DNA of 59,936 bases from Chloroflexota bacterium (lineage in GTDB: Bacteria; Chloroflexota; Anaerolineae; UBA4142; SHND01), in the NCBI GenBank assembly GCA_016209205.1, contig JACQWQ010000065.1, positions 1 to 59,936 on the forward strand, written 5' to 3'. A program made the translations under genes and the position numbers. Below, piece by piece: positions 1-59,936 of the stretch. Position 1 is the first letter of the stretch; each line of letters opens with the position of its first letter. The notes beneath the pieces were generated by a model. That model worked only from the letters and a program-made list of their open reading frames with translations, was not told the DNA's origin and made no database searches.

Positions 1-108
1 AGTTACGAAGAATTGCGCGATCACATCCTGACCTTCATTCGCACTTACGATCGGTGTTGGGCACATCCGTATCGCTGGACTTACAAAGGACTCCCGCTCG
101 CCGCTTGA
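1..108 (+). pseudogene. IS630-like transposase, C-terminal 35 codons
   Basis: Frame 1 is open from the window edge to a TGA at 106-108. It reads as the typical end of an IS630-family DDE transposase: a helix (ELRDHILTFIRTYDR), then HPYRWTYKGLPLAA, matching the family's HPF-W-Y-GKPL ending. The rest of the gene lies outside the window, so it may be intact upstream. A different transposase remnant begins directly after it, which suggests this element ends or inserted about here. Confidence 0.7.
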
Positions 109-580
109 TCATCGTCGGTTTATTTCTGAAACGCAGTACTACCAAACTCAACCGAGCCAGGAACGCGCCGCCCAATTGAGCCAAGAGTTTGATGCACTGT
201 TCTCAACCGTGACGGGTTACACCGCACTGGATGAACGGATTGCCAAGACCAAAGCCAAGCAAGCGCAGCTCTTACTGGTGCTGGCGCATCCTGAAATCCC
301 GTTACACAACAATCTGGCGGAGTTGGGCGCTCGGCTACGGGTGCGCAAACGGGATGTGAGTTACGGCCCGCGGACGGAAACTGGTAAGAAAGCCTGGGAC
401 ACGTTCATGACGCTGGGTGCCACCGCCAAGAACCTGGGCGTGAGCTTCTACCAGTACATCTATGACCGCGTGTCGGGGACATTGCAGATGCCCAGTTTGG
501 CAGACGTGATCACCCAGCAGGCCGAACAGCGTCAACTGGGTGCCTCTTGGCAACCGAAAGGGGCAACCCCTGATTATTGA
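109..580 (+). pseudogene. IS66-like transposase, C-terminal fragment
   Basis: The reading frame runs from the end of the IS630-like fragment to a stop at 580. It holds the C-terminal block of IS66-type transposases: PEIPLHNNLAELGARLRVRK, then VSYGPRTETGKKAWDTF and a YIYDR helix. The catalytic N-terminal parts are missing. A TTG at 176 could start a 134-residue product, but homologous-looking sequence continues upstream of it (RRFISETQYYQ), so the gene is cut at its 5' end by the neighbouring element rather than starting there. It is presumably inactive. Confidence 0.65.
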
Positions 581-600
581 GATGATACTTTGAACGCGAG

Positions 601-1884
601 TTGATGACGGAAGAGTTGGCGTGTTACGATGTCGCGGCCGAACAGGTTACCATCAACGGCGTTGCGTACAGCCAGCCGATGGAAGACACAGAGACGTACA
701 TGACGATTGCGGGCGAAGTGACGGTGAAGCGGCATCTGTATCGCCCAGCAGGCCGTGGTACACGCCATGTCTGCCCGCTGGAATTGCGTGCCGGGATCAT
801 CGAAGGTTTCTTTACGCCAGCGGCCGCGCGGCAAGCCGCCTATGTGGTCGCACACATGCCGCCAGCGACCGGCGCCGCCTTGTTCAACGAGTTGGGCAGT
901 ATGCGTCCCTCGCCCAGCAGTTTGGAGCGGTTGCCCAAAGGCTTGTCGGCGCGTTGGGAAGCCCACCGGCAGGACTGGGAAACGCAACTGCGCAGCTTCG
1001 AGAGCGTTCCCACGTCCGCCACGACACTGGTGGTCTCGTTGGATGGGGTTTTGGCGCCCATCCGCAGCGCCACGGCGGAAAAAGCCGAGCCGACCGTGTT
1101 GGACAAACAGCCCACCGGCCCGAAAGGGTACCAAGAAGTCGGCTGTGGCACAGTGAGCTTGCACGATGCCGCGGGGGAGCGTTTGCAGACCGTCCGCTAT
1201 GGGCGCATGCCCGAACGCAAAAAAATAACGCTGTGTCAAGAGTTGGAAGCGGAAGTGCAAGCGATTCTCGCCGTGCAGCCGCGCTTGAAGCTGGTCAAAC
1301 TGGCGGATGGGGCGCGCGACAACTGGCGCTTTCTGGACCAGCTGAACCTGGGCGTGCCCGCCGCTCAAATCGAAAGTTGGGAGATTGTGGACTACTATCA
1401 TGCCTGCGACCATCTCAAACACGCCCTCGCCCTGATCTGGGGCGAACAGACGCCTGCAGCCAAAGCCGAATTTGCGCGACTCAAAACCATCCTCAAAGAA
1501 ACGGACGGCGGCGTCGAACGCGTGATCGAGACCCTGCGCTACCGTGTCCGAAAAGCCAAAGGTCACCAACGCGAACAGTTGCGCAAAGAGTTGACCTATT
1601 TCCGTAACCAGCGTCATCGGATGAACTATGCCGCCTATCTCCGCGAAAACTTGCCCATCGCCAGCGGAGTCGTGGAGGCCGCCTGCAAGACCCTCGTGAA
1701 GCAGCGCTTGAAGCAATCCGGCATGCGGTGGAAGACCCAAGGTGGCCAAGCCATCTTGACCTTACGCAGTCTCATCCAGAGCGAACGTTGGGAGCGGGGT
1801 TGGGCACTGCTGCGGGGAAGTTACCAGCAAACCGTCTGGGTCGGCGCGGCCGAGGCCTATTTTAAGTTACCATTGGCAGCATAG
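601..1884 (+). pseudogene. ISKra4-like transposase, probably 5'-truncated
   Basis: A 427-residue frame (TTG 601 or ATG 604) resembles ISKra4/UPF0236-type transposases. It has a CPLELRAGIIEGFFTP segment, SSLERLPKGLSARWEAHR, a first-aspartate-like strand in VVSLDGVLAP, a DYYHACDHLKHAL segment and a C-terminal SGMRWKTQGGQAILTLRS. The frame stays open upstream to a stop at 583-585 and reads YFERELMTEE, as if the N-terminal domain had been removed; the family usually carries more sequence there. It starts 20 bases after the IS66-like stop, so three transposase remnants are stacked head to tail. Activity is doubtful. Confidence 0.6.
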
Positions 1885-1900
1885 GTTCACTATTTGAGAT

Positions 1901-2170
1901 TTACACCCATCCCCCAAAGACATGGCTGAATATTTCAATTGAGATTCCGACTGGCACTTCCAATCCACCGTAGAGTGTCCACCATGGCGTTGCGAGTGGG
2001 TTCGCCTCAAGCTTGAGATACGGAGTGACCGAAATCTCGGGACCGACCGAGCCGTAAAATAGGATTTTGAGTTTTGGGCCGACGTAGCCCTTGATCGCGA
2101 ACCCTCCAGAGAGTATCGGCGGATCATGCTCGAATTCATTCGAGTCCACATGAACTCCGTTCACCACCAA
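1901..2170 (-). pseudogene. Detached C-terminal domain of the secreted protein at 2435-3667
   Basis: This 89-residue minus-strand frame (VGPKLKILFYGSVGPEISVT, later PWWTLYGGLEVPVGISIEI) looks like the last beta-rich domain of an extracellular protein. The upstream gene on the same strand stops abruptly after ANGTWSPIQ, and in homologues as I recall them such a domain would follow directly. About 265 bases of unrelated and repetitive sequence now separate the two parts. The TTG at 2170 has no convincing ribosome-binding site and the frame is open upstream, so I read it as the severed 3' end of one gene. Confidence 0.55.
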
Positions 2171-2271
2171 CGATGAAAATCTCCCCTCGTCCTTTGGGAG
2201 AGGGGGCGGGGGTGAGGGGTTATTTTCGAATCAGTCAACATGATCTCCGCTCACCACCAACGATGAAAAAC
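2150..2271. repeat. 31-bp direct duplication around a GC-rich palindromic mini-repeat
   Basis: About 31 bp occur twice (near 2150-2181 and 2240-2271), sharing CACCACCAACGATGAAAA with a few mismatches. Between them lies a G-rich element (CTCCCCTC, then GGGAGAGGGGGCGGGGG) of the same type as the large palindrome at 42582-42640. The duplication could be the footprint of the repeat's insertion into the secreted-protein gene. Confidence 0.6.
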
Positions 2272-2434
2272 ATTTCGCGTCGTGCTATACTTACGCTAAT
2301 CACCAGCCAGAGGTCGGTCATTCAGTGGTGCTGCGAGCCTGAGAATCAGTCGGACCCGGTTTTGGGATATGGTGATAGCGGGATTGTTGACTGGGTCTTT
2401 GAGCTTTATGCCTTTAATTACTCGTGTCCTTTTT

Positions 2435-3667
2435 TCAGAGCAGAGCAGCAGAGCAGCAGAACTGCTGAATCGGACTCCATGTGCCATTAGCAAAACTTGC
2501 TCCTGCTGTCTCGGTCAACGTCTGCGTAACATTTGTCGAGACACCTGCATGAATGGTGCCGTCAACGCCTGCGTTGATGGTGATAACAGGATAGAGCCAC
2601 ACTGGAAACGGTCCGATTGTAACGAGAAGAGGACCTTGCGGAAAGCTTGCGAGTACTTTTTCAGCTTTCACCGTCCCGAAGAATTGCGACCCAATCTTGA
2701 ACCGTGTAGTCACGTTGGAAGTCGTGGTGAAGTAAAGCTCTTTGAGCTGGGAATCCTGCACTTTGAGCTTGAAATCAAAACTTGGTTCTACACTTATGCT
2801 GCCGTTGCCTCTGATCTGATCGTTCGTCGTATTTTCATTTCCATCATCATCATATAGCACCACATCATCTAGTTGTATGTAAAAACTATCCGGGGCATCG
2901 GGACGTTCGATCAACCGTACACCTTTGGCAAGAATCGCGCGTTCGGGGTTCGTCGGCTGCAAGACTTGGCTGATAGAGACCTCGCCCTGCTTCACTGCTT
3001 CTTCAATCGTCGTCGCCTCTGTCTGCACGACAACTTGCCCGCCGTTATTGGAAACCGATTCCACCTTTCGCAAGAACCCATAGGGCGCGGCGTCCGACGG
3101 ATCGCCCACCATTACTTCTCCTGCCGCCAGCGCGTTCAATTGGTCGGTCGTCTGCGAAAAGGTGAACGTCGCGCCGTCAGTTGAGACGGACGATAAATAC
3201 TGCGTGGTGTCATCTGTGAGAACGTTCGTTGTTGGCGGGATGATCGGCGGTAACGTGGACAGACAATCAATGACCATGCGTTGCTTTGAAGGGGAGGCAG
3301 CTTGCAGGTAACACTTGACGCCCTTTATCTTGAGCAGGTCATTCGGTTTGAGTTTGATGGTTGATTTGCTGTCAGGTGACTTGTCCGCTTCGGGCGGCTC
3401 CTTTGTCGGCTTGCAGCGAATGACCATCTTTTTGTTTGCCTGCGATTTGATTTGCAGTTTGCAGCCCTGTCCTTTGACGGTCAGGCGGTCATTCAGCTTG
3501 AGTTTCTTGTTGATCGTGGAATTGGGCGCGGATTGCGCGGGTTCGTCGGTTGGCGGGGCAGAGATAATTGACGAGGTGGCGAGGAAGGCGAGGAACCAGA
3601 ACATCACGCCAGCCAGGACGAAGCGGGAGAGCGTTTTCCAATTCAACGTGCGGTGAGCGCGAGTCAT
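2435..3667 (-). CDS. Secreted beta-rich protein, C-terminally broken
   Basis: The start is taken at 3667, where ATG follows AAGGAGG by seven bases. The product begins with basic residues and a hydrophobic helix (FVLAGVMFWFLAFLATSS), a signal peptide or anchor. Next come a Pro/Ser/Lys-rich stretch and two similar segments, each with LKLND or LKPND followed by a Cys pair (GQGCKLQI with VIRCKPT; GVKCYLQA with VIDCLS), perhaps small disulphide-bonded domains. A larger beta-rich part follows. It ends in QQFCCSAALL, translated from a CAG/CTG-like microsatellite near 2445-2465, so the natural end is lost; the missing domain is at 1901-2170. Function unknown. Confidence 0.6.
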   Translation of the reverse strand: MTRAHRTLNWKTLSRFVLAGVMFWFLAFLATSSIISAPPTDEPAQSAPNSTINKKLKLNDRLTVKGQGCKLQIKSQANKKMVIRCKPTKEPPEADKSPDSKSTIKLKPNDLLKIKGVKCYLQAASPSKQRMVIDCLSTLPPIIPPTTNVLTDDTTQYLSSVSTDGATFTFSQTTDQLNALAAGEVMVGDPSDAAPYGFLRKVESVSNNGGQVVVQTEATTIEEAVKQGEVSISQVLQPTNPERAILAKGVRLIERPDAPDSFYIQLDDVVLYDDDGNENTTNDQIRGNGSISVEPSFDFKLKVQDSQLKELYFTTTSNVTTRFKIGSQFFGTVKAEKVLASFPQGPLLVTIGPFPVWLYPVITINAGVDGTIHAGVSTNVTQTLTETAGASFANGTWSPIQQFCCSAALL

Positions 3668-3888
3668 GAGCAAGCCTCCTTATTGGTTTCAACCATCAAG
3701 ATGCAAAATGGACTGACTACCTGCAGTCGAACTCGGACGGGGGATACCACATTATCGCGCCAAAAGGGAGTTTAGGATCCCACGAGTTCTTCAGTCGATT
3801 CTTCGCTCCAACGGGCGCTATCTGTGACGCCGCCGATCAGCTTGGAAGCGGGTTCAAGAGGAGAGTACGACTGGGCTAATCCTCACCA

Positions 3889-3925
3889 CCAGTTGGACGT
3901 GACACTCGCTGTCACGTCCAACTGG
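3889..3925. other. Perfect 16-bp hairpin
   Basis: Left arm 3889-3904 (CCAGTTGGACGTGACA) pairs perfectly with 3910-3925 across a five-base loop. It lies about 40 bases past the radC stop, on the side where radC transcription would end, but has no T-run, so a terminator or mRNA-stabilising role is only possible. Nothing else was recognised in the 296-base gap 3668-3963. Confidence 0.55.
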
Positions 3926-3963
3926 AAACCCCGTTTTCTCAAGTTACGCTGGACCTGACGCTA

Positions 3964-4641
3964 TTAAAAACCCAATCCGCGTTCTCGCATTGAGACAAAG
4001 CAACCGTGTCCCAAAACCAGGTGCTCAATCACGTCAATGTCCATGAGCGCACCTGCCTTGACAACCTCGCGCGTGATGGATACATCTTCTGGCGACGGAG
4101 ACGCGTCGGCACCGCTCGGATGATTATGCGCGAGTGCGATCGCAGTCGCATTCCAGCGAACGGCATCACGAAATAGCTCGGCAACGCGAATGACATTGGT
4201 GTGGACACTGCCTTGATACACCGTCACGACCTTGATCACGCGGTTCTTGGTGTTCAGCAGCGCCACCCGCAGCTGTTCTTGCTCGAGATATTGCATATCG
4301 CTCATCAGCGAGTAGAGGTCGGCAGGCGATCTGATCTGGAAGCGTTCCGAGTCGGGCACGCCAATGCGCTTGGCGAGTTCAAAGGCGGCAGCAAGGCGGC
4401 GGGCTCGTCCGATGCCGATGCCCTTCTGATTCATCGGTTCGATCATCGGCAATCGCGCCAGTTGTGCCATCCCTCCATACTGTGCGATCAATCGTTCCGC
4501 GATCACAACGGGGTTATCGCCGTTTGGCGCTTCACCCAACAGGATGGCAACCAGTTCGTGGTTCGAAAGTGCTTGCGCGCCAAGTTGGTTTATCCGGACC
4601 AACGGATTCAGGTCGGGAGGTAATTCGCGCAAGGTATGCAT
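3964..4641 (-). CDS. radC: RadC family JAB/MPN protein
   Basis: The protein shows the RadC layout: an N-terminal UPF0758 part (NPLVRINQLGAQALSNHELV) with a helix-hairpin-helix-like region (PMNQKGIGIGRARRLAAAFE), then the JAB/MPN metal-binding core with HNHPSGADASPSPEDV, the JAMM motif expected to bind zinc. It ends in VIEHLVLGHGCFVSMRERGL. The family's activity is unsettled; RadC homologues are common on plasmids, phages and genomic islands. An ATG at 4674 is also in frame, but ATG 4641 has the better site (AGAGAGGAATCC before it), giving 225 residues. It begins a run of minus-strand genes of mobile-element character. Confidence 0.9.
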   Translation of the reverse strand: MHTLRELPPDLNPLVRINQLGAQALSNHELVAILLGEAPNGDNPVVIAERLIAQYGGMAQLARLPMIEPMNQKGIGIGRARRLAAAFELAKRIGVPDSERFQIRSPADLYSLMSDMQYLEQEQLRVALLNTKNRVIKVVTVYQGSVHTNVIRVAELFRDAVRWNATAIALAHNHPSGADASPSPEDVSITREVVKAGALMDIDVIEHLVLGHGCFVSMRERGLGF

Positions 4642-4681
4642 GGATTCCTCTCTGCTTAAATTCGACGTGTTCATTCGTCGT

Positions 4682-4996
4682 TCACGCTTGCAGGTCTTGC
4701 AGCAAGTCGTTCAATAAACGCGGGTTCCGCTGCGCTAATGCTTCGAGCGCCTGGCGCTGCGGTTCGGGCAGCGCGTCTCGATCGTACTGTGCCGCATACG
4801 CGATGAATCGTGCATCGTCCATGTCCGCGTAGTAGGCGCCGACCAATTCACAGAGTTGTCTTCCTGAGGTGCGGCGGTCTGCATATTCTGTCTGGCACTG
4901 CCCGCAGCGGCAGCTACGACGATGTTTCGATGCGCCCGCACAGAATGCCAAGACAGCCAGCAACCAACCATAGGTTGCGTATCGAAGCAAGTTCAT
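4682..4996 (-). CDS. Small membrane/lipoprotein-like protein, unknown function
   Basis: The start at 4996 is well supported: GAGGAGG (5004-5010) lies seven bases before ATG. The 104-residue product has a hydrophobic N-terminus (YGWLLAVLAFCAGAS) that could be a signal peptide or one membrane helix, then a small Cys cluster (CRCGQCQ) that might bind metal, then a helical acidic C-terminus. No family recognised. It is the third-from-last gene of the block and lies directly behind hairpin 5017-5050, so its expression depends on passing or using that structure. Confidence 0.6.
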   Translation of the reverse strand: MNLLRYATYGWLLAVLAFCAGASKHRRSCRCGQCQTEYADRRTSGRQLCELVGAYYADMDDARFIAYAAQYDRDALPEPQRQALEALAQRNPRLLNDLLQDLQA

Positions 4997-5016
4997 GGAA
5001 GGACCTCCTCAAAAAA

Positions 5017-5050
5017 GAAGGGGAACGCAGAACAATCTGCATTCCCCTTC
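5017..5050 (-). terminator. Leader hairpin touching the Shine-Dalgarno of the 4682-4996 gene
   Basis: The arms 5017-5031 and 5036-5050 pair over 15 bp around a four-base loop. The single mismatch in DNA becomes a G-U wobble only in minus-strand RNA, which favours function in that direction. A T-run (5011-5016 on the complementary strand) follows, as in an intrinsic terminator, but GAGGAGG of the next gene starts at once. Confidence 0.75.
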
Positions 5051-5079
5051 TCGCTCCAATTTGCTTGTGCTTTCCTTGA

Positions 5080-5496
5080 TTATCTGTTGTCCGCCGCGCT
5101 CCCTTGCGCATTAGCGTTCGCGCCATCCATGGCGACAACGTCTTGTCCTTCGCCTCCCTTCATCAAAGAGCGATAGCGTCGCCAATCCACCGGAGTCGTA
5201 TCGTTCCACGTTTCAGGAAATTCTCCTTCGCAGGCGAGCGCGTACGCCACTGCATCGGAGGAGGTGGTGTCGTAATAAACGCGGAGCGAATAATAGGGTC
5301 CGAAATCATGCTCGTTGCGATACACTCCAAACGACACACCCATGGGCGGTTCACCCAGCTTTTGGCGCAGCAGTGCCTGCATGCGACGCGCTTCGTCCTT
5401 CATTTTTCGCAGCGCATCTGGCTCTCCGACCTGCGCGCCCTGTTCCTCAACCGGCGTCGTATCCAAATCAATCCAATCCATCTTGTCGGTGATCAT
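5080..5496 (-). CDS. Hypothetical protein
   Basis: ATG 5496 is chosen over the longer frame because AGGAGG at 5508-5513 lies 11 bases before it (8 before an adjacent TTG). The product is about 138 residues with many acidic and charged positions, a helical N-terminal half (PDALRKMKDEARRMQALLRQ) and a strand-rich centre (MGVSFGVYRNEHDFGPYYS). No family, membrane segment or catalytic motif was recognised. It lies between two leader hairpins in the radC-uvrD block and is probably carried with that block. Confidence 0.5.
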   Translation of the reverse strand: MITDKMDWIDLDTTPVEEQGAQVGEPDALRKMKDEARRMQALLRQKLGEPPMGVSFGVYRNEHDFGPYYSLRVYYDTTSSDAVAYALACEGEFPETWNDTTPVDWRRYRSLMKGGEGQDVVAMDGANANAQGSAADNR

Positions 5497-5514
5497 CAAG
5501 ATTGTATCCTCCTC

Positions 5515-5567
5515 AAAACGCAAGGGGCGATACAACCGTTTCAGGGTTGTATCGCCCCTTGCGTTTT
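5515..5567 (-). terminator. 23-bp perfect hairpin between the UvrD-type gene and the next start
   Basis: The arms 5515-5537 and 5545-5567 pair perfectly and end in a T-run, a very strong bidirectional intrinsic terminator shape. It lies 38 bases after the stop of the helicase gene on the minus strand and one base before AGGAGG (5508-5513) of the next gene. There is no room for a promoter between hairpin and start codon. Confidence 0.85.
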
Positions 5568-5604
5568 CACTCTCGCGTCCTAAAATTGATGTGACTGCGC
5601 GGAA

Positions 5605-7566
5605 TTACGGTGGGGACCGAATCGCGCTGTGCGCGTTCACGAGCGTCCACCATTGCCTAGGGATTTTGCCCAGGAACGGGCTGGGACCATGCTCAGCTAC
5701 CTTTCCATCCTCGCCCGTGCGCGAACGCGCGTAGGTGATGTAGAGCTTGTGGCGGGCGCGGGTCGCGGCAACGTGCGCCAAGCGATACTCCTCTTCCAAC
5801 CCGCGCTGAGTTTTGGTCGCCCGCGCGTTGGGAAACACATGCTCCTCTACGCCAACCAGGAACACGATCGGCCATTCCAACCCTTTCGCGGCGTGAATGG
5901 TCGAAAGGGTGACAAACCGCTCGTCTTCGCCAAAACTTATGTCCGCGCCACCACCCAGTTCAACATCGCGGTAAAACTCCGCTAATGGGTCCTCGGCACT
6001 TTCGTACGGGGCGAGCATGCTGCGCAGCATTTCGAGGCTCATCCGCTTGCGCCGCCCTTCGATGGAATCGCCCAACCACTCGCGATAGCCGGTGCGGGCA
6101 AGGATGCAGTCGAATCGTTCCGTGACCGTGCCCTCGCATTCCTGAATGTCCATGAGCACATTAAGAAACGCGTTGATTCTTTCTTTCACTTCATCGCTCA
6201 AATCGTCACGCGCGCTCGCCTCAAAGAGCATCTCGGCGGTGAGACCGGGATTTCCTTTTTGGATTTTGCGCAAGACGCTGCGCCCCAATCCCCTTTCAGG
6301 ACGATTGAGAATACGCAGCACCGAGCTCACTTCCTGCTGAAGCACATCGGGTGCAGCATTGGTGTAGTACGCAATGTGGAGATAAGCCAGCAGGTCGCGG
6401 ATTTCCGCGCGGTCCATGAAAAAGCGGTCGCCGACGATCCCATACGGAATGCCGGCGTGCAAGAACGCTTGCTCGATGACATGGGCTTGCGCCCAGGTGC
6501 GATAGAGGATCGCCGCCTCGCGTGCGAGGAAATCCGCTTCCTCCCATTCCGTCTGGAATTCGGCTACCTGGACCGGTTCGCCCGCACCACGATGCACGTT
6601 GAGCAGCGGACCGTAATTCCATTCTGCGACGAGCGCTTCGCCGGTGCGTACGATCGCTTCGGTCGAGCGATAGTTCTCCAGCAGTGCATATTCTTGGATT
6701 TCGGGAAAATCTTCGCGCAGATAGCACAGCACGGTTTCCGTCTGCGCGCCGCGCCACGAATAAATCGCTTGCGCCTGCGAGCCGACACAGCAGACATTGC
6801 GGTGATTCCACGCGAGCATCTGCACGAGACCGTATTGGGCAATGCTGGCGTCCTGGAACTCGTCCACCGTAATGTAGCGGAACAGTTCCTGCCACAGCGA
6901 GCGCACTTCGTCGATTTCCAGGAGCAAGCATGCCTGATAGATCAAATCGTCCTGATCGAGCGCGTTTGCCGCGCGCATTTTTTCGAGATAGCGTTCGTAG
7001 ATGCGGCGCATCGTGCGATTCCACAGGTCCTCGCGGAACTCGTCGCTCTCGAAATCCGCGGGCGTCACGCGGTTATCCTTCCACGTCTTGAGCGCTTCGG
7101 CGGCGCGTTGGGGATCCCAGATGCTTTGATTTGCGCCGACCTCTTGCATTGCCTCGACCAGTACCTTGCGCGCTTCCGCTTGGTCGTAGACGATCAATTT
7201 CTTGGGGTGATAGCCCAGCCGGTCTCCGTATGCCTGCAGCATCTTGAGTCCGAGCGCGTGATAGGTGACCGCCGTGATCTGCTGCGCGAGGTCTGCCCCG
7301 AGAAGTTTTTCAAGCCGTTGGACGATCTCGCGCGCCGCCTTGCGCGTGAACGTCACGGCAAGGATCGAGTGCGCCGAGACGCTGCCTTGAGCGATGATGT
7401 AGGCAATACGGTAAATGATCGTGCGCGTTTTGCCGGTGCCCGCGCCCGCATTGATCAGCAGCGGTCCGGCGACATGCCGAACGGGAGCGATTTGGCTGGG
7501 GGACAGATCGCTCCAATCGAATGGCGCCGAACCCAACGCAGCCAAATCGATGTTTCCCTTTTCCAT
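5605..7566 (-). CDS. UvrD/PcrA-type superfamily 1 DNA helicase
   Basis: All SF1A motifs are visible in order: a Q-motif-like LSPSQIAPVRH, Walker A AGAGTGKTRT, Ia (AVTFTRKAAREI), II (TVDEFQD), III (AIYSWRGA), IV (LENYRS), V (TLSTIHAAKGLEWPIVFLVG) and VI (HVAATRARHKLYI). The family unwinds DNA 3'-5' using ATP in repair, plasmid replication or conjugative elements. At about 650 residues it is near normal length but lacks a long C-terminal extension. The frame opens at GTG 7650, but an AAAGGAGGTGAGG stretch lies inside that extension and the first good Met is ATG 7566 (MEKGNID). The 5' neighbour is a GIY-YIG protein, giving a mobile-element-like DNA-processing set. Confidence 0.9.
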   Translation of the reverse strand: MEKGNIDLAALGSAPFDWSDLSPSQIAPVRHVAGPLLINAGAGTGKTRTIIYRIAYIIAQGSVSAHSILAVTFTRKAAREIVQRLEKLLGADLAQQITAVTYHALGLKMLQAYGDRLGYHPKKLIVYDQAEARKVLVEAMQEVGANQSIWDPQRAAEALKTWKDNRVTPADFESDEFREDLWNRTMRRIYERYLEKMRAANALDQDDLIYQACLLLEIDEVRSLWQELFRYITVDEFQDASIAQYGLVQMLAWNHRNVCCVGSQAQAIYSWRGAQTETVLCYLREDFPEIQEYALLENYRSTEAIVRTGEALVAEWNYGPLLNVHRGAGEPVQVAEFQTEWEEADFLAREAAILYRTWAQAHVIEQAFLHAGIPYGIVGDRFFMDRAEIRDLLAYLHIAYYTNAAPDVLQQEVSSVLRILNRPERGLGRSVLRKIQKGNPGLTAEMLFEASARDDLSDEVKERINAFLNVLMDIQECEGTVTERFDCILARTGYREWLGDSIEGRRKRMSLEMLRSMLAPYESAEDPLAEFYRDVELGGGADISFGEDERFVTLSTIHAAKGLEWPIVFLVGVEEHVFPNARATKTQRGLEEEYRLAHVAATRARHKLYITYARSRTGEDGKVAEHGPSPFLGKIPRQWWTLVNAHSAIRSPP

Positions 7567-7662
7567 ACCGTTCGACGCCGGAGAGTACTCGTTCCGTCGC
7601 CCGTTCCTCACCTCCTTTGCAAATTCATTTTGCGCGGCGCCGCGCGCCACGTTTCCTGCGAT

Positions 7663-8061
7663 TCATAGAATCGGAGTAAGCATCTCGTCTCGCTCCATGC
7701 TCGCAACCGCATTGGCTTCCACATCCTTTGCCCCAAGCCGCTGGAGCAGGTTGTCTATTTTCAATTCAGCCGCCACCAATCCCATTTCTGCTGCCGCGCG
7801 CCGGTGCGCCTGCGGATTGCAGCGCGGACAAAGCAGCGGTGAGTGCTTGTGATTCTTGAGCCGACGTTCGAGTTTCCGATCACCCTTCCACACGCGCGCG
7901 AGTTCGAGCGCGATCCCATTCTCGACGGCGACTTGGGTCAGCCGCGCGCCCTTGCCGCGCAGGTGCTCCGCAAACCGCGCCCGGACGTCATCGGCATAGC
8001 CGAGATAATGACCTGCCTGTTTGTAGCGCGGTCGAAAGTGAATCAAGTAGACGTATCCCAT
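7663..8061 (-). CDS. GIY-YIG-like endonuclease-fold protein
   Basis: ATG 8061 (MGYVYLIHF) follows AAAGG at a normal distance and is preferred over the longer frame to 8124. The N-terminal YVYLIHF and YLGYADDVRARFAEHLRG match the GIY-YIG layout (two short strands then a helix with conserved Arg). A basic part follows (WKGDRKLERRLKNHK), then a CPRC pair that may hold zinc. About 132 residues suit a stand-alone GIY-YIG domain. It may nick DNA, but the final catalytic Glu is not clear. It is read just before the helicase in the same direction. Confidence 0.75.
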   Translation of the reverse strand: MGYVYLIHFRPRYKQAGHYLGYADDVRARFAEHLRGKGARLTQVAVENGIALELARVWKGDRKLERRLKNHKHSPLLCPRCNPQAHRRAAAEMGLVAAELKIDNLLQRLGAKDVEANAVASMERDEMLTPIL

Positions 8062-8124
8062 TTCCGCGCCTTTCTTCAACGCAACGAACGCACTCACTGG
8101 GAAATCGGCGAGTGCGTTCATCAC

Positions 8125-8428
8125 GGTCTTGGAATTGAATTGAAAGATTCAGCGCAAGGGGTTATGCGGTTTGTCGGTTACATTTGTGCGCGGGAAGCAA
8201 AGGCAACGCGACGATGTTTCATGTTTCACTGCAAAACGCGCGGGAATGATCTTGGTAGCGGCTTGCGTTCTATCGCGGACGGTGAGAGGAGAAGAAGATG
8301 TGTCTGTTCCTTTTTGTACGCATGGCCAGAAATTGTACCGCGTACAAAAGCACCGCCGAACGCTCCGCGTTGTGTGAGGCGAGTGAGGCGAGCAAGATTC
8401 GTCGCGAACTGCGTTCGCATAACATTTT
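8125..8428. other. Gap without a gene; one small palindrome
   Basis: No convincing coding frame is present. At 8333-8347 TTGTAC and GTACAA form an inverted pair three bases apart, a possible operator, but no clear promoter accompanies it. Confidence 0.3.
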
Positions 8429-9034
8429 TCAACCCGCGTTCGACGGATCATCCGCTTGACGTACGCGGTCCTGGCGCGCGGTTGGCGGTCGGACGACAGA
8501 GGATGGTGGCGGTTTGTGTACAGGCGGCTTGGTATTTTGTGGAGGCGTCGTCATTGAACGCGGTAGAACATCCGGGGCTGCGGTTTGTGTCGGTGGATGG
8601 TTCGGTGTGGGACGCACGCGCGGGTGCGGAGGCGCGGACGCGTTGGGGACGGTCGCGTCGAGCGAGCCGATCAATGGAAACTTGACCCCGTCAGGATGAA
8701 TGAACGCGGCGACGGCACAGCCCGCGCGCGTCAGCAGCGGCACGAAAAAGAAACTCAAGGCGAGACAGCCGAGCCATACATTGGCGCGCGCGATGAGCTC
8801 AACCCCAATGCACACGCTGCAGAAGGTCATCATTTCAAAGAGGAACAAAAACATGCTCTGCACGGCATGTCGTTCGAGAGACGGGTAGCCCGACGTGTGG
8901 CGCGCGGCATAGAGCGCGAGGACGCTGGCAAACGGCGCCAAGAGATAGATTGACGCTGCCCATACGCGCGCGTTGTCGAGCGTCACAAACAAGGAGAGGG
9001 AACGGAACAGCGGAAGCCGTAAACCAAAGCGCAT
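8429..9034 (-). CDS. Integral membrane protein with Pro-rich cytosolic tail (Tic20/DUF4870-like)
   Basis: ATG 9034 is preceded by GAGGAG (9043-9048). The first ~120 residues hold three or four hydrophobic helices (ASIYLLAPFASVLALYAA; SMFLFLFEMMTFCSVCIG; LGCLALSFFFVPLL) separated by SLERHAVQ, the layout of small Tic20/DUF4870-type proteins. The remaining ~70 residues are rich in Pro, Thr and Arg and look disordered. Function unknown. A 19-bp hairpin lies directly before its ribosome-binding site. Confidence 0.55.
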   Translation of the reverse strand: MRFGLRLPLFRSLSLFVTLDNARVWAASIYLLAPFASVLALYAARHTSGYPSLERHAVQSMFLFLFEMMTFCSVCIGVELIARANVWLGCLALSFFFVPLLTRAGCAVAAFIHPDGVKFPLIGSLDATVPNASAPPHPRVRPTPNHPPTQTAAPDVLPRSMTTPPQNTKPPVHKPPPSSVVRPPTARQDRVRQADDPSNAG

Positions 9035-9051
9035 GGCAAGATCTCCTCAAA

Positions 9052-9097
9052 CACAAAAGCGAGAGCACCAAGACAGAATGGTGCTCTCGCTTTTGTG
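9052..9097 (-). terminator. 19-bp perfect leader hairpin
   Basis: Arms 9052-9070 (CACAAAAGCGAGAGCACCA) and 9079-9097 pair perfectly around eight bases. It lies 40 bases after the RelE-type stop and three bases before GAGGAG of the membrane-protein gene. It can act as a terminator in both directions. Confidence 0.8.
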
Positions 9098-9136
9098 ATA
9101 ACAAGTGTTATGATGTTTGGTGGGCGAATCGATTTA

Positions 9137-9391
9137 TTAGCGATATGCCTCGCGCCGATGACGAATTCGCGCGACCGTAACCGTGCGCGCCGCATCATCG
9201 ATTCTGTAAATAATCCGCCAGTCACCCACCCGGACACGCCAATAGGGACTGTTCTTGAGTTTCAGACAGCCCGGCGGACGCGGGCTTTGGGGAAATGCTG
9301 CAAGTGCTTCTCGCACGCGCGCTTGATCATGCTTGGGCAATTTCTCGAAATCTTTCCGGGCAGGCGGCAGAATAAGGACCTGATAGTCCAT
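9137..9391 (-). CDS. RelE/ParE-superfamily toxin
   Basis: At 84 residues it shows the RelE/ParE fold pattern: MDYQVLILPPARKDFEKLPK, then a helix, then LKNSPYWRVRVGDWRIIYRI and a final basic strand VARIRHRREAYR. Toxins of this group usually cut mRNA at the ribosome or poison gyrase; the target cannot be read from the sequence. The gene lies four bases after its putative antitoxin, the usual order and spacing of a type II pair. Confidence 0.85.
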   Translation of the reverse strand: MDYQVLILPPARKDFEKLPKHDQARVREALAAFPQSPRPPGCLKLKNSPYWRVRVGDWRIIYRIDDAARTVTVARIRHRREAYR

Positions 9392-9395
9392 CGTT

Positions 9396-9605
9396 TTAAC
9401 GACGTTTAGGCTGGCTTCGGTCCATCTCGGCTAGCAACTGTTCCAGCGGAATTGGAGTTCCGCCTTCGGCTTCGGCCTCTTGCGCCGCCCGAATGTCATC
9501 GCGGATTTCGAGTTCTTCAAGCAATCGCTCATATTCGTCACGGGGCAAGACAACCACTTGTTTGCCGCCAACATCGGTAGTGTACCGAGGATGAAGCTTA
9601 ACCAT
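9396..9605 (-). CDS. Type II antitoxin (Phd/RelB-like)
   Basis: ATG 9605 follows GAAAGGAACACACGC; a longer frame to 9632 lacks a good site. The 69-residue product begins with short strands (KLHPRYTTDVGGKQVVVLPR), then a helix (YERLLEELEIRDDIRAAQEAE) and a negatively charged tail that would wrap the toxin. Partner of the RelE-like gene downstream. Antitoxins of this type normally repress their own promoter; a T-rich stretch at 9640-9656 could hold it, but no clear box was found. Confidence 0.75.
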   Translation of the reverse strand: MVKLHPRYTTDVGGKQVVVLPRDEYERLLEELEIRDDIRAAQEAEAEGGTPIPLEQLLAEMDRSQPKRR

Positions 9606-9668
9606 GCGTGTGTTCCTTTCAATCGAGGTCAACGGATCTATTTTATCACGATCCTTCTTCAGCGGCGG

Positions 9669-10181
9669 TCATGGAGCGAAGCGGACCGCCCGCCCGTCCG
9701 CCGCATGCCGTTGGGCTGTCGTGAACGACCCTTTTGTTTCATCAATCAATCGTTTGATGTAGTTGTAGCATTCGGCGCAAACGACCGTCTGCCGCTTGTC
9801 CGGCTGGATATAGTATGCCCATTCTTCATCGGAGACCATGAAGAAGGCAGGCCACAACGCGCCGCACTTGGAGCAAATCACGGGATAGAGAATAAAAGGG
9901 ATACGACCTTTCGCGTTCAACATGGCTTCCCATTTTTCCGCCTGCTCGTCCGTCAAACCATCCTTGTATATTTCTGGCGGAAGATGCGCCGTCGAAGCAT
10001 CATACTTTTTGATGTCGAATAGGCCGAGCAAGTCGTAGCAGCAATCGCAGCTGATCAGTTGCTGCCCACAAAACGGACAATCTTCCATGTCACATCCCAA
10101 GACATGGAATTCGCCTTCGCGTACACCGCAGTCGCCGCAAACTGCCCTTTCACGATGGCGGTTGTGATTATCTTTGCGCAT
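9669..10181 (-). CDS. Zinc-ribbon-rich protein of unknown function
   Basis: ATG 10181 is preceded by AAAGGGAAACGTC. The 170-residue product has several Cys pairs: CGDCG near residue 15, CDMEDCPFCG near 30-40, CDCCYDLLG near 45, CSKCGALWP near 105 and CAECYNY near 138. These suggest two or three zinc ribbons. A GEFHVLGCDMEDCPFCGQQL-type start is familiar from unnamed proteins in many bacteria, but I know no function. It lies between the coiled-coil gene and the RelBE-like pair. Confidence 0.6.
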   Translation of the reverse strand: MRKDNHNRHRERAVCGDCGVREGEFHVLGCDMEDCPFCGQQLISCDCCYDLLGLFDIKKYDASTAHLPPEIYKDGLTDEQAEKWEAMLNAKGRIPFILYPVICSKCGALWPAFFMVSDEEWAYYIQPDKRQTVVCAECYNYIKRLIDETKGSFTTAQRHAADGRAVRFAP

Positions 10182-10301
10182 GACGTTTCCCTTTCTGCGC
10201 CGTCATTGTATCACGAGCCTACATCGCACCCTTTTCCGGATTCGTCGCAACATTGTTTATCTACTCGCCGATGTTTGCAATGTGCAAAGAGAGAGCACCA
10301 T

Positions 10302-10328
10302 GAGGGAGCACCGTATTCGGGCTCCCTC
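10302..10328 (-). terminator. Hairpin after the coiled-coil gene
   Basis: GAGGGAGC (10302-10309) pairs with GCTCCCTC (10321-10328) over an 11-base loop, 18 bases past the stop of the coiled-coil gene on the minus strand. The T-run is weak, so termination is likely but not certain. Confidence 0.5.
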
Positions 10329-10345
10329 TTGCGGTAGACGAAACT

Positions 10346-12324
10346 TTACGCAGCGTACTCCTCGACGTCGATCACCTCCACGCCTTCTGCTTCGAACCGC
10401 GCTTTGGTTTCCTCCAGATTCTCGAACACCTGCACCGAATAGATATCCGGTCTGGACTCGACCAGGTTCGCTCCAAGCCGTTCGACAATCAGATTCTGTG
10501 CTTGCCCTTCGAGACGATTCAGAATCCGTTCCGCTTCGGTGGACTTGCCGACGTAGATGCGCCACCACACATTGGAGAGATCACTTGCACTCGCTTCCTT
10601 CTCAGCCGCTTCTTCTTCAGCACTCTCGGTTTCCGACTCCTCATCTTCAACGACTTCGACAGCACGCGGATTGCGGCGCTGGCGCTTGGCTTCAAATTTA
10701 CCTTCGCGGCGCGCTCGCTTCTGCGCGCGTTTGCGAGCTTCCTCTTGTTCCTTTTGCTCTGCGATCCGAGCGCGTTCGCGTTCCAATTCGGCTTGCGCTT
10801 CTTCCGCCGCTTTGCGCCATTCCGATTCCTCGGCTTCGATCTCTGCCGCCAACATCGCCCAGCTCTCTCGCGCGCGTTCTTGCCCCCGCCACACCTGGTT
10901 CCAACGGTCCTGGTCTTTTGCGTACTTCGGCTGCTCCCAGAATTCCATCTTGACCTGAGCGTTTTCGCCGATCACACCGGTCGCGACCAAGAACCACGCG
11001 CCTTTTTTATCGCGGCGCGCGAGGGTGAGTTTCCCCAAATCGGCTTTGATCTTGGCCGCGAATTCCGTACCTTCGCGGCGCAGCATGGTCGCCACCGCGC
11101 GTTCCAGTTTCTGCCCGCGCTCGCGCACACCCTCTTTCGCCGCAGCGGTCAATTCTTCCGTTCGCCGACGCAGCGCGGGAATTCGACTCCATTCTTCGGC
11201 GTACTGCCGCTGCAGCTCGCTCACCCGATTCCAACCGCCCGGCTGCGCCGCAGTGGTCTCAACCTTTGCCAGCGCCGTTTCGATATCCTTTTGCCGACGC
11301 GCCGATTTGATTTGACGCTGCAGCGGCTCAATGAGTTCCTTCGCCGCGCCGCCGTCCGCCGCTGCTTTCAAGAATTTCTCTGCCGCGTCAAGTCCTTGCG
11401 CGCGATGGCTTCGCGCGCCGCGGCGAGATTCGCGGGCGTATCCATCTCTAAACGCAGTCGCTTGATGGCGTGCGCGTGTCGTTTCGAGATCGCGTCCATC
11501 TGCGCATCCTTGCCCAACTGCTGTTCGACCTGCGCGACGACATGAGGAAACCGATCCCGGCACACAAGCAATTCGCGCAGCGCGTCGCGCAGCGCGAGAC
11601 ATTCCGGGGCACTGCCGGCACGCAGGTCTCGCGCTCGCCCAGCCCATTCGGCAGCGCCCGTCTTGATCTGGTCTAGCCGCCGCGCGCAATCCTCTCGGGC
11701 GGGCTGCAACGCTTCGATCTGCCCTTTGTAGGGCTTGCACCGCGCGGCGTGTTCGGCGTCGAGCTGCGCGCGAGCGTTCCTGATTTTTCCAAGTTGAATG
11801 TTCAGCGCCAATTCGATATCGCGCTCGAACTGCGCGCGACTCTCTGGAGAAAGAGTTTCCCCTTTGTGCGCCAGTTCGGCAGCTTTGGACGTGACGCTTT
11901 GTTCTTGCCGTTGGAGGTCCGCATAGCGCGGCGCAAACTCGGCATCGATGCCCTGCGCATCGGCATGGATGTGTGCGAGTTTGGCTTCAATCGTTTGTAG
12001 TTCCGCACGCGCGGTTTCCAACTCTTCTCGCGCCGCCACTTCTGCCGCGCTCAACGCTTTCCCCAGCGTGACTTCGGCGTCGATCACGCGCTCGTACGCG
12101 CCTCGCAAATCTTTTTGCTGATATTCTTGCAGCACATTTTGTTCGAGCGACTCGAACGTCAATTCCACCGCTTCCGGCTGTTCGAACAAATCCGCATTCT
12201 CATTCGCCATCGCGCTCATCAGGACAGCGAGATAACGGTCCAGACGGCCATCGGCATCGTGGGCTGGAATCAACAGGGGATAGGAAGTTACGGTGTCTTG
12301 GGTCGGATTGGTTTGCATAAACAT
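10346..12324 (-). pseudogene. Large coiled-coil protein interrupted by a one-base frameshift
   Basis: Two frames on the minus strand belong to one protein. The first (ATG 12324, after GAGGAACCGAAA) encodes about 310 residues, largely helical (SAAEVAAREELETARAELQT). The second continues from near 11,395 to a stop at 10346 with more coiled coil, a Lys/Arg-rich stretch and a folded end with WWRIYVGKSTEAERILNRLE. Around 11390 the reading passes from IARKDL into DAAEKFLKAAADGG if one base is added in CTTGACG. It is either a true frameshift mutation or an assembly error. The full product would be about 658 residues. Function unknown; the layout suggests a DNA- or filament-associated scaffold. Confidence 0.6.
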
Positions 12325-12395
12325 TTTCGGTTCCTCTTTGGACTGCGCATTGCCAACCGGAATGCCGGTTATCGCCGCGCAGATTTTGGAAATGC

Positions 12396-12437
12396 AAAAA
12401 AACGCGCGTGTGGCATTGTTGCCACATGCGCGTTTTT
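12396..12437 (-). terminator. Terminator after the small basic protein gene
   Basis: An inverted repeat of about 18 bp (ACGCGCGTGTGGCA against TGCCACATGCGCGT with one mismatch) with A- and T-runs on both sides. It overlaps the stop of the 82-residue gene, so it is probably its intrinsic terminator. It precedes the coiled-coil gene by about 70 bases. A second small hairpin (AACCGGCATTCCGGTT) lies between at about 12355-12370. Confidence 0.7.
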
Positions 12438-12684
12438 AGTCATCGGTGCGCGTTCCAGAGCCAGGAGTTTCTTTGACGCGCTCAACACCACATGTTAGAA
12501 TGTGGTCAGTTTCAAAACGTTGCCGGGCTCGCTTGCTTGCGCGTCCGGCGTGTTCAAAAAGCAGAGCCGTCAACTCTGCTTTTTGTTGTTCTTGTGGTTG
12601 TGGATTTCCTCCTTTGGCGGTGTCCGACCCGTGGCTGCGAACTTGGTTTTTGCTCGCGTTGCATTGCGGTCGGCGAAGCGCCAA
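12436..12684 (-). CDS. Small basic protein with TTG start, unknown
   Basis: A TTG at 12684 lies six bases after AGGAGG (12691-12696), an ideal distance; the ATG three bases upstream in another frame is too close to the site. The 82-residue product is rich in Arg, Lys, Gln and Thr (ASKNQVRSHGSDTAKGGN; GRASKRARQRFETDHIL) and may bind nucleic acid. No family recognised. Hairpin 12555-12585 lies inside the coding region. The start choice is firm, the gene itself less so. Confidence 0.4.
   Translation of the reverse strand: MALRRPQCNASKNQVRSHGSDTAKGGNPQPQEQQKAELTALLFEHAGRASKRARQRFETDHILTCGVERVKETPGSGTRTDD
12555..12585. other. 11-bp hairpin inside the small basic gene
   Basis: AAAAAGCAGAG (12556-12566) pairs with CTCTGCTTTTT (12574-12584) across seven bases and ends in a T-run in both directions. 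One of four similar hairpins spaced about 150 bases apart between 12396 and 12927. Confidence 0.6.
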
Positions 12685-12699
12685 TCATTTCCTCCTGAA

Positions 12700-12743
12700 A
12701 TGAGAAAAGGACGCATCGAATTTGTGATGCGTCCTTTTCTCAT
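12700..12743 (-). terminator. 18-bp leader hairpin before the small basic gene
   Basis: Arms 12700-12717 (ATGAGAAAAGGACGCATC) and 12726-12743 pair perfectly. On the minus strand the 3' arm ends three bases before AGGAGG (12691-12696). Same architecture as hairpins 5017, 5515 and 9052. Confidence 0.75.
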
Positions 12744-12885
12744 GAATTTCCTTTATGTGTGCTCGCGCCATCTGGTGCAGCGGCACCTTTTTGCACGTCG
12801 TCTATCGAGAGTGCGTGTGTGTCAACTCTATTTGAGTGTTGCGAAATTTGATGGGGACGCTGGCAAAGAGTGAAATTCCCCGAAA

Positions 12886-12927
12886 ACGGAAAAAGGATAC
12901 ATCCCGATGGACGTATCCTTTTTCCGT
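12886..12927. terminator. Hairpin with A/T runs
   Basis: ACGGAAAAAGGATAC (12886-12900) pairs with GTATCCTTTTTCCGT (12913-12927). It stands alone, about 100 bases past the phosphotransferase stop (13025), and could end that transcript. No gene is recognised in 12744-13024. Confidence 0.6.
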
Positions 12928-13024
12928 ACTAACCGCATCGATGCTGCATTGGCGTGAATCTCCTGCGCCAACGCGATCTGGCTATCGCCAAATCAACCGG
13001 TGAAACTCCGCATCCCAAGCCCAT

Positions 13025-13846
13025 TCAACCGCCTGCACGATAGTCAGCAAGGGCTTCATGAATTGCGCGTTTGGCGATTCCGGCAAGGACAGGGTTGGTG
13101 CTCTGATAGTAAGGGAGCGCAATCAGCCCGACGGACAACGCCCAGCCGCGACCTCGCGTCCAAGTCGCGTCATCAACCTGTAGCGCGGCGCGAAAGACAT
13201 CCCGCGTTTCGGCAGAAAGGAACATCCATGCCGCCATCACATCGCAAGCCGGGTCGCCCACGCCCAGACATCCGAAATCAATGACCGCGCTGAGCCGTCC
13301 GTCTACCGCCAACAAATTTTCTGATTGCAAGTCTCCATGAATCCAGACGGGCGCTCCGTGCCAAGCGGGTGCCTCGATGGCAGATTCCCACACGGCGGTC
13401 ACTGCATCGGTATCGACCGTGCTATGCAGGGTTGCGATGGCGGCGCGTGTGCGCGTGTCTCGCCTTGCCAGCGGCTCGCCGCGAGAGGAGTTGTGCGGTC
13501 CGGGAGGCGGCCCGCCTGTAGCGTCGATCTGCTGCAGGGCGGCTACGAATTGCGCCAGATCAGTCGCCGCTTGGCGCGGATTGGCGATGCGCTCGATGGT
13601 CGCGTTCTCACCTTCGAGCCACCGATAGACCGACCAATGCCAAGGGTAGCCCTCGCCGGGTTCGCCTTTCGCGAGCGGAACAGGGATAGCAAGCGGCAAG
13701 AACGGGGCAAGTCTCGGCAGCCACTGTTGTTCTTTCTCCACCTGCTCGACCGCCCAATGGATGCGTGGTAGCCGCACGACCATAGCCTGCCCTGAGAGTA
13801 ATCGGACCACCAGCGATACGTCAGTGTCTACCTCGTCGACATGCAT
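13025..13846 (-). CDS. Aminoglycoside-phosphotransferase-family kinase with an N-lobe deletion
   Basis: The C-terminal two thirds match the APH/choline-kinase group: WIHGDLQSENLLAVDG (catalytic Brenner motif), AVIDFGCLGVGDPACD (metal-binding DFG-like) and the family tail WTRGRGWALSVGLIALPYYQ. Family members typically continue after RLLSGQ with about 27 residues that form the glycine-rich nucleotide loop before MVVRLPRIHWAVEQVEKEQ. Here RLLSGQ joins AMVVRLPR directly, so that loop is missing in frame. Either the enzyme tolerates it or the gene is inactive. The start is ATG 13846 (MHVDEVD). Substrate unknown. Confidence 0.75.
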   Translation of the reverse strand: MHVDEVDTDVSLVVRLLSGQAMVVRLPRIHWAVEQVEKEQQWLPRLAPFLPLAIPVPLAKGEPGEGYPWHWSVYRWLEGENATIERIANPRQAATDLAQFVAALQQIDATGGPPPGPHNSSRGEPLARRDTRTRAAIATLHSTVDTDAVTAVWESAIEAPAWHGAPVWIHGDLQSENLLAVDGRLSAVIDFGCLGVGDPACDVMAAWMFLSAETRDVFRAALQVDDATWTRGRGWALSVGLIALPYYQSTNPVLAGIAKRAIHEALADYRAGG

Positions 13847-14014
13847 CTTGCCAGCGGACATGTACACCTCACACTTTGATACTATTGCCCAACGTATTGC
13901 GTCACGCTGCAGCTTACTTTACCGCAAGAACAAACGCATCGAAGCCGCGCTGGTTTAGATGCGATCTTTTCTCATGCTATGGATGCAGGCGCGATATCGG
14001 CTAGCGTGTGCTCG

Positions 14015-14038
14015 TTTATGGCACCGCGGTGCCATAAA
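14015..14038. repeat. 24-bp perfect palindrome
   Basis: TTTATGGCACCG is followed at once by its exact reverse complement. No spacer is present. It could be an operator or a dispersed palindromic repeat; no gene depends clearly on it. Confidence 0.7.
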
Positions 14039-14538
14039 TTTTGGGCAGACGATATTGGTTTCAATAAAAATTACAAGGGAATGGCGGATAGAACTTGCGT
14101 TCTTTTCGAGAAACGCCAACCACACCCGAAAGAACTTGCTCTCGCGTGCGCTGAGGACTTGCTGTGAGGTTGTTTTTCTTCCGCTTATTTTGAACGACTA
14201 CGCCTTGGGAAACGACACCGCCGCGCAATCCATCGTCGTCGGAAGAGTGCGACGCGCCTCTTTATAGCATGTAGAGGAAACTAAATTTATTTTAAGTGTG
14301 CGTAGGATACCAAAGACCAATAGCAGTGTCAATAACTTTTGATGTGAGTTTTGAAAAATTCGATCGGACGGTTTATGGGCGATTGGAGATGGTGAGATAA
14401 CAACTTTCTCGCCGAAGACTGGGAGGCTCGATTCGCCCAGAGTGAATTCGATGCGATAAGGTGTTTCCTCCTCGACTGGCTCCACCAATCCTCTGCATTG
14501 TTGAGCGTGACCTGAAGATATCCAACACGCAGAATCTG

Positions 14539-14646
14539 CTAGCAGTTTGTCGGAGAGCCCGAATTTCAGTTAGAAATCGCACCTTCCCAAATCTCGAAAT
14601 CGCTGAAAACAAGGGCTTTGCCATTTCCTCTCCGACAGACTGCTAG
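14539..14646. mobile_element. MITE-like element with 19-bp terminal inverted repeats
   Basis: CTAGCAGTTTGTCGGAGAG at 14539-14557 is repeated in inverted form at 14628-14646 with one mismatch, enclosing about 70 bases with no gene. The size and perfect ends suggest a non-autonomous insertion-sequence derivative. No clear target-site duplication was found. Confidence 0.5.
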
Positions 14647-15179
14647 AAGAGATAAGATAAGAGGAGAACGATATTAGGAATTATTCGTTCGCGTGGAAGA
14701 GTATTGCCCAACCGGTAGTGAGACAGATTGGCAAAGAGGAATCACAGAGAGAAAGATAAGGACATTAATAGCCAGATATTCCGAATCGAACGAAGTGAGG
14801 GAGAAACGATGCATGAGGATGAAGAATAAATCATCGAATCAAAATTAGGGAGGATGAGCAAATGGTAGAGTTGCTGTAGAGCAAGTTGACCGGCAGCAGG
14901 TCAACAAAGGAGACGAGCATGGATTGAACTCTGGGAACAACAGGACTGAAGATTCAAACCAAAGCAATCAAGCCAAATGAGGTTGACTGGAATACTACGT
15001 CGAATAGAGGGGGGGGTCTGGCGGTTCTCTACATAAAGGTACATATATATGGTCGCAGATGTTTTCGACGAATCATATTTATTTTACGGGCTGTTTCCCT
15101 TGTAGCGGTGAATTTTGATGTGAATCGACTTGAAGAATCGATGTGAATCGACTTGAATCGGAGAAATGAGGGTTAGACC

Positions 15180-15270
15180 AGTCATTGACTGATTCCGTTT
15201 TGGCGGTCGAACGTGTTGCTGTGAGCGCGCATCGAGTTGCGAAAACGGAATCAGTCAATGACTGATTCCG
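15180..15270. repeat. Inverted and palindromic ATCAGTCAATGACTGAT repeats
   Basis: GTCATTGACTGATTCCGTTTT occurs near 15180-15200 and, inverted, at 15241-15261, where a second half makes a hairpin (CGGAATCAGT, five-base loop, ACTGATTCCG). Related copies lie at 16831-16865 and 16877-16890. The copies flank the broken transposase and probably belong to its ends or to a repeat it carried. Confidence 0.65.
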
Positions 15271-15344
15271 CTGTCGGTCATAGATTCTCCTTCGCATAAA
15301 ATGGAATTTGGACAGTTCCAATTTTCTGCACAAGGAGCAAACCC

Positions 15345-16803
15345 ATGACCGACCCCTCTATGCTAATCCAACTCGCTTTGTGGACCGATGCCGAATTTCC
15401 GCCGAAAACAAGCACAAAAACGCGCACTTTGCACACCTTTTGGGACGAGCCCGCGCGTTTGCCCGCGTGCGTCACGACTTGTCCCACCGTGATGCGTTGT
15501 CGCGCGCTGCTGGGACCACTCGCGTGGGACGCATTCCCCGAACGCAACCTCACACGCGACTACGGACAAGTTGCGATTCCTTACGCCACGCGCGCGGCCG
15601 CCGAATTAGTGCGTCTCAATGAGGGTCTACATTCCATGTCGCAACTGCGCACCTTCTTGCTTGAGCATCCCGGTTTCATATGGCTGCTCGGTTTTCCTTT
15701 GCACCCCGCACCGCGCGACCCGCACGGTTTCAATGCACCTGCCAGTTTGCCCACCGCACGCCATTTCGCACCTCTCTTACCACTACTACGAGACTTTCAA
15801 AAAATGATGAACGTTGGTCTGCTTCTACGAACGTATTCCGAACTTTGTTCAGCAAATTGGTGGTTTTCCTGAACGATAGTCATCTTCCGTGTCCTGCGAA
15901 GTCTCGTAGTAACGCGAAGTCCGCTTTGACAAGACCAAACCACCGCGCGGCGATCCCGATTGCAAACTCGGTTGCAAACGCCAGCGCAACCAAAAGCCGC
16001 CGGAGACCACTCCCTCACACAAACCCGTGCCTGCCCACAAAACGAGTGTCGGTGAATTTTATTGGGGCTATGGTTCGTCGTTTCGCACTACGAAACAAAT
16101 CGTCGTGACCCAAGTCCCGGGCTATGGCGAGTTCGTCCTCGCGGAACTCACGCAGCCGTTCGATCACGGCGATGTCACGTATTTTTTTCCGCTCTGGCAT
16201 CAAGTCGAACAACGCCTGGGCTACAAACCGCGCTATGGCACGTTCGACGCCGCCTTCGACGCTTGGTATGTTTACGCCTATTTTTACGACGAATCCGCAC
16301 CCACACGCGGTTTTGCCGCCGTCCCGTTTTCCGAAAAAGGCGGTTACAAAGTCACCGCGCGCAAATTCTCGCCCACCGGCTTACCTTGGTGTGCCGCAGG
16401 GTTAGCGATGCCGTTGCGTTGTGCGTTCACCGACCGCACTTCCTGTTTGGTCGAACACGCGCGCGGTCAATATGTCTGCCCGCTCCAGTTTCCGCGCGTC
16501 ACGCGCAAAGCCTGTCCGGTACGCGCGCCGCGCTGGAAGAAAGGCGGCTGCACCGTGAGGATGCCCACCAGCATCGGCGCGCGTTTGCGCTACACGCTCG
16601 ACCGCGACCGCGCAGAATACAAAGACAAGTATCGGCAACGCGCCGCGTGCGAACGCATCAATTCGCAAGCGGTCGCATTAGGCATTGAGCATCCCCATTT
16701 GCGGAATGGCAGCGCCATCGCGAATCAGAACACGCTCATCTACATCTTGATCAACTTGCGTTTCTTGCAACGCTTGCAACAAGGTCAGCGCGACGGAGCA
16801 TAA
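15345..16803 (+). pseudogene. Insertion-sequence transposase (DDE type), frameshifted
   Basis: The N-terminal part (MTDPSMLIQLALWTDAEFPP, to about 15800) and the C-terminal part from 15930 on are in different frames. The middle, FDKTKPPRGDPDCKLGCK, lies in a third stretch. The C-terminal part reads KTSVGEFYWGYGSS, then PGYGEFVLAELTQPFDHGDV, and ends in RAACERINSQAVALGIEHPH then NQNTLIYILINLRFLQRL, typical of an IS1182/ISNCY-like transposase tail. At least two frameshifts make it inactive. Flanked by the CAGTC repeats, it sits exactly where hsdM loses its 5' end. Confidence 0.75.
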
Positions 16804-16830
16804 GTTGGTAAAGAACGCCGGCTAACTTGA

Positions 16831-16865
16831 AAACGGAATCAGTCATTTCACTGATTCCGTTTTTC
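16831..16865. terminator. Hairpin after the transposase, same sequence as the 15.2-kb repeat
   Basis: AAAACGGAATCAGT pairs with ACTGATTCCGTTTT across six bases, followed by a T-run. It can terminate the transposase transcript. Its arms are the same as in repeat 15241-15270, so it also marks the far end of the element. Confidence 0.7.
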
Positions 16866-16954
16866 GTGGTCAACCGCCTACCGCAAACGGAATCAGTCCT
16901 GACTGTTCTAACCCTCTCATCAACGAAACGGAATGGTCGGAACTCGACGTAGAT

Positions 16955-18037
16955 TTGAAAGCGCAAGTGTACGAAGGACTGCTGCAAAAATTCGCGGCGG
17001 AACAAAAAGGCGCGGGACAATACTTTACGCCGCGTGAAGCGATTCGCACGATCGTGCGCTGTGTGCAGCCCGACATTGGCGAGGGTAGAGACGATTTGGC
17101 AAATCGTCTTACGATTCATGACCCCGCGGTAGGCACGGCAGGATTTTTGATCGCGGCGGCGGAATGGAATATCAAAGAACGCAAAACGCCGTTGACGCGC
17201 GAAGAACAGCATTGGTTGAAACGTGGCGCGCTATCCGGCGGCGAAATTGTTTTGGAAACGCGGCGGCTCGCGTTGATGAATTTGTATTTGCACGGGCTGG
17301 AAGGCGAGAGCCACTACGGCGATTCGATTGCGGAAGGCGACACGGGCAAACGCTACAACGTGATTCTCACCAATCCGCCGTTCGGCGCCAAAGGCGCGGG
17401 CGATGTGCCGAACCGCGATGATTTCACCGTCGCCACGTCGAACAAGCAATTGAATTTCATTCAGCACGTGTTGACGATTTTGAAACCGGGCGGACGCGCG
17501 GCGATGGTGTTGCCCGACAATGTTTTGTTCGAGGAACACGCGGGGCGCGACGTGCGCGGCTTACTCATGCAAGATTGTCAACTGCACACGATTTTGCGCT
17601 TGCCCGTCGGCACGTTTACGCCGTATTCGGCGGGCGTGAAAGCGAATGTGTTGTTTTTTCGCAAAGGGCTGCCCACGCAAGACGTGTGGGTGTACGATTT
17701 GCGAACGAACGTGCCAAAGGTGAACAAGGGGCATCCGCTCGACGCGAATTATTTTCAAGATTTTTTGAAATGCTTCGGCGCCCGTCCTACGCCGCGTTCG
17801 CAAGAGCGCCAAGCGAGTGAACGCTTTCGGAAATTTACGCGCGAACAAATTCGCGAGCGCGATGATAATCTTGATTTGTTTTGGCTCAAGGATGAAAGTT
17901 TGGACGATGCAAACGATTTGCCCGAACCCGAAGATTTGGTGAGCGAAGCGGCGACGCAGCTGCAAGTGGCGTTGGATGCATTGAATGAGTTGGCGGCGCA
18001 GTTGGGGAACGGGAAACGTGATGGAGTGATGGAGTGA
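16955..18037 (+). pseudogene. hsdM: Type I restriction-modification methyltransferase subunit, 5'-truncated
   Basis: The sequence covers the N6-adenine methylase core: GAGQYFTPREAI, the SAM-binding HDPAVGTAGFLIAA, the catalytic LTNPPFGAKG (NPPF) and LKPGGRAAMVLPDNVLF. Coding homology starts upstream of the first usable codon, near 16910 (NPLINETEWSELDVDLKAQV), right beside the insertion-sequence repeat. The usual ~130-residue HsdM N-terminal domain is missing, so the insertion probably removed it. The C-terminus looks complete. With HsdS it would have formed the modification enzyme. TTG 16955 could start a shortened product, but it has no good ribosome-binding site. Confidence 0.8.
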
Positions 18038-18095
18038 TGGAGCGCGGGAGTGAACGGGTGAAGGGGTGACGTAGAGACGTTTCGGCGAAACGTCT
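18026..18095. repeat. GATGGAGT microsatellite plus AGACGTTTCG hairpin
   Basis: Short GATGGAGT-type direct repeats run into the hsdM stop and are followed by AGACGTTTCG (18075-18084), one base, then CGAAACGTCT (18086-18095). The same combination, purine-rich tract then GTAGAGACGTTTCG hairpin, recurs at 57557-57686, so it is a dispersed repeat. Confidence 0.7.
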
Positions 18096-18129
18096 GAAGC
18101 GGAGAGAAACCTAGGGAAAGGGCAACAAG

Positions 18130-18158
18130 TTGTCAAGCGCAACGCGGTGTGCTAGACT
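18130..18158 (+). promoter_or_regulatory. Sigma70-type promoter
   Basis: TTGTCA (18130-18135) and TAGACT (18153-18158) are 17 bases apart. The start of the DUF5678-type gene is 34 bases from the -10 box. Confidence 0.6.
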
Positions 18159-18198
18159 CGACGGCAAGTTACGGTTGGAGCGGTGGAGGTGAAAGATA

Positions 18199-18555
18199 AT
18201 GCAGATAGAATTACCCGGGTGTTTGCGCGATGAATTTGAACGTCGCGCGCGCCAAGTCTATGCCAAGGACAGTGTGGCACGCGCGCTGGTCGAAGCCATT
18301 GAGTTGTGGCTCGCGCAGCACCGCGAAAATCTCATCGAGCCGGAACGCGCCGCGGACGATCAAGCGTACGCTTTGCTTGCGGCTGAATTGGAGCGCAATC
18401 ACGCCGGCAAGTGGGCGGTGATTGCGCACGGGAAACTGCAAGGAGTTGGCGATTCGATTGACCAAGTTGCGGCGCTGGCGACAACCGCGCGCGACCGGCT
18501 AATCTTTCAGGTTGGCGCGACACGCCCCCCAGAGGTGGAATTCGGATGGCACTGA
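18199..18555 (+). CDS. RHH-like plus DUF5678-type protein, possible antitoxin
   Basis: ATG 18199 follows GGAGGTGAAAGATA. The first ~40 residues (MQIELPGCLRDEFERRARQV) look like a ribbon-helix-helix or similar dimerising unit. The C-terminal part with GKWAVIAHGKLQGVGDSIDQ matches the DUF5678 pattern, often found beside TA genes. 118 residues. It is the first gene behind a good promoter and may be transcribed with the following TA pair. Its function is unknown. Confidence 0.6.
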   Translation: MQIELPGCLRDEFERRARQVYAKDSVARALVEAIELWLAQHRENLIEPERAADDQAYALLAAELERNHAGKWAVIAHGKLQGVGDSIDQVAALATTARDRLIFQVGATRPPEVEFGWH

Positions 18556-18644
18556 GCATGGCATGATTTGTTGGGATACGCCTGACCGTCTGGCGTTGGG
18601 ATTGAGGGCCAAGCTCTGTCGAGCAATTGGGAATCGAGGTTGAG

Positions 18645-18875
18645 ATGTTGACACAACAAGATCTGGTCGTGCAAGAGTTGAGGACGTTGCGCGATGACCA
18701 AGTGGGCGAGGTGCTTGACTTTATCCGCTTTCTCAAGTTTCGCAGCGTCAGCGACCAAGAATTGCGAAACGAGTTTTGGCGCGCGGTGAATCAGGCGCGC
18801 GACATTGCGGCGGCGCGCGGGATTACCGAGGATGACATTGCAGAAGAAATCCGACAGGTGCGAGCCGAGCAATGA
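18645..18875 (+). CDS. Antitoxin of a PIN toxin pair (DUF2281-like)
   Basis: ATG 18645 (MLTQQDLVVQ) has GAGG five bases before it and is preferred over TTG 18627. The 76-residue product has the helical LRTLRDDQVGEVLDFIRFLK block of DUF2281-type antitoxins and a tail ARDIAAARGITEDDIAEEIR that is usual in antitoxins paired with PIN toxins. Its stop overlaps the toxin start (ATGA), so the two are translationally coupled. Confidence 0.75.
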   Translation: MLTQQDLVVQELRTLRDDQVGEVLDFIRFLKFRSVSDQELRNEFWRAVNQARDIAAARGITEDDIAEEIRQVRAEQ

Positions 18876-19285
18876 GAATCGTACTGGACACGAGTGTTCT
18901 GGTTTCGATGATTCTCGGCGGCACGGTCGGAGAATTGATTGACGAGTGGGACGCGGACAATTTCCAGGTGATTGCGAGCGCAGAAGTTGTCACCGAGTAC
19001 GCGCGTGTCTTGGCGCGTCCAAAATTTGGACTGACGCGTGACATTGTCGAAGCGATTCTCGGTTATGTTCAACGCAAGATCGAATTTGTTGCGCCGACGG
19101 AACAAATCGCGGTAATTGAGGATGACCCCAAAGACGATATGTTTTTGGCATGTGCCGCAGCCGTTCAAACGGATTACATCGTCAGTGGTGATCAACACTT
19201 GTTGGCGTTGGGTAATTTTCGCGGGATTCCCATTATCACACCGCGCGCTTTTTTGGACCTTCTTGAGAAATCAAAGCGAAAATAA
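18872..19285 (+). CDS. PIN-domain toxin (COG1569-like)
   Basis: The 137-residue protein has the PIN nuclease acidic set: first Asp in RIVLDTSVLVSMIL, a Glu in VVTEYARVLARP, a DPKDDMFLACA motif and YIVSGDQHLLALG, then the typical FRGIPIITPRAFLDLL end. PIN toxins are Mg-dependent RNases. All key residues are visible, so the toxin should be active. It lies six bases before hsdS, an unusual place for a TA pair, inside a type I restriction locus. Confidence 0.85.
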   Translation: MRIVLDTSVLVSMILGGTVGELIDEWDADNFQVIASAEVVTEYARVLARPKFGLTRDIVEAILGYVQRKIEFVAPTEQIAVIEDDPKDDMFLACAAAVQTDYIVSGDQHLLALGNFRGIPIITPRAFLDLLEKSKRK

Positions 19286-19290
19286 CCACG

Positions 19291-20673
19291 ATGGAACGAT
19301 TCGAGTTGCCTGATGGGTGGCAATGGGCTCCATTAGCCGATGTTGCACAAATCGGCGCGGAGCAGGTTTTTCCGAAACGCGAACCGACAAAGCAATTCAA
19401 CTATATCGCGCTAGAGAACATTGAATCAGGCACAGGATGCTTGACGAATTTTGCAGCGCCGCGTGGCAGTGAAATTGGAAGTAACAAATATCGTTTTACC
19501 AACAAGCATGTGCTCTATGGGAAATTGCGTCCCTATCTTCGCAAAGCATTTTTGCCCGAATTTGACGGCATCAGCGCAACTGACCTTTTGCCACTCCTGC
19601 CCAACGACAATGTTCTTGAGCGTAGATTTCTCTTTCAATGGCTGCTTTCACCGTTCATACTCGAGTATGTAGTAGCCAAACAGACGGGCGTGAAAATGCC
19701 GCGTCTTCGTACGCCCGATCTCGAATCATTGCCAGTCCCAATTCCCCCTCTTCCCGAACAACACCGCATCGTCAAGAAAATCGAATCCCTTTTTGCAGAA
19801 GCGCGCACGGCACGCGCCGCGCTGGATCGCGCCGAACCGCTGTTGAAAAAATTTCGCCAAGCAGTGTTATCCGCCGCGTTTCGCGGGGAACTCACCGAAC
19901 GCGATGCGAATGATGAACCTGCCTCGCTGCTGCTCGAACGCATTCGCGCGGAACGACGCGAAAAATGGGAAGCCGATTTGCGCGCCAAAGGCCAAGACCC
20001 GACGAAAGCGAAATATGTGGAAGCGGAATCGCCAGACACGCGCGAGTTGGGAGAGTTGCCGAAAGGGTGGGTTTGGGTATCTCTGAGCGAAGTCGCAGAA
20101 ATCCGTAATGGCGTAACAAAGGGGCGTGACCTTGCACGTTACAAGACGTTAGAAGTCCCTTATCTTCGAGTTGCTAATGTTCAAGACGGCTATCTGGATT
20201 TACGTGCGGTCAAAACGATTAAGATCAAAGAGGAGGAACTGGAAAAATATCGTTTGAAAAGAAATGACGTTCTTTTCACCGAAGGCGGTGATCGAGACAA
20301 ACTTGGACGAGGAACAATTTGGCATGATGAGATAAGTATCTGTGTCCATCAAAATCATATCCACTGCGCACGACTTGTAACCCAGTTCGTATTGCCCGAA
20401 TGGATAACATTTGCAAGCACATTGTCGTACGCGCGCGATTATTTCTGGAATTCCGCAAGCCAAACCGTGAATCTTGCATCATTGAATGCTACAAGTTTGA
20501 AGGCATTTTGTTTTCCCCTCGCACCAGTAGCAGAACAACAACGCATTGTCGAGCGCATCGAAGCGTTGTTCACGCAGGCGGAGCAAATTGAGCACGCGGT
20601 AGAGATTGCGCGGCGGCGCGCAGAACAAGTGGAGCAGGCGATTTTAGCGCGGGCGTTTCGGGGGGAGTTATGA
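19291..20673 (+). CDS. hsdS: Type I restriction-modification specificity subunit
   Basis: The 460-residue protein has two target-recognition domains, each starting with LPxGW (LPDGWQWAPLADVAQIG; LPKGWVWVSLSEVAEIR) and each followed by a conserved spacer helix pair (PPLPEQHRIVKKIESLFAEA; VAEQQRIVERIEALFTQAEQ), with the repeated ending AAFRGEL/ARAFRGEL. Length and symmetry are normal. It would pick the DNA site for HsdM, but hsdM is truncated and no hsdR is present in the window, so the system is orphaned or dead. ATG 19291 is just after the PIN toxin gene. Confidence 0.9.
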   Translation: MERFELPDGWQWAPLADVAQIGAEQVFPKREPTKQFNYIALENIESGTGCLTNFAAPRGSEIGSNKYRFTNKHVLYGKLRPYLRKAFLPEFDGISATDLLPLLPNDNVLERRFLFQWLLSPFILEYVVAKQTGVKMPRLRTPDLESLPVPIPPLPEQHRIVKKIESLFAEARTARAALDRAEPLLKKFRQAVLSAAFRGELTERDANDEPASLLLERIRAERREKWEADLRAKGQDPTKAKYVEAESPDTRELGELPKGWVWVSLSEVAEIRNGVTKGRDLARYKTLEVPYLRVANVQDGYLDLRAVKTIKIKEEELEKYRLKRNDVLFTEGGDRDKLGRGTIWHDEISICVHQNHIHCARLVTQFVLPEWITFASTLSYARDYFWNSASQTVNLASLNATSLKAFCFPLAPVAEQQRIVERIEALFTQAEQIEHAVEIARRRAEQVEQAILARAFRGEL

Positions 20674-20696
20674 CTACTTCGGTTTGATTTTACAAT

Positions 20697-20726
20697 AAAG
20701 AACTCGCCTCAAAAGGCAAGTTCTTT
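20697..20726. terminator. Convergent terminator between hsdS and the RelE-type gene
   Basis: AAAGAACTCGCCT (20697-20709) pairs with AGGCAAGTTCTTT (20714-20726) across CAAA with one mismatch, with A/T-rich flanks. It serves both strands. Confidence 0.8.
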
Positions 20727-20728
20727 AT

Positions 20729-21007
20729 TTATGCATCTCGTTCGGTTGGATCGTGCGGTCCAATATCCGTAAACGCGCAATACGTTTCACCCGTCTCGAT
20801 ATTTGTCAGGTAGCGAAAAATGAAACGATAAAATTCATCCACGCGCCCCTCCCAAATATCTTTTTTGCCCTTCATTTTTTTGATCACTAACGAAGGATGA
20901 CGTGGATTATCTCTAAACAAAGAGAAGGCTTTCTTCGCCTTCTCTTGAATATGCGCGGGCAATCTGCTATAGGATTTGTGAAAGCGCCGCGTGCGGATGT
21001 ATCTCAT
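20729..21007 (-). CDS. RelE-superfamily toxin
   Basis: 92 residues: RRFHKSYSRLPAHIQEKAKK, then HPSLVIKKMKGKKDIWEGRV, then DEFYRFIFRYL and TYCAFTDIGPHD. This is the typical layout of a small RelE/YafQ-like group with a basic helix-loop before the beta sheet. Expected to act as a ribosome-dependent or independent mRNase; not provable here. It is the last gene of a three-gene minus-strand operon and overlaps its antitoxin by four bases (ATGA). Confidence 0.8.
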   Translation of the reverse strand: MRYIRTRRFHKSYSRLPAHIQEKAKKAFSLFRDNPRHPSLVIKKMKGKKDIWEGRVDEFYRFIFRYLTNIETGETYCAFTDIGPHDPTERDA

Positions 21008-21297
21008 TCATCTTCAAGTGGATCATCCAACGAATTAATGAAATCATCCATCGAATCAAAAACCTGAAAGCGTCCCAGGTGCAAGTCTTGCTCTGCTTCG
21101 CGCTCTCGTTCTTGCCATACAGGAGTAAAGTAGTACGACTGTGACTCGTCGGAAGGATTTAACAGGAATCTGATAAGATTTACGACATTGACGTTGTCCA
21201 AACGCGCAGCATTCGTTGTCATCGCAAGCATAAAGGGCATCGCTTGACTGGAATAGGAATGAGACGCGTTCGGATTGGTGTTGCTAGTCCAAATCAT
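21004..21297 (-). CDS. Antitoxin-like protein with unusual N-terminus
   Basis: 97 residues. The C-terminal half (VWQEREREAEQDLHLGRFQV, then FDSMDDFINSLDD) matches the toxin-neutralising tail of small antitoxins. The N-terminal half (SNTNPNASHSYSSQAMPFML) is Asn/Ser-rich and does not look like a usual DNA-binding domain. It overlaps both its neighbours by four bases, so protease, antitoxin and toxin are translated as one coupled unit. Confidence 0.65.
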   Translation of the reverse strand: MIWTSNTNPNASHSYSSQAMPFMLAMTTNAARLDNVNVVNLIRFLLNPSDESQSYYFTPVWQEREREAEQDLHLGRFQVFDSMDDFINSLDDPLEDE

Positions 21298-22286
21298 TGT
21301 GTCATCTCACTTTCTACTTTTCGGGTGCGCCACTGCTGACCGCTTTGTCCCAGATTGATCTCGTGAGTTTGCGGATTTGCCTGAATGAGTATGTTGCTTT
21401 CAAAACAATGACTGAGTTCTAAACTCTCAATATATGCCTGGCTGACGGTAATAGAAATCGGTTGTTTATCCTTGAGCAGCTCATTCGGATCAAATGGTTT
21501 TGCTAATTCAAGGTCTTGGGTATATGACTGGAACAGTGCTGACATCGCTTTTTCTGTCGGCTCATCTGCGTATTCAATGATTTCTTTGAAACCAATTATG
21601 TCCCTGGCTTCGCGCCGATTAATTAAATGATTATGAGAAGAAAGGAGCTGTGAGAGGTTGGTGACGATTTCGGTGAGTTGCGTCTCGTATTTGGGGTCAT
21701 TGAGCGTGAATTGAAGCATCTTGCGCGCGAGCCGACGCACGCGGGCATGGCTGCGATTGAGGGACCCAAGAATTTGAGGCTTGATTTCCTTTGTCAAGAT
21801 TGCCAACACTTCGCTCAAGGGCTGAGATTCCGCAATCCCAACTTTTTCCTTGGCGAATTCGATAAAACTCATCACGTCTTCAACAGAATAATTTTGGCGC
21901 TGCGCTTCGGTGACAAACGTCCCTTCTGGATCAATGGGACTGAGCTGAGACAACGGCGTCATGACAATTTTGTTTGCGCCGAGAGACAACAAGGTAGCAG
22001 CGCTCAATGCTTTAGATGGAACAAGAACTTCTAAATAGTTGCAGTATTCTCGTACAAGATTTAACAGAGGCCAAGGAGCGTCGAGATTGCCTCCGCTACT
22101 GTAGAGAAACAACGATAATTTTTCGACCTTCCCAATCGCTTGTAGCGTTTGATAAAAGAGAGGGAGAACGTCCAAAGCGATTTGTGCAACAAATGGTTGC
22201 CGGTCGCTTGTAAGATAAGCGACTACGCGAGTATTCCGAACTTGTTCCAGATCCCGAATTAAACTAGAACGCATGTTTGAGTCCAT
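21294..22286 (-). CDS. SDH_sah-family ClpP-class serine protease
   Basis: The crotonase-like fold of SDH_sah proteases is clear: FVAQIALDVLPLFYQTL, then LFLYSSGGNLDAPWPLLNLV (oxyanion-type SGG), then VPSKALSAATLLSLGANKIV with the likely nucleophile Ser in ALSAATLLSLGA, then LSQLSPIDPEG. The C-terminal third is helical and may bind substrate. About 330 residues from ATG 22286 (MDSNMRSSL); ATG 22322 is also possible. Its coupling to a TA pair suggests that it degrades the antitoxin or senses a cellular signal, which is inference. Confidence 0.8.
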   Translation of the reverse strand: MDSNMRSSLIRDLEQVRNTRVVAYLTSDRQPFVAQIALDVLPLFYQTLQAIGKVEKLSLFLYSSGGNLDAPWPLLNLVREYCNYLEVLVPSKALSAATLLSLGANKIVMTPLSQLSPIDPEGTFVTEAQRQNYSVEDVMSFIEFAKEKVGIAESQPLSEVLAILTKEIKPQILGSLNRSHARVRRLARKMLQFTLNDPKYETQLTEIVTNLSQLLSSHNHLINRREARDIIGFKEIIEYADEPTEKAMSALFQSYTQDLELAKPFDPNELLKDKQPISITVSQAYIESLELSHCFESNILIQANPQTHEINLGQSGQQWRTRKVESEMTQ

Positions 22287-22365
22287 GAGCAAACGCTTAT
22301 CCCCGCAGGCGAGTATATTCATCTACTTTGTAATGTCAACTGTCTGTGAAATGTAATACCGAAAC

Positions 22366-22445
22366 AGGGACAGGTTTCAATACACCTTTGTCCAAAAGGG
22401 TCAAATGCTCTCGGTTTCCCGTGCACATTGAAACCAACTGTCCCT
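22366..22445. mobile_element. 80-bp MITE-like inverted-repeat element
   Basis: AGGGACAGGTTTCAAT at the left end is matched in inverted form at 22427-22445 (ATTGAAACC, two bases, CTGTCCCT), with a small indel. It lies between divergent genes and may carry or interrupt their promoters. A separate hairpin (CATCCCGCGT, 13 bases, ACGCGGGATG) stands at 22573-22605 in the leader of the endonuclease gene. Confidence 0.45.
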
Positions 22446-22678
22446 TGTGATACAATTTTGCCAATTGAATATAGCAACTCTCGAAACGTTCGCTCAGTCA
22501 AGAGTTTTGATTGCGACATAGCACAACATGCGCAAGGCGCAGCTCGCCTCGTGCGATGACGTTGTTCTCTCTCATCCCGCGTTGGCATTTGCCCGACGCG
22601 GGATGTGTTTTTTCGGCATCCCCAACGCCCATCAATGGGTGCAAGGACACACTGCTTGATTCATGGGAGGTCACACTC

Positions 22679-24274
22679 ATGGCGAACTTTTCTACCACTA
22701 CGATGAGCGCGGTCGCGCGCGAGGAAGCAAAACGGCGGCGTCAAATTGAAGCCGCCCAAAAACGCCAGAAACAGGCGCAGCAAAAAGCCGCCCGCGAAGC
22801 GGAACGGGCACGCTTGCTGCAAAACAAACTCGATAAACAACGCTACCTGCAAGGACGGACCGACGAAACCGATGAATTGAATCAAGAGCTGGAAGAGCGC
22901 GTAACCGCTTTGCAAACTGTTTTAGAACACACGCTGGACATTAACGACACGATTGATTTTGATTCGCTGCGCGTCAAGGAATCGTATCAATCCATTCCCA
23001 TTCCCCACGAGATTTTGACCGCCAAGCTCGCCCCGCGGCGCGACGAGTTCACTACCAAAGTCAAAGCGCCGGGGCTATTCGAGAATGCGCTGGGACTCAA
23101 AGGGCGTTATCAAAAAGAAATGCAGGCAGCCGAAGAACAATACCAAGCCGCGCTGCGCGCGTACACCCAAAACGATAATGAGCGCCAAAAGCGTCTCGCC
23201 GAATTGCAAGCGCAGGAGGAAGCCGCGCGCAAAGCGTTTCTGCAAAAGGTAGAGCAGCGTGAGAGGGAAGTGAGCGAATTGGAAGCGAGTTATAAAGCGA
23301 GGGATGGCGCAGCGGTGCTTGCCTACAACTCGATGGTGCTCGAACGCTCGGACTATCCCGAAGATTTCCCGCAGCAATTTCGGTTGGCGTATGCTGCCGA
23401 AGCCCAAGAATTGGTCATTGAATATGAGCTGCCCGGGGTCGGCGTAATTCCAGGGATGACCGAATACAAGTACGTGAAATCCAAAGACGCCATCGAAGGG
23501 AAACCACGTAAAGCCGCCGAAGTGAGAACGCTCTATCAAGACATTGTCGCCGCCGTTGCCCTGCGCACGGTGCATGAGGTCTATGAAGCGGATCAAGGAC
23601 AGCATTTGAGCGTGGTCACGTTTAACGGCTTTGTGCAAACCGTAGACCCGGCAACCGGAAAAGATATTCGCCCGCATTTGGTTTCCGTCCGCGCCACCCG
23701 CGAGCAATTCGCCGAAATCAATCTTGCGCGCGTGGACAAACGCGCCTGCTTGCGGAATCTGGGCGCGCAAGTATCCCCACAGCCCGAAGCCCTGCAGCCA
23801 GTGAAACCGGTCGTTGAATTTGAAATGGTGGACAAGCGGTTCATCGAAGCGGGTGACGTGATCGGCGATTTGGAATCACGCCCCAACCTGATGGATTTGA
23901 AACCGGCTGAATTTGAAACGCTGGTGAGCAATCTCTTTGGCAAAATGGGATTGGAAACACGTTTGACGCGCGCCTCGCGTGACGGCGGCGTAGACGTGGT
24001 TGCGTATGACACACGCCCCGTGCTCGGCGGCAAAGTCGTGATTCAGGCAAAGCGGTACAAAAACACCGTCGGCGTCTCGGCGCTTCGCGATCTCTACGGG
24101 ACAATGATGAACGAGGGCGCGAACAAAGGCATTATTGTGGCGACGAGTTCTTATGGTTCGGACGCGTACGAGTTTTCCAAAGACAAACCGATCGAGTTGA
24201 TTGATGGCGGAGGGTTGCTCTATTTGCTAGAGCAAGTCGGTGTAAGGGCGCGGATCGTATTGCCGCAGGAATAA
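22679..24274 (+). CDS. Coiled-coil protein with C-terminal Mrr-type restriction endonuclease domain
   Basis: ATG 22679 follows GGGAGG. The first ~250 residues are charged coiled coil (EEAKRRRQIEAAQKRQKQAQ; YQAALRAYTQNDNERQKRLA). A middle beta-rich domain follows (QELVIEYELPGVGVIPGM, later LSVVTFNGFVQTVDPATGKD). The last ~110 residues form a PD-(D/E)xK Mrr-cat domain: EFETLVSNLFGKMGLETRLT, GGVDVVAYDT with the catalytic Asp, KVVIQAKRYKN with the QxK pair, and GIIVATSSYGSDAYEF. Likely cuts modified or foreign DNA. About 531 residues; the same architecture occurs in scattered bacteria and phage-defence islands. Divergent from the protease-TA operon. Confidence 0.85.
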   Translation: MANFSTTTMSAVAREEAKRRRQIEAAQKRQKQAQQKAAREAERARLLQNKLDKQRYLQGRTDETDELNQELEERVTALQTVLEHTLDINDTIDFDSLRVKESYQSIPIPHEILTAKLAPRRDEFTTKVKAPGLFENALGLKGRYQKEMQAAEEQYQAALRAYTQNDNERQKRLAELQAQEEAARKAFLQKVEQREREVSELEASYKARDGAAVLAYNSMVLERSDYPEDFPQQFRLAYAAEAQELVIEYELPGVGVIPGMTEYKYVKSKDAIEGKPRKAAEVRTLYQDIVAAVALRTVHEVYEADQGQHLSVVTFNGFVQTVDPATGKDIRPHLVSVRATREQFAEINLARVDKRACLRNLGAQVSPQPEALQPVKPVVEFEMVDKRFIEAGDVIGDLESRPNLMDLKPAEFETLVSNLFGKMGLETRLTRASRDGGVDVVAYDTRPVLGGKVVIQAKRYKNTVGVSALRDLYGTMMNEGANKGIIVATSSYGSDAYEFSKDKPIELIDGGGLLYLLEQVGVRARIVLPQE

Positions 24275-24283
24275 TCGAGGACG

Positions 24284-24329
24284 CAAATCAAAAGAGCGCA
24301 GCCCTCACGAGTTGCGCTCTTTTGATTTG
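24284..24329. terminator. Intrinsic terminator after the endonuclease gene
   Basis: AAATCAAAAGAGCGCA pairs perfectly with TGCGCTCTTTTGATTT over a 12-base loop, 10 bases past the stop at 24274. A/T runs on both sides also serve the opposite strand. Confidence 0.85.
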
Positions 24330-24428
24330 TTTGTAGACAATCCTGCCATCGTTCGGAAATTTCATACCAATGCCGCGGGGGCGCGTTTCAACTTTCGTGC
24401 TTGCGTGGGCTGATTGGAATACGGACGA

Positions 24429-26750
24429 TCACGCCAATTCAAACAACGGTCCCCAATACACCCGCGCCGGTTTTTCCGCGATGCGCTTGCGAATCGGTTC
24501 CAGCGGCAATTCGCGCGTCATCCATTGATGCAGCATTTCTGCGTTCATGCCGAACGGCGTGAGAATCGTTTCTACCGCGCGCAGCAACAATTCCGTATAA
24601 CGCGCCACATCGTAGCCCGTCGCGCCGTTGCACAACTCCCACGCGTGCGCGCGGTCTGCCGCACAATGCGCGTCGTAATTCATAATCACATACTTGACGC
24701 TCTCGCCGGGATGCAGCGTTACACCGCACGCCTCCAACTGCTGCGCGACCAGCGCGTTCAACGTCGCGCTTTTGTATTCGCCCGGATTGCGCGAGAGATA
24801 ATAGGTCAACACCAATTCGCGCAAGGGCACCTGTCCCGCGCGCAAACGGTCCACTTCGCGCGCCACAATGTTCAACACGCGCGGCAGCGCTTCGGCCACC
24901 TCTTGGCGCGTGGCGCACAAGGCAAGTTCGTCCAACATTTCTTGCTGTACCTTTTTAATCCAGCGCGGCGTATCGCGGCGGCGCAGTTCGATGCCGCGCA
25001 CTTTGAGTTCGCCGCTCTGCATCACGCCGAAATAGCGGTTTGGCACCGCGCGGCGTTCGTCTACGCGCGACGGCAGAAATGCGACCCATTTGTAAATCCC
25101 TTCCAGCGCAATGGGCAGACCTGTTGCGCGTTCAACGTCGGCGACGAGAGATTCATATTCCACTTCTGTCGCCCCCATTCGCTTGATCCACAACGAATCG
25201 GTCAACATGTGCAGCACGCGAAAGCCGCGCGCTTCGACGACCTCTTTCGCGCGCAACAAAACCGCACGTCCGAACGCCGTCACTGCTTCGTGCGCTTCGA
25301 TGCGCCCGAAACGCGCGTTCTTGTAGCCGAGATAGCCAAAGCATGTCACCAAAATCCATTTGTGCGCCGACGCGCAGCGCCGATAAAATTCGCGCGTGGT
25401 TTCGTCCAAAGCAGCGCACATGGCTTTTTTCAACGCAATGCGTTTTTGTAAAAGCGGTTCGAGCGTTTCGGGAATCAAGCCGCGCTGTTTTTGACACAAG
25501 GCATAACCGATTTGCGGCACGCGATGAGCGGGGCAGCACGCGCAGTGCACCGTCTCGTACGAGATGTTGAAATGCGTCATGATCGCGGGATACATCGAAA
25601 CAAAATCGAGTTCCGCCACCTCGTGATGCAATCCTTTGATGGGCTGGTAGGTCAAGCCGCCCTGATCCGACTGCAATAAATCCAGCGCGGTCTTGAACGT
25701 TTCGGGCTGCCGCTTGCGCCACGGAATCAGGTATTCGCGCCGATACGCCGTTGCAATTTCCATCGCGCTGATTGCCGAACCGGTTGACGTGCGCGCCACC
25801 TGCTGCACGGGACGCTGACTGAGGCGCGCGATTTCAAAGATGCCTTCCAAACCGTATTCGTCCTCCAGAAATGCATTGTGCCGGTCGAGGTGCCAGCGTC
25901 CCGCCAACATACACGCCGACGCTTTGAACATGACGCGTCCGTACGACCAATAGGACTGCGCGCGTCGCGTTTGCATTTCGCACTGCGGGTCGCGATGGAG
26001 CGGCAGTTCCACGCCGTAACGCCGCGCGAGGTTTATCAATTGCGGCAAAAGAAACGAATCGCCCCATGCCGTCAAGAGCACGTCGGGATCGTAACGCCGT
26101 AAATGATTGGCAACACTCAACACCAGTTCGCGCGGCGACTCCCACGCGACCGTGTAGGTGTAACCCTCATAGCCGATTTCTAACGGCGCGCGGTAGCCGT
26201 GATTCGGATCGCGGGAATCGTCTTGCGATTCCAACGCGCCTTCCAGGCGCAGCGTCATCACGCGCAGCGGCGGCAGCGCATAGTTCAGGTCCCACGGCGA
26301 ATCGAGTGCGTGCATTTCCAGAATGCGGTCGTCCGCATCCACACATACTTGACAGCGCGCGAGTGGAAACACCTTGCGCTCGAAAAAATACAGCTGCGCG
26401 AGGGTGAGGTCGGCATTGTAATATTCGCACGCGGGAAACGTGGCGCTGACACGACGCACGACACGCGCGTATTGACACGGATCGTTGACCTGCACGCGCA
26501 AGACCACGCGCACCGTACGCATCAACGGTTCATAGCGTTCGGCGCGCTGCAATGTGACAGGTAATCGCGCGCGCGCGAGCCATTCGCATACGGCGCGCAG
26601 TTCGGCGGACGAGCCGCCGACATAAAAAACGGGCTGTAAGGAATCGCGCAATTGATGAGCGATGCCTTCTGCATCAATGAGCCAAACATGGATTTCGCCC
26701 GCGTGCCCGTATACATCAAAGAGCCAACCTTCCAAATTACGCGCCGTCAT
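24429..26750 (-). CDS. Family-B DNA polymerase with degraded exonuclease and altered motif C
   Basis: Motif A is AELDFVSMYPAIM, motif B is KWILVTCFGYLGYKNARFG (normally KxxxNSxYG), and motif C is LHMLTDSLWI where YxDTDS is usual: the second, metal-binding Asp remains but the first is Leu. The 3'-5' exonuclease motifs are lost: the ExoI DIE appears as TLRLEG and the ExoII Asp is missing in WGDSFLLPQL. 773 residues from ATG 26750, which overlaps the upstream stop (ATGA). A non-proofreading repair or translesion polymerase is the likeliest role. It forms a coupled cassette with the two upstream genes, including a RecA-like protein. Confidence 0.85.
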   Translation of the reverse strand: MTARNLEGWLFDVYGHAGEIHVWLIDAEGIAHQLRDSLQPVFYVGGSSAELRAVCEWLARARLPVTLQRAERYEPLMRTVRVVLRVQVNDPCQYARVVRRVSATFPACEYYNADLTLAQLYFFERKVFPLARCQVCVDADDRILEMHALDSPWDLNYALPPLRVMTLRLEGALESQDDSRDPNHGYRAPLEIGYEGYTYTVAWESPRELVLSVANHLRRYDPDVLLTAWGDSFLLPQLINLARRYGVELPLHRDPQCEMQTRRAQSYWSYGRVMFKASACMLAGRWHLDRHNAFLEDEYGLEGIFEIARLSQRPVQQVARTSTGSAISAMEIATAYRREYLIPWRKRQPETFKTALDLLQSDQGGLTYQPIKGLHHEVAELDFVSMYPAIMTHFNISYETVHCACCPAHRVPQIGYALCQKQRGLIPETLEPLLQKRIALKKAMCAALDETTREFYRRCASAHKWILVTCFGYLGYKNARFGRIEAHEAVTAFGRAVLLRAKEVVEARGFRVLHMLTDSLWIKRMGATEVEYESLVADVERATGLPIALEGIYKWVAFLPSRVDERRAVPNRYFGVMQSGELKVRGIELRRRDTPRWIKKVQQEMLDELALCATRQEVAEALPRVLNIVAREVDRLRAGQVPLRELVLTYYLSRNPGEYKSATLNALVAQQLEACGVTLHPGESVKYVIMNYDAHCAADRAHAWELCNGATGYDVARYTELLLRAVETILTPFGMNAEMLHQWMTRELPLEPIRKRIAEKPARVYWGPLFELA

Positions 26751-27052
26751 GTGCGAATCACGCCTTGCGCTTGCCACAACGCGGCGAGTTCTTGTGCCAG
26801 GTCAGGATGCCGCGCCAAAACCGTTTCGAGCGCGACGACGCGTTTCAAGATGCCAATGTGCATTGCCAACGCAAAGAGTTGAAACGGTTCGGGCGATGCC
26901 GCGTACGCAATCGGCGCGGACTGGAAATAGACCATTGCCAACAGTTCGCGCGCGAGCTCTTGGTCTTCGCGCCGCTGTGCGCGGACAAAACGCGCGCATT
27001 CCTGTTCAAACTCGCGAATGAGCTGCGTCGCCGTTGATAAAGTGTGTCCCAT
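26747..27052 (-). CDS. Small helical protein of the PolB cassette
   Basis: 101 residues, nearly all helical (TATQLIREFEQECARFVRAQ; ALAMHIGILKRVVALETVLA), no Cys, no membrane segment. It starts three bases after the RecA-like stop and its stop overlaps the polymerase start, so it is co-translated with both. I know no name for it. The placement suggests a bridging or regulatory subunit between the ATPase and polymerase. Confidence 0.65.
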   Translation of the reverse strand: MGHTLSTATQLIREFEQECARFVRAQRREDQELARELLAMVYFQSAPIAYAASPEPFQLFALAMHIGILKRVVALETVLARHPDLAQELAALWQAQGVIRT

Positions 27053-27055
27053 GGC

Positions 27056-27643
27056 TCAATCCCCCCATACCAAGGCGACCTGACGCGGCGCGTGCAAGCG
27101 CGGCGTTTCCGCCTGTGCTTCCCAATACACATCCACCGCGTGCGCCACGTCGTGCATGAATTGCGCGCGTGCCGCTGTTGGCGGCGCAGCCAGTGTGATG
27201 AGAACCGGCAATCCATCTGTCACAATCGTTTTCAAATAAAGAAGCGTTTGCTGCAAGAGCCAGCGGGCTTCGTGATATGCGGGCGTCTCGTCGTAAAACG
27301 TTTCCAGCAAGCCGACGACATACAACGCGCGCCAGTTCTGTTGCTGCTCTATCGAAATCGTCGCAATACATTCCGCCAGTTGGTGACACGTTTCGGCGCG
27401 CGAGAGGTCAATACGCGCGAGCAGGGGACGCGGGTCAAGGCGCTGCTGCCGCGCAAGACGCGCAATGCCGCGCACATCCAGTCGGTTGTTGCCCAGAATC
27501 ACGCCGACGCGTTCGCCGCGTACGGCATGAGTTGCGAGGGCTTGAAGGATTCGCGGTTGGGAAAAATTTTCCGCCGCGGCGACCGCGACGAGTTGAGGAG
27601 AATGGGAGAGCGTAAAAAGCGCAGGTAAAGTTTCGGTGTGCAT
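27056..27643 (-). CDS. RecA/Rad51-like protein without a recognisable Walker A
   Basis: The fold pattern of RecA-like ATPases is visible: GERVGVILGNNRLDVRGIAR (strand then the N-x-L/F-D turn), RLDPRPLLARIDLSRAETCH, the hydrophobic strand ALYVVGLLETFYDE (Walker B-like), and LPVLITLAAPP. Where GxxxxGKT is expected the sequence reads VAVAAAENFSQPRILQAL, so ATP binding is probably lost or changed. About 195 residues from ATG 27643. Linked to a family-B polymerase, it recalls ImuA, a RecA-like partner in the ImuA-ImuB-DnaE2 mutasome; that analogy is inference. Confidence 0.7.
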   Translation of the reverse strand: MHTETLPALFTLSHSPQLVAVAAAENFSQPRILQALATHAVRGERVGVILGNNRLDVRGIARLARQQRLDPRPLLARIDLSRAETCHQLAECIATISIEQQQNWRALYVVGLLETFYDETPAYHEARWLLQQTLLYLKTIVTDGLPVLITLAAPPTAARAQFMHDVAHAVDVYWEAQAETPRLHAPRQVALVWGD

Positions 27644-27766
27644 ATCTTTTGAATAGCACACCTGTTCGAGATTGACTATCCCCTACACGCGGGATTTTCG
27701 GGTAGGTTATGGATTACCACTCAGCGTGCGAGAACACAGTACCCTGCGCGGTATCTCTATCTTGGG

Positions 27767-28189
27767 TCATCTTTCCGCTTCATGCCCAAGCGCTTGGAGG
27801 TGATTGGCGAGTTCGCGTCGCGAGTGAATGTCTAATTTGCGATAGATGTTTTTGAGATGAGATGAAATCGTGGACGGACTGAGATGTAATGCCTGCGCGA
27901 TTTCGACATTTTGTTTGCCCGCCGCCGCGAGTTCGGCGACTTGACGTTCGCGCAGGGTCAAGGTTTGCCAACGCGCTGCCTTTTCATTCACGACCGCACG
28001 CGGAGAACCCCGATCCATTCGCGTGTTCGGAAGGATGGTGGCAATCGTCTGGTAACGCGCTTTGTGGCGCGAATCCCGGCGCGATGACCTGACGCGCGCT
28101 CGAAACGCAGCCCAAAGCAGCACCGCGACAACAAGCACCAGCAAGGCGGGCACAAACCAGATTGCAGCCGATAGATCGTGGAGCGCCAT
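27767..28189 (-). CDS. Membrane-anchored LuxR-type transcription regulator
   Basis: 140 residues. The N-terminus is one strong membrane helix (AAIWFVPALLVLVVAVLLWA) followed by a very basic stretch. The C-terminus is a LuxR/GerE helix-turn-helix (LTLRERQVAELAAAGKQNVE, then IAQALHLSPSTISSHLKNIY, then RKLDIHSRREL). No receiver or sensor domain lies between, so it resembles a one-TM tethered regulator. ATG 28189 is used. It follows nothing on its strand and may control itself through the palindrome at 28263-28287. Confidence 0.8.
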   Translation of the reverse strand: MALHDLSAAIWFVPALLVLVVAVLLWAAFRARVRSSRRDSRHKARYQTIATILPNTRMDRGSPRAVVNEKAARWQTLTLRERQVAELAAAGKQNVEIAQALHLSPSTISSHLKNIYRKLDIHSRRELANHLQALGHEAER

Positions 28190-28262
28190 TGGGTTTCAAA
28201 AGCCGTCCACCGAGCAAGGGGGAGAAAACGAGGAGGCGCGGGGATACGACGACCGGGAAAAT

Positions 28263-28287
28263 TGTTCTGGAGTGCATAGCCAGAACA
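28263..28287 (-). promoter_or_regulatory. Candidate operator upstream of the LuxR-type gene
   Basis: TGTTCTGG and CCAGAACA form a perfect inverted repeat with nine bases between, 74 bases before the regulator's start. A third half-site (GTTCTG) follows at 28291-28296. The dyad spacing fits a LuxR-type dimer, possibly autoregulation. Confidence 0.45.
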
Positions 28288-28373
28288 GGTGTTCTGATTT
28301 TAGCAGAAGCAAAATACGGCGTCAATCCCGCGCACATTAAAAATATGTGACAACCACTCTCTGAAAATCCTTA

Positions 28374-28840
28374 GCTTTCACACCCAATCCCATCCCGATC
28401 TCCATCGAACCGGTGCGGGTCCGCGCCAATCATACAGAGGTTGGCGACGTGCGTTCAGCATGTCCGCCAACCGAGTGATCCACGAAGGACACAAAGCACA
28501 CGAAGAATCTTGGTGCCCTTCGTGTCCTTCGTGGATCACGCGAAAGCGCCGGTACGGTATATCTCCGCAATCCAAATCCGGCGGATACGGCGGAATGCAC
28601 ACATCGGGATACGACGGGTCGCAATTTCCGCGCGGCGGCGCAACCACTGCCGGGCGCGTCGAACTCGATGAAATACGCGCGGTTGGTCGCATACGTGCGC
28701 GTCACGTTCCCGCGCACGCACACCTTTTCCCCAAGATGCGCGAACGCGATGCCGCTTTCAAGACAGGCACGCCGGCTTGGGGTGGGCGGAGTCGCTGCAA
28801 CACGGATGGCGGCGGGCGTGGGTGGAATTGTCGAAAAACG
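28374..28840 (-). pseudogene. OB-fold/Excalibur surface protein broken by a frameshift and a repeat insertion
   Basis: On the minus strand a Pro/Thr-rich stretch (PTPAAIRVAATPPTPSRR) leads into an OB-fold-like part (GEKVCVRGNVTRTYATNRAY). A frameshift near 28640 follows, then GNCDPSYPDVCIPPYPPDLD and GDIPYRRFRV. Here the 105-bp repeat (28431-28535) breaks in. After it the frame resumes as GADPHRFDGDRDGIGCES, an Excalibur calcium-binding tail with its DxDxDG loop. The original gene encoded an extracellular protein; it is now dead. Confidence 0.7.
28431..28535. repeat. 105-bp dispersed palindromic repeat, copy 1
   Basis: Identical over 105 bp to 37773-37877. It contains two hairpins: GGTTGGCG pairing with CGCCAACC, and a 17-bp near-perfect stem starting CCACGAAGGACAC and ending GTGTCCTTCGTGG. 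This copy splits a coding sequence, so it moved after the gene existed. Confidence 0.9.
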
Positions 28841-28945
28841 AATTTAGAGTTGGTTATCAAAACATTCAGATTTGGTCTAACAAACGAGAAAACTGCATCC
28901 TTTCGACAAGAGCGCACCCATTCTTTTGTTGACACAGCTCTTGTT

Positions 28946-29104
28946 CCTTCTTTTGCCGTGATTTTGCAAATCACGGTCTACAAAATTTCCAAAATTTTTT
29001 TCTTCGCGTGGGCTCCTCTAACTCCCCACCATCTGCCGAATTCCCGCGCTGTCAGAAAACAGAACCCAGAATTCAGAAATCAGAATCAAAAGCGGGGGAA
29101 CGAC
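28946..29104. repeat. Duplicated region downstream of variable repeat 1, with hairpin
   Basis: About 155 bp after the first target gene are clearly homologous to 34168-34335 after the second, and the similarity continues into the coding ends. It includes a perfect hairpin CCGTGATTT-TGC-AAATCACGG (28956-28976). In known DGRs a hairpin near the variable repeat aids targeting; this one lies about 130 bases past the repeat, farther than usual. Confidence 0.8.
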
Positions 29105-31899
29105 TGAGCCACGCGAAAACCGATATAATTGAAACGGATGACGGGATGAATCCTGAGACGGGTAGCACAGCGGGCGAGGACTAGATCGTAATACCACGAG
29201 CCGCCACGCAGCACGCGATATTCTCCTGATGCAGGTCCTTGAGGATTCTCTTTCGGTGAGTCTTTATAATACTCACTCCCAAACCAATCAGCGCACCACT
29301 CCCACACATTCCCTGCCATGTCCATTGCACCATACGGACTCGCACCCTCCGCGTATATCCCGACCGGCGTCGTCGTGCCAATACCGGACTCGCGAGTATT
29401 GCACCTCTCCGCGTTGAATTCATCGCCCCACGGATATTTTCGTTTCAATTTTTTCGCGTCGTCCCAACTCGCGGCTTTTTCCCATTCCGCTTCGGTGGGC
29501 AAGCGATGGGTTTGACCCGTCTTGAGAGTCAACCATATACAGAACGCACGCGCGTCGTTCCACGAAACATTTACAACCGGGTGATTACCCTCCCCTTCGG
29601 GATAGTCATTCCCACGCCACTCTTGCGGGGCTTGATGCTTCATCTCTTCGACAAAGCGTTTGTATTCCGCGTTCGTCACCGGATGCCTGGCAATTCGATA
29701 TGTCGAAAGCATGACGGCATGTTGTGGTCTTTCATCCGTATCGCCTTGATCGTCGCCCATCAGAAATGTTCCGGCGGGCACGCTGAGCATTTCCGGCGCA
29801 TTGCTTTCAAAGCGCGGGTCGCCGAGATAGCCGAGCAGGCACGCCGCCGTATAACGCATTTCCCAATTCGCTGTCGTCTCGAACACGTTCAGCAAAAAGC
29901 GTCGCGCTTCCACTACGCCAACTGTTGCAAAGGCATCGCGCGCCGCGTCGAACGCTTTGTCATTGTCTACGCGCAACAGCCGTTCCAAGCCCGCATTGAT
30001 GCGCGCTTGTGTATCTTGTTCCAGCGGAATTTTGTCGCCCATCGCGCGTGCTGCCACCAGCAGCGCGCGCAGTTCATCCGGCGGGGGCGCGTCCAACAAA
30101 CGCTGCGCGTACGCGTTCGCCCGCGCGGCAGGCGACATTGCCATATACAGCAGCACCACTTCTTCCCACACCGGGTTCAACAGGTTGCCTGTCAACGTCA
30201 GCGGCTCGCCTGGAATATCGGTCAACGCTTGCGCGGCGAGATATTCCTGAAACGTGAGATGCGAAAAACGCACCAGCGGTTCGCCGGACGCGCGGTCGAA
30301 CCCAAATTCCTCCAGAATGCCGCTTTCGAGTTTGATGCCCTCCAGCCACTCGCGCGCTTTTTCGGCGCACAACGCGTAACGGGTTTGCGGATTGTCGGGC
30401 AGCGGCGTCGTCAGCAGATTGGGCAAGAGGTCGGCAATCAATAGTTCGACCTGCCGCCGCAGTAACGGCGCCTGTCCTTCGCTCTCACGCGTGCGCTGCA
30501 TCTGCATCTTGAGCGCGATGTTTTGCAAGAGCGCGATTTTTTGCGGCAGGTTCAATTCTTCTTTGGTCGTCGGCGTCAACGCCAGCTGTTCGCGTTTCGC
30601 TTGCCGCCAGTTTTGCGTGAGGATTTCGACACAGTCGCGGTAGAGAATGTAGCGTTCTTCGGGCAGTTCCACCTTGACGGAATGCACCAGCACGATGAGC
30701 GACAAGAGCAGCGGATTGACGCCCAGTTCGCGCAGGCGCGGGTTCCGGTCCAATTCGCCGAGCAAACGCGCCGCGCGGCGTTCGTAATCGCTTTGAATCA
30801 ACGCCGCGCGTTCGGCGGGCTGCTGCAAACTTTCGTTCAGCGCAATTGCCCTGTAGCGCAAACGCACCAACTGTTCCATCTGTTCGCGCGTCAACGGCTG
30901 CACCGTTTGCACCGCGAAACCGTTCGCGTCCAATTGTCCTTCGTAACCGGCAATGCGCGTGGTGACGACGATGCGATTCGTCGGATGCCACGCGTGGTTG
31001 AGCAAGCCGTTCACATAGCGCGCCAGCGCGTTGCGTCCTTCGCGGCTGCCGATTTCGTCGAAGGCATCCAGCAGCACCAAACAATTGCCGCGTTTCAAAC
31101 GGCGTTCAAAAAATCCTGACGGCGCGTCGGGCAGTTCGCCCGTAAACTCGTCCGCGAAACTGGTCAGGAGCGAATGCTCTTTGCCCCACGTCGTCACCCC
31201 GACCTGTTTGCCCAGCGACACATAGATTGGAAACGGCGTCTGATTCCAACCCAAGCGCGCGCGCGCCAAATCTGCGCGGTCGCCCGCGCGCCGCTCATTG
31301 CGCCGCGCCCGCGCGCACGTCACCGCGAGATATTTCATCAGCGTGGTCTTGCCCGAACCGGGGTCGCCGCGCACCACGAGCCGCGCGTGCCGTGTGATGC
31401 TGTCGCCCAAATCGGAATACACGCGCGCGCCGGTGATGCGTTCCATGACCGCGCGATACAGCCGCGCCCAACGGCTTGGCGTTTGCCCCGCGCGTTCTCG
31501 CGCGTAGCCAAGGTCCAGATTGCGATAGAAAAATGCGCGCAGCCCGGAAATGTGCTCTGGCTGCACCGGCTCTGCCCCGCCGCTCGAGGTCAACTGCAAA
31601 TCCACAAAGACCTGTTCCAGGTCCAGCGTCCCTTTTTGCCCGCGCAGCTGCACCGCGACGTTGGAGGGCAAGAGTCCGAGATAGCCGTGCCGGTTGATGA
31701 GCCAATTCAAATACTTGCGCTCGAACGCGTAATCCTGTCCGCGTCCGCTCACGATCGCGATGAACGCGCGGAGAGCGTGTGTGGCTTGCCGCAAGAGCCA
31801 GGGCGCAAACTTGGTCAACAGCGCGCCGACGATTGCGGCGATGATGGCGGTGGCAAGCGGATTCGCGCTCGCGGCATTCCAGAGTTGTGTGAGGTCCAA
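29086..31899 (-). CDS. DGR target protein 1: membrane-anchored NACHT ATPase with FGE-type C-terminus
   Basis: 937 residues from TTG 31899, which has GGGAG eight bases before it. A membrane helix (ATAIIAAIVGALLTKFAPWL) lies near residue 20. The NACHT NTPase follows (Walker A RGDPGSGKTTLMKYLA near 180; Walker B CLVLLDAFDEIGS), then helical repeats to about 690. The last ~230 residues are an FGE-sulfatase/C-type-lectin-like domain (MLSVPAGTFLMGDDQGDTDE; RLPTEAEWEKAA; GAMDMAGNVWEWCADWFGSE; YRVLRGGSW) ending in the variable region. STAND NTPases of this build act as sensors in bacterial defence or self-recognition. The FGE domain likely binds a variable ligand, and ligand binding would trigger the NACHT part. 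Confidence 0.9.
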   Translation of the reverse strand: MDLTQLWNAASANPLATAIIAAIVGALLTKFAPWLLRQATHALRAFIAIVSGRGQDYAFERKYLNWLINRHGYLGLLPSNVAVQLRGQKGTLDLEQVFVDLQLTSSGGAEPVQPEHISGLRAFFYRNLDLGYARERAGQTPSRWARLYRAVMERITGARVYSDLGDSITRHARLVVRGDPGSGKTTLMKYLAVTCARARRNERRAGDRADLARARLGWNQTPFPIYVSLGKQVGVTTWGKEHSLLTSFADEFTGELPDAPSGFFERRLKRGNCLVLLDAFDEIGSREGRNALARYVNGLLNHAWHPTNRIVVTTRIAGYEGQLDANGFAVQTVQPLTREQMEQLVRLRYRAIALNESLQQPAERAALIQSDYERRAARLLGELDRNPRLRELGVNPLLLSLIVLVHSVKVELPEERYILYRDCVEILTQNWRQAKREQLALTPTTKEELNLPQKIALLQNIALKMQMQRTRESEGQAPLLRRQVELLIADLLPNLLTTPLPDNPQTRYALCAEKAREWLEGIKLESGILEEFGFDRASGEPLVRFSHLTFQEYLAAQALTDIPGEPLTLTGNLLNPVWEEVVLLYMAMSPAARANAYAQRLLDAPPPDELRALLVAARAMGDKIPLEQDTQARINAGLERLLRVDNDKAFDAARDAFATVGVVEARRFLLNVFETTANWEMRYTAACLLGYLGDPRFESNAPEMLSVPAGTFLMGDDQGDTDERPQHAVMLSTYRIARHPVTNAEYKRFVEEMKHQAPQEWRGNDYPEGEGNHPVVNVSWNDARAFCIWLTLKTGQTHRLPTEAEWEKAASWDDAKKLKRKYPWGDEFNAERCNTRESGIGTTTPVGIYAEGASPYGAMDMAGNVWEWCADWFGSEYYKDSPKENPQGPASGEYRVLRGGSWYYDLVLARCATRLRIHPVIRFNYIGFRVAQSFPRF
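29105..29213 (-). repeat. DGR variable repeat 1
   Basis: The last ~36 codons of target 1. Aligned with the template repeat, 18 differences fall on template adenines (for example AAC to TAC, GAC to GTC, AAC to CTC) and only two on other bases in the aligned core. Invariant blocks RGGSW, ARC and IGFRVA frame the changed positions, which in this fold line the ligand surface. Confidence 0.9.
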
Positions 31900-31927
31900 G
31901 GCAATTCTCCCGAATAAAGCAAAGGTT

Positions 31928-31973
31928 GTCCTGCCCCAACTTTCGTCATCCCTTCTACCGGAGGGGGCAGGAC
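31928..31973. terminator. Hairpin upstream of target 1
   Basis: GTCCTGCCCC (31928-31937) pairs with GGGGCAGGAC (31964-31973) across 26 bases and is followed by ATTTTTTC on the plus strand. On the minus strand it lies in the leader of target 1, about 30 bases before its start. No gene is seen in 31900-32123. Confidence 0.5.
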
Positions 31974-32123
31974 ATTTTTTCTTTGACCGGACGACGGCTT
32001 GATTATCTCACAAAATCGTCGTCGCGGTCGGGGTCAGACCTATCGTTCCCCGGACGGAACGCGGCGGCGCGTCGCGATTTGGGTAAAAGGATACGCCGCA
32101 TTTCTGCTCCGTCTCGTCGAGCG

Positions 32124-32291
32124 ATTGAGCCACGCGAAAACCGATATTATTGTTACGGTTGTCTGTGACACGTCGTCACGCATAGTGCCAGTCGAGTCGC
32201 GGGGTGCGTGACGACGTGTCAGATTGATTCCTGTTACGGTTAGCACAGCGGGCATTGTCTTGATTGTTATTCCACGAGCCCCCACGCAGCA
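32124..32291 (-). repeat. DGR template repeat, split by a hairpin block
   Basis: On the minus strand the sequence matches both variable repeats but carries adenine-rich codons (AAT AAC AAT CAA GAC AAT; later GAC AAC CGT AAC AAT AAT), the mark of a DGR template. It would encode RGGSWNNNQDNARCANRNRN and DNRNNNIGFRVAQS. It lies between avd and target 1, as templates usually do. At 32164-32223 a 60-bp block with a 17-bp stem replaces three bases present in both variable repeats. Confidence 0.9.
32164..32223. mobile_element. Palindromic insertion inside the DGR template repeat
   Basis: TGACACGTCGTCACGCA (32166-32182) pairs perfectly with 32205-32221 around a 22-base loop. The block stands where both variable repeats have GGG (plus strand), a net gain of 57 bases. 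It brings an in-frame stop (HYA-stop) to the template. No second copy was noticed in the window. Confidence 0.85.
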
Positions 32292-32317
32292 TTTTTTGGT
32301 CTGTGCCCCACACTACA

Positions 32318-32382
32318 AGACCTTCAAGGTTTTCGACCACTCGCGTCTAAATCGAGCGTTCTTGGCAAAACCTCGAAGGTCT
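32318..32382. repeat. Inverted repeat between avd and the template
   Basis: AGACCTTCAAGGTTTT (32318-32333) is repeated in inverted form at 32367-32382 with one or two mismatches. The right arm touches the avd stop. It could terminate avd transcription or mark the 5' boundary of the template RNA. Confidence 0.65.
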
Positions 32383-32726
32383 CAGTGCGCCAGTGTGCGC
32401 TGCCAGCCGCCGAGCAGTTTGCCCACTTCGTCCGTCAACCGCGCGACGTGCGCATAGCCGCGCGCATCCAGCACCGTCAGGTCCAACGCCAGACGCAAAT
32501 TCAAACGCAGTTCCGCCAGTTCCACATCTGCGCGTTGGAGCGCCTGCGCGGTATCGCGCGCGGAAGATGCTTTGGCGGCAAAGAGCAGCGCGCGCTGCAA
32601 ATCGAACGCGCGCGTTTGAATCCGCGTCGCCAGCACGAAACGATGTTCGCGCGGAAATTTCAACGTGCGCGGCACCAGCCACTGCAAGAGGTCGTATGTT
32701 TTTACAAAGATGGGGGATTCTGCCAT
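32382..32726 (-). CDS. avd: DGR accessory variability determinant (Avd), four-helix bundle
   Basis: 114 residues from ATG 32726. The four-helix pattern of Avd is clear: FVKTYDLLQWLVPRTLKFPR, then EHRFVLATRIQTRAFDLQRA, then the ALQRADVELAELRLNLRLAL helix and the signature end LTDEVGKLLGGWQR. Avd forms a basic pentamer that binds the reverse transcriptase and template RNA in mutagenic retrohoming. The frame is open far upstream only because it runs through a minisatellite (PPPRGYP repeats), which is not part of the protein. It lies between the reverse transcriptase gene and the template. Confidence 0.9.
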   Translation of the reverse strand: MAESPIFVKTYDLLQWLVPRTLKFPREHRFVLATRIQTRAFDLQRALLFAAKASSARDTAQALQRADVELAELRLNLRLALDLTVLDARGYAHVARLTDEVGKLLGGWQRTLAH

Positions 32727-32745
32727 AATTTTTTCCGTGATTGGG

Positions 32746-33030
32746 TAGGGGCGACGCCTTGTGCTCGCCCTTTCCTGAACGTCAACCACCGCGTTGGGGT
32801 AACCACGCGTTGGGGTAACCACGCGTTGGGGTAACCACGCGCACGCGTTGGGGTAACCACGCGGAGGGGGTAACCACGCGGAGGGGGTAACCACGCGGAG
32901 GGGGTAACCACGCGTTGGGGTAACCACGCGGAGGGGGTAACCACGCGGAGGGGGTAACCACGCGGAGGGGGCAACCACCGCGTTGGGGTAACCACGCGGA
33001 GGGGGCAACCACAAGGGATTGCCCCTACGA
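32746..33030. repeat. Minisatellite of 13 units of 16-17 bp, bounded by inverted copies of a dispersed repeat
   Basis: Units read AACCACGCGTTGGGGT (16) or AACCACGCGGAGGGGGT (17), in blocks, with one longer unit near 32830. The left edge (near 32746, GTAGGGGCGACGCCTTGTG) and right edge (near 33005-33029, CAACCACAAGGGATTGCCCC) are inverted copies of the repeat also seen at 42768-42820. The array separates the reverse transcriptase stop from avd. Confidence 0.9.
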
Positions 33031-34086
33031 AGCGGTCGGTATTTCGCGCATCAATTTTGTGCGCAGGCGATACGTGTCGCCGTGCGCCGCGTGCGCGATC
33101 CACGCGACCGTCGAGGTCGTCAATTCTTCCAATTCGATTTCACCATCCCGATACGCTTTCACCTGCGCGCGAAAACGCCGCATAAACGCGCGCACGTTCT
33201 CGCGTTTCAAACGGCGATGCGTGGGAAAGATGCGCCAGCCGAGAAACGGAATGCCGCCGCGCACCGGATACACGGTGCTTTTGCGCGGGTGCATCACGAG
33301 TCGCAGCGTTTGCAAAAATTCCGCAATGCGCGCTTTCGTCTCCCACAACGCGCGTTTGTCGTTTCCGAACAAAACAAAATCGTCAACGTAGCGCACGTAC
33401 GCGGGACACTTCAATTCGCGTTTTACAAATTGGTCCAACTCGTTCAAATACACATTCGCCCAAAACTGCGACGTGAGGTTTCCGATGGGCAAACCGCGCG
33501 GGCGCGTCGCGGCGAACAAATCATCGCCGGGAAACCACTGCATGTTGTACTGCGCGGTGTGAATCTGCGCGCCGCTGGCGAGAATCAAATCAATCAAGCG
33601 CATCACGTCCGCGTCCGCGATTTTGCGGGCGAGGATGCCGCGCAGAATCGCGTGATCAATCGAAGGAAAATACTGCACGATGTCGCCTTGCAAGACATAC
33701 GGATACTGCCGCGCGAAATGCTGGGCACGGTCCAACGCGCGATGTGTCCCTTTTTCTTTGCGATTGGCGTACGAGTCAAAGATAAAAGTGCGCTCGAAAA
33801 TCGGCTCGATGAAATTGCACAACGCGTGGTGAACGACGCGGTCCCGAAACGGCGCGGCGCTGATGAGCCGCCGCTTGGCGTCGCGCAAATGGAAATTGGT
33901 GTACGCGCCGGGTTGATAGGTCTTGGCTTGCAATTCGTCGTACAGGCGCAGCAATTCCGACTCGGCATCGAACTCGAATTGAAACACCTGCACCTTGTCG
34001 CGTTTCCCGCGCCGCGCCGCGCGATACGCCTGTCGCAGGTTTTCGAATTCAACCACGCGCGGATACAAATGCTTGTATGTTTTCAT
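33025..34086 (-). CDS. DGR reverse transcriptase
   Basis: 353 residues from ATG 34086 (MKTYKHLYPRVVEFENL). Reverse-transcriptase motifs are in order: VLQGDIVQYFPSIDHAIL (motif A), LPIGNLTSQFWANVYLNELD (the IGNLTSQ box typical of DGR enzymes where other RTs have QG), YVRYVDDFVLFG (catalytic YVDD), and GIPFLGWRIFPTHRRLKR. It copies the template RNA with adenine mutagenesis and writes the result into the variable repeats. A longer frame to 34212 overlaps the duplicated downstream region of target 2 and is rejected. Confidence 0.95.
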   Translation of the reverse strand: MKTYKHLYPRVVEFENLRQAYRAARRGKRDKVQVFQFEFDAESELLRLYDELQAKTYQPGAYTNFHLRDAKRRLISAAPFRDRVVHHALCNFIEPIFERTFIFDSYANRKEKGTHRALDRAQHFARQYPYVLQGDIVQYFPSIDHAILRGILARKIADADVMRLIDLILASGAQIHTAQYNMQWFPGDDLFAATRPRGLPIGNLTSQFWANVYLNELDQFVKRELKCPAYVRYVDDFVLFGNDKRALWETKARIAEFLQTLRLVMHPRKSTVYPVRGGIPFLGWRIFPTHRRLKRENVRAFMRRFRAQVKAYRDGEIELEELTTSTVAWIAHAAHGDTYRLRTKLMREIPTAS

Positions 34087-34167
34087 TTCTCCGTTGTCGC
34101 TTTCAATCCTTGCCGCTTGCTTCTTTCGCTGCCTCTTTGTTGTTTTGCCGGCACTCTTTTGCTCCGC

Positions 34168-34335
34168 TTTCTTTCCTTCTTTTGCCGTGATTTTGTAAAT
34201 CACGGTTCCCAAAACTCCAAAAAATTTTTTCTTTCGCGTGGGCTCCTCTCACTCCCCACCATCCCTCCAATTCCAACGCAGTCAGAATACAGAACCCAGA
34301 AATCAGAAATCAGAATCAAGGGCGGGGGAACGACA
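34168..34335. repeat. Duplicated region downstream of variable repeat 2, with hairpin
   Basis: Homologue of 28946-29104, including hairpin CCGTGATTT-TGT-AAATCACGG (34185-34205; the loop differs by one base). The shared downstream block plus the near-identical 3' coding ends indicate that the two targets exchanged or duplicated this cassette. Confidence 0.8.
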
Positions 34336-37300
34336 GAGCCACGCGAAAACCGATGTTATTGAGACGGTTGACGGGTAGATCCCAGTAACGGTTAGCACAG
34401 CGGGCATTGACTCGAAGGTTAAGCCACGAGCCGCCACGCAGCACGCGATAATCTCCTGATGCAGGTCCTTGAGGATTCTCTTTCGGTGAGTCTTTATAAT
34501 ACTCACTCCCAAACCAATCAGCGCACCATTCCCACACATTCCCCGCCATATCCAACGCGCCGTACGGACACGCACCGCGCGGGAACAAACCCACTGCCGT
34601 CGTGCGGCGAATTTCACTTTCAGATGTGTTTGCTTTCGCCGAATCAAAATCTCCTTCCCACGGATATTCGCGTGCATCCGTGCCCCGCGCTGCTTTTTCC
34701 CACTCCGCTTCGGTCGGCAGACGATAGACGCGTTTTTCCGTATCCGTCGCGGAGAGCCAATTGCAGTACGCGACGGCTTCATACCATGTCACGCCTACCA
34801 CCGGATGATTAGGTAAATTCCAATCAGGGTGATTGAAATACATTGGCTGTTCTATCTTTTCCTTTTCGCGCCATTTCCACCCGTCATCCGTCCAACACAC
34901 GCGCCATTTTTCGGTGTTTACACAGTAGCCATCATCCTCCACAAAGCGGCGATACTGCGCGTTGGTCACCGGATATTTGCCGATACGATACCCGTTCAAT
35001 TTAACACGATGCTGCGGTATTTCCCATTTGCCCCAATCTTTCCAGCCTTCCCCATATTGTTCGACCAATTTCTTGACATCCTCATCGGTGCTGCCCATCA
35101 CAAACTCACTTGCAGGCACATCCACCATTTCAGGAATCGCGCACGCCACATCGGGACGAATGTCGCCCAACGCCGCCAGCACACGTCCAGCTTCCGCGCG
35201 TTCGGGCAGCGATAGAATTTCTTGCTGAATCATCGCGAGGAGCCATTCCTGCAAGCGGCGCAGAGTTTTGGCAAAGCGCGGTGTTTCCACCACCCGCGAG
35301 GCGAGGCGCACTTCAGATGCCGCTTGCGCGGCAAGCAGCGCGTTGACGGCAGATTCCGCGTCGGGTGTGTGCGGCGGACTTTCCCCACACAAACAATCCA
35401 GCAGTTCGACAGCGTTGCTGAAACGCGGCGCGCGCGCACGCCCCGCCGCCAGCAAATACACTTCACGCCACCAGTCGCGGTCATTCACTACGCGCTGCAC
35501 GAGGTCGTCGGGAAAGTCCGGCGATTCCACCGCCGCGCACGCTGCCGTGAATTCCTGAAAGGAACGATGCGGAAAGGTGTAGGTGTGATTGTCCTGCGCC
35601 ACGAGCAAGCCCGCGCGCTTTTGAATATATTCCACCACCTCTTCGGCGCGGTCGCCGCTTTTCACCTGCGCCTTGAATGCTTCGCGCAGTGTCTCGCGCG
35701 GAATGTCCGCCACCGCCGCGCGCTGGCGTGTGGCTTGCGACGCGCCCTGCGCCGCGTGCGCCCCAAACGCGACGTGCGCCAAAATGCGCTCGACCGTTTC
35801 CGCGTTCAAATCAAACACGCTCAGCCCGCCGCCCTTGTCGCTCTGCCACGCGTCGAGCAGCAGTTTTACCGACTTGTCATACAAATCCGCGCGGTCTTCC
35901 GGGAGTTGTCCCGCCGTATGCAGCGTCGCCATCAGCGTGAGCAGCAGCGGGCGCGACGCGAGGTCTTGGAGGTGCGGCAATTGCGACGCGGTGACGAGCG
36001 CGTTCGTCTTTTCGTTGATGCGCGCTTCGTTCCATCCTTCGCGCGGACCAATGACCCGGTACCACACGCGAATAAATTCCTGCGTCTGTGCGCGGCTGAA
36101 CGTCGCCAGCGTGTGGGTGCGAAAGTTTTCCAGTTTCCATTCGTCGCGTTGATACGCATACGGGCGGCACGTCGCGATGAGCCGCAGCGACGCATTCGCG
36201 CCTGCAAATTTTTCAATCGCGTGCTTGATGAATTCGCGCCGCTGGTCGGCTTCGCGCACTTCGTCCAAGCCGTCGAGCAGCACGATGCCGCCGTCCTCCT
36301 GCAAATGTTTTTTCAACGCGTCGCATTCGTGTCCATAGCCCAAGTCGCGCGTCACCTGCGCAAGATAATCCCACAGCGTTTGCGCGGTCGCCTCGTGCAA
36401 TTGCTGCTTGTCCGCCCACGCAATTAATTCGCGCAACACGATGCGCGCGGGCAAACGCGCGCCCCGCGTCCAACCGTTCAGGCGCTTTAATCCGTTCGGC
36501 GAACCCTTTGCGAGTTGCTCCTGCACCAAACACCAGCCGAGAAAATTCACGAACGTGGACTTGCCGCTGCCCGGATAGCCAAGCAAAACAACACAGCGGT
36601 CCTTGACCGCTGACACGGCTTCAAGCGCGGTCAGGCGACGTTGCTCGCGGTCAACCATGCCGCGCTCGCGTTCAAGTTTTTCTTTATCCTTTTTCGTGAG
36701 CGGAACCATTTCTTCCACGTCGAGCGCGGTATAAATCTGGTCGAGGGTGATGGGCTGTTCGCCCGATTTCAAGAGGCGCGGGTCAATGATGCTGAGCCGC
36801 ATCCGGCTGAATTCATTCGCCAGCGCTTCCAGATACGCGCGCGGTTTCCACGCCGGCGCGACGACGGTCGTCCGCACGACGCGCTTGCCGTCCACCACGG
36901 CGAACGTGTCGCCCAACGTCGCGAGATACGGAATGATGGTGTGCAGCGCGTTCTCGACATTTTCTTGATGGCGCAAATCCAGCAGCGGGCGAAATTCTGC
37001 CACCTCGTACAAATGCTCGCGCAGGTGGTACAAAAAACGCGCGAGCGGTTTGCGCTGTTCCGGCTGCAAGCGCAAATCGCGCAGCAGCGCGTCGCCTACG
37101 AACGCGTCATTGTCCAGCGACGACGCGAGGAAAACGAGTCCCATCACGTCGCGGCGCAGTTTCGCGCTGCTCTTGAGCGTCAGCCGCTGCAAGCCAATCT
37201 CGCGCGCATAGCGCACGCCGTCGGTTTCGCCTTCCACTTCCGACGCGTCCTCTATCGCCGCGAGAATCGCGTTTGCCAATGCCTCTTGTTTTGCCCGCGC

Positions 37301-37447
37301 TTTGGCGCCGCGCCCGACGAACGTTTTCAATTGTTCGGTCGCGGGTTCGAGCGCGGGTTTAACAACGCCTTCCTCAATCAATTTTCCGGCAACGGTGGAA
37401 ACACCGGTTGCAACAGCCGCCGCCAACGAAAGCAAGAATGGGTCCAT
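34316..37447 (-). CDS. DGR target protein 2: NACHT ATPase with FGE-type C-terminus
   Basis: 1043 residues from ATG 37447, seven bases after GGAGG. The N-terminal ~280 residues are helical and differ from target 1 (AAAVATGVSTVAGKLIEEGV; LRLQPEQRKPLARFLYHLRE), with no clear membrane helix. NACHT follows: Walker A VLLGYPGSGKSTFVNFLG near 300 and Walker B GIVLLDGLDEVRE, then helical repeats. The FGE domain begins near 780 (MVDVPASEFVMGSTDEDVKK) with RLPTEAEWEKAARGT and GALDMAGNVWEWCADWFGSE, and ends in the variable repeat. Likely a cytoplasmic sensor that shares the diversified tail with target 1 but has a different effector or signalling half. Confidence 0.9.
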   Translation of the reverse strand: MDPFLLSLAAAVATGVSTVAGKLIEEGVVKPALEPATEQLKTFVGRGAKARAKQEALANAILAAIEDASEVEGETDGVRYAREIGLQRLTLKSSAKLRRDVMGLVFLASSLDNDAFVGDALLRDLRLQPEQRKPLARFLYHLREHLYEVAEFRPLLDLRHQENVENALHTIIPYLATLGDTFAVVDGKRVVRTTVVAPAWKPRAYLEALANEFSRMRLSIIDPRLLKSGEQPITLDQIYTALDVEEMVPLTKKDKEKLERERGMVDREQRRLTALEAVSAVKDRCVVLLGYPGSGKSTFVNFLGWCLVQEQLAKGSPNGLKRLNGWTRGARLPARIVLRELIAWADKQQLHEATAQTLWDYLAQVTRDLGYGHECDALKKHLQEDGGIVLLDGLDEVREADQRREFIKHAIEKFAGANASLRLIATCRPYAYQRDEWKLENFRTHTLATFSRAQTQEFIRVWYRVIGPREGWNEARINEKTNALVTASQLPHLQDLASRPLLLTLMATLHTAGQLPEDRADLYDKSVKLLLDAWQSDKGGGLSVFDLNAETVERILAHVAFGAHAAQGASQATRQRAAVADIPRETLREAFKAQVKSGDRAEEVVEYIQKRAGLLVAQDNHTYTFPHRSFQEFTAACAAVESPDFPDDLVQRVVNDRDWWREVYLLAAGRARAPRFSNAVELLDCLCGESPPHTPDAESAVNALLAAQAASEVRLASRVVETPRFAKTLRRLQEWLLAMIQQEILSLPERAEAGRVLAALGDIRPDVACAIPEMVDVPASEFVMGSTDEDVKKLVEQYGEGWKDWGKWEIPQHRVKLNGYRIGKYPVTNAQYRRFVEDDGYCVNTEKWRVCWTDDGWKWREKEKIEQPMYFNHPDWNLPNHPVVGVTWYEAVAYCNWLSATDTEKRVYRLPTEAEWEKAARGTDAREYPWEGDFDSAKANTSESEIRRTTAVGLFPRGACPYGALDMAGNVWEWCADWFGSEYYKDSPKENPQGPASGDYRVLRGGSWLNLRVNARCANRYWDLPVNRLNNIGFRVALSFPRP
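34336..34444 (-). repeat. DGR variable repeat 2
   Basis: End of target 2. Against the template, 15 changes are at adenines and two at other bases in the aligned core. Several template codons are still unchanged (AAC, AAT), so its pattern differs from variable repeat 1. The invariant frame RGGSW-ARC-IGFRVA is kept. Confidence 0.9.
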
Positions 37448-37560
37448 AAAGAGTCCTCCACAGCCATAAGGCACACATCACGCCAACCGAAGCATCCGGC
37501 GCGTGCACTGAACAAAATTGTATCATGCGCGTTGGAACAGCGTCAACGCTGGATAGGACT

Positions 37561-37606
37561 TGTCATATCGAACGGAGTGAGATATCTCACTCCGTTCGAT
37601 ATGACA
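37561..37606. repeat. 46-bp perfect palindrome
   Basis: TGTCATATCGAACGGAGTGA then GAT, followed at once by the exact reverse complement. It lies 114 bases before target 2 on the minus strand. It resembles a shorter form of the TGTCATTTCGAGCGG repeat at 55807-55894. It could extrude a cruciform or act as a terminator. Confidence 0.85.
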
Positions 37607-37772
37607 GTCCTTGACTCATACCAGCAATTCCAAATCTAAAAAGGGGGTGCCAGGGGACAGAAATTGTGATTTGGGCACCTACTTGGTTGCACTCGACGGG
37701 CTCACGTTTTTCGCTTCGGAAAAGATTTCTTGCCCTGCGTGTTTGAGGCGTCAGGATCGCAACGGCGTGGAA

Positions 37773-37877
37773 CATACAGAGGTTGGCGACGTGCGTTCAG
37801 CATGTCCGCCAACCGAGTGATCCACGAAGGACACAAAGCACACGAAGAATCTTGGTGCCCTTCGTGTCCTTCGTGGA
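37773..37877. repeat. 105-bp dispersed palindromic repeat, copy 2
   Basis: Exact copy of 28431-28535, here at the 5' edge of a transposase remnant. The two copies flank the whole DGR locus in the same orientation, which would allow recombination that deletes it. Confidence 0.9.
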
Positions 37878-38540
37878 ACACTTTTATCACAGCGCCCTCA
37901 CGCCCGTGCTCGTCAAGCCTGGCCGAACACAAGTGCTCCCGTTGCCCCCGGAATTCATCGTACCGCAAGATGGGCAGGAAAAACAGGATTGCGAACGCGT
38001 GGCGACCCAACGGTGGTTGGCGCAACACCACGCACATTTTCCGCCCCACACCCTCACCTATTTGGGCGATGATTTGTATGCCAATCAACCCGTGTGTGAG
38101 TTGATCGTCGAAACCTATCACCAATCCTTCCTTTTTGTTTGCAAACCCGACTCCCATGCCAGCCTGTATGCGCGGGTCGCCCTGCTCGAACCAAACGGCG
38201 GTGTGGAAAAAGTAACGAAACGCTGCTGGAATGGCAAACACCACAAGCGCTGGAGCTATCGCTTGGTCAATCAAGTGCCCATGCGCAGCGGCGCTGATGC
38301 CCTGCTGGTCAATTGGTGCGAGTTGGTGATAACGCAGGAGGTCACTGGCGAAATCCTGTATCAGAACAGCTTTGTGACCAACCATCCGCTGCGCCGGGAG
38401 AATGTCGCAGTCATTGTGCAAGCGGGGCGCACCCGCTGGAAGGCTTGTCCTGAGCGAAGTGAAGGATCGAGAACGAAAATAACAATTCCCCTCCATGATC
38501 CCGTTTTAGATTTGGAATTGCTGTCATGTCATGCGCTCGG
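37878..38540 (+). pseudogene. DDE transposase remnant with a 23-bp mini-repeat insertion
   Basis: The open part reads FYHSALTPVLVKPGRTQVLP, then PEFIVPQDGQEKQDCERVA, TYLGDDLYANQPVCELIV, CKPDSHASLYARVALLEPNG, and LLVNWCELVI then YQNSFVTNHPLRRENVAVIV. This is a conserved transposase type of uncertain family. The 5' end is cut by the 105-bp repeat. Near 38446 the coding RTRWK is followed by GCTTGTCCTGAGCGAAGTGA plus AGG, a known kind of dispersed mini-repeat, after which the original reading IENENNN resumes in another frame. Confidence 0.7.
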
Positions 38541-39247
38541 TCTTCAAAGGGATCTATGTGCGCAAAGTTTACAAACCTTACAATCCCCATTATTTGAAGT
38601 ACAATACGCGGAGGTATCGCCAGCCAAAAACCAACCAGCACCCCAACAGTCAGCCGTACGATTGGAAAATTGTGCGCGTTGTGCCAACCGAGCGTGCGCG
38701 ACCTCTGCTTGAGGATTTACGTCTACCAGATATAATGGAAGGAGGTTCAAGTGACACGGCAACCGAATTCGCCTCGAGCATGGCAGATGCACAAACACTC
38801 AATCAAATTTTCGAGGCGCTCCGCATGTGGACCAAGAATCCCGATTCCGTCAATCATGAGACGGTAAAGGAATACAAGAGGATTCTCAAATACAATTCAC
38901 CTGCTGTTTTTTACGAGCTCTTCCCAGGCGAGCTGGACCTGGGACAAATTCTGCGAGAATGGCGCGAGAATCCGGACCAATTGGGTTCCAACTATCCAAC
39001 TATCGTTAACCAACTCGATTCGGCGTGGCAGAATAGGCGAATTAACGCGGACATCGCGCAACATTTCAAGTATTCTTTGCGTCGCAAGAATCCTCAACTC
39101 TATTTCGAGATTTTTGCGGATGAGAGAAGCGCAAAATTTCTTCGTTCCTCTGCTATAGGATTAAAAAAAATTGATGAATTATGCGTTGGCGCGAGAAACA
39201 CGCCAAGACTGTTCCACTCCCTGAATCTGCACTCTGAGATTACATCC
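38541..39247 (+). other. Stop-free stretch in frame with manC, status unclear
   Basis: The frame of manC stays open for about 239 codons upstream. Part of it, from an ATG at 38779 (MADAQTLNQIFEALRMWTKN) to about 39200, is rich in charged helix-forming residues and looks coding (PAVFYELFPGELDLGQILRE; RRINADIAQHFKYSLRRKNP). I recognise no family. It may be an N-terminal extension, a separate small protein that has lost its stop, or chance. Before 38735 the frame is transposase debris. Confidence 0.35.
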
Positions 39248-40321
39248 ATGACTATATCTCATTTGTACGCCATCATTCTCGCGGGCGGCTCGGGCACACG
39301 CCTGTGGCCCCGCAGTCGCAAGCAGCAGCCGAAACAATTGCTTGATTTGGTTTCGGCGCGCACCATGCTGCAAGAAACGTACGACCGGATCGCGTCGCTC
39401 GTCCCGCCGCAAAACGTATTCGTGATTACGAATCGCGAATACGTGGACGAAGTGTGCGCGCAATTGCCCGACGTGCCGCAAGCACAAATCATCGGCGAAC
39501 CGGAAGGACGCGGCACTGCGCCGCCCGCCGCGCTCGCCGCGCTGCTGTTGCGCGAACGCGACCCGGAGGCCGTGACGTTTATTCTGCCTGCCGATCACGT
39601 CATCCAAACTCTGCCGCCCTATCTTGCCGCCCTGCAAACTGCCGCCGCATTGGCAAATCAAAACTATCTCGTGACACTGGGCATCACGCCCACGTATCCT
39701 GAAACCGGCTATGGCTATATCGAAACGAACGATGCGCTGGCTTTGTCCACTGAACAGGTGGCGTACCACGTCCATCGTTTTCGCGAAAAGCCCAATCTGG
39801 AAACGGCGCAGGACTTTATCGAGCGCGGCAACTTTTATTGGAACAGCGGCATCTTTAGCTGGCGCGCCGACGCCATCCTCAACGCCTTTGCACAGCACCT
39901 TCCGGCAATGCTCGCGCAGTTGAAAAAAATCGTGACGGTGGGACTGGATACGCCGACCTTTAACGCGGACTGGCGCGCATTGGAAAATGAAACGATTGAT
40001 TACGGCATCATGGAGCGCGCGACGCGCGTGGCGGTGATTCCGCTCGACGCGGGCTGGAGCGACGTGGGCAGTTGGACTGCGCTCTTTGGGTTGATGACGC
40101 ACGACAGCGCCGACAACGCGGTGCACGGCAATCACATCGGCGTCAACACACGTTCGTCGTTGATCTATAGCGACAAGCGTTTGATTGCGACGATTGGTCT
40201 AGAAAACATGATCGTCGTGGATACCGAAGACGCGCTGTTGATTTGTCCGCAAGACCGCGCGCAAGACGTGAAAAAAATCGTGGACGAATTAAAGCGGCGC
40301 AAGGCGAGTGAGTTTTTGTAG
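39248..40321 (+). CDS. manC: Mannose-1-phosphate guanylyltransferase
   Basis: 357 residues from ATG 39248. The GT-A nucleotidyltransferase signature is at the N-terminus (YAIILAGGSGTRLWPRSRKQ), then EPEGRGTAPPAALAA, FILPADHVI, ETGYGYIE, the FREKP motif, GNFYWNSGIFSWRA and the late LDAGWSDVGSWTALF. It makes GDP-mannose from mannose-1-phosphate and GTP for glycan or exopolysaccharide synthesis. Single-domain length fits a ManC without the isomerase half. The neighbours are unrelated. It is one of the few housekeeping-type genes in the window. Confidence 0.9.
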   Translation: MTISHLYAIILAGGSGTRLWPRSRKQQPKQLLDLVSARTMLQETYDRIASLVPPQNVFVITNREYVDEVCAQLPDVPQAQIIGEPEGRGTAPPAALAALLLRERDPEAVTFILPADHVIQTLPPYLAALQTAAALANQNYLVTLGITPTYPETGYGYIETNDALALSTEQVAYHVHRFREKPNLETAQDFIERGNFYWNSGIFSWRADAILNAFAQHLPAMLAQLKKIVTVGLDTPTFNADWRALENETIDYGIMERATRVAVIPLDAGWSDVGSWTALFGLMTHDSADNAVHGNHIGVNTRSSLIYSDKRLIATIGLENMIVVDTEDALLICPQDRAQDVKKIVDELKRRKASEFL

Positions 40322-40339
40322 TCAATTGGTCGGATGGTC

Positions 40340-40440
40340 AGTAGTCAGTAATCAGTGAGCAGTTATCAGGGATAGTGCAATCGTGCGATAGTGCGATAGT
40401 GCGAGTTGCGACCTGCAACCTGCAACCTGCAACCTGTAAC
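40340..40440. repeat. Simple direct repeats before the four-TM gene
   Basis: Copies of GTGCGATA (about 40383-40405) and of CCTGCAA (about 40409-40435) occur in tandem, together with CAGTAATCAGT/CAGTTATCAG. Such short expansions are also seen near 2445, 18030, 57560 and 58130. Confidence 0.7.
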
Positions 40441-41055
40441 ATGCCAAACGATTTACACGCTGAAGAAATTCTAAAACTCGAATTTGAATACGCGCGCGAG
40501 ACCGCCGCGCAGGCGCAGAATGACCGCACCGTCATTGTGAATTTGTATTTGCTGCTCGTCGGCGGCGCCGGTTCGTTGCTGCTTGCGGCAGGGTCGTTGG
40601 TCCCGGTGGGGCGGTTCGATATTCCGGCGCAAGCCCTGACCGTGTTGTTTGGCGTGTTGGGTTTGCTCGGCGCGCTGACGCTGTTCAAACTGATTCGCTT
40701 GCGACAAGCGTGGTTCGACAGCGTGCGCGCTATGAACACGATCAAGGCATACTATTTGCAAACGTTCCCTGCGTTGGAGGATGCGTTTTTGTGGCAAGCC
40801 AAAAGCATTCCCGCGCGCGGCAAGGCGTGGAGCATCACGTTCATTCTCTCGACGATGGTCATTCTCCTGAGCAGCACGTCGTTCGCCGCAGCCATGCACT
40901 TGACAGCGCTGCGGCAAGGCGACGCGCAGATCATGCTCGACGCCATTGTGTTCGGTTTGGGGTTCGGTTTGCAGTTGCTGTTTTATTTTTACGAACTGCG
41001 CGGCACGGAGCAAAATCAATTTACCACAGCACAAGAGAAACAAGACGGGACATGA
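40441..41055 (+). CDS. Four-helix membrane protein, unknown function
   Basis: ATG 40441 (MPNDLHAEEILKLEFEYARE). A charged N-terminal helix (ETAAQAQNDR) precedes a hydrophobic pair (VNLYLLLVGGAGSLLLAAGS; ALTVLFGVLGLLGALTLF), then about 65 soluble residues, then two more membrane helices (ITFILSTMVILLSSTSFAAA; AIVFGLGFGLQLLFYFYEL). About 204 residues. The 2+2 TM plan with a cytosolic middle resembles small accessory membrane proteins of conflict systems, but no family is certain. Convergent with the monooxygenase remnant, which it overlaps slightly. Confidence 0.6.
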   Translation: MPNDLHAEEILKLEFEYARETAAQAQNDRTVIVNLYLLLVGGAGSLLLAAGSLVPVGRFDIPAQALTVLFGVLGLLGALTLFKLIRLRQAWFDSVRAMNTIKAYYLQTFPALEDAFLWQAKSIPARGKAWSITFILSTMVILLSSTSFAAAMHLTALRQGDAQIMLDAIVFGLGFGLQLLFYFYELRGTEQNQFTTAQEKQDGT

Positions 41056-41158
41056 GTCCCATTTCCGCATAGCCCGCGTCGTCGCCCAGGGTGCGACGTG
41101 AGGTGAAAATCACCGCGTAATACGGCGGACGCGGCATGGATTGATTGGGGCTGCTCAT
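41021..41158 (-). pseudogene. Antibiotic-biosynthesis-monooxygenase (ABM) fragment
   Basis: 45 codons starting with ATG 41158, which overlaps the stop of the ligase gene (ATGA). The sequence RPPYYAVIFTSRRTLGDDAG, then YAEMGLMSRL, matches the start of ABM-type proteins (YYAVIFTS, then DNGY, then EMA). The remaining ~50 residues are missing and the end overlaps the convergent membrane-protein gene. Formerly coupled to the MshC-like gene; now truncated. Confidence 0.5.
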
Positions 41159-42411
41159 CCAGGAAACCGATTGATGTGCTGCTCCCACCCGAAACGCACA
41201 CGCGCTTCGGGTCCGTACGCGTCGAGTCGCAGACCAAAAATGCTCGCCGCGCGGCGCAGCCACGTTTGCGCCTCGCGCACGTCGCGCCCCACGTCGGCGT
41301 GCTCGAGGATCGCATTGGACAATTCGCACAACACGTTTGCCGCCGCCGGGGAATTCAAATCGTCGTCGAGCGTGCGTTCGAACGCCGCACGCGCATATTC
41401 AAAATCCATCGCGTGCCTGTCACCGCTCGATGTCTGGACGGCTTGCGTAAGCTGTGTGCATTCCGACAAGCTCGTGTCCAGATCGGCGGACGTAAATTCC
41501 CACGGCTTGCGATAGTGATGTTTCGCCAAATAGAGCCGCAGGGAATCGGGGGTGTGTTGTTTCAACAAGTCGGACACCATCACCAAATTCCCCAGTGACT
41601 TGGACATCTTTTCACCGTCGTATCCCACCATCGCGGTGTGCATCCACAACCGCGCAAAATAATTTTCCCCTGTGAAATTGACTGTCTGGGCGATTTCGCA
41701 CTCGTGGTGCGGAAAGACCAGATCTGCGCCGCCGCCGTGAATGTCAATCGTCGGTCCGAACGTTTTGTAATTCATCGCCGAACACTCGATGTGCCAACCG
41801 GGGCGTCCGGGACCCCACGGCGAATCCCACGCGGGTTCGCCCGGCGCTTGCGCTTGCCACAACACAAAATCTAACGGGTCGCGTTTTTTCGGGTCGTCGG
41901 GAAAATTGCCGCGCTCGTTCGCAATCGCCAGCATTTCACTTTTCGGAATGTGTGACAGCTGTCCGAATTTGTCGTACGCGCTGACGTGAAAATACACGCT
42001 GCCGCCGGACTCGTACGCGAAACCTTTTTCAATCAGTTTTTTATCAAACTCAATAATTTCGGGAATGACGTCGGTGGCGCGCGGGTAATGGTCGGGCGGG
42101 CGCACGTTCAGCGCGATCATGTCGCGAATGAAATGCGCCGTCCACGTATTGCCGAGCTCGCGCCAATTCGTGCCGCGTTTGGGCGCTTCGCGAATCGTGT
42201 CGTCGTCAATGTCGGTGACATTCTCGCAATAGTCCACCGTCGCGCCGCGATATTCCAAGTACCGCACGAGCACGTCGAACGCGCAATACGTCGCCGCGTG
42301 TCCCAGATGCGTCGTATCGTACGGCGTGATGCCGCAGACGTACAGTTTTACGGTGTGAGCTTGCGGCTCGAATTCCTGGAGGGATTGGGATTGGGTGTTG
42401 TAGAGTTTCAT
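41155..42411 (-). CDS. MshC/CysS-type cysteine ligase
   Basis: ATG 42411 (MKLYNTQSQSLQEFEPQ). Class I synthetase signatures are present: YVCGITPYDTTHLGHAATYC (HIGH as HLGH, in the form typical of mycothiol ligase MshC rather than CysS), ENVTDIDDDTI, GRPGWHIECSAM (zinc site), DIHGGGADLVFPHHECEIAQ and MVGYDGEKMSKSLGNLV (KMSKS). At 418 residues it is MshC-sized, shorter than most CysS. It activates cysteine with ATP and joins it either to tRNA or to an amino-sugar. Mycothiol outside Actinobacteria is rare, so the true substrate is open. Two broken copies of its 5' end lie upstream. Confidence 0.8.
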   Translation of the reverse strand: MKLYNTQSQSLQEFEPQAHTVKLYVCGITPYDTTHLGHAATYCAFDVLVRYLEYRGATVDYCENVTDIDDDTIREAPKRGTNWRELGNTWTAHFIRDMIALNVRPPDHYPRATDVIPEIIEFDKKLIEKGFAYESGGSVYFHVSAYDKFGQLSHIPKSEMLAIANERGNFPDDPKKRDPLDFVLWQAQAPGEPAWDSPWGPGRPGWHIECSAMNYKTFGPTIDIHGGGADLVFPHHECEIAQTVNFTGENYFARLWMHTAMVGYDGEKMSKSLGNLVMVSDLLKQHTPDSLRLYLAKHHYRKPWEFTSADLDTSLSECTQLTQAVQTSSGDRHAMDFEYARAAFERTLDDDLNSPAAANVLCELSNAILEHADVGRDVREAQTWLRRAASIFGLRLDAYGPEARVRFGWEQHINRFPG

Positions 42412-42581
42412 GGGAAAAATTATAGCACGAGAAAATAAATATTTTGCATTGCGCAATTGTTGAAATTCGTTCCTAGCGCGCGTATAATCGTCTCATCGTG
42501 CAGCGTATCTTTGTTCCTTGATTCTCTTTCTCCCCATTTACGCTTGGGTTCAGCATTTTCCCGTTTGTCTCTGGTTTCTCG

Positions 42582-42640
42582 CGCGAACCCCACCCCCGAC
42601 CCCTCTCCTTCTAGGGGAGGGGTCGGGGGTGGGGTTCGCG
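42582..42640. repeat. 24-bp perfect GC-rich palindrome
   Basis: Arms 42582-42605 (CGCGAACCCCACCCCCGACC then CCTC) and 42617-42640 pair perfectly over an 11-base loop. It stands exactly at the left edge of the hsdM remnant. Related G-rich repeat at 2180-2220. Confidence 0.85.
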
Positions 42641-43044
42641 ACCGCCGTGGCGAAACGTTATTCATTGACGCGCGCAAAATGGGCGTAATGATTGACCGCA
42701 CCCACCGCGAGTTGACGGACGGGGACATTGCGAAAATCGGGGGAACTTATCACGCATGGCGCGGGGATGAGGGCGACCATACGGGCGACCATACGGGCGA
42801 CCACAAGGGTCGCCCCTACCAGAATGTCGCGGGGGTTTGCAAAAGCGCGACGCTCGATGAAATTCGCGCGCATGGTTACGTGTTGACGCCAGGGCGCTAT
42901 GTGGGCGCGGCGGAGGTGGGGGAGGATGACGAACCGTTCGAGGAAAAAATGAAACGGCTGACGACGGCGTTAGAGATGCAGTTTGCGGAAAGTGAAAAGT
43001 TGGAAACGGCGATTCAGGAAAATTTGCGGCGGTTGGGGATATAA
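42641..43044 (+). pseudogene. hsdM C-terminal remnant carrying two repeat insertions
   Basis: The frame reads [20 protein letters not shown], then [20 protein letters not shown], the C-terminal domain of a type I methylase (the form with FIDARKMG). It continues after an insertion with [20 protein letters not shown], then [12 protein letters not shown] and a coiled end. The catalytic NPPF domain is gone. The insertion (42768-42820) added [16 protein letters not shown] in frame. It is distinct from the hsdM at 16955, whose C-terminus is of another type. Confidence 0.75.
42768..42820. repeat. GGGCGACCA(TACG) repeat with hairpin, in frame in hsdM
   Basis: Two copies of GGGCGACCATAC are followed by GGGCGACCACAAGGGTCGCC and CCTAC, where GGGCGACC pairs with GGTCGCCC. 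Same family as the edges of the minisatellite at 32746-33030. Confidence 0.8.
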
Positions 43045-43065
43045 TGAGGATACGGAGGTGAGAAA

Positions 43066-43368
43066 ATGTCCATGCAACTCTTGGAAAAAATCATTCAGGA
43101 ATCGGATGCGCTGACAGTGCAAGAACAATTGCGTCTCGCAGCGCATTTGCTGGAAAAGGCGCGCGCCGCCTATCCGCCGGTCGAGACACGCCCGCGCCGC
43201 AAATGGCGCGAGATTCGAGGCATCGTTCCTTATCCATTGGCTGGTGAAGACGCGCAAGCGTGGGTGTCGCGCACGCGGCGAGAATCCGATGAACGCCGAG
43301 AAGCTCAGTTAGTGTCTCGTTCATCCATACCGACGCGGCTTTATGGACGCGGCGCGCGACTTTATTGA
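43066..43368 (+). CDS. Antitoxin (DUF2281-like), 3' end fused to toxin debris
   Basis: ATG 43066 follows GGAGGTGAGAAA. The N-terminal MSMQLLEKIIQESDALTVQE, then QLRLAAHLLEKA, is a helical dimer part. Later WREIRGIVPYPLAGEDAQAW, then VSRTRRESDE, is the usual toxin-binding tail of this antitoxin group. The last ~17 residues (LVSRSSIPTRLYGRGARLY) are read out of frame from the broken toxin gene, so the natural stop was lost in the deletion. Confidence 0.7.
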   Translation: MSMQLLEKIIQESDALTVQEQLRLAAHLLEKARAAYPPVETRPRRKWREIRGIVPYPLAGEDAQAWVSRTRRESDERREAQLVSRSSIPTRLYGRGARLY

Positions 43369-43627
43369 ATTGATTACAGAGGGCAAGCATACGCTCTTTG
43401 AACCCATCGAACAGGAAATCGCCAAGCAAGCTTCCGAACTGCGCGCGCGCTATAATCTCGCACTGGCAGATGCGTACCAAGCAGCAGTGGCGCTATCCAC
43501 AAACTGTGACGTATTTCTGACCAATGACGTGATATTCAAGCGTGTAACCGAACTGAATGTGATTGTAGTGGAGGAAATCGAGATAGAGCAAGCAAGCCCA
43601 TCAAAACAAGATGAGAGCGCGGATTGA
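43343..43627 (+). pseudogene. PIN toxin, N-terminal half deleted
   Basis: The preserved part (AARDFIELITEGKHTLFEPI, then EIAKQASELRARYNLALADA, then YQAAVALSTNCDVFLTNDVI) is the C-terminal half of a PIN nuclease, with the late acidic residues (LADA, LTND). The first catalytic Asp and about 60 residues are missing. Probably inactive. The first frame codons overlap the antitoxin end. Confidence 0.75.
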
Positions 43628-44027
43628 CGCCGGGGCGCCCCGGTCCCCACGGTGAATCCCACGCGGGTTCGCCCGGCGCCTGCGCTTGCCACAAGACAAA
43701 ATCCAACGGATCGCGTTTTTTCGGGTCGTCGGGAAAATTGCCGCTAAAATGCGCCGTCCACGTATTGCCGAGGTCGCGCCAATTCGTGCCGCGTTTGGGC
43801 GCTTCGCGAATCGTGTCGTCGTCAATGTCGGTGACGTTTTCGCAATAGTCTACCGTCGCGCCGCGATATTCCAAATAGCGCACGAGCACGTCGAACGCGC
43901 AATACGTCGCCGCGTGCCCCAGATGCGTCGTATCGTACGGCGTGATGCCGCACACGTACAAACGCACTGGATGCGCGAGCGGGTCGAATTCTTCGAGACG
44001 TTGGGATTGGGTGTTGTAGAGTTTCAT
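43628..44027 (-). pseudogene. Partial second copy of the MshC-like gene
   Basis: ATG 44027 starts MKLYNTQSQRLEEFDPLAHP, nearly the same as the gene at 41155-42411, through the HLGH motif to GNTWTAHF. There about 90 codons are deleted and the sequence resumes at SGNFPDDPKKRDPLDFVLWQ, then stops matching at GRPG, where it meets the toxin remnant. Both catalytic ends are lost. Similarity to the first copy is high, so the duplication is not ancient. Confidence 0.85.
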
Positions 44028-44060
44028 AATGGAAAATCTGAGGGAGGGTGGTTTCGGGAA

Positions 44061-44636
44061 TCAACTCAACCACGTTGCTTTGTCATAAATCTGGCGCAGC
44101 GAAATTTCGCACGGCGCAGCATGGAGAGCAACCGTAGCATCCAGCCCGATAATGTCCCGCGCCGTCCATCGGCGCGCGCTGTGGCGCAAGATTTGGACAT
44201 GCGGGCGCTCCGCCTCGACCAACAGAATTTCCTGCAAAGAGGGGATACGCTTGTAAAACGCCACCTTGTCGCCGCGATCATACGTGCGCGTAGACGGCGA
44301 CAAGACCTCGACCAAAATCAGCGGATTCGTGATGGTTGTTTTGCTCCGGCGGTCATATTCGAGTTTGCCGCACACAACCGAAACATCGGGATAGGTGTAA
44401 AGGTCAAGCGCTTCGATTAGGACACGCATATCGCTACTAAACACGCGGCATGGAGTTTTGCGCAATGCTTCTGACAATGCCGCGCCGATATTTACTGAAA
44501 TGAGATTATGGTCCGGCGAGCCGCCCGCCATATCATAAATCTTGCCGTCATAGTATTCGTGTTTCGTCTCGGATGCCTCTTCGAAGGCAAGATATTCGTG
44601 GACGGTAAACTCGACGGTTGGGGCGCGCTGATACAT
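44061..44636 (-). CDS. Uma2-family endonuclease (DUF820)
   Basis: ATG 44636 follows GGAGGAAT. The 191-residue protein has the Uma2 pattern: FTVHEYLAFEEASETKHEYY, then DGKIYDMAGGSPDHNLISVN, YTYPDVSVVCGKLEYD with the catalytic Asp, NPLILVEVLSPSTRTYDRGD (ExLS and D..K) and a late SLQEILLVEAERPHVQIL. A PD-(D/E)xK nuclease fold; such genes are numerous in Chloroflexota and Cyanobacteria, often mobile, with no settled role. Confidence 0.9.
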   Translation of the reverse strand: MYQRAPTVEFTVHEYLAFEEASETKHEYYDGKIYDMAGGSPDHNLISVNIGAALSEALRKTPCRVFSSDMRVLIEALDLYTYPDVSVVCGKLEYDRRSKTTITNPLILVEVLSPSTRTYDRGDKVAFYKRIPSLQEILLVEAERPHVQILRHSARRWTARDIIGLDATVALHAAPCEISLRQIYDKATWLS

Positions 44637-44639
44637 TTT

Positions 44640-44738
44640 TTATTCCTCCGGGGGCAAGTATAACGCTAATATGGTATCATCGTTTCCATGTGGCTCAAAT
44701 TCTTGCAGGGCTCGGGATTGGGTGTTGTAAAGTTTCAT
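44640..44738 (-). pseudogene. Third 5' remnant of the MshC-like gene
   Basis: 32 codons from ATG 44738: MKLYNTQSRALQEFEPHGND, then unrelated codons to a stop at 44640. The start matches the other two copies. Its last codons hold the GGAGGAAT that serves the Uma2 gene, so Uma2 seems to have been inserted into, or joined to, a copy of the ligase gene. Confidence 0.7.
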
Positions 44739-44766
44739 ACGCGAAATTATATACGCGAAAAAGAAA

Positions 44767-44800
44767 AATGCGGACGCTGAGTTGAATCAGCGTCCGCATT
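44767..44800 (-). terminator. Terminator of the DpdA-like operon
   Basis: AATGCGGACGCTGA (44767-44780) pairs perfectly with TCAGCGTCCGCATT (44787-44800). On the minus strand it is followed by TTTCTTTTTC, an intrinsic terminator five bases past the transglycosylase stop. Confidence 0.85.
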
Positions 44801-44805
44801 GGGAA

Positions 44806-45975
44806 TCATAACTTGAGTCCCTTGGCGCATAAGAATGCCTTGTAATACTTTGTGTTCTTGAGACGGGAATCTACAAATTCCTCAAATCTGCCCTTTTCGA
44901 TTTCTGCGCGTGCGCGTTTGGCTTCAAAATTGAAGACCCAAAGATTGTGACACGCGCGATTATGTAGGTGACGATGTCCTTTGCGGTCAGTCATGGTGGC
45001 GATGTATTGGTCCAGGTCATCTTCATTGGGATTGTCGAGGATTTCTCCCGTTTCCCAATCCTTTACAAAAAAATCTTCTTCGTCATATAACCTGAAAATC
45101 AATTCCTTCATTTTTGACAGACGCTTTTGATATTGATAAGGGTTTGCCGCGCGCTCACGGGTGGCAAGACGGATAATATGATGCCCAGGCAGTTGAACAA
45201 ACTTGAACGCTGCGCTCATAATCCATGTTTGCGAATCCACCGTATCAGCGCCGCAGTAAAACGCGAGCAACATCAAGAGCGATGACCCCATCGAGAAACA
45301 ATGTAAATACACATCGGGCAACTGCCGGCGAACTTCCGTTAGCACTTGTACGGCAAGTTCTTTGTTGCCATTCTGCGCGAGCGGAGCAAGACTGCCAATA
45401 CCAACTTTGTCGAACCGTCCCCCATTATGCTTTTCGGCGATTTTTTCAAGACGGTCAATGGTTTTCTGGATCGTTTTGGGGTCATGCCCATGCACTACCG
45501 GTAACAAGTCAAACAACGTTGCATCATTGGAGTCAAACGCCGCGAACATCTTTCTGGTGTTATCCAACGTGCGATTGATGCGCGCTTGTTTGTCCGTGGC
45601 TTTGGGCGGAAACGGATGATCAAGCACAACGCCCAAATCAGCGCCGGATGCTTGTTCGACTTGAAGCACACGTGTGGGACTGATGTGGACGTGCCCGCTG
45701 CGCAGAAAATAGTACGCACCCGAATCAATCATCAAGGGACCGTTGAACTCAATATGTTCGCGGATGGTTTTGTTTTCCTTTGCCAAGCGATTCCGATACC
45801 CAGAGCATTTTGGATTCTCGATGAGGTCATAGGCGTTGACGAGGACGGCTTGCGTGTTCGTGATTTTCCACGGAAAGAACTTGACGCCCGCGGAAGTAAC
45901 GTCACCGAGGCGGTAACTGGCAAAGAGATTGGGCGTTTGCAGCGAGTGTTCGCCCAATTGTAGGGATTTTATCAT
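44806..45975 (-). CDS. dpdA: DpdA-like 7-deazaguanine transglycosylase (TGT superfamily)
   Basis: 389 residues from ATG 45975. The TGT barrel is clear: PLMIDSGAYYF (Asp 84, like DSGGFQ), GVVLDHPFPP (Asp 119, like DECTPYP), LLPVVHGHD, KVGIGSLAPL (like GGLAVGE), and GADTVDSQTWIMSAAFKFVQ then LPG, with Asp 247 in the nucleophile position. The TGT zinc motif CxCxxC is absent (HLHNRACHNLW instead), which argues against an ordinary tRNA enzyme. DpdA proteins exchange guanine in DNA for preQ0. The neighbours, a precursor transporter and a large helicase, support that reading. The base and DNA site are unknown. Confidence 0.75.
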   Translation of the reverse strand: MIKSLQLGEHSLQTPNLFASYRLGDVTSAGVKFFPWKITNTQAVLVNAYDLIENPKCSGYRNRLAKENKTIREHIEFNGPLMIDSGAYYFLRSGHVHISPTRVLQVEQASGADLGVVLDHPFPPKATDKQARINRTLDNTRKMFAAFDSNDATLFDLLPVVHGHDPKTIQKTIDRLEKIAEKHNGGRFDKVGIGSLAPLAQNGNKELAVQVLTEVRRQLPDVYLHCFSMGSSLLMLLAFYCGADTVDSQTWIMSAAFKFVQLPGHHIIRLATRERAANPYQYQKRLSKMKELIFRLYDEEDFFVKDWETGEILDNPNEDDLDQYIATMTDRKGHRHLHNRACHNLWVFNFEAKRARAEIEKGRFEEFVDSRLKNTKYYKAFLCAKGLKL

Positions 45976-45989
45976 TTGCGGTAAGCTTG

Positions 45990-47270
45990 TTATGATGGTT
46001 TGTTGACTTGACAGATTTTTTCTCGATTTACAAGAAATTGAGACTGGCATTTCAGAAACTGAACAGTATTGTGCATAGTCCATCGTTGAGAAACAACTCG
46101 CTTTGGCAAGAAATCCCTTTTCCCAAATCCTTGCCCATACCTCCCAAGAGCTTGAAGCATTCGATCAAATGCTACAATCTCCGCTTGTACAGGCGGAAGA
46201 ATTTTCGGAACATAATAAACGTTCCCGTCTATCAGCTGAAAAAATGGTTGGAGATATTGAAATAAGAATTGAGGATTCAATATCCGAGGGTCATACTTGG
46301 AAAGATGACCAAGCGTTGCAGTTGCAATTTTGCCTGCCTCCTGAAAGAGTGACGTATATTCTCGTTCAGAAGCAACAATCAGCCCTGCTTGTTTAAGGTA
46401 GTGATGGTAGAGACGATAAGCGATAATGTGTGCAATAAAATCATGATCTCCGGCTGGCTGGACTTGGATGATTTCGGTTTCCTCGGCAATTGGTTTTTGT
46501 AGAACTAACATGCAATATGCGCGTCCCGTTTGTATTTCTCGTGACAAAGATTGAACAGGAACTTTAAACCAGAATACGCGATGCTTTGTCTCAATGTGGG
46601 GAGTTTTGAGTAGCACTTCACCCGGTCGCTTGTCAAGGATTACACCTACTACCGCTCTCGTATTTATGTATTCTTCGCGTATCTCATCGTGATTGTCACG
46701 TAAAAAGACCTTGCGGTAATTTGCAGCGGAACCAAAATCTAGCAAGGTGTCGCCAATTTCCTTTAGAAAAGGATAAAATTTCCAATCGTAAAACGTACTT
46801 TGTTGCTCGGCTGAACTAATCGTCGAAGCCCAAGCAGGATGGATCTCGTTCGGTGGATTCAGTGCGTATTTTCCTTCGAATAAGAGTACCTTATTCTTTG
46901 CTTGTAGAATATCGACTATTTGACGGTACGTTTTTTTTGAACTCTCTGAATGTGAAGGCCACAAAACGACAGTCACAAAGTTCTCCAATTCTGGACTTAT
47001 TCCATAATAGACAACAACCCAAGCATCTTTTCCAAAATAGACTCGCTTTGCAGGTGATTCATCTATATTGAGTATCCCGACAGTCAATGGCAAAAAGTCA
47101 CCAGAGACAGTACCACCTTTTCTAACTGAATGTCCCCACGCCTCGTTTAGTGAACACAGGAATCTGCGATCCTCAATCACTTTCGCGGCGAATGAGCCGC
47201 CCTTTTCGATTTGACCCAAATCCAATTCTTCATCATTGTTGATTTTGTCGAGTGCTTGATAGATGTCCAT
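45990..47270 (-). CDS. Unknown 426-residue protein of the DpdA-like operon
   Basis: ATG 47270 lies ten bases after the helicase stop; its own stop is 14 bases before the transglycosylase start, so it is in the same operon. The protein is mixed alpha/beta, with no signal peptide (ESPAKRVYFGKDAWVVVYYG; AYCMLVLQKPIAEETEIIQV; DHDFIAHIIAYRLYHHYLKQ). A segment KTPHIETKHRVFWFKVPVQS could be a strand-rich core. I recognise no family or catalytic motif. Its position suggests a subunit specific for this system. Confidence 0.65.
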   Translation of the reverse strand: MDIYQALDKINNDEELDLGQIEKGGSFAAKVIEDRRFLCSLNEAWGHSVRKGGTVSGDFLPLTVGILNIDESPAKRVYFGKDAWVVVYYGISPELENFVTVVLWPSHSESSKKTYRQIVDILQAKNKVLLFEGKYALNPPNEIHPAWASTISSAEQQSTFYDWKFYPFLKEIGDTLLDFGSAANYRKVFLRDNHDEIREEYINTRAVVGVILDKRPGEVLLKTPHIETKHRVFWFKVPVQSLSREIQTGRAYCMLVLQKPIAEETEIIQVQPAGDHDFIAHIIAYRLYHHYLKQAGLIVASEREYTSLFQEAGKIATATLGHLSKYDPRILNPQFLFQYLQPFFQLIDGNVYYVPKILPPVQAEIVAFDRMLQALGRYGQGFGKRDFLPKRVVSQRWTMHNTVQFLKCQSQFLVNREKICQVNKPS

Positions 47271-47280
47271 AGTTACCCAT

Positions 47281-50200
47281 TCATTTTACCTTCCAATCGC
47301 GCGACTGTTCCTCAAGGTGATTAATTGTCTCAAGCGTGCCGGTTATCCATTCAATATTCTCGTCGCCAAAGCCAAAATCATAGGTGTCACTGTTCTTTTT
47401 TGTCTCCGGTGACAAATTAGCTGTCATGTGCACAGCGCAAGCTGTTGGCAGAGTCGGATCAATAGTGACCTGTTTCAGGTGGGCAATTCCAGTTTGACTT
47501 GATGAAGGGACTGGCACAGCGAAGACTTTTACCTTTACACCAGCTCGTGACAGCTTTGTTAGAGCATTCTTGTGAGAATCCTGATTGGGTTCTCGCACAA
47601 TGGTTGTTACATCTGCTCCATTTTGCCTACACCGAATCAAGATTTCCACCCAACCTATATCCCCATCGGGCCAATCAACGGGGTCATCGGTTACGTACAG
47701 TGAAACTACTTTTATCTCTTTCTGGGCGCTGAGTAAGCGATCTCGCAACTCGATTGCGCCGCTCACCGAATTCGGGTCTGACGTGATGTTAAGAATTCGT
47801 TTGCCAATGTATGGCTTGATACTACCTAACGTAGAAACAGCATTTTGTGAGTTTTCTCTTTCGACCTGCTTGAAGAGATCACGAACTAGCCGTTTATCAA
47901 TCAGTGGAATATCACGTTTACGCCGATACGCCCATAGGCATTTGATACATCCAGACTCGCAATCGCACTCCAAAAGCACACGATTCGCAGCTTTTGTCAG
48001 CACCTCATCAAAGCGCTCAACAATCTGCTTTACATATCCAACTCCACCGTCCACGTTATCAAAAAGCACAATCATTCGAGTATCGGGTTTGATAACTCCG
48101 TCTATCTCGCCTTCTTCAGCATTGACCATAATTTCGCTTGCGCCGATAAGCGCGTTCTTGAGTGTCGTCAAAAATTTTCGCACATCGGTGTTTTGAGGAA
48201 GAAGTATAGGATCAACTGTGAATGCTATTGCACTTGTATTAAAGGTATGGAACAAATTAGCTTTGAAAGATTTCCCCTTGCACACACGCCGCCAGCTGAG
48301 ACGATGATTACCCTCCTGCTCGAATTTCGTCAATAGTCGTCCACATCGCTCACAGATCGTGAACTCTTGGACACCACTGGGTGTACTTAGACCAGTTGTT
48401 AAAGTTAGAATTTCCTTGATTCCCAAGTCTGCGATTCTTAGCCCTTTGTACGTTTCTTTCCAGTCTGTCGCAGTTTCTTCGAGACTGATTGGAGACAAAA
48501 CGAAATGATCAATGTTTGGTTGTATAAACTCGCGCCCTTCCTCACTTGGACGATTCTTTTGATCTACGATTACCATCTTGGGGGCAATGCAGTCTTCAAA
48601 GAGCTGATAGCCAAGTGTACTTTTGCACTGCGGGCAACCTCCTCGTGACTTGGGTTCTTGTTCCGTGGCGTACAGCCTGCAATTTTTGCAGACCCAGAAG
48701 CGGCGGCTCGATCTGCCTTCGGGTTCTTGCTCAAAATCAAAACCAGTCACTTCATACTTGTACTTTTTCATATAGAGCTGCATTCCAGGTGCCAACTCGC
48801 TAACCGCAATCCGTGCTGCACGATCGCCAAATTCCTCTTGTTCTGACGAAATAACTTCGACCGCCTTTCCTGGGAAGGCATAGCCCGGGATCACTTCCGT
48901 GCGGCTAAAGTGAGACAGCACATCACGGCTAGAGAGGCCATCAGGAAAACCGCTCAGGCGAGAATCAATGTTCTCTTCAATACGACGCAAGCGCCACCGC
49001 TCCTCGTCATACTCTTTCCCAGTTTTCCCCCGTAGAGCTTTCTTCGATTCATCTACTTCATCATATATAGCGCGTAGTATTTGGTCCTCTTTTTGGTAAC
49101 GTTCGATAGAGATTCTGAGGGTCTCAGGGAAACGCTCTACGCGTTGTTGAATTTCACTTGATGTCAACCATTGGATATCAGAAAACGTCCGAGCAATTTT
49201 TTCTTGGATGCCTTTTCGCTGCAAGGAAAGCTGGTCTGTTATCAGGACATACTGCTTTTCGGTAATAAAATCTTGCATGATCCCCTTTAGAGAATCTGAA
49301 AATGGTGCATGAACGAACAACTCCTCGATTATCAGCGAATTGACATGGCGATCTACAATCGTCCGATTATCGAGACTGATGAACGGTGCCCTGATCGTAC
49401 CGGACATTATTTCCTTTGGATTGCGAAAATAATACATATCCAAAGGAGTCTGGAACTGAAACGCCGTAGTAAGAGCGATTTTCTTTTCGCGCCCAGCGCG
49501 ACCTGTCCGCTGGGCATAACTTGCAGGTGATGGCGGACTCTTGGCAAGCCCTATTGAAACCAAGTCACCAATATCAACACCCAATTCCAATGTTGGTGTG
49601 CTGACGATTAAATCAACTTGTCCTGCCTTGAATCTATTTTCGATCTTCTGCCGTTCTGAGAGTTTGAGACTCCCACTATCTTCCTCCGCAATCATTCGGC
49701 GTGCCAGAAGGTCCCGATAAAAGCGGAGGTGAAAATTCTTACTGTCTTCATAATATTCAGCGGCTTGGATTTCGCGTAATGGTTTGGAACCCTTACAGAA
49801 CCAATACAGGCAGGATTTTGATGGCAGAGTACCGTTGTAGGTATTCTGGCAGCTGTCACATTTCAGTACTGTTTGAGGAACCCTCAAAATTACTTTGCTT
49901 CGATCTACTACATAAGCTGCCATCTTATGCTTAGGATATCTTCCGATTTGGGCTTCTTTTAGAATTGTGGATTTCCGCAAGAAGTCCAATGCACTCTTGA
50001 GAATATCAGGAGCGTATGGTTTTCCAAATACTCGCTCGGTGTAGCGCAGCAATGTTCCCCCAGACAACGCTCCTTTGATTTCATACGATGAGGTATTTTC
50101 ATTTTTCTTTGCTTCAAGATTGTAACCCGTTGGAACATTTTGAGCGCCAGCATCCCATTTCTCCAAACCACTTAGGGCACGCTCACGCCGAATAATGTAC

Positions 50201-52695
50201 AAGAGCGCGTGAAGGTATTTACGAAAGAATTCCGAGTCAATGCCTTTTGACTTCAGCAATGACTGTAACTGTTCATTCTGCCTGATATGATTATTGAATG
50301 AATCTATGTCGTGAATTCCACGGTATGTAAATTCCACTAACCCAAGACTCTCGACAGATCGCTGCTTGGCGCGAGAAGCGATCTCCTCAATAATCTTGAT
50401 TAAACGATATTGACGATCCGTTTCCTCTAGACCGCGCCCTGCCCATTCTTCGAACTTTTCGAGAATCCTCGTCTCAATCTGTTGGGCATCGGCAATCCCA
50501 CCATGCTCACTACTCAAAACTTGAAAGATAAGTTGGCGGATTGCATGGGTCAGGTGCTCATCCTCGATCGTTGCTGCTACATACGATGCATCCTGTCGTG
50601 AGTCGGAAAAGATAAGTGTCTTCCGCAAATTCTCCGGCAGTTCCCCGTATGTGATGTCAAAGACTACCCTGCTGGTTGTGTTGGGACTGATGTAAAAGGG
50701 TGTTACAGCTTCTTGCTGACTACCATAAGTACGGTCGCAGAACGGGCAATGAGTTATGCGATCATAGGTTTGTACTTGGCGGAGGTGTGGCATTCTTGCG
50801 GGACAGGTAGAGTGAGAACCATTTGTCAACGTGCCGCACGACACGCATTTTATGAGTTGTTTACCCTTGTGTTGTCTGTCTGGCTCTTCAAAGGTTTGCC
50901 AAAGCGACGTAGCGTTCGGCTTCTCAGGGAACTTTTCAAACCGTCCAGCCAATCTCTTTGCAGTGAACTGTGCATCTTTCCCAAGGGTCTCTAATGCGCC
51001 ACGCGATTTTTCGTTAGGGTTTTTGTCAAACGTAGCACGATAAAACACCTCACCACAAAAACGACATACTCCAAGCTCTTCAACAACAGCGTGGCAGTTA
51101 TCACAATAGTCGCGCGGTGCCGCAAACAATTTATGGCAGTCGGTGCATCCGTAAATCTCACCATTCGGAAAAGTTTCGCCCAAAGTCTTGTAAAAGGAAT
51201 GAACTTGTGGCCGAATAAGCGGAACCAATTGCTCTGAGGAAGAAAGTTTGGGGTCAGAAGCCAAACTTGCCAAGTAAAGGCACTGCCATAAATATTCTGC
51301 GCGTTTCTTCGATGATAATCCATTCAGGAAGTTCGCGACACTTTCATCAGCTAGCAGATCATCCAGTAGCGCACTAGGGCGTTCTGGCCGTTTAGAGAGC
51401 GTCCCGACCAATTTCTGGAAGATGATATTGCCCGCGATCAATGACCCCAATAAAACGCCTCGATTTTCATTCCGATCTGCTCTTTCCAGAATTTTTGTAG
51501 GAGCGACGGATCTGCAAATACGTTCGAAAAGATCCGATGGGACATCCAAGTTCTCTGGATAATTGCCCAGAAGAATTGGTTCGTCAGGGAAATAAGACGC
51601 GTCTGGGGATGTGATTGGCTTGGGGGTTTCCAAAATAACGCTATCTGCTCTGACTGATGCACCAAAAAAGCGGGTTGCAAAACGAGCCACTGATGCACGA
51701 CGCTCGGTTTCGTCTTGATGTGTAGAGATAGTAGCGCTTGTTCCAACAAGCTGCAGTTTGTTGATTCCAATCGAACGGAAGCGTTCTCGCAACCTTCTGA
51801 TTAGTAACGCAACTTCAACACCACGCGCTCCGGCATAAGTGTGAATTTCATCGAAGACCAAAAAGCGAAGGGCTTGACCATTAAATATCTCCGAGTCGCG
51901 TTTGCGCAATAAAAGATATTCCATTTGCACATAGTTCGTGATCAGAATATCAGGCGGATTTTCGCGCAATTCCTTACGCGTCAACTCTTCAAAGTCAACT
52001 ACCAAGTCGGGGTTCTTTGTGCATACCAAACGTGTTTCAGACTTGGCTTCGAGCAACATTCGGTTTTCACAATCTTTTGTACACTGGAAACCCACCACTT
52101 CACCCCAGAGCGGACATCGCTGCAAAGGAATCTTGGCTTTGATGTCTCCTACGTCATCTGGAGTATCGCCGATGTAACGACCAAGGGTGACTCGCTTTCC
52201 TGTTTCGCGGTTGAGAAAGTAAATGTAATGGCGCAAGCGGTCAATCTGATCATTTGCTAAAGCATTCATGGGATACACGATTATTGCCTTCACACCGCGT
52301 GAGCCATGCTCGCGTAGGCAGTAATCCAAGATTGGAATCATAAAGGTTTCGGATTTACCACTCCCTGTGCCCGTGGCAACGATCGTGTGATGTCCTTGTG
52401 CAATCGAGCGGATAGCTCTTTCCTGATGAAGAAACAGCTTTCGAATTGCAACCGCCTTTGCCACTTCATTTGAGATACCAATATCCTGCAATAATTTCTC
52501 GCCGGATGCTTCATTTTGGGCATATTGACGCGCGATTGTGACGAATGGTCCATTCCAAAGTAAGCTTTCTTCATCAGTCAACGCATCAAACTCGCGTCGA
52601 AGCTTGGGATCAATGATTGGGAAAGCGCTTGTAATGAAATTCTTGTAGTTTTGTTGAACACTCTTGACGACTTGCAATGGTCGAAATTCTTGCAT
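47281..52695 (-). CDS. SF2 helicase with DUF1998 and C-terminal PLD-like domain
   Basis: 1804 residues from ATG 52695, after GAGGTG. Walker A ATGTGSGKSE is at 108-115, DEIH at 282-285, SAT in LVGTSATIS and motif VI QRTGRAGR. Between the RecA-like halves lie zinc-finger-like Cys pairs (YGCTDCHKLF; YCDNCH; CRFCGE; CVSCGT; CPFCDR). A DUF1998-type part with FDNVDGGVGYVKQI, then CDCESGCIKCLWAYRR, follows, as in MrfA and the DISARM protein DrmA. The last ~200 residues look like a phospholipase-D fold with one HxK (AHLKQVTID). In Dpd and DISARM systems helicase, DUF1998 and PLD functions are often separate genes; here they are fused. Confidence 0.85.
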   Translation of the reverse strand: MQEFRPLQVVKSVQQNYKNFITSAFPIIDPKLRREFDALTDEESLLWNGPFVTIARQYAQNEASGEKLLQDIGISNEVAKAVAIRKLFLHQERAIRSIAQGHHTIVATGTGSGKSETFMIPILDYCLREHGSRGVKAIIVYPMNALANDQIDRLRHYIYFLNRETGKRVTLGRYIGDTPDDVGDIKAKIPLQRCPLWGEVVGFQCTKDCENRMLLEAKSETRLVCTKNPDLVVDFEELTRKELRENPPDILITNYVQMEYLLLRKRDSEIFNGQALRFLVFDEIHTYAGARGVEVALLIRRLRERFRSIGINKLQLVGTSATISTHQDETERRASVARFATRFFGASVRADSVILETPKPITSPDASYFPDEPILLGNYPENLDVPSDLFERICRSVAPTKILERADRNENRGVLLGSLIAGNIIFQKLVGTLSKRPERPSALLDDLLADESVANFLNGLSSKKRAEYLWQCLYLASLASDPKLSSSEQLVPLIRPQVHSFYKTLGETFPNGEIYGCTDCHKLFAAPRDYCDNCHAVVEELGVCRFCGEVFYRATFDKNPNEKSRGALETLGKDAQFTAKRLAGRFEKFPEKPNATSLWQTFEEPDRQHKGKQLIKCVSCGTLTNGSHSTCPARMPHLRQVQTYDRITHCPFCDRTYGSQQEAVTPFYISPNTTSRVVFDITYGELPENLRKTLIFSDSRQDASYVAATIEDEHLTHAIRQLIFQVLSSEHGGIADAQQIETRILEKFEEWAGRGLEETDRQYRLIKIIEEIASRAKQRSVESLGLVEFTYRGIHDIDSFNNHIRQNEQLQSLLKSKGIDSEFFRKYLHALLYIIRRERALSGLEKWDAGAQNVPTGYNLEAKKNENTSSYEIKGALSGGTLLRYTERVFGKPYAPDILKSALDFLRKSTILKEAQIGRYPKHKMAAYVVDRSKVILRVPQTVLKCDSCQNTYNGTLPSKSCLYWFCKGSKPLREIQAAEYYEDSKNFHLRFYRDLLARRMIAEEDSGSLKLSERQKIENRFKAGQVDLIVSTPTLELGVDIGDLVSIGLAKSPPSPASYAQRTGRAGREKKIALTTAFQFQTPLDMYYFRNPKEIMSGTIRAPFISLDNRTIVDRHVNSLIIEELFVHAPFSDSLKGIMQDFITEKQYVLITDQLSLQRKGIQEKIARTFSDIQWLTSSEIQQRVERFPETLRISIERYQKEDQILRAIYDEVDESKKALRGKTGKEYDEERWRLRRIEENIDSRLSGFPDGLSSRDVLSHFSRTEVIPGYAFPGKAVEVISSEQEEFGDRAARIAVSELAPGMQLYMKKYKYEVTGFDFEQEPEGRSSRRFWVCKNCRLYATEQEPKSRGGCPQCKSTLGYQLFEDCIAPKMVIVDQKNRPSEEGREFIQPNIDHFVLSPISLEETATDWKETYKGLRIADLGIKEILTLTTGLSTPSGVQEFTICERCGRLLTKFEQEGNHRLSWRRVCKGKSFKANLFHTFNTSAIAFTVDPILLPQNTDVRKFLTTLKNALIGASEIMVNAEEGEIDGVIKPDTRMIVLFDNVDGGVGYVKQIVERFDEVLTKAANRVLLECDCESGCIKCLWAYRRKRDIPLIDKRLVRDLFKQVERENSQNAVSTLGSIKPYIGKRILNITSDPNSVSGAIELRDRLLSAQKEIKVVSLYVTDDPVDWPDGDIGWVEILIRCRQNGADVTTIVREPNQDSHKNALTKLSRAGVKVKVFAVPVPSSSQTGIAHLKQVTIDPTLPTACAVHMTANLSPETKKNSDTYDFGFGDENIEWITGTLETINHLEEQSRDWKVK

Positions 52696-52717
52696 AATGC
52701 ACCTCGTTATCCATGCT

Positions 52718-53164
52718 CTACATCTGCTGAAGCCAAAGCTTCATTGCGGCCATCTTTTTCCCGATTCCACCTTCCGCAAATCTTACTTTTGCGCTTGGCG
52801 GCAACAGGTCAAATCCACCCATCGCCACAAGATAGGTCTTTCCCATGTTAATGAAAATCTCTTTATATTGCTTTTCGTTTATCTTTTTCCATTCTCGCGC
52901 AACCTGTGCTTGCAATTCATTTGCCCGCTGCTTATCCATCCGTTGGTCATAATGAGGAATCGGCGTCTGCGCGTCAATCAATCCAAATTTCGCGGATAGA
53001 ATTTTCACATCCACATTTTCGGGGAACTTGCCTTCGCGCTGCAATTTGTGAATCACGCGATAGTTGACGCCATCATACCGTTCGATGGCAGGCATTAACC
53101 CTTTCGTGCGGATTTTTCGGTTCGAGCAAGCAATTAAAAGTAATTTTCGTGATTTGGTTGACAT
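52718..53164 (-). CDS. DUF6884-type protein
   Basis: 148 residues. RKLLLIACSNRKIRTKGLMP, then AIERYDGVNYRVIHKLQ, is the DUF6884/YaaA-like start (a C-S-x-R-K turn after a first strand). It continues with VKILSAKFGLIDAQTPIPHY and a helical C-terminus. Such domains are found near or fused to DpdA-like and other DNA-modification genes; biochemical role unknown. It ends 22 bases before the helicase start and is in its operon. Confidence 0.7.
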   Translation of the reverse strand: MSTKSRKLLLIACSNRKIRTKGLMPAIERYDGVNYRVIHKLQREGKFPENVDVKILSAKFGLIDAQTPIPHYDQRMDKQRANELQAQVAREWKKINEKQYKEIFINMGKTYLVAMGGFDLLPPSAKVRFAEGGIGKKMAAMKLWLQQM

Positions 53165-53310
53165 CAGCCCTCTAAAATGCTATAGTAATTCCAGCGACTC
53201 ATAAGTCCTAGTGTCACTGGCTCCATATTTGGGAGTCCCACTCCGTCGCAAGCGGACGCGTCCGCTTCCAGACGGTGGTTATCGGTGCCTGGGGTGAGTT
53301 GCTCTGATGG

Positions 53311-53395
53311 TAGAAAGTAAGTCCGGGTTACGGTGGGACGGCGGTTCGCCGCTGCTCACCCTTTATGGGTAAACACCGTCCGGGGTTTCTACCAT
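53311..53395. ncRNA. Structured intergenic element, possible small RNA or mobile-repeat remnant
   Basis: GGTAGAAA pairs with TTTCTACC to close a multibranch fold. Inside are CCGG/CCGG and CGGTG/CACCG pairings, a GGCGG-TTCG-CCGCT hairpin and an ACCC-TTTAT-GGGT hairpin. A T-rich tract follows on the plus strand. Nearby at about 53255-53272 AAGCGGACGCGTCCGCTT is a perfect 18-bp palindrome. The gap 53165-53388 has no coding frame. It does not match RNase P, tmRNA or tRNA as far as I can see. Confidence 0.35.
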
Positions 53396-54024
53396 TTTTC
53401 TTTTTCATCCCACCGCACGACACGATACATCGCGATTTTGCTCCGAATCAATTCCTCGTAACGCGCGTCGTCATGCTTGTGCGCAAAAGCCACTGCGCCC
53501 GCAACAAAATCTGCCAAGTTAATACGCGACTCCTTCATGCTGTCAATCGCAAGAACCTGAATCGTCTCATCGAAATCTGCTTCAATCAATTGACTCCGCA
53601 CGCGCTCGTCCACCTCACGCGCAAAGTGGCTGTCGAGAAAGACCCGCCGCAAGTGAGGGAACCGTTCCAAACAATAGGGCAGGATTTGCCGCATGAGCAT
53701 GGCGTGATTGCTTGGCGTGTCCGGAATCGTGAAACCCTTTTTGTCCACAACCAAAACGAAAAGTGTAACCGCTTCTTGTTTCAATGCGAGCAGAACTTGG
53801 CGGCGAGTCTTGTCACTGGTTTTGAAAAATTTCAATTCTGCCAATTGCCGTTCGCGCTCGCGAGTTCCCTTGCCCGGTAATCCTCGACGTATTTTCGGTA
53901 TCAATCGCTCCAAACCCCGGTCTTGAGCATCTACAACAAGAACGGCAACGACGACAACGGGCGCGCTGAGATCTGGCAGCGAACCACTCTCATCAACAAA
54001 CGCGAAAAATTCAACCTGCGACAT
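53389..54024 (-). CDS. DUF3800 protein (RNase H-fold, putative nuclease)
   Basis: 211 residues. The DUF3800 marks are FAFVDESGSLPDLSAPVVVV (first Asp-Glu), VTLFVLVVDKKGF, RRVFLDSHFAREVDERVRSQ and QVLAIDSMKESRINLADFVA (last Asp with the LADFVAG helix). The fold is of the RNase H type with an acidic cluster. Such genes are common in defence islands. Its start overlaps the transporter stop (TGATG), so the two are coupled. Confidence 0.8.
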   Translation of the reverse strand: MSQVEFFAFVDESGSLPDLSAPVVVVAVLVVDAQDRGLERLIPKIRRGLPGKGTRERERQLAELKFFKTSDKTRRQVLLALKQEAVTLFVLVVDKKGFTIPDTPSNHAMLMRQILPYCLERFPHLRRVFLDSHFAREVDERVRSQLIEADFDETIQVLAIDSMKESRINLADFVAGAVAFAHKHDDARYEELIRSKIAMYRVVRWDEKEKW

Positions 54025-54704
54025 CAGGTCGAACCCTCGCTCATTTTGAGCGGATTAAAATCGGCGCCGCGATCATAGACATCCAAGTTCTCTGCGCGTT
54101 TTAACCAACCCACCACCATGTATGTCAGCGGCGTCGCAATCACTTCATAGACAACCTTGAAACCCCACTGCCCGATTACCGCGTTTACCATCCCATCCAG
54201 CGGAATAATGCCCGCGAACGCAATCGTAATAAAAACGAGCGAGTCCAAGCCCTGACCGATGATGGTCGAGGCAATCGTGCGCGTCCACAGCCAACGCCCG
54301 TTCGTCGCGATTTTCATCTTTGCCAAGACCAACGAATTCGCAAACTCGCCGACGAGATACGCGAGGAAGGATGCGATCAGCAAACGCGGCGTGAAACCTA
54401 AAATCGTCTCGTACGCGCTCTGCCCTTGCCAAAACGACGCGGCGGGCAGCAATCCGGCTACCCAAATCGCAACCACCGCGAGCAGGTTGCAGAAAAAGCC
54501 CAGCCAGATTACGCGGCGCGCGGCGGCGTAACCGTAAACTTCGGTGAGCACGTCACCGACAATGTAACTGATGGGGAAAATAATAACGGCGGCGGGGAGA
54601 ATCAATCCGAAAACATCAACCAGTTTGACGGCGATGATGTTTGCGGTAATGAGGCATGTGACAAAGACAGCCGCGATGATCACAAAGTAAGGTGAGTTGC
54701 GCAT
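54024..54704 (-). CDS. yhhQ: Queuosine-precursor transporter, YhhQ/VUT family
   Basis: 226 residues from ATG 54704, with GGAG five bases before it. Six to seven membrane helices fit the family: VIIAAVFVTCLITANIIAVK at the start, then PAAVIIFPISYIVGDVLTEV, then YGYAAARRVIWLGFF (the signature ISYIVGDVLTEVYGY), a second half with FLAYLVGEFANSLVLAKMK and ASTIIGQGLDSLVFITIAFA. The family imports preQ0, preQ1 or queuine. As first gene of an operon with a DpdA-like enzyme it would supply the 7-deazaguanine base. Confidence 0.9.
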   Translation of the reverse strand: MRNSPYFVIIAAVFVTCLITANIIAVKLVDVFGLILPAAVIIFPISYIVGDVLTEVYGYAAARRVIWLGFFCNLLAVVAIWVAGLLPAASFWQGQSAYETILGFTPRLLIASFLAYLVGEFANSLVLAKMKIATNGRWLWTRTIASTIIGQGLDSLVFITIAFAGIIPLDGMVNAVIGQWGFKVVYEVIATPLTYMVVGWLKRAENLDVYDRGADFNPLKMSEGST

Positions 54705-54734
54705 GAACACTCCGGAGCAATAGGATTAAACCAC

Positions 54735-54763
54735 ATTTTAACAAAACAAATCAGACCTGACAA
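54735..54763 (-). promoter_or_regulatory. Sigma70-type promoter of the transporter-DpdA operon
   Basis: On the minus strand TTGTCA and TAAAAT are 17 bases apart; the transporter start is about 31 bases from the -10 box. The -35 box overlaps a CAGACCTGACA repeat unit (54752-54762), so a dispersed repeat seems to supply part of the promoter. Confidence 0.7.
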
Positions 54764-54828
54764 ACGCTTTTCTAGAAAACGCGATGTAAGAAGGTTTTGT
54801 CAAACAATCGCCTCCAGACGCGCGCGTC

Positions 54829-54947
54829 CAGACCTGACAGGGTTTTGCGACACAGGACATCGCGGCGTGCGCGTCGGATACACCATTCGCGATGTACACC
54901 GCGTACGCTACATTTGAGACGTATGTTTTAGAAACCTGTCAGGTCTG
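54829..54947. repeat. MITE-like element with CAGACCTGACAGG ends
   Basis: CAGACCTGACAGGGTTTT (54829-54846) and AAACCTGTCAGGTCTG (54932-54947) are inverted copies around about 85 bases. A half copy stands at 54752. The gap 54764-55028 has no gene. Confidence 0.7.
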
Positions 54948-55028
54948 GATACGCCGACCATCCACTACGCTTCTTTACGCGGCGTGAAAAAAAATTAGAA
55001 CGCGAAAATCGCAAGGCGTTGAGCGAGT

Positions 55029-55057
55029 TTGACGCCCATTTCAATGCAAACTAGAAT
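55029..55057 (+). promoter_or_regulatory. Sigma70-type promoter of the Phd/PIN pair
   Basis: TTGACG (55029-55034) and TAGAAT (55052-55057) are 17 bases apart, 36 bases before the antitoxin start. Confidence 0.6.
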
Positions 55058-55093
55058 ACATATCTGAATATCCATTCCAAAGGAACGTAAAGC

Positions 55094-55453
55094 ATGAACA
55101 AAATCATCGGCGTCACCGAGTTACAGCGCAATTTCCGAACTGTGTTTGACCAAGTCGTGAACGAACATACGCCGTACATCCTCACACGCGGCAGCCGTCC
55201 CGAGGCGGCGATTATTCCGTATGACCAATACCTCAAATATGTTCAGGCGCACGATAAAGAGGTTCACGCCCGGTTCGACGCTCTGTTGGAGCGCATGGCA
55301 AAGGTGAACGCGAAATTCTCGGACAAAGAGGTCGAACGTGATGTAGAAGAGGTATCCCGCGCCGTAAAGGCGCGACGACGGCTGCGTGACAAAAGGCAAA
55401 ATTATCGCGTTGCCAAGCCCAATGCCCCGCGATCACCCAAGGCGAAAAAATGA
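55094..55453 (+). CDS. Phd/YefM-family antitoxin
   Basis: 119 residues, with AAAGGAACGTAAAGC before ATG. The N-terminal MNKIIGVTELQRNFRTVFDQ, then VVNEHTPYILTRGSRPEAAI, is the Phd DNA-binding dimer fold. A charged helix and a very basic tail (RRRLRDKRQNYRV) follow. It neutralises the PIN protein encoded next and should repress the promoter at 55029. Its stop overlaps the toxin start (ATGA). Since the toxin is broken, the antitoxin may now be free. Confidence 0.85.
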   Translation: MNKIIGVTELQRNFRTVFDQVVNEHTPYILTRGSRPEAAIIPYDQYLKYVQAHDKEVHARFDALLERMAKVNAKFSDKEVERDVEEVSRAVKARRRLRDKRQNYRVAKPNAPRSPKAKK

Positions 55454-55998
55454 CACGCGCGGTGGTTGACACAAACATTCTCATTCGAGCGGTCATTCGC
55501 CCACTCGGCACAGTCGGTCCCATCGCGCGCCGCCTGCGTCAGGGCGCGTATGTGCTAATCATTTCAGAGCCACTCTTGCACGAATTGATTGAAGAACTGA
55601 ATGCGCCGCGCATTGGGCATAAGTACGGAATAGACGCACAAGCTATTCAAGATTTTGTCGCAGAGCTCGCCGAAACCGGCGAGTTGGTTCAGCCAAGCCG
55701 CACGATAGCCGTATGTCGTGATGAGGACGACAACCGCGTACTGGAAGCGGCAGTAGAAGGGCGCGCCAACTATATCGTCACCGGAGATAACTACTCAGCC
55801 CACCTGTCATTTCGAGCGGATGCGAGAAATCTCAACCGTCGAAAGACCGAGATTTCGGCGACGCAGTTCGTCGCAACTCCGCTTCGAAATGACACCTGAG
55901 TAGTTACCAACGGAGATAATGACCTGCTTGTGCTTGATCCGTTTGAGGGGATTCGCATCGTCACTCCCCGCGCGTTTCTCTCTGCCTTGGATGGTTAG
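55450..55998 (+). pseudogene. PIN toxin split by a palindromic element
   Basis: The first 115 codons are a normal PIN domain: TRAVVDTNILIRAVIRPLGT with the first Asp, SEPLLHELIEELNAPRIGHK, and CRDEDDNRVLEAAVEGRANY, then IVTGD. The element at 55791-55911 follows. The current frame reads into it and stops at 55899. Beyond the element the old frame resumes as GDNDLLVLDPFEGIRIVTPR, then AFLSALDG, to a stop at 55998. The lost end carries the last strand of the fold, so activity is doubtful. Confidence 0.9.
55791..55911. mobile_element. 121-bp palindromic mobile element with 8-bp target duplication
   Basis: GGAGATAA stands on both sides (55783-55790 and 55912-55919). The ends are inverted (CTACTCAG and CTGAGTAG), and inside are TGTCATTTCGAGCGGA and its inverted partner TCCGCTTCGAAATGACA. 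It has no gene of its own. The insertion site and duplication can be read directly from the interrupted PIN gene. Confidence 0.85.
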
Positions 55999-56105
55999 CC
56001 AATCAATCAGCTGCTGCCCGATTTGAATGCGGGGTGAAAGAACTTACGATCACGAAAGGCGATAAAGAACCTCGCGTGCGAAATGCGCCACAGAACGGCG
56101 CGCCA

Positions 56106-56142
56106 AAACCCGCGAAAGGGGACGCTCCCCTTTCGCGGGTTT
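56106..56142. terminator. 16-bp perfect terminator hairpin
   Basis: AAACCCGCGAAAGGGG (56106-56121) pairs with CCCCTTTCGCGGGTTT (56127-56142) around five bases. It is about 60 bases past the DUF58 gene stop (minus strand) and can also end plus-strand transcripts. Nothing else is seen in 55999-56202. Confidence 0.8.
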
Positions 56143-56202
56143 CGTGTCTCTTTCCAGGCGACGTAATGTGTCGCCTTTCGCGTTCCAAACGCTTTTTTTG
56201 CC

Positions 56203-57558
56203 TCATCGCGTCCGCATCACCTCCCCACCCAACACCGCGCGAATATCATCGCCCTGACGCACGGTGTAGGTCACAATGCCGCTCGCGGCGAGTTCGCCGA
56301 TGACGGGCGCAAAGTTGACGCCAATGCCAAAGGAACTGGCGTCAATCAATACGGCGATGAGATGAAACCCGCGCCGCCGCAAATCTTGCGCGTAATGAAT
56401 CCATTCCATTTCGGGCGACGGCGTGACGAGCACGAGCGTGATGCTGCGATTCATCGTCGCCGTCTCGCGCGCCAGTAACGACGCAAAGGGTTCGCTGCCG
56501 TTCGATTCCGCCACCGCGAGCATTTCTAACAAACGCGTGAATTGGCGTTCCCCACGATCGGGCTGCGCGTACGCGTGCTCGTGGTTCGAGCACACGAGTC
56601 CCACCGCGCGCTGTTTGTCCAAAAAATATTTCGCGATGGTCGCCGCGCAGGTGACGGCGTACTCTTCCGTGTTCGGCGCAATTTGCGCGAGGTGCTCGGC
56701 GTTGCGTTCCTGCAGCCACGCGTCCTCGACTTGACGCTCGTACCACGCCTGCTCCCACCACGCGCCCGCGTGAATCTCGCGTTCCAGATCGAGCAAAATC
56801 CACACGTCCGCCGTCGGGTCGAGCTCGAATTCCTTGACGATGAGCCGGTCATAGCGCGCGGTGGAACGCCAGTGAATGCGATTGAACGAATCGCCGGGCG
56901 CGTATTCCCGCGTGCCCGAAACATTCGTCGTGACGTGATGCGTGCGTTGAAAGCGCGCATCGCCGCCGCGCAAATTGCCCAAACTCGGCGCAAACTGCGG
57001 CAGGTCCACCGTCATCGGGTACACCACCAGCATGCGTTCCGTATCGCGCAGCGTGCGATGAAACACGAACAAGCCAAACGGATCGCCGGACGATGCCGTA
57101 ATGGGGCCGAGACGAAAGCGCCCGCGCAGCCGGCACAACGAGCGCACGTTGAACGTGTATTTTACGCGCGGCGACATTGCCGAAAGCACGCGCCCGACGG
57201 GATGCCCCGGCATGTTGCCCTCGTCCACCAATTCAATCCACAACTTGGGAATGCGCCCCGTGCTGACCGCGACGACTTTTTCTTCGAGCAATTTGCCGAC
57301 CTGCGCGCGCAGGGTGAGGACGGCGCGTTCGAGTTTGAACGATTGCACGCTGTACAGCGCCCACAAAAACGCGGCGGCGACGACGAGGAGGATGAGGTAC
57401 GAAAGCCGAAAGAAAATATCGCGCTGGGTCGCCACCGCGAGGTTTGCGAGAACCGCCCAGATGAGAATCAGCAGCCACACGCGCCGCAGGTTGAGGATGA
57501 AACCAGAGCGGTGGTAGAACGCGCGCGCGCGGGTGAGGAGGGTGTGAATTTGAGTCAT
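56203..57558 (-). CDS. DUF58 domain membrane protein
   Basis: 451 residues. Two hydrophobic helices near the start (VWLLILIWAVLANLAVA; LSYLILLVVAAAFLWALY), then a soluble part with the DUF58 core TREYAPGDSFNRIHWRSTAR, then YDRLIVKEFE, and a vWA-like end (SITLVLVTPSPEMEWIHYAQ). DUF58 proteins work with MoxR AAA ATPases, probably in assembly or maturation of envelope or enzyme complexes. The MoxR gene is upstream on the same strand, separated by an inserted four-helix-bundle gene. The usual transglutaminase partner is not present in the window. Confidence 0.85.
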   Translation of the reverse strand: MTQIHTLLTRARAFYHRSGFILNLRRVWLLILIWAVLANLAVATQRDIFFRLSYLILLVVAAAFLWALYSVQSFKLERAVLTLRAQVGKLLEEKVVAVSTGRIPKLWIELVDEGNMPGHPVGRVLSAMSPRVKYTFNVRSLCRLRGRFRLGPITASSGDPFGLFVFHRTLRDTERMLVVYPMTVDLPQFAPSLGNLRGGDARFQRTHHVTTNVSGTREYAPGDSFNRIHWRSTARYDRLIVKEFELDPTADVWILLDLEREIHAGAWWEQAWYERQVEDAWLQERNAEHLAQIAPNTEEYAVTCAATIAKYFLDKQRAVGLVCSNHEHAYAQPDRGERQFTRLLEMLAVAESNGSEPFASLLARETATMNRSITLVLVTPSPEMEWIHYAQDLRRRGFHLIAVLIDASSFGIGVNFAPVIGELAASGIVTYTVRQGDDIRAVLGGEVMRTR

Positions 57559-57686
57559 TGCGGGATGGAGGGATGGAGTGAGTGAGTGATGGAGGGATGG
57601 AGGGATGGAGGGATGGAGTGAGTGAGAGATGGAGTGAGAGAGAGCGTGAGAGATTGATGATGTAGAGACGTTTCGTTGAAACGTCT
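57557..57686. repeat. GGATGGAG microsatellite followed by AGACGTTTC hairpin
   Basis: GGATGGAG/GTGAGTGA units run from the DUF58 start to about 57660. AGACGTTTC (57666-57674), GTT, GAAACGTCT (57678-57686) follow. Same arrangement as 18026-18095. Confidence 0.85.
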
Positions 57687-57724
57687 GTTCCTTTGCCAGA
57701 GATCGAGAGTGTGTATGCGAGTAA

Positions 57725-58108
57725 TCAGTGCGGCGGCTGCCATTGGTCGGATTGGCGAATCATGTTGACGAGTTTGCCGAGAATGAAATCGTATTGTTGA
57801 TACAACCCCTTGTAATTTTCCTCCGCGAGATAACCACAGGCGAGCGCAAAATCAAGCCAGACCTGCGTTTCCGCCGCTTCCGCTTCCGAGTCCGAAAGCT
57901 TGTTGACAAACGCACCCTCGTAACGCCGCTTGCGCCACGCCTCCGCCAGATTCGCGCAAACCGAGCGTGAGGAACGGCGCGCTTGATCCGTCAGCGAGTA
58001 GGTTTCCTCTTTCGGAAACGCTTTCGACAACTCGAAAATATCCATTGACGCCTTGAACGCCATTTGAAAAACTTCCAAATCACGATGCGTTTTGATTTGT
58101 TCGCGCAT
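57725..58108 (-). CDS. Four-helix bundle protein (23S rRNA intervening-sequence type)
   Basis: 127 residues from ATG 58108, with GGAG nine bases before it. IKTHRDLEVFQMAFKASMDI, then FELSKAFPKEETYSLTDQAR, then RSSRSVCANLAEAWRKRRYE and AAETQVWLDFALACGYLAEE are the helices of the S23/IVP family, a relative of Avd. Role unknown. Purine- and pyrimidine-rich microsatellites lie on both sides, and it separates moxR from its DUF58 partner, so it was probably inserted. Confidence 0.85.
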   Translation of the reverse strand: MREQIKTHRDLEVFQMAFKASMDIFELSKAFPKEETYSLTDQARRSSRSVCANLAEAWRKRRYEGAFVNKLSDSEAEAAETQVWLDFALACGYLAEENYKGLYQQYDFILGKLVNMIRQSDQWQPPH

Positions 58109-58129
58109 GATACTGTGCTCCTTTGTTTT

Positions 58130-58266
58130 CGCGATCACTCTCTCACTCCCTCTCTCCCTCACTCCCTCTCTCTTCCTCTCCCTCTCTCACTCCCTCTCCC
58201 CATCTCTCTATCTCCCCATCTCTCCCTCTCCCTCTCTCTCTCTCTCCCTCTCTCCCTCTCTCTATC
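58130..58266. repeat. CCCTCTCT polypyrimidine tract
   Basis: About 135 bases of nearly pure C/T on the plus strand (CTCTCACTCCCTCTCTCCCT and similar). It fills the gap between the moxR stop and the four-helix gene. It could form triplex DNA on supercoiling and its length is likely variable. Confidence 0.85.
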
Positions 58267-59260
58267 TCACCCGCGCCCCCGGCACCGGCACGGAATTTAC
58301 AATTTCGTTCACAATCGCGCGCGCGTCCACATTTTTCAAACGCGCGGCAGGCGAAAGGATGATGCGATGCACCAGCGTCGGATCGGCGAGTTCTTTGATG
58401 TCGTCGGGCGCAACAAAATCGCGCCCGCGCATCGCGGCTTTGGCTTGCGACGTTTTGAGCAGCGCGAGCGAGCCGCGCGGCGACGCGCCTAAATACACGT
58501 CGGGATGCCGCCGCGTCGCTTCGACGACCGCGACGATATATTCTTTGATGAGCTGGTCCACGTAAATTTCTTTGACCGCGTGTTGGGCGGTGAGGAGCTC
58601 TTGCGCGGAAATGACTTGGGTGATCTGTTCAATCGGATGCACGCGCTGCTGCGCTTCGAGCATTTGCACTTCTTGCTGCGCCGCCGGATAGCCGAGATGA
58701 ATGCGCATCATGAACCGATCCAACTGCGCTTCGGGGAGCGGAAATGTGCCTTCGTATTCGATGGGGTTTTGCGTGGCGAGCACGAGAAACGGCTGCGGCA
58801 TCGCGTACGTGACGCCGTCCACCGTCACCTGTCGTTCCTCCATCGCTTCGAGCAGCGCGCTCTGCGTTTTGGGCGTCGCGCGATTGATTTCGTCCGTAAG
58901 GACGATTTGGGCGATGATCGGTCCGGGACGAAACTCGAACTCGCGCGTTTGTTGATTGAAAATGCTCGTGCCCGTTACATCGGTCGGCAGCATGTCCGGT
59001 GTGAATTGAATGCGCCGGAACGTACAGCCGAGCGATTTGGCAACCGCGCGCGCGAGCATCGTCTTGCCCGTGCCCGGCACATCTTCGATCAAGATGTGTC
59101 CCTGACACAAGAGCGCGATGAGCGCGAGTTCCACTTCGCGATGTTTGCCGAGAATGACGCGTTCGACGTTCGTGCTGACGCGCTGCGCCAATTCACGCAG
59201 CGGTTCGACTTGGACGCGGACGCGATAATCAGTTTGCGTTGTGCTTACAGGTACAGCCAT
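58262..59260 (-). CDS. MoxR-type AAA ATPase
   Basis: 332 residues from ATG 59260, after GAGGTAGGAC. Walker [21 protein letters not shown], the [18 protein letters not shown] segment, Walker [21 protein letters not shown], sensor-like [20 protein letters not shown], and the C-terminal lid with [20 protein letters not shown]. MoxR proteins act as chaperone-type ATPases with DUF58/vWA partners. The partner gene at 56203 is downstream in the same direction. Full length. Confidence 0.95.
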
Positions 59261-59360
59261 GTCCTACCTCGATTTGGAATAGCGAGATTATAGTACGGAT
59301 GCACTGCTTTGGCGAATCCATATCACGGCAACATGAAAAGAACCTTAAGGGAAATTTTTA

Positions 59361-59389
59361 TTGACAAATCCGCCCGCCAGCGATAATAT
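59361..59389 (+). promoter_or_regulatory. Consensus sigma70-type promoter
   Basis: TTGACA (59361-59366) and TAATAT (59384-59389) are 17 bases apart. Transcription would start near 59396, about 190 bases before the secreted-protein gene. Confidence 0.85.
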
Positions 59390-59395
59390 GACCCA

Positions 59396-59584
59396 AGTTC
59401 AGGGCACGCGCCGCGGGTTGGCTGGCAGATGGGAACGACACATCGCAAAAGGCAGTTGACCAAGTTGTGGCGCGGATTTTTTTGTACGACGAAAGGAGGT
59501 GATGGCAGAAAGGTCGAATCAACCAGAGCATTTTAACTCTATCCCTGCTCGTAATTTTTATCCACAAACCAAAGGAGAATCACA
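59396..59584 (+). promoter_or_regulatory. Long structured leader with a terminator-like hairpin
   Basis: CGCGCC (59407-59412) can pair with GGCGCG (59469-59474), followed by ATTTTTTTG; GATG and CATC make an inner hairpin. Two ribosome-binding-like sites follow (AAAGGAGGTGATGG and AAAGGAGAATCACA, the latter serving ATG 59585). It may be an attenuator or a riboswitch of unknown type. No gene lies in 59261-59360. Confidence 0.4.
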
Positions 59585-59936
59585 ATGAAACGTGGTTTAA
59601 TCGCCTTGATCGTGCTCTTGGCGCTGGTGGCAATCGTTGCCGTCCCCGCCAAGACCACCAACGCCGCAAACGGCGCGGTGTGCGTGACGGATCCCGAAGC
59701 GATTTCGATTGACGAAGTCGCCTTCATCGTTTGCACCGGCTTTTCCCCGAATACGCACGTTTGGGTATACAGCGTCGAACCGGATGGCGCAGCTGCGGCA
59801 TACGGTTCTGTCAAATCCGATGAGGACGGGACCGTGGCTTTCACGTTTGCGCCAAGGATCGGCAATTTTGGCGCGGCAGCGCTAGGCACCTGGACGCTGG
59901 TCGTCGAAGAGAAAGGGCTGGCAAATAGCATCATCA
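59585..59936 (+). CDS. Secreted protein, start only
   Basis: ATG 59585 follows AAAGGAGAATCACA. The product begins MKRGLIALIVLLALVAIVAV, then PAKTTNAANG, a clear signal peptide with a likely cut after NAA. A beta-rich part follows (VCVTDPEAISIDEVAFIVCT with two Cys; GTVAFTFAPRIGNFG; LGTWTLVVEEKG), like a small Ig-type extracellular domain. The gene continues beyond the window. Confidence 0.8.
   Translation, partial: MKRGLIALIVLLALVAIVAVPAKTTNAANGAVCVTDPEAISIDEVAFIVCTGFSPNTHVWVYSVEPDGAAAAYGSVKSDEDGTVAFTFAPRIGNFGAAALGTWTLVVEEKGLANSII

Follow-up and report, generated by a model that had tools for sequence, protein, structure and literature searches.

A bacterial operon joining a zinc-motif-less transglycosylase, a DUF6884 protein and a helicase-PLD fusion: a candidate 7-deazaguanine-based defence system

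We analysed a 59,936-nt stretch of a Chloroflexota contig, hereafter called the window. At 44806..54710 it carries six minus-strand genes, all open and contiguous (Table 1), which confirmed the single operon proposed in an earlier sequence-only reading. The transporter and DUF3800 genes overlap by 1 nt, the DUF3800 and DUF6884 genes are separated by 224 nt, and the remaining gaps measure 22, 10 and 14 nt. The same reading had described a clear promoter and a clear terminator. The former was found to be a consensus match only; the region holds 21 such sites compared with 14.7 ± 4.2 in shuffles. For the latter a hairpin is present (8 of its 14 pairs are G-C, and it is joint-longest among the stems listed), but such sites number 14 where chance gives 13.9. 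A preQ1 riboswitch upstream of the operon was not matched in Rfam up to an E-value of 1.

Table 1. Positions in the window of the operon genes and of the associated signals and RNA matches.
Feature	Position	Strand	Basis or remark
Terminator-like hairpin 3' of last gene	44767..44800	-	14 pairs, then T-rich tail
TGT-like transglycosylase without zinc motif, 389 aa	44806..45975	-	TGT PF01702, 83.8 bits (cut-off 26.3)
426-aa protein, predicted OB fold (~residues 160-298)	45990..47270	-	structure model
YprA/DruE-like SF2 helicase with MZB (DUF1998) and C-terminal PLD, 1804 aa	47281..52695	-	predicted effector
DUF6884 protein (YaaA/DpdC-like), 148 aa	52718..53164	-	39.2 bits (cut-off 30)
DUF3800-III RNA match, antisense to operon	53191..53305	+	39.1 bits, E 3e-6, gathering 43.8
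Second, weaker tandem DUF3800-III RNA match	53307..53395	+	31.9 bits, E 5e-4, below gathering
Predicted nuclease-like DUF3800 protein, 211 aa	53389..54024	-	28.6 bits (cut-off 21)
Queuosine-precursor transporter (YhhQ/QPTR/Vut_1), 228 aa, GTG start	54024..54710	-	profile matches
Promoter-like site TTGTCA-17-TAAAAT, 5' of operon	54735..54763	-	consensus match 10/12

The last gene of the operon encodes the transglycosylase. An alternative ATG at 46083 would give 425 aa, but the start sites of the nearest homologues favour the 389-aa form. Tgt enzymes are expected to carry a CxCxxC...H zinc site. Here the CxCxxC part is missing, as had been noticed before, and it is absent from every one of the 125 aligned family rows, while the histidine aligned to the zinc-site histidine and the catalytic aspartates D84 and D247 are present in all 125. 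In the archaeosine TGT 1iq8 they align to the DSG and FDS motifs, where the catalytic residues are known as D95 and D249. The structure check suggested for this enzyme recovered the TGT fold with a TM-score over the query of 0.72 to 1iq8. The archaeosine TGT is also the nearest solved relative by sequence, and the 50 structural matches listed are all titled tRNA-guanine transglycosylases. That the enzyme is the housekeeping Tgt of the genome was ruled out, since Tgt is encoded separately at C33; this Tgt sits on a long, distant branch of the TGT tree. Within this tree the enzyme of the related locus L005 (P0004) groups with P0007 and P0009 (support 94/90), though its very long branches leave the tree unable to demonstrate activity of this family on DNA. 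The family crosses phyla, with 435 homologues counted, and is rare where sampled: among 400 genomes of the window's phylum only the window's own has it. A phage origin was not supported; the viral-contig pattern scan gave no relative, and among 50,697 phage records only two STSV1 records matched the TGT, with 27% over half the length.

The 1804-aa protein was confirmed as the proposed fusion of helicase, DUF1998 and PLD, with DEAD, Helicase_C, MZB and PLDc_2 all above cut-off. MZB stands for MrfA Zn-binding and was earlier named DUF1998. The Walker A motif GTGSGKS lies at 109, VFDEIH at 280 and the PLD motif HLKQVTID at 1739, and the PLD HxKx4D is intact in the window helicase, in P0131 and in L006. 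The neighbouring 426-aa protein, previously called an unknown protein, indeed matched no family in four libraries. Its structure model (pLDDT 78, pTM 0.83) gave OB-fold matches, for which no OB-fold family is named because the VIA-align rows were tied among many families. We predict that the protein is a DNA-binding partner of the helicase. The neighbourhood search that had been recommended found its homologue adjoining helicase and transglycosylase in locus L006. Among the fetched loci the three genes were seen together directly only there and in the window; further cases are inferred from equally sized contigs, as TGT P0007, helicase P0131 and the 426-aa homologue P0122 lie on contigs of equal size (36,001).

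The operon transporter (Vut_1 2e-54; TIGR00697 129 bits, cut-off 51) is the sole Vut_1 match in its genome and is 74% and 70% identical to the same-place genes of L005 and L008, respectively. Import of the base, as proposed earlier, is supported by the window's genome (94% complete), for which we obtained neither a QueC match nor a full-size QueF match. Since QueA and the housekeeping Tgt are both present in this genome, the main role of the transporter may be in tRNA queuosine. Among 13 genomes assessed, nine have strong QueC (at least 178.8 bits) and no Vut_1, and four show the reverse, with Vut_1 scoring at least 115 bits and QueC either missing or no higher than 25.2 bits, a pattern confounded by phylogeny because the transporter genomes are Chloroflexota/Anaerolineae (three records and the window's own) and Vut_1 is frequent in the phylum (94 of 201 genomes). 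The matches of G403 (22.5 bits) and G406 (best 25.2 bits) pass the curated QueC cut-off, and counting them as positive makes 11 of 12 QueC-positive; we read them as other proteins, because about 47–70 of 210 positions are covered in frames of 305–516 aa. Full-size QueF (104.7–115.7 bits) was found in nine of 16 genomes tested, with a stop inside two of those frames. In G403 QueF reached 29.3 bits over 61 of 81 positions (cut-off 27.3), in G406, G000 and G400 it stayed below cut-off with 27, 25.6 and 22 bits, and G410, G411 and G652 gave no match. In the genome of L011 the transporters are sited away from the TGT locus.

The linkage of transglycosylase and DUF6884 spans phyla. Of the 16 family loci fetched, 14 have a DUF6884 gene close to the transglycosylase gene, and in the two others (L006 and L035) the contig is cut upstream. 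The locus L018 was dropped from this set since no TGT open frame was matched, and L037, with a distant, CxCxxC-bearing TGT, was set apart from it. The DUF6884 motifs CxxxK and LSAxxG are invariant in all 13 aligned sequences. PADLOC DpdC models match the window protein weakly (best E 1e-4), and a sequence search against solved structures returned a single match at chance level. An annotated cyanobacterial DpdA (L033) fuses both domains, with DUF6884 at 61-169 and TGT at 371-555. The same pairing within a long haloarchaeal protein (L030) is only suggested by its sub-threshold scores (DUF6884 28.7 bits, cut-off 30; TGT 14.5 bits, cut-off 26.3). We predict the DUF6884 protein to be a tailoring enzyme or a reader of the base.

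The DUF3800 protein is probably accessory. It recurs at the same place in L005, with merely 25% identity, and was not matched in the other loci searched. The 224-nt gap downstream of its gene contains two tandem antisense matches to the Rfam DUF3800-III RNA, both under the gathering score. This intergenic stretch is 87% identical to that of L005 over 118 nt, and the RNA copy in L005 scores 46.7 bits, above gathering.

The genes next to the transglycosylase-DUF6884 pair change between loci. The syntenic L005 retains transporter (74%), DUF6884 (68%) and TGT (77%), and NurA and HerA occupy the place of the window's helicase and 426-aa genes. Overall the nuclease side consists of helicase-PLD with the OB-fold protein, of HerA-NurA, of a PIN/BrxD-like ATPase, or of the last two together. 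The description of the operon as a minimal variant was therefore an understatement, as the pair is accompanied by three or more effector types.

Several known systems resemble the operon in part. BRIGADE joins YprA helicases and a PLD nuclease to a predicted 7-deazaguanine pathway (Bell et al. 2025 preprint, PMC12458937), and YprA-like helicase, PLD and transglycosylase are likewise found in the window. Reports of it are confined to halophilic archaea, where it usually comprises a pair of helicases along with a biosynthetic cluster and a nuclease gene nearby (PMC12458937). In contrast, the window operon has one helicase with the PLD fused to it, its genome has a transporter and no QueC match instead of a biosynthetic cluster, and its host is bacterial (QueA, Tgt; nearest syntenic record a Chloroflexota MAG). 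The haloarchaeal plasmid loci that we fetched contain TGT, DUF6884 and a BrxD-like ATPase, with a Q-precursor transporter in L041 and L043; L042 and L043 combine helicase(s), PLD, DUF6884 and TGT. By gene content we read these loci as BRIGADE. All 7 haloarchaeal short TGTs compared have the CxCxxC that the window enzyme lacks. In a quick tree the window helicase fell outside two Haloferax helicases (separate SH-aLRT 99 group), the BRIGADE label of the latter being assigned here.

With Dpd the operon has in common a transglycosylase, a YprA-like helicase and a PLD, along with a DUF6884 protein that resembles DpdC weakly by PADLOC. In the GATOR-GC paper YhhQ is reported near some dpd islands, and the domain of dpdC is given as DUF6884 (PMC11888242). 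Of the proposed Dpd-like variant, the idea of a Dpd-like system with an imported base stood, while membership in Dpd did not: the NCBIfam DpdA model NF041059 scored 23.8 bits, far under its cut-off of 200, and the six proteins yielded no DpdB match in the profile libraries (for the helicase, among its best 25 matches in PADLOC and NCBIfam). DpdB is described as dispensable in some dpd clusters (PMC12839542). The helicase, fused to its PLD, is nearer to DruE than to the Dpd helicase; among the PADLOC models listed, seven DruE models score 270-446 bits and DpdJ 128 bits. DruE1 at 446 bits and a C-terminal PLD as in Druantia III DruE indicate a likeness to Druantia, though a DruE match is not diagnostic because rows grouped with ARMADA match the same models. 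Unlike Druantia, the window helicase is linked to transglycosylase and DUF6884; it has one PLD match where Druantia III DruE has two PLD domains, and the other five operon proteins had no PADLOC match to DruH or DruA-D.

BREX-Related Capture (BRC), a proposed 7-deazaguanine-marking defence, has a TGT along with ATPases of the HerA/FtsK and BREX-like kinds and is described with PglZ, DUF6079, STAND NTPase, DUF4007 and HerA (PMC12839542). The six window proteins gave no Pfam match to PglZ, DUF6079, DUF4007, STAND or HerA, and BRC components had no PADLOC match in the five non-helicase proteins or among the best 25 of 56 matches of the helicase. The authors of the BRC study did not find a homologue of DpdC; in our family loci DUF6884 is almost always present. 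Searches for the same system in mainly open-access literature turned up papers on Dpd, BRIGADE and BRC, among which we saw no earlier description of this family.

Directly observed are the gene set of the operon, its intact motifs, the cross-phylum association of the transglycosylase with DUF6884 and the turnover of genes around this pair. We consider it probable (roughly 0.6) that the operon is a restriction-modification-type defence with a predicted imported 7-deazaguanine as self-mark and a helicase-nuclease that destroys unmarked DNA. Given its family and the lack of QueC and full-size QueF matches, the transporter would import preQ1 and/or preQ0. The transglycosylase, with its invariant catalytic aspartates, would put the 7-deazaguanine base in the place of guanines in host DNA, and this base may then be tailored or read by DUF6884, a relative of YaaA and DpdC. 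Helicase-PLD and OB-fold protein would load on foreign DNA that is unmarked or being replicated, and cut it, by analogy to Druantia III DruE. That protein is a helicase-PLD nuclease, and mutating its active PLD pocket is reported to abolish defence (PMC13192584). The DUF3800 gene together with its antisense RNA would form an accessory cassette. In favour of a defence setting are also the SspC- and SspD-like genes of Poribacterial loci and the two haloarchaeal plasmid loci L042 and L043.

Alternatively, the transglycosylase may modify RNA (tRNA or phage RNA), with the helicase-nuclease being a separate defence gene on the same transcript. The tRNA enzymes among its structural matches and the archaeosine TGT as nearest solved relative are in agreement with this, as is the supply of tRNA queuosine by the transporter family in other bacteria (PMC11570991). 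We nevertheless judge it unlikely, as a housekeeping Tgt already exists in the genome, and the family is tied to DUF6884, itself fused to an annotated DpdA, and adjoins DNA helicases, NurA and HerA. Ordinary queuosine salvage by transporter, transglycosylase and DUF6884, with the defence helicase beside them by coincidence, would suit a genome that has QueA, Tgt and a sole Vut_1 but no QueC match and therefore needs salvage for tRNA. However, genomes that have strong QueC but lack Vut_1 carry the DUF6884-TGT pair as well, with nuclease or ATPase genes near it in all such loci except L015, where the contig is too short to tell, so that salvage appears highly improbable.

Transglycosylase and DUF6884 could also act in a Type IV-like manner, recognising or stripping 7-deazaguanines of phages before the helicase-nuclease attacks that DNA. 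DNA with 7-deazaguanines occurs in phages (PMC6884629), and the DUF6884 protein YfjM is reported among abasic and ribonucleotide-lesion binders (PMC11701544). Vut_1 or strong QueC in 13 of 13 genomes assessed suggests instead that the cell itself uses the base, making this explanation improbable; tRNA queuosine alone could account for that use, which weakens the point. TGT enzymes react via a covalent Asp-sugar intermediate. Base-excision restriction, in which the transglycosylase removes guanine from unmodified foreign DNA and DUF6884 and nuclease process the abasic sites, would fit this chemistry as well as the reported link of DUF6884 to abasic sites (PMC11701544). It leaves the transporter unexplained, and no sequence-specificity domain was matched in the operon proteins; we give it the slimmest chance.

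If the defence reading of the operon holds, one marking pair serves very different nucleases, and effector swaps would offer a direct test of how marking is separated from cutting in DNA-modification defences. The precursor of the genomic mark would have to be taken up, such that self-protection depends on the environment, and the zinc-motif-less family would offer a new starting point for putting 7-deazaguanines into DNA. Tentatively, and with somewhat more doubt than belief, we extend this reading to a separate immunity class in several bacterial phyla. Here a zinc-motif-less DNA transglycosylase and DUF6884 would form a self-marking cartridge with exchangeable destroyers (Druantia-type helicase-PLD, HerA-NurA or PIN/BrxD ATPase), for which a scavenged base suffices. 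The mark on the host's genome would in that case depend on the metabolism of neighbouring microbes, and in the window it could be an aminomethyl base (dPreQ1) or an imported preQ0.

The six genes of the operon followed each other with almost no spacing, save for one gap of 224 nt (see table). A terminator-like hairpin of 14 pairs was found after the last gene; of the clear promoter claimed by the sequence-only reading there was only a match not clearly above the regional chance level. The described helicase-DUF1998-PLD fusion was borne out, all the domains being located within a single protein that scored 446 bits against PADLOC DruE1 and 128 bits against DpdJ. One partial cysS copy lies directly downstream of the operon terminator and another adjoins a Uma2 gene; the partial copies suggest repeated insertion at the cysS start.

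Features of the window and of fetched loci
Feature	Location	Position	Strand	Annotation
Operon	window	54710 down to 44806	minus	six genes
Transporter	window		minus	Vut_1/TIGR00697 queuosine-precursor transporter, profile match
DUF3800 protein	window		minus	profile match
DUF6884 protein	window		minus	profile match; YaaA-like; DpdC likeness weak
Helicase, 1804 aa	window		minus	DEAD, Helicase_C, MZB, PLDc_2
426-aa protein	window		minus	no family matched in profile searches
TGT-like enzyme	window		minus	PF01702, 83.8 bits
DUF3800-III RNA	window	53191-53395	plus	two tandem matches, antisense, between DUF3800 and DUF6884
DUF3800-III RNA	L005	4605-4719	minus	one match, above gathering
Phd/YefM antitoxin and PIN-domain pair	window	55094-55899		divergent from operon
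cysS	window	41155-42456, 43630-44040, 44689-44751		full gene, then partial copies of its 5' part
TGT genes	L033 (Nostoc plasmid, typed conjugative)	6560-12741		DpdA-annotated DUF6884-TGT fusion; second, short TGT between two helicases
Macro-domain-like and DarT-like genes	L008	10156-12005		after HerA; called by eye from N-terminal residues only

An AlphaFold2 model of the 389-aa transglycosylase (TGT; pLDDT 89.9, pTM 0.91) provided TM-scores over the query of 0.72 with archaeosine TGT 1iq8 and about 0.7 with Zymomonas Tgt, and the profile aligned with 1iq8 across both catalytic motifs. Scores against the archaeosine TgtA and DpdA models were 86.6 bits (cut-off 350) and 23.8 bits (cut-off 200). 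At an E-value cut-off of 1e-10 a homologue search returned 435 proteins. The best 120 of these (the window's own included) were aligned with five locus rows, giving 125 distinct sequences, one locus row being nearly identical to another aligned protein. In this alignment D84 and D247 were aspartate in 125/125 rows and CxCxxC occurred in none, in agreement with the earlier description of a TGT-like enzyme lacking the usual zinc motif. All 125 rows kept the histidine at what we take, from TGT structures, to be the zinc-site position. CxCxxC was present in 12 of 13 comparison rows (the genome's own Tgt, two annotated DpdA, seven haloarchaeal proteins, Aulosira and L037), with the Nostoc short TGT as sole exception. 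In ten of the twelve it lies 17-25 residues ahead of an HNL or HNV histidine; no such histidine followed it in the two aligned DpdA rows.

In a 43-row tree the 30 family rows formed one group (100/99), separate from the Tgt, DpdA and haloarchaeal rows. The branching order among groups is unsafe due to the very long branches between them. By profile search, the window's own genome was the one carrier of the family among 400 from its phylum; the family occurred in 8/84 genomes in the phylum to which the Poribacterial locus L010 belongs (distant L037 among them), in 2/291 for that of L014 and in 1/290 for that of L006.

We fetched 16 family loci (L005-L017, L035, L036 and L054; L018 was dropped and L037 kept apart). 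DUF6884 was present in 14 of them; the contigs of the other two, L006 and L035, are both truncated on the upstream side. The CxxxK and LSAxxG motifs were invariant in all 13 aligned DUF6884 proteins. Pfam's authors describe DUF6884 with these motifs as a relative of DNA-binding YaaA (PMC11701544), DpdC converts dPreQ0 to dADG and is placed, like YaaA, in PF03883 (PMC12839542), and GATOR-GC names dpdC's domain DUF6884 (PMC11888242). Nostoc DpdA is a DUF6884-TGT fusion. We infer DNA as the substrate of the transglycosylase, and equally the base used by the system and the role of DUF6884; the helicase-PLD protein would cut unmarked DNA and the whole operon would protect against phages.

The effector genes varied between loci. 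Helicase-PLD with the 426-aa protein, as in the window, was found in L006; NurA with HerA in L005, L014 and L054; NurA without HerA in L016, where a DruE-like piece lies at the contig end. A PIN-like gene, an unknown gene of about 300 aa and a BrxC/D-like ATPase occurred in L007, L009, L010, L012 (PIN partial), L013, L017 (TGT just 127 aa) and L036 (PIN split); in L035 only the ATPase was seen, at the end of its contig. L008 and L011 combine the NurA/HerA and PIN/ATPase sets, with PIN, ATPase and NurA genes each in pieces in L011; the L015 contig is too short for assignment. Domain names derive from profile matches obtained for one or two representatives (NurA 17.7 bits, under cut-off 21; HerA 337 bits, PADLOC; PIN_4 17.6 bits, under cut-off 21.9; BrxC_BrxD 30 bits, over cut-off), other members being matched by phmmer. 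SspC- or SspD-like genes adjoin the Poribacterial loci L007, L009 and L010, with an HNH nuclease in L007 and L010; a double mark with DNA phosphorothioation is possible there.

The clearest exchange was seen between the window and L005, a Chloroflexota MAG locus with the order transporter, DUF3800, DUF6884, NurA, HerA, TGT. Identities were 74% for the transporter, 68% for DUF6884 and 77% for TGT, but only 25% for DUF3800. The DNA aligned in three stretches: within the transporter, over the RNA and DUF6884, and within TGT. The RNA stretch was 87% identical despite the divergent adjoining DUF3800 proteins, as if the RNA had been conserved and its DUF3800 neighbour replaced. No match to this RNA reached gathering in seven other loci. 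The L005 enzyme is P0004 (contigs of equal size) and in the TGT tree groups with P0007 and P0009 (94/90). A contig size of 36,001 bases is common to P0007, the helicase P0131 (82% identical to the window's) and P0122 (70% identical to the 426-aa protein), and one of 45,623 bases to TGT P0012 and 426-aa homologue P0124; equal size is a good but indirect sign of a shared contig. The 5,814-base contig with TGT P0013 and the 426-aa homologue P0125 is L006, where the neighbourhood of 426-aa protein and helicase was seen directly; elsewhere it rests on equal sizes. Since a more distant homologue of the 426-aa protein, P0127 (33%), shares a contig size of 17,104 bases with the DruE-like helicase P0160, the 426-aa protein, with its predicted OB fold, may belong with the helicase rather than with TGT.

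Profile search of the window's genome (94% complete) gave no QueC match, and QueF reached only 25.6 bits, below cut-off, in a 426-aa frame. One Vut_1, QueA and a separate Tgt gene were present. With QueA but neither QueC nor full-size QueF, the cell should depend on external preQ1 for tRNA. Reportedly, the transporter family takes up both preQ0 and preQ1 in E. coli (PMC11570991), so that either might be the base that would enter DNA. Among 13 genomes (the window's own and 12 reached through loci), nine had QueC of at least 178.8 bits and no Vut_1, and four had Vut_1 without full-size QueC, two of them QueC-positive by the tool's cut-off, a pattern confounded by phylogeny. A transporter gene lies inside the operon in three of these four (window, L005, L008); L011's genome has its transporters elsewhere. 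Vut_1 occurred in 94/201 genomes of the window's phylum.

The nearest described system, judging from part of its published description, is BRIGADE (PMC12458937). Compared with that part, the window differs in its host, in a helicase of another lineage, in the PLD fused to it, in the absent biosynthetic cluster and in the lost zinc motif of TGT. We regard the operon as a variant rather than a BRIGADE member. In seven fetched haloarchaeal plasmids, of 17 matching records, parts of BRIGADE and of the window were present but arranged otherwise. In L030, L031, L039, L040, L041 and L043 TGT occurred together with a BrxD-like ATPase (in pieces in L043) and a gene of about 298 aa, and in L042 a standalone DUF6884 adjoins TGT, PLD and helicase genes; L041 and L043 carry a Q-precursor transporter, L031 and L040 QueC/FolE/QueE. 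L037 (genome G412) holds a distant CxCxxC-bearing TGT, with DUF6884 and a DEAD helicase of 1356 aa nearby, and may be a BRIGADE- or Dpd-like locus in a bacterium.
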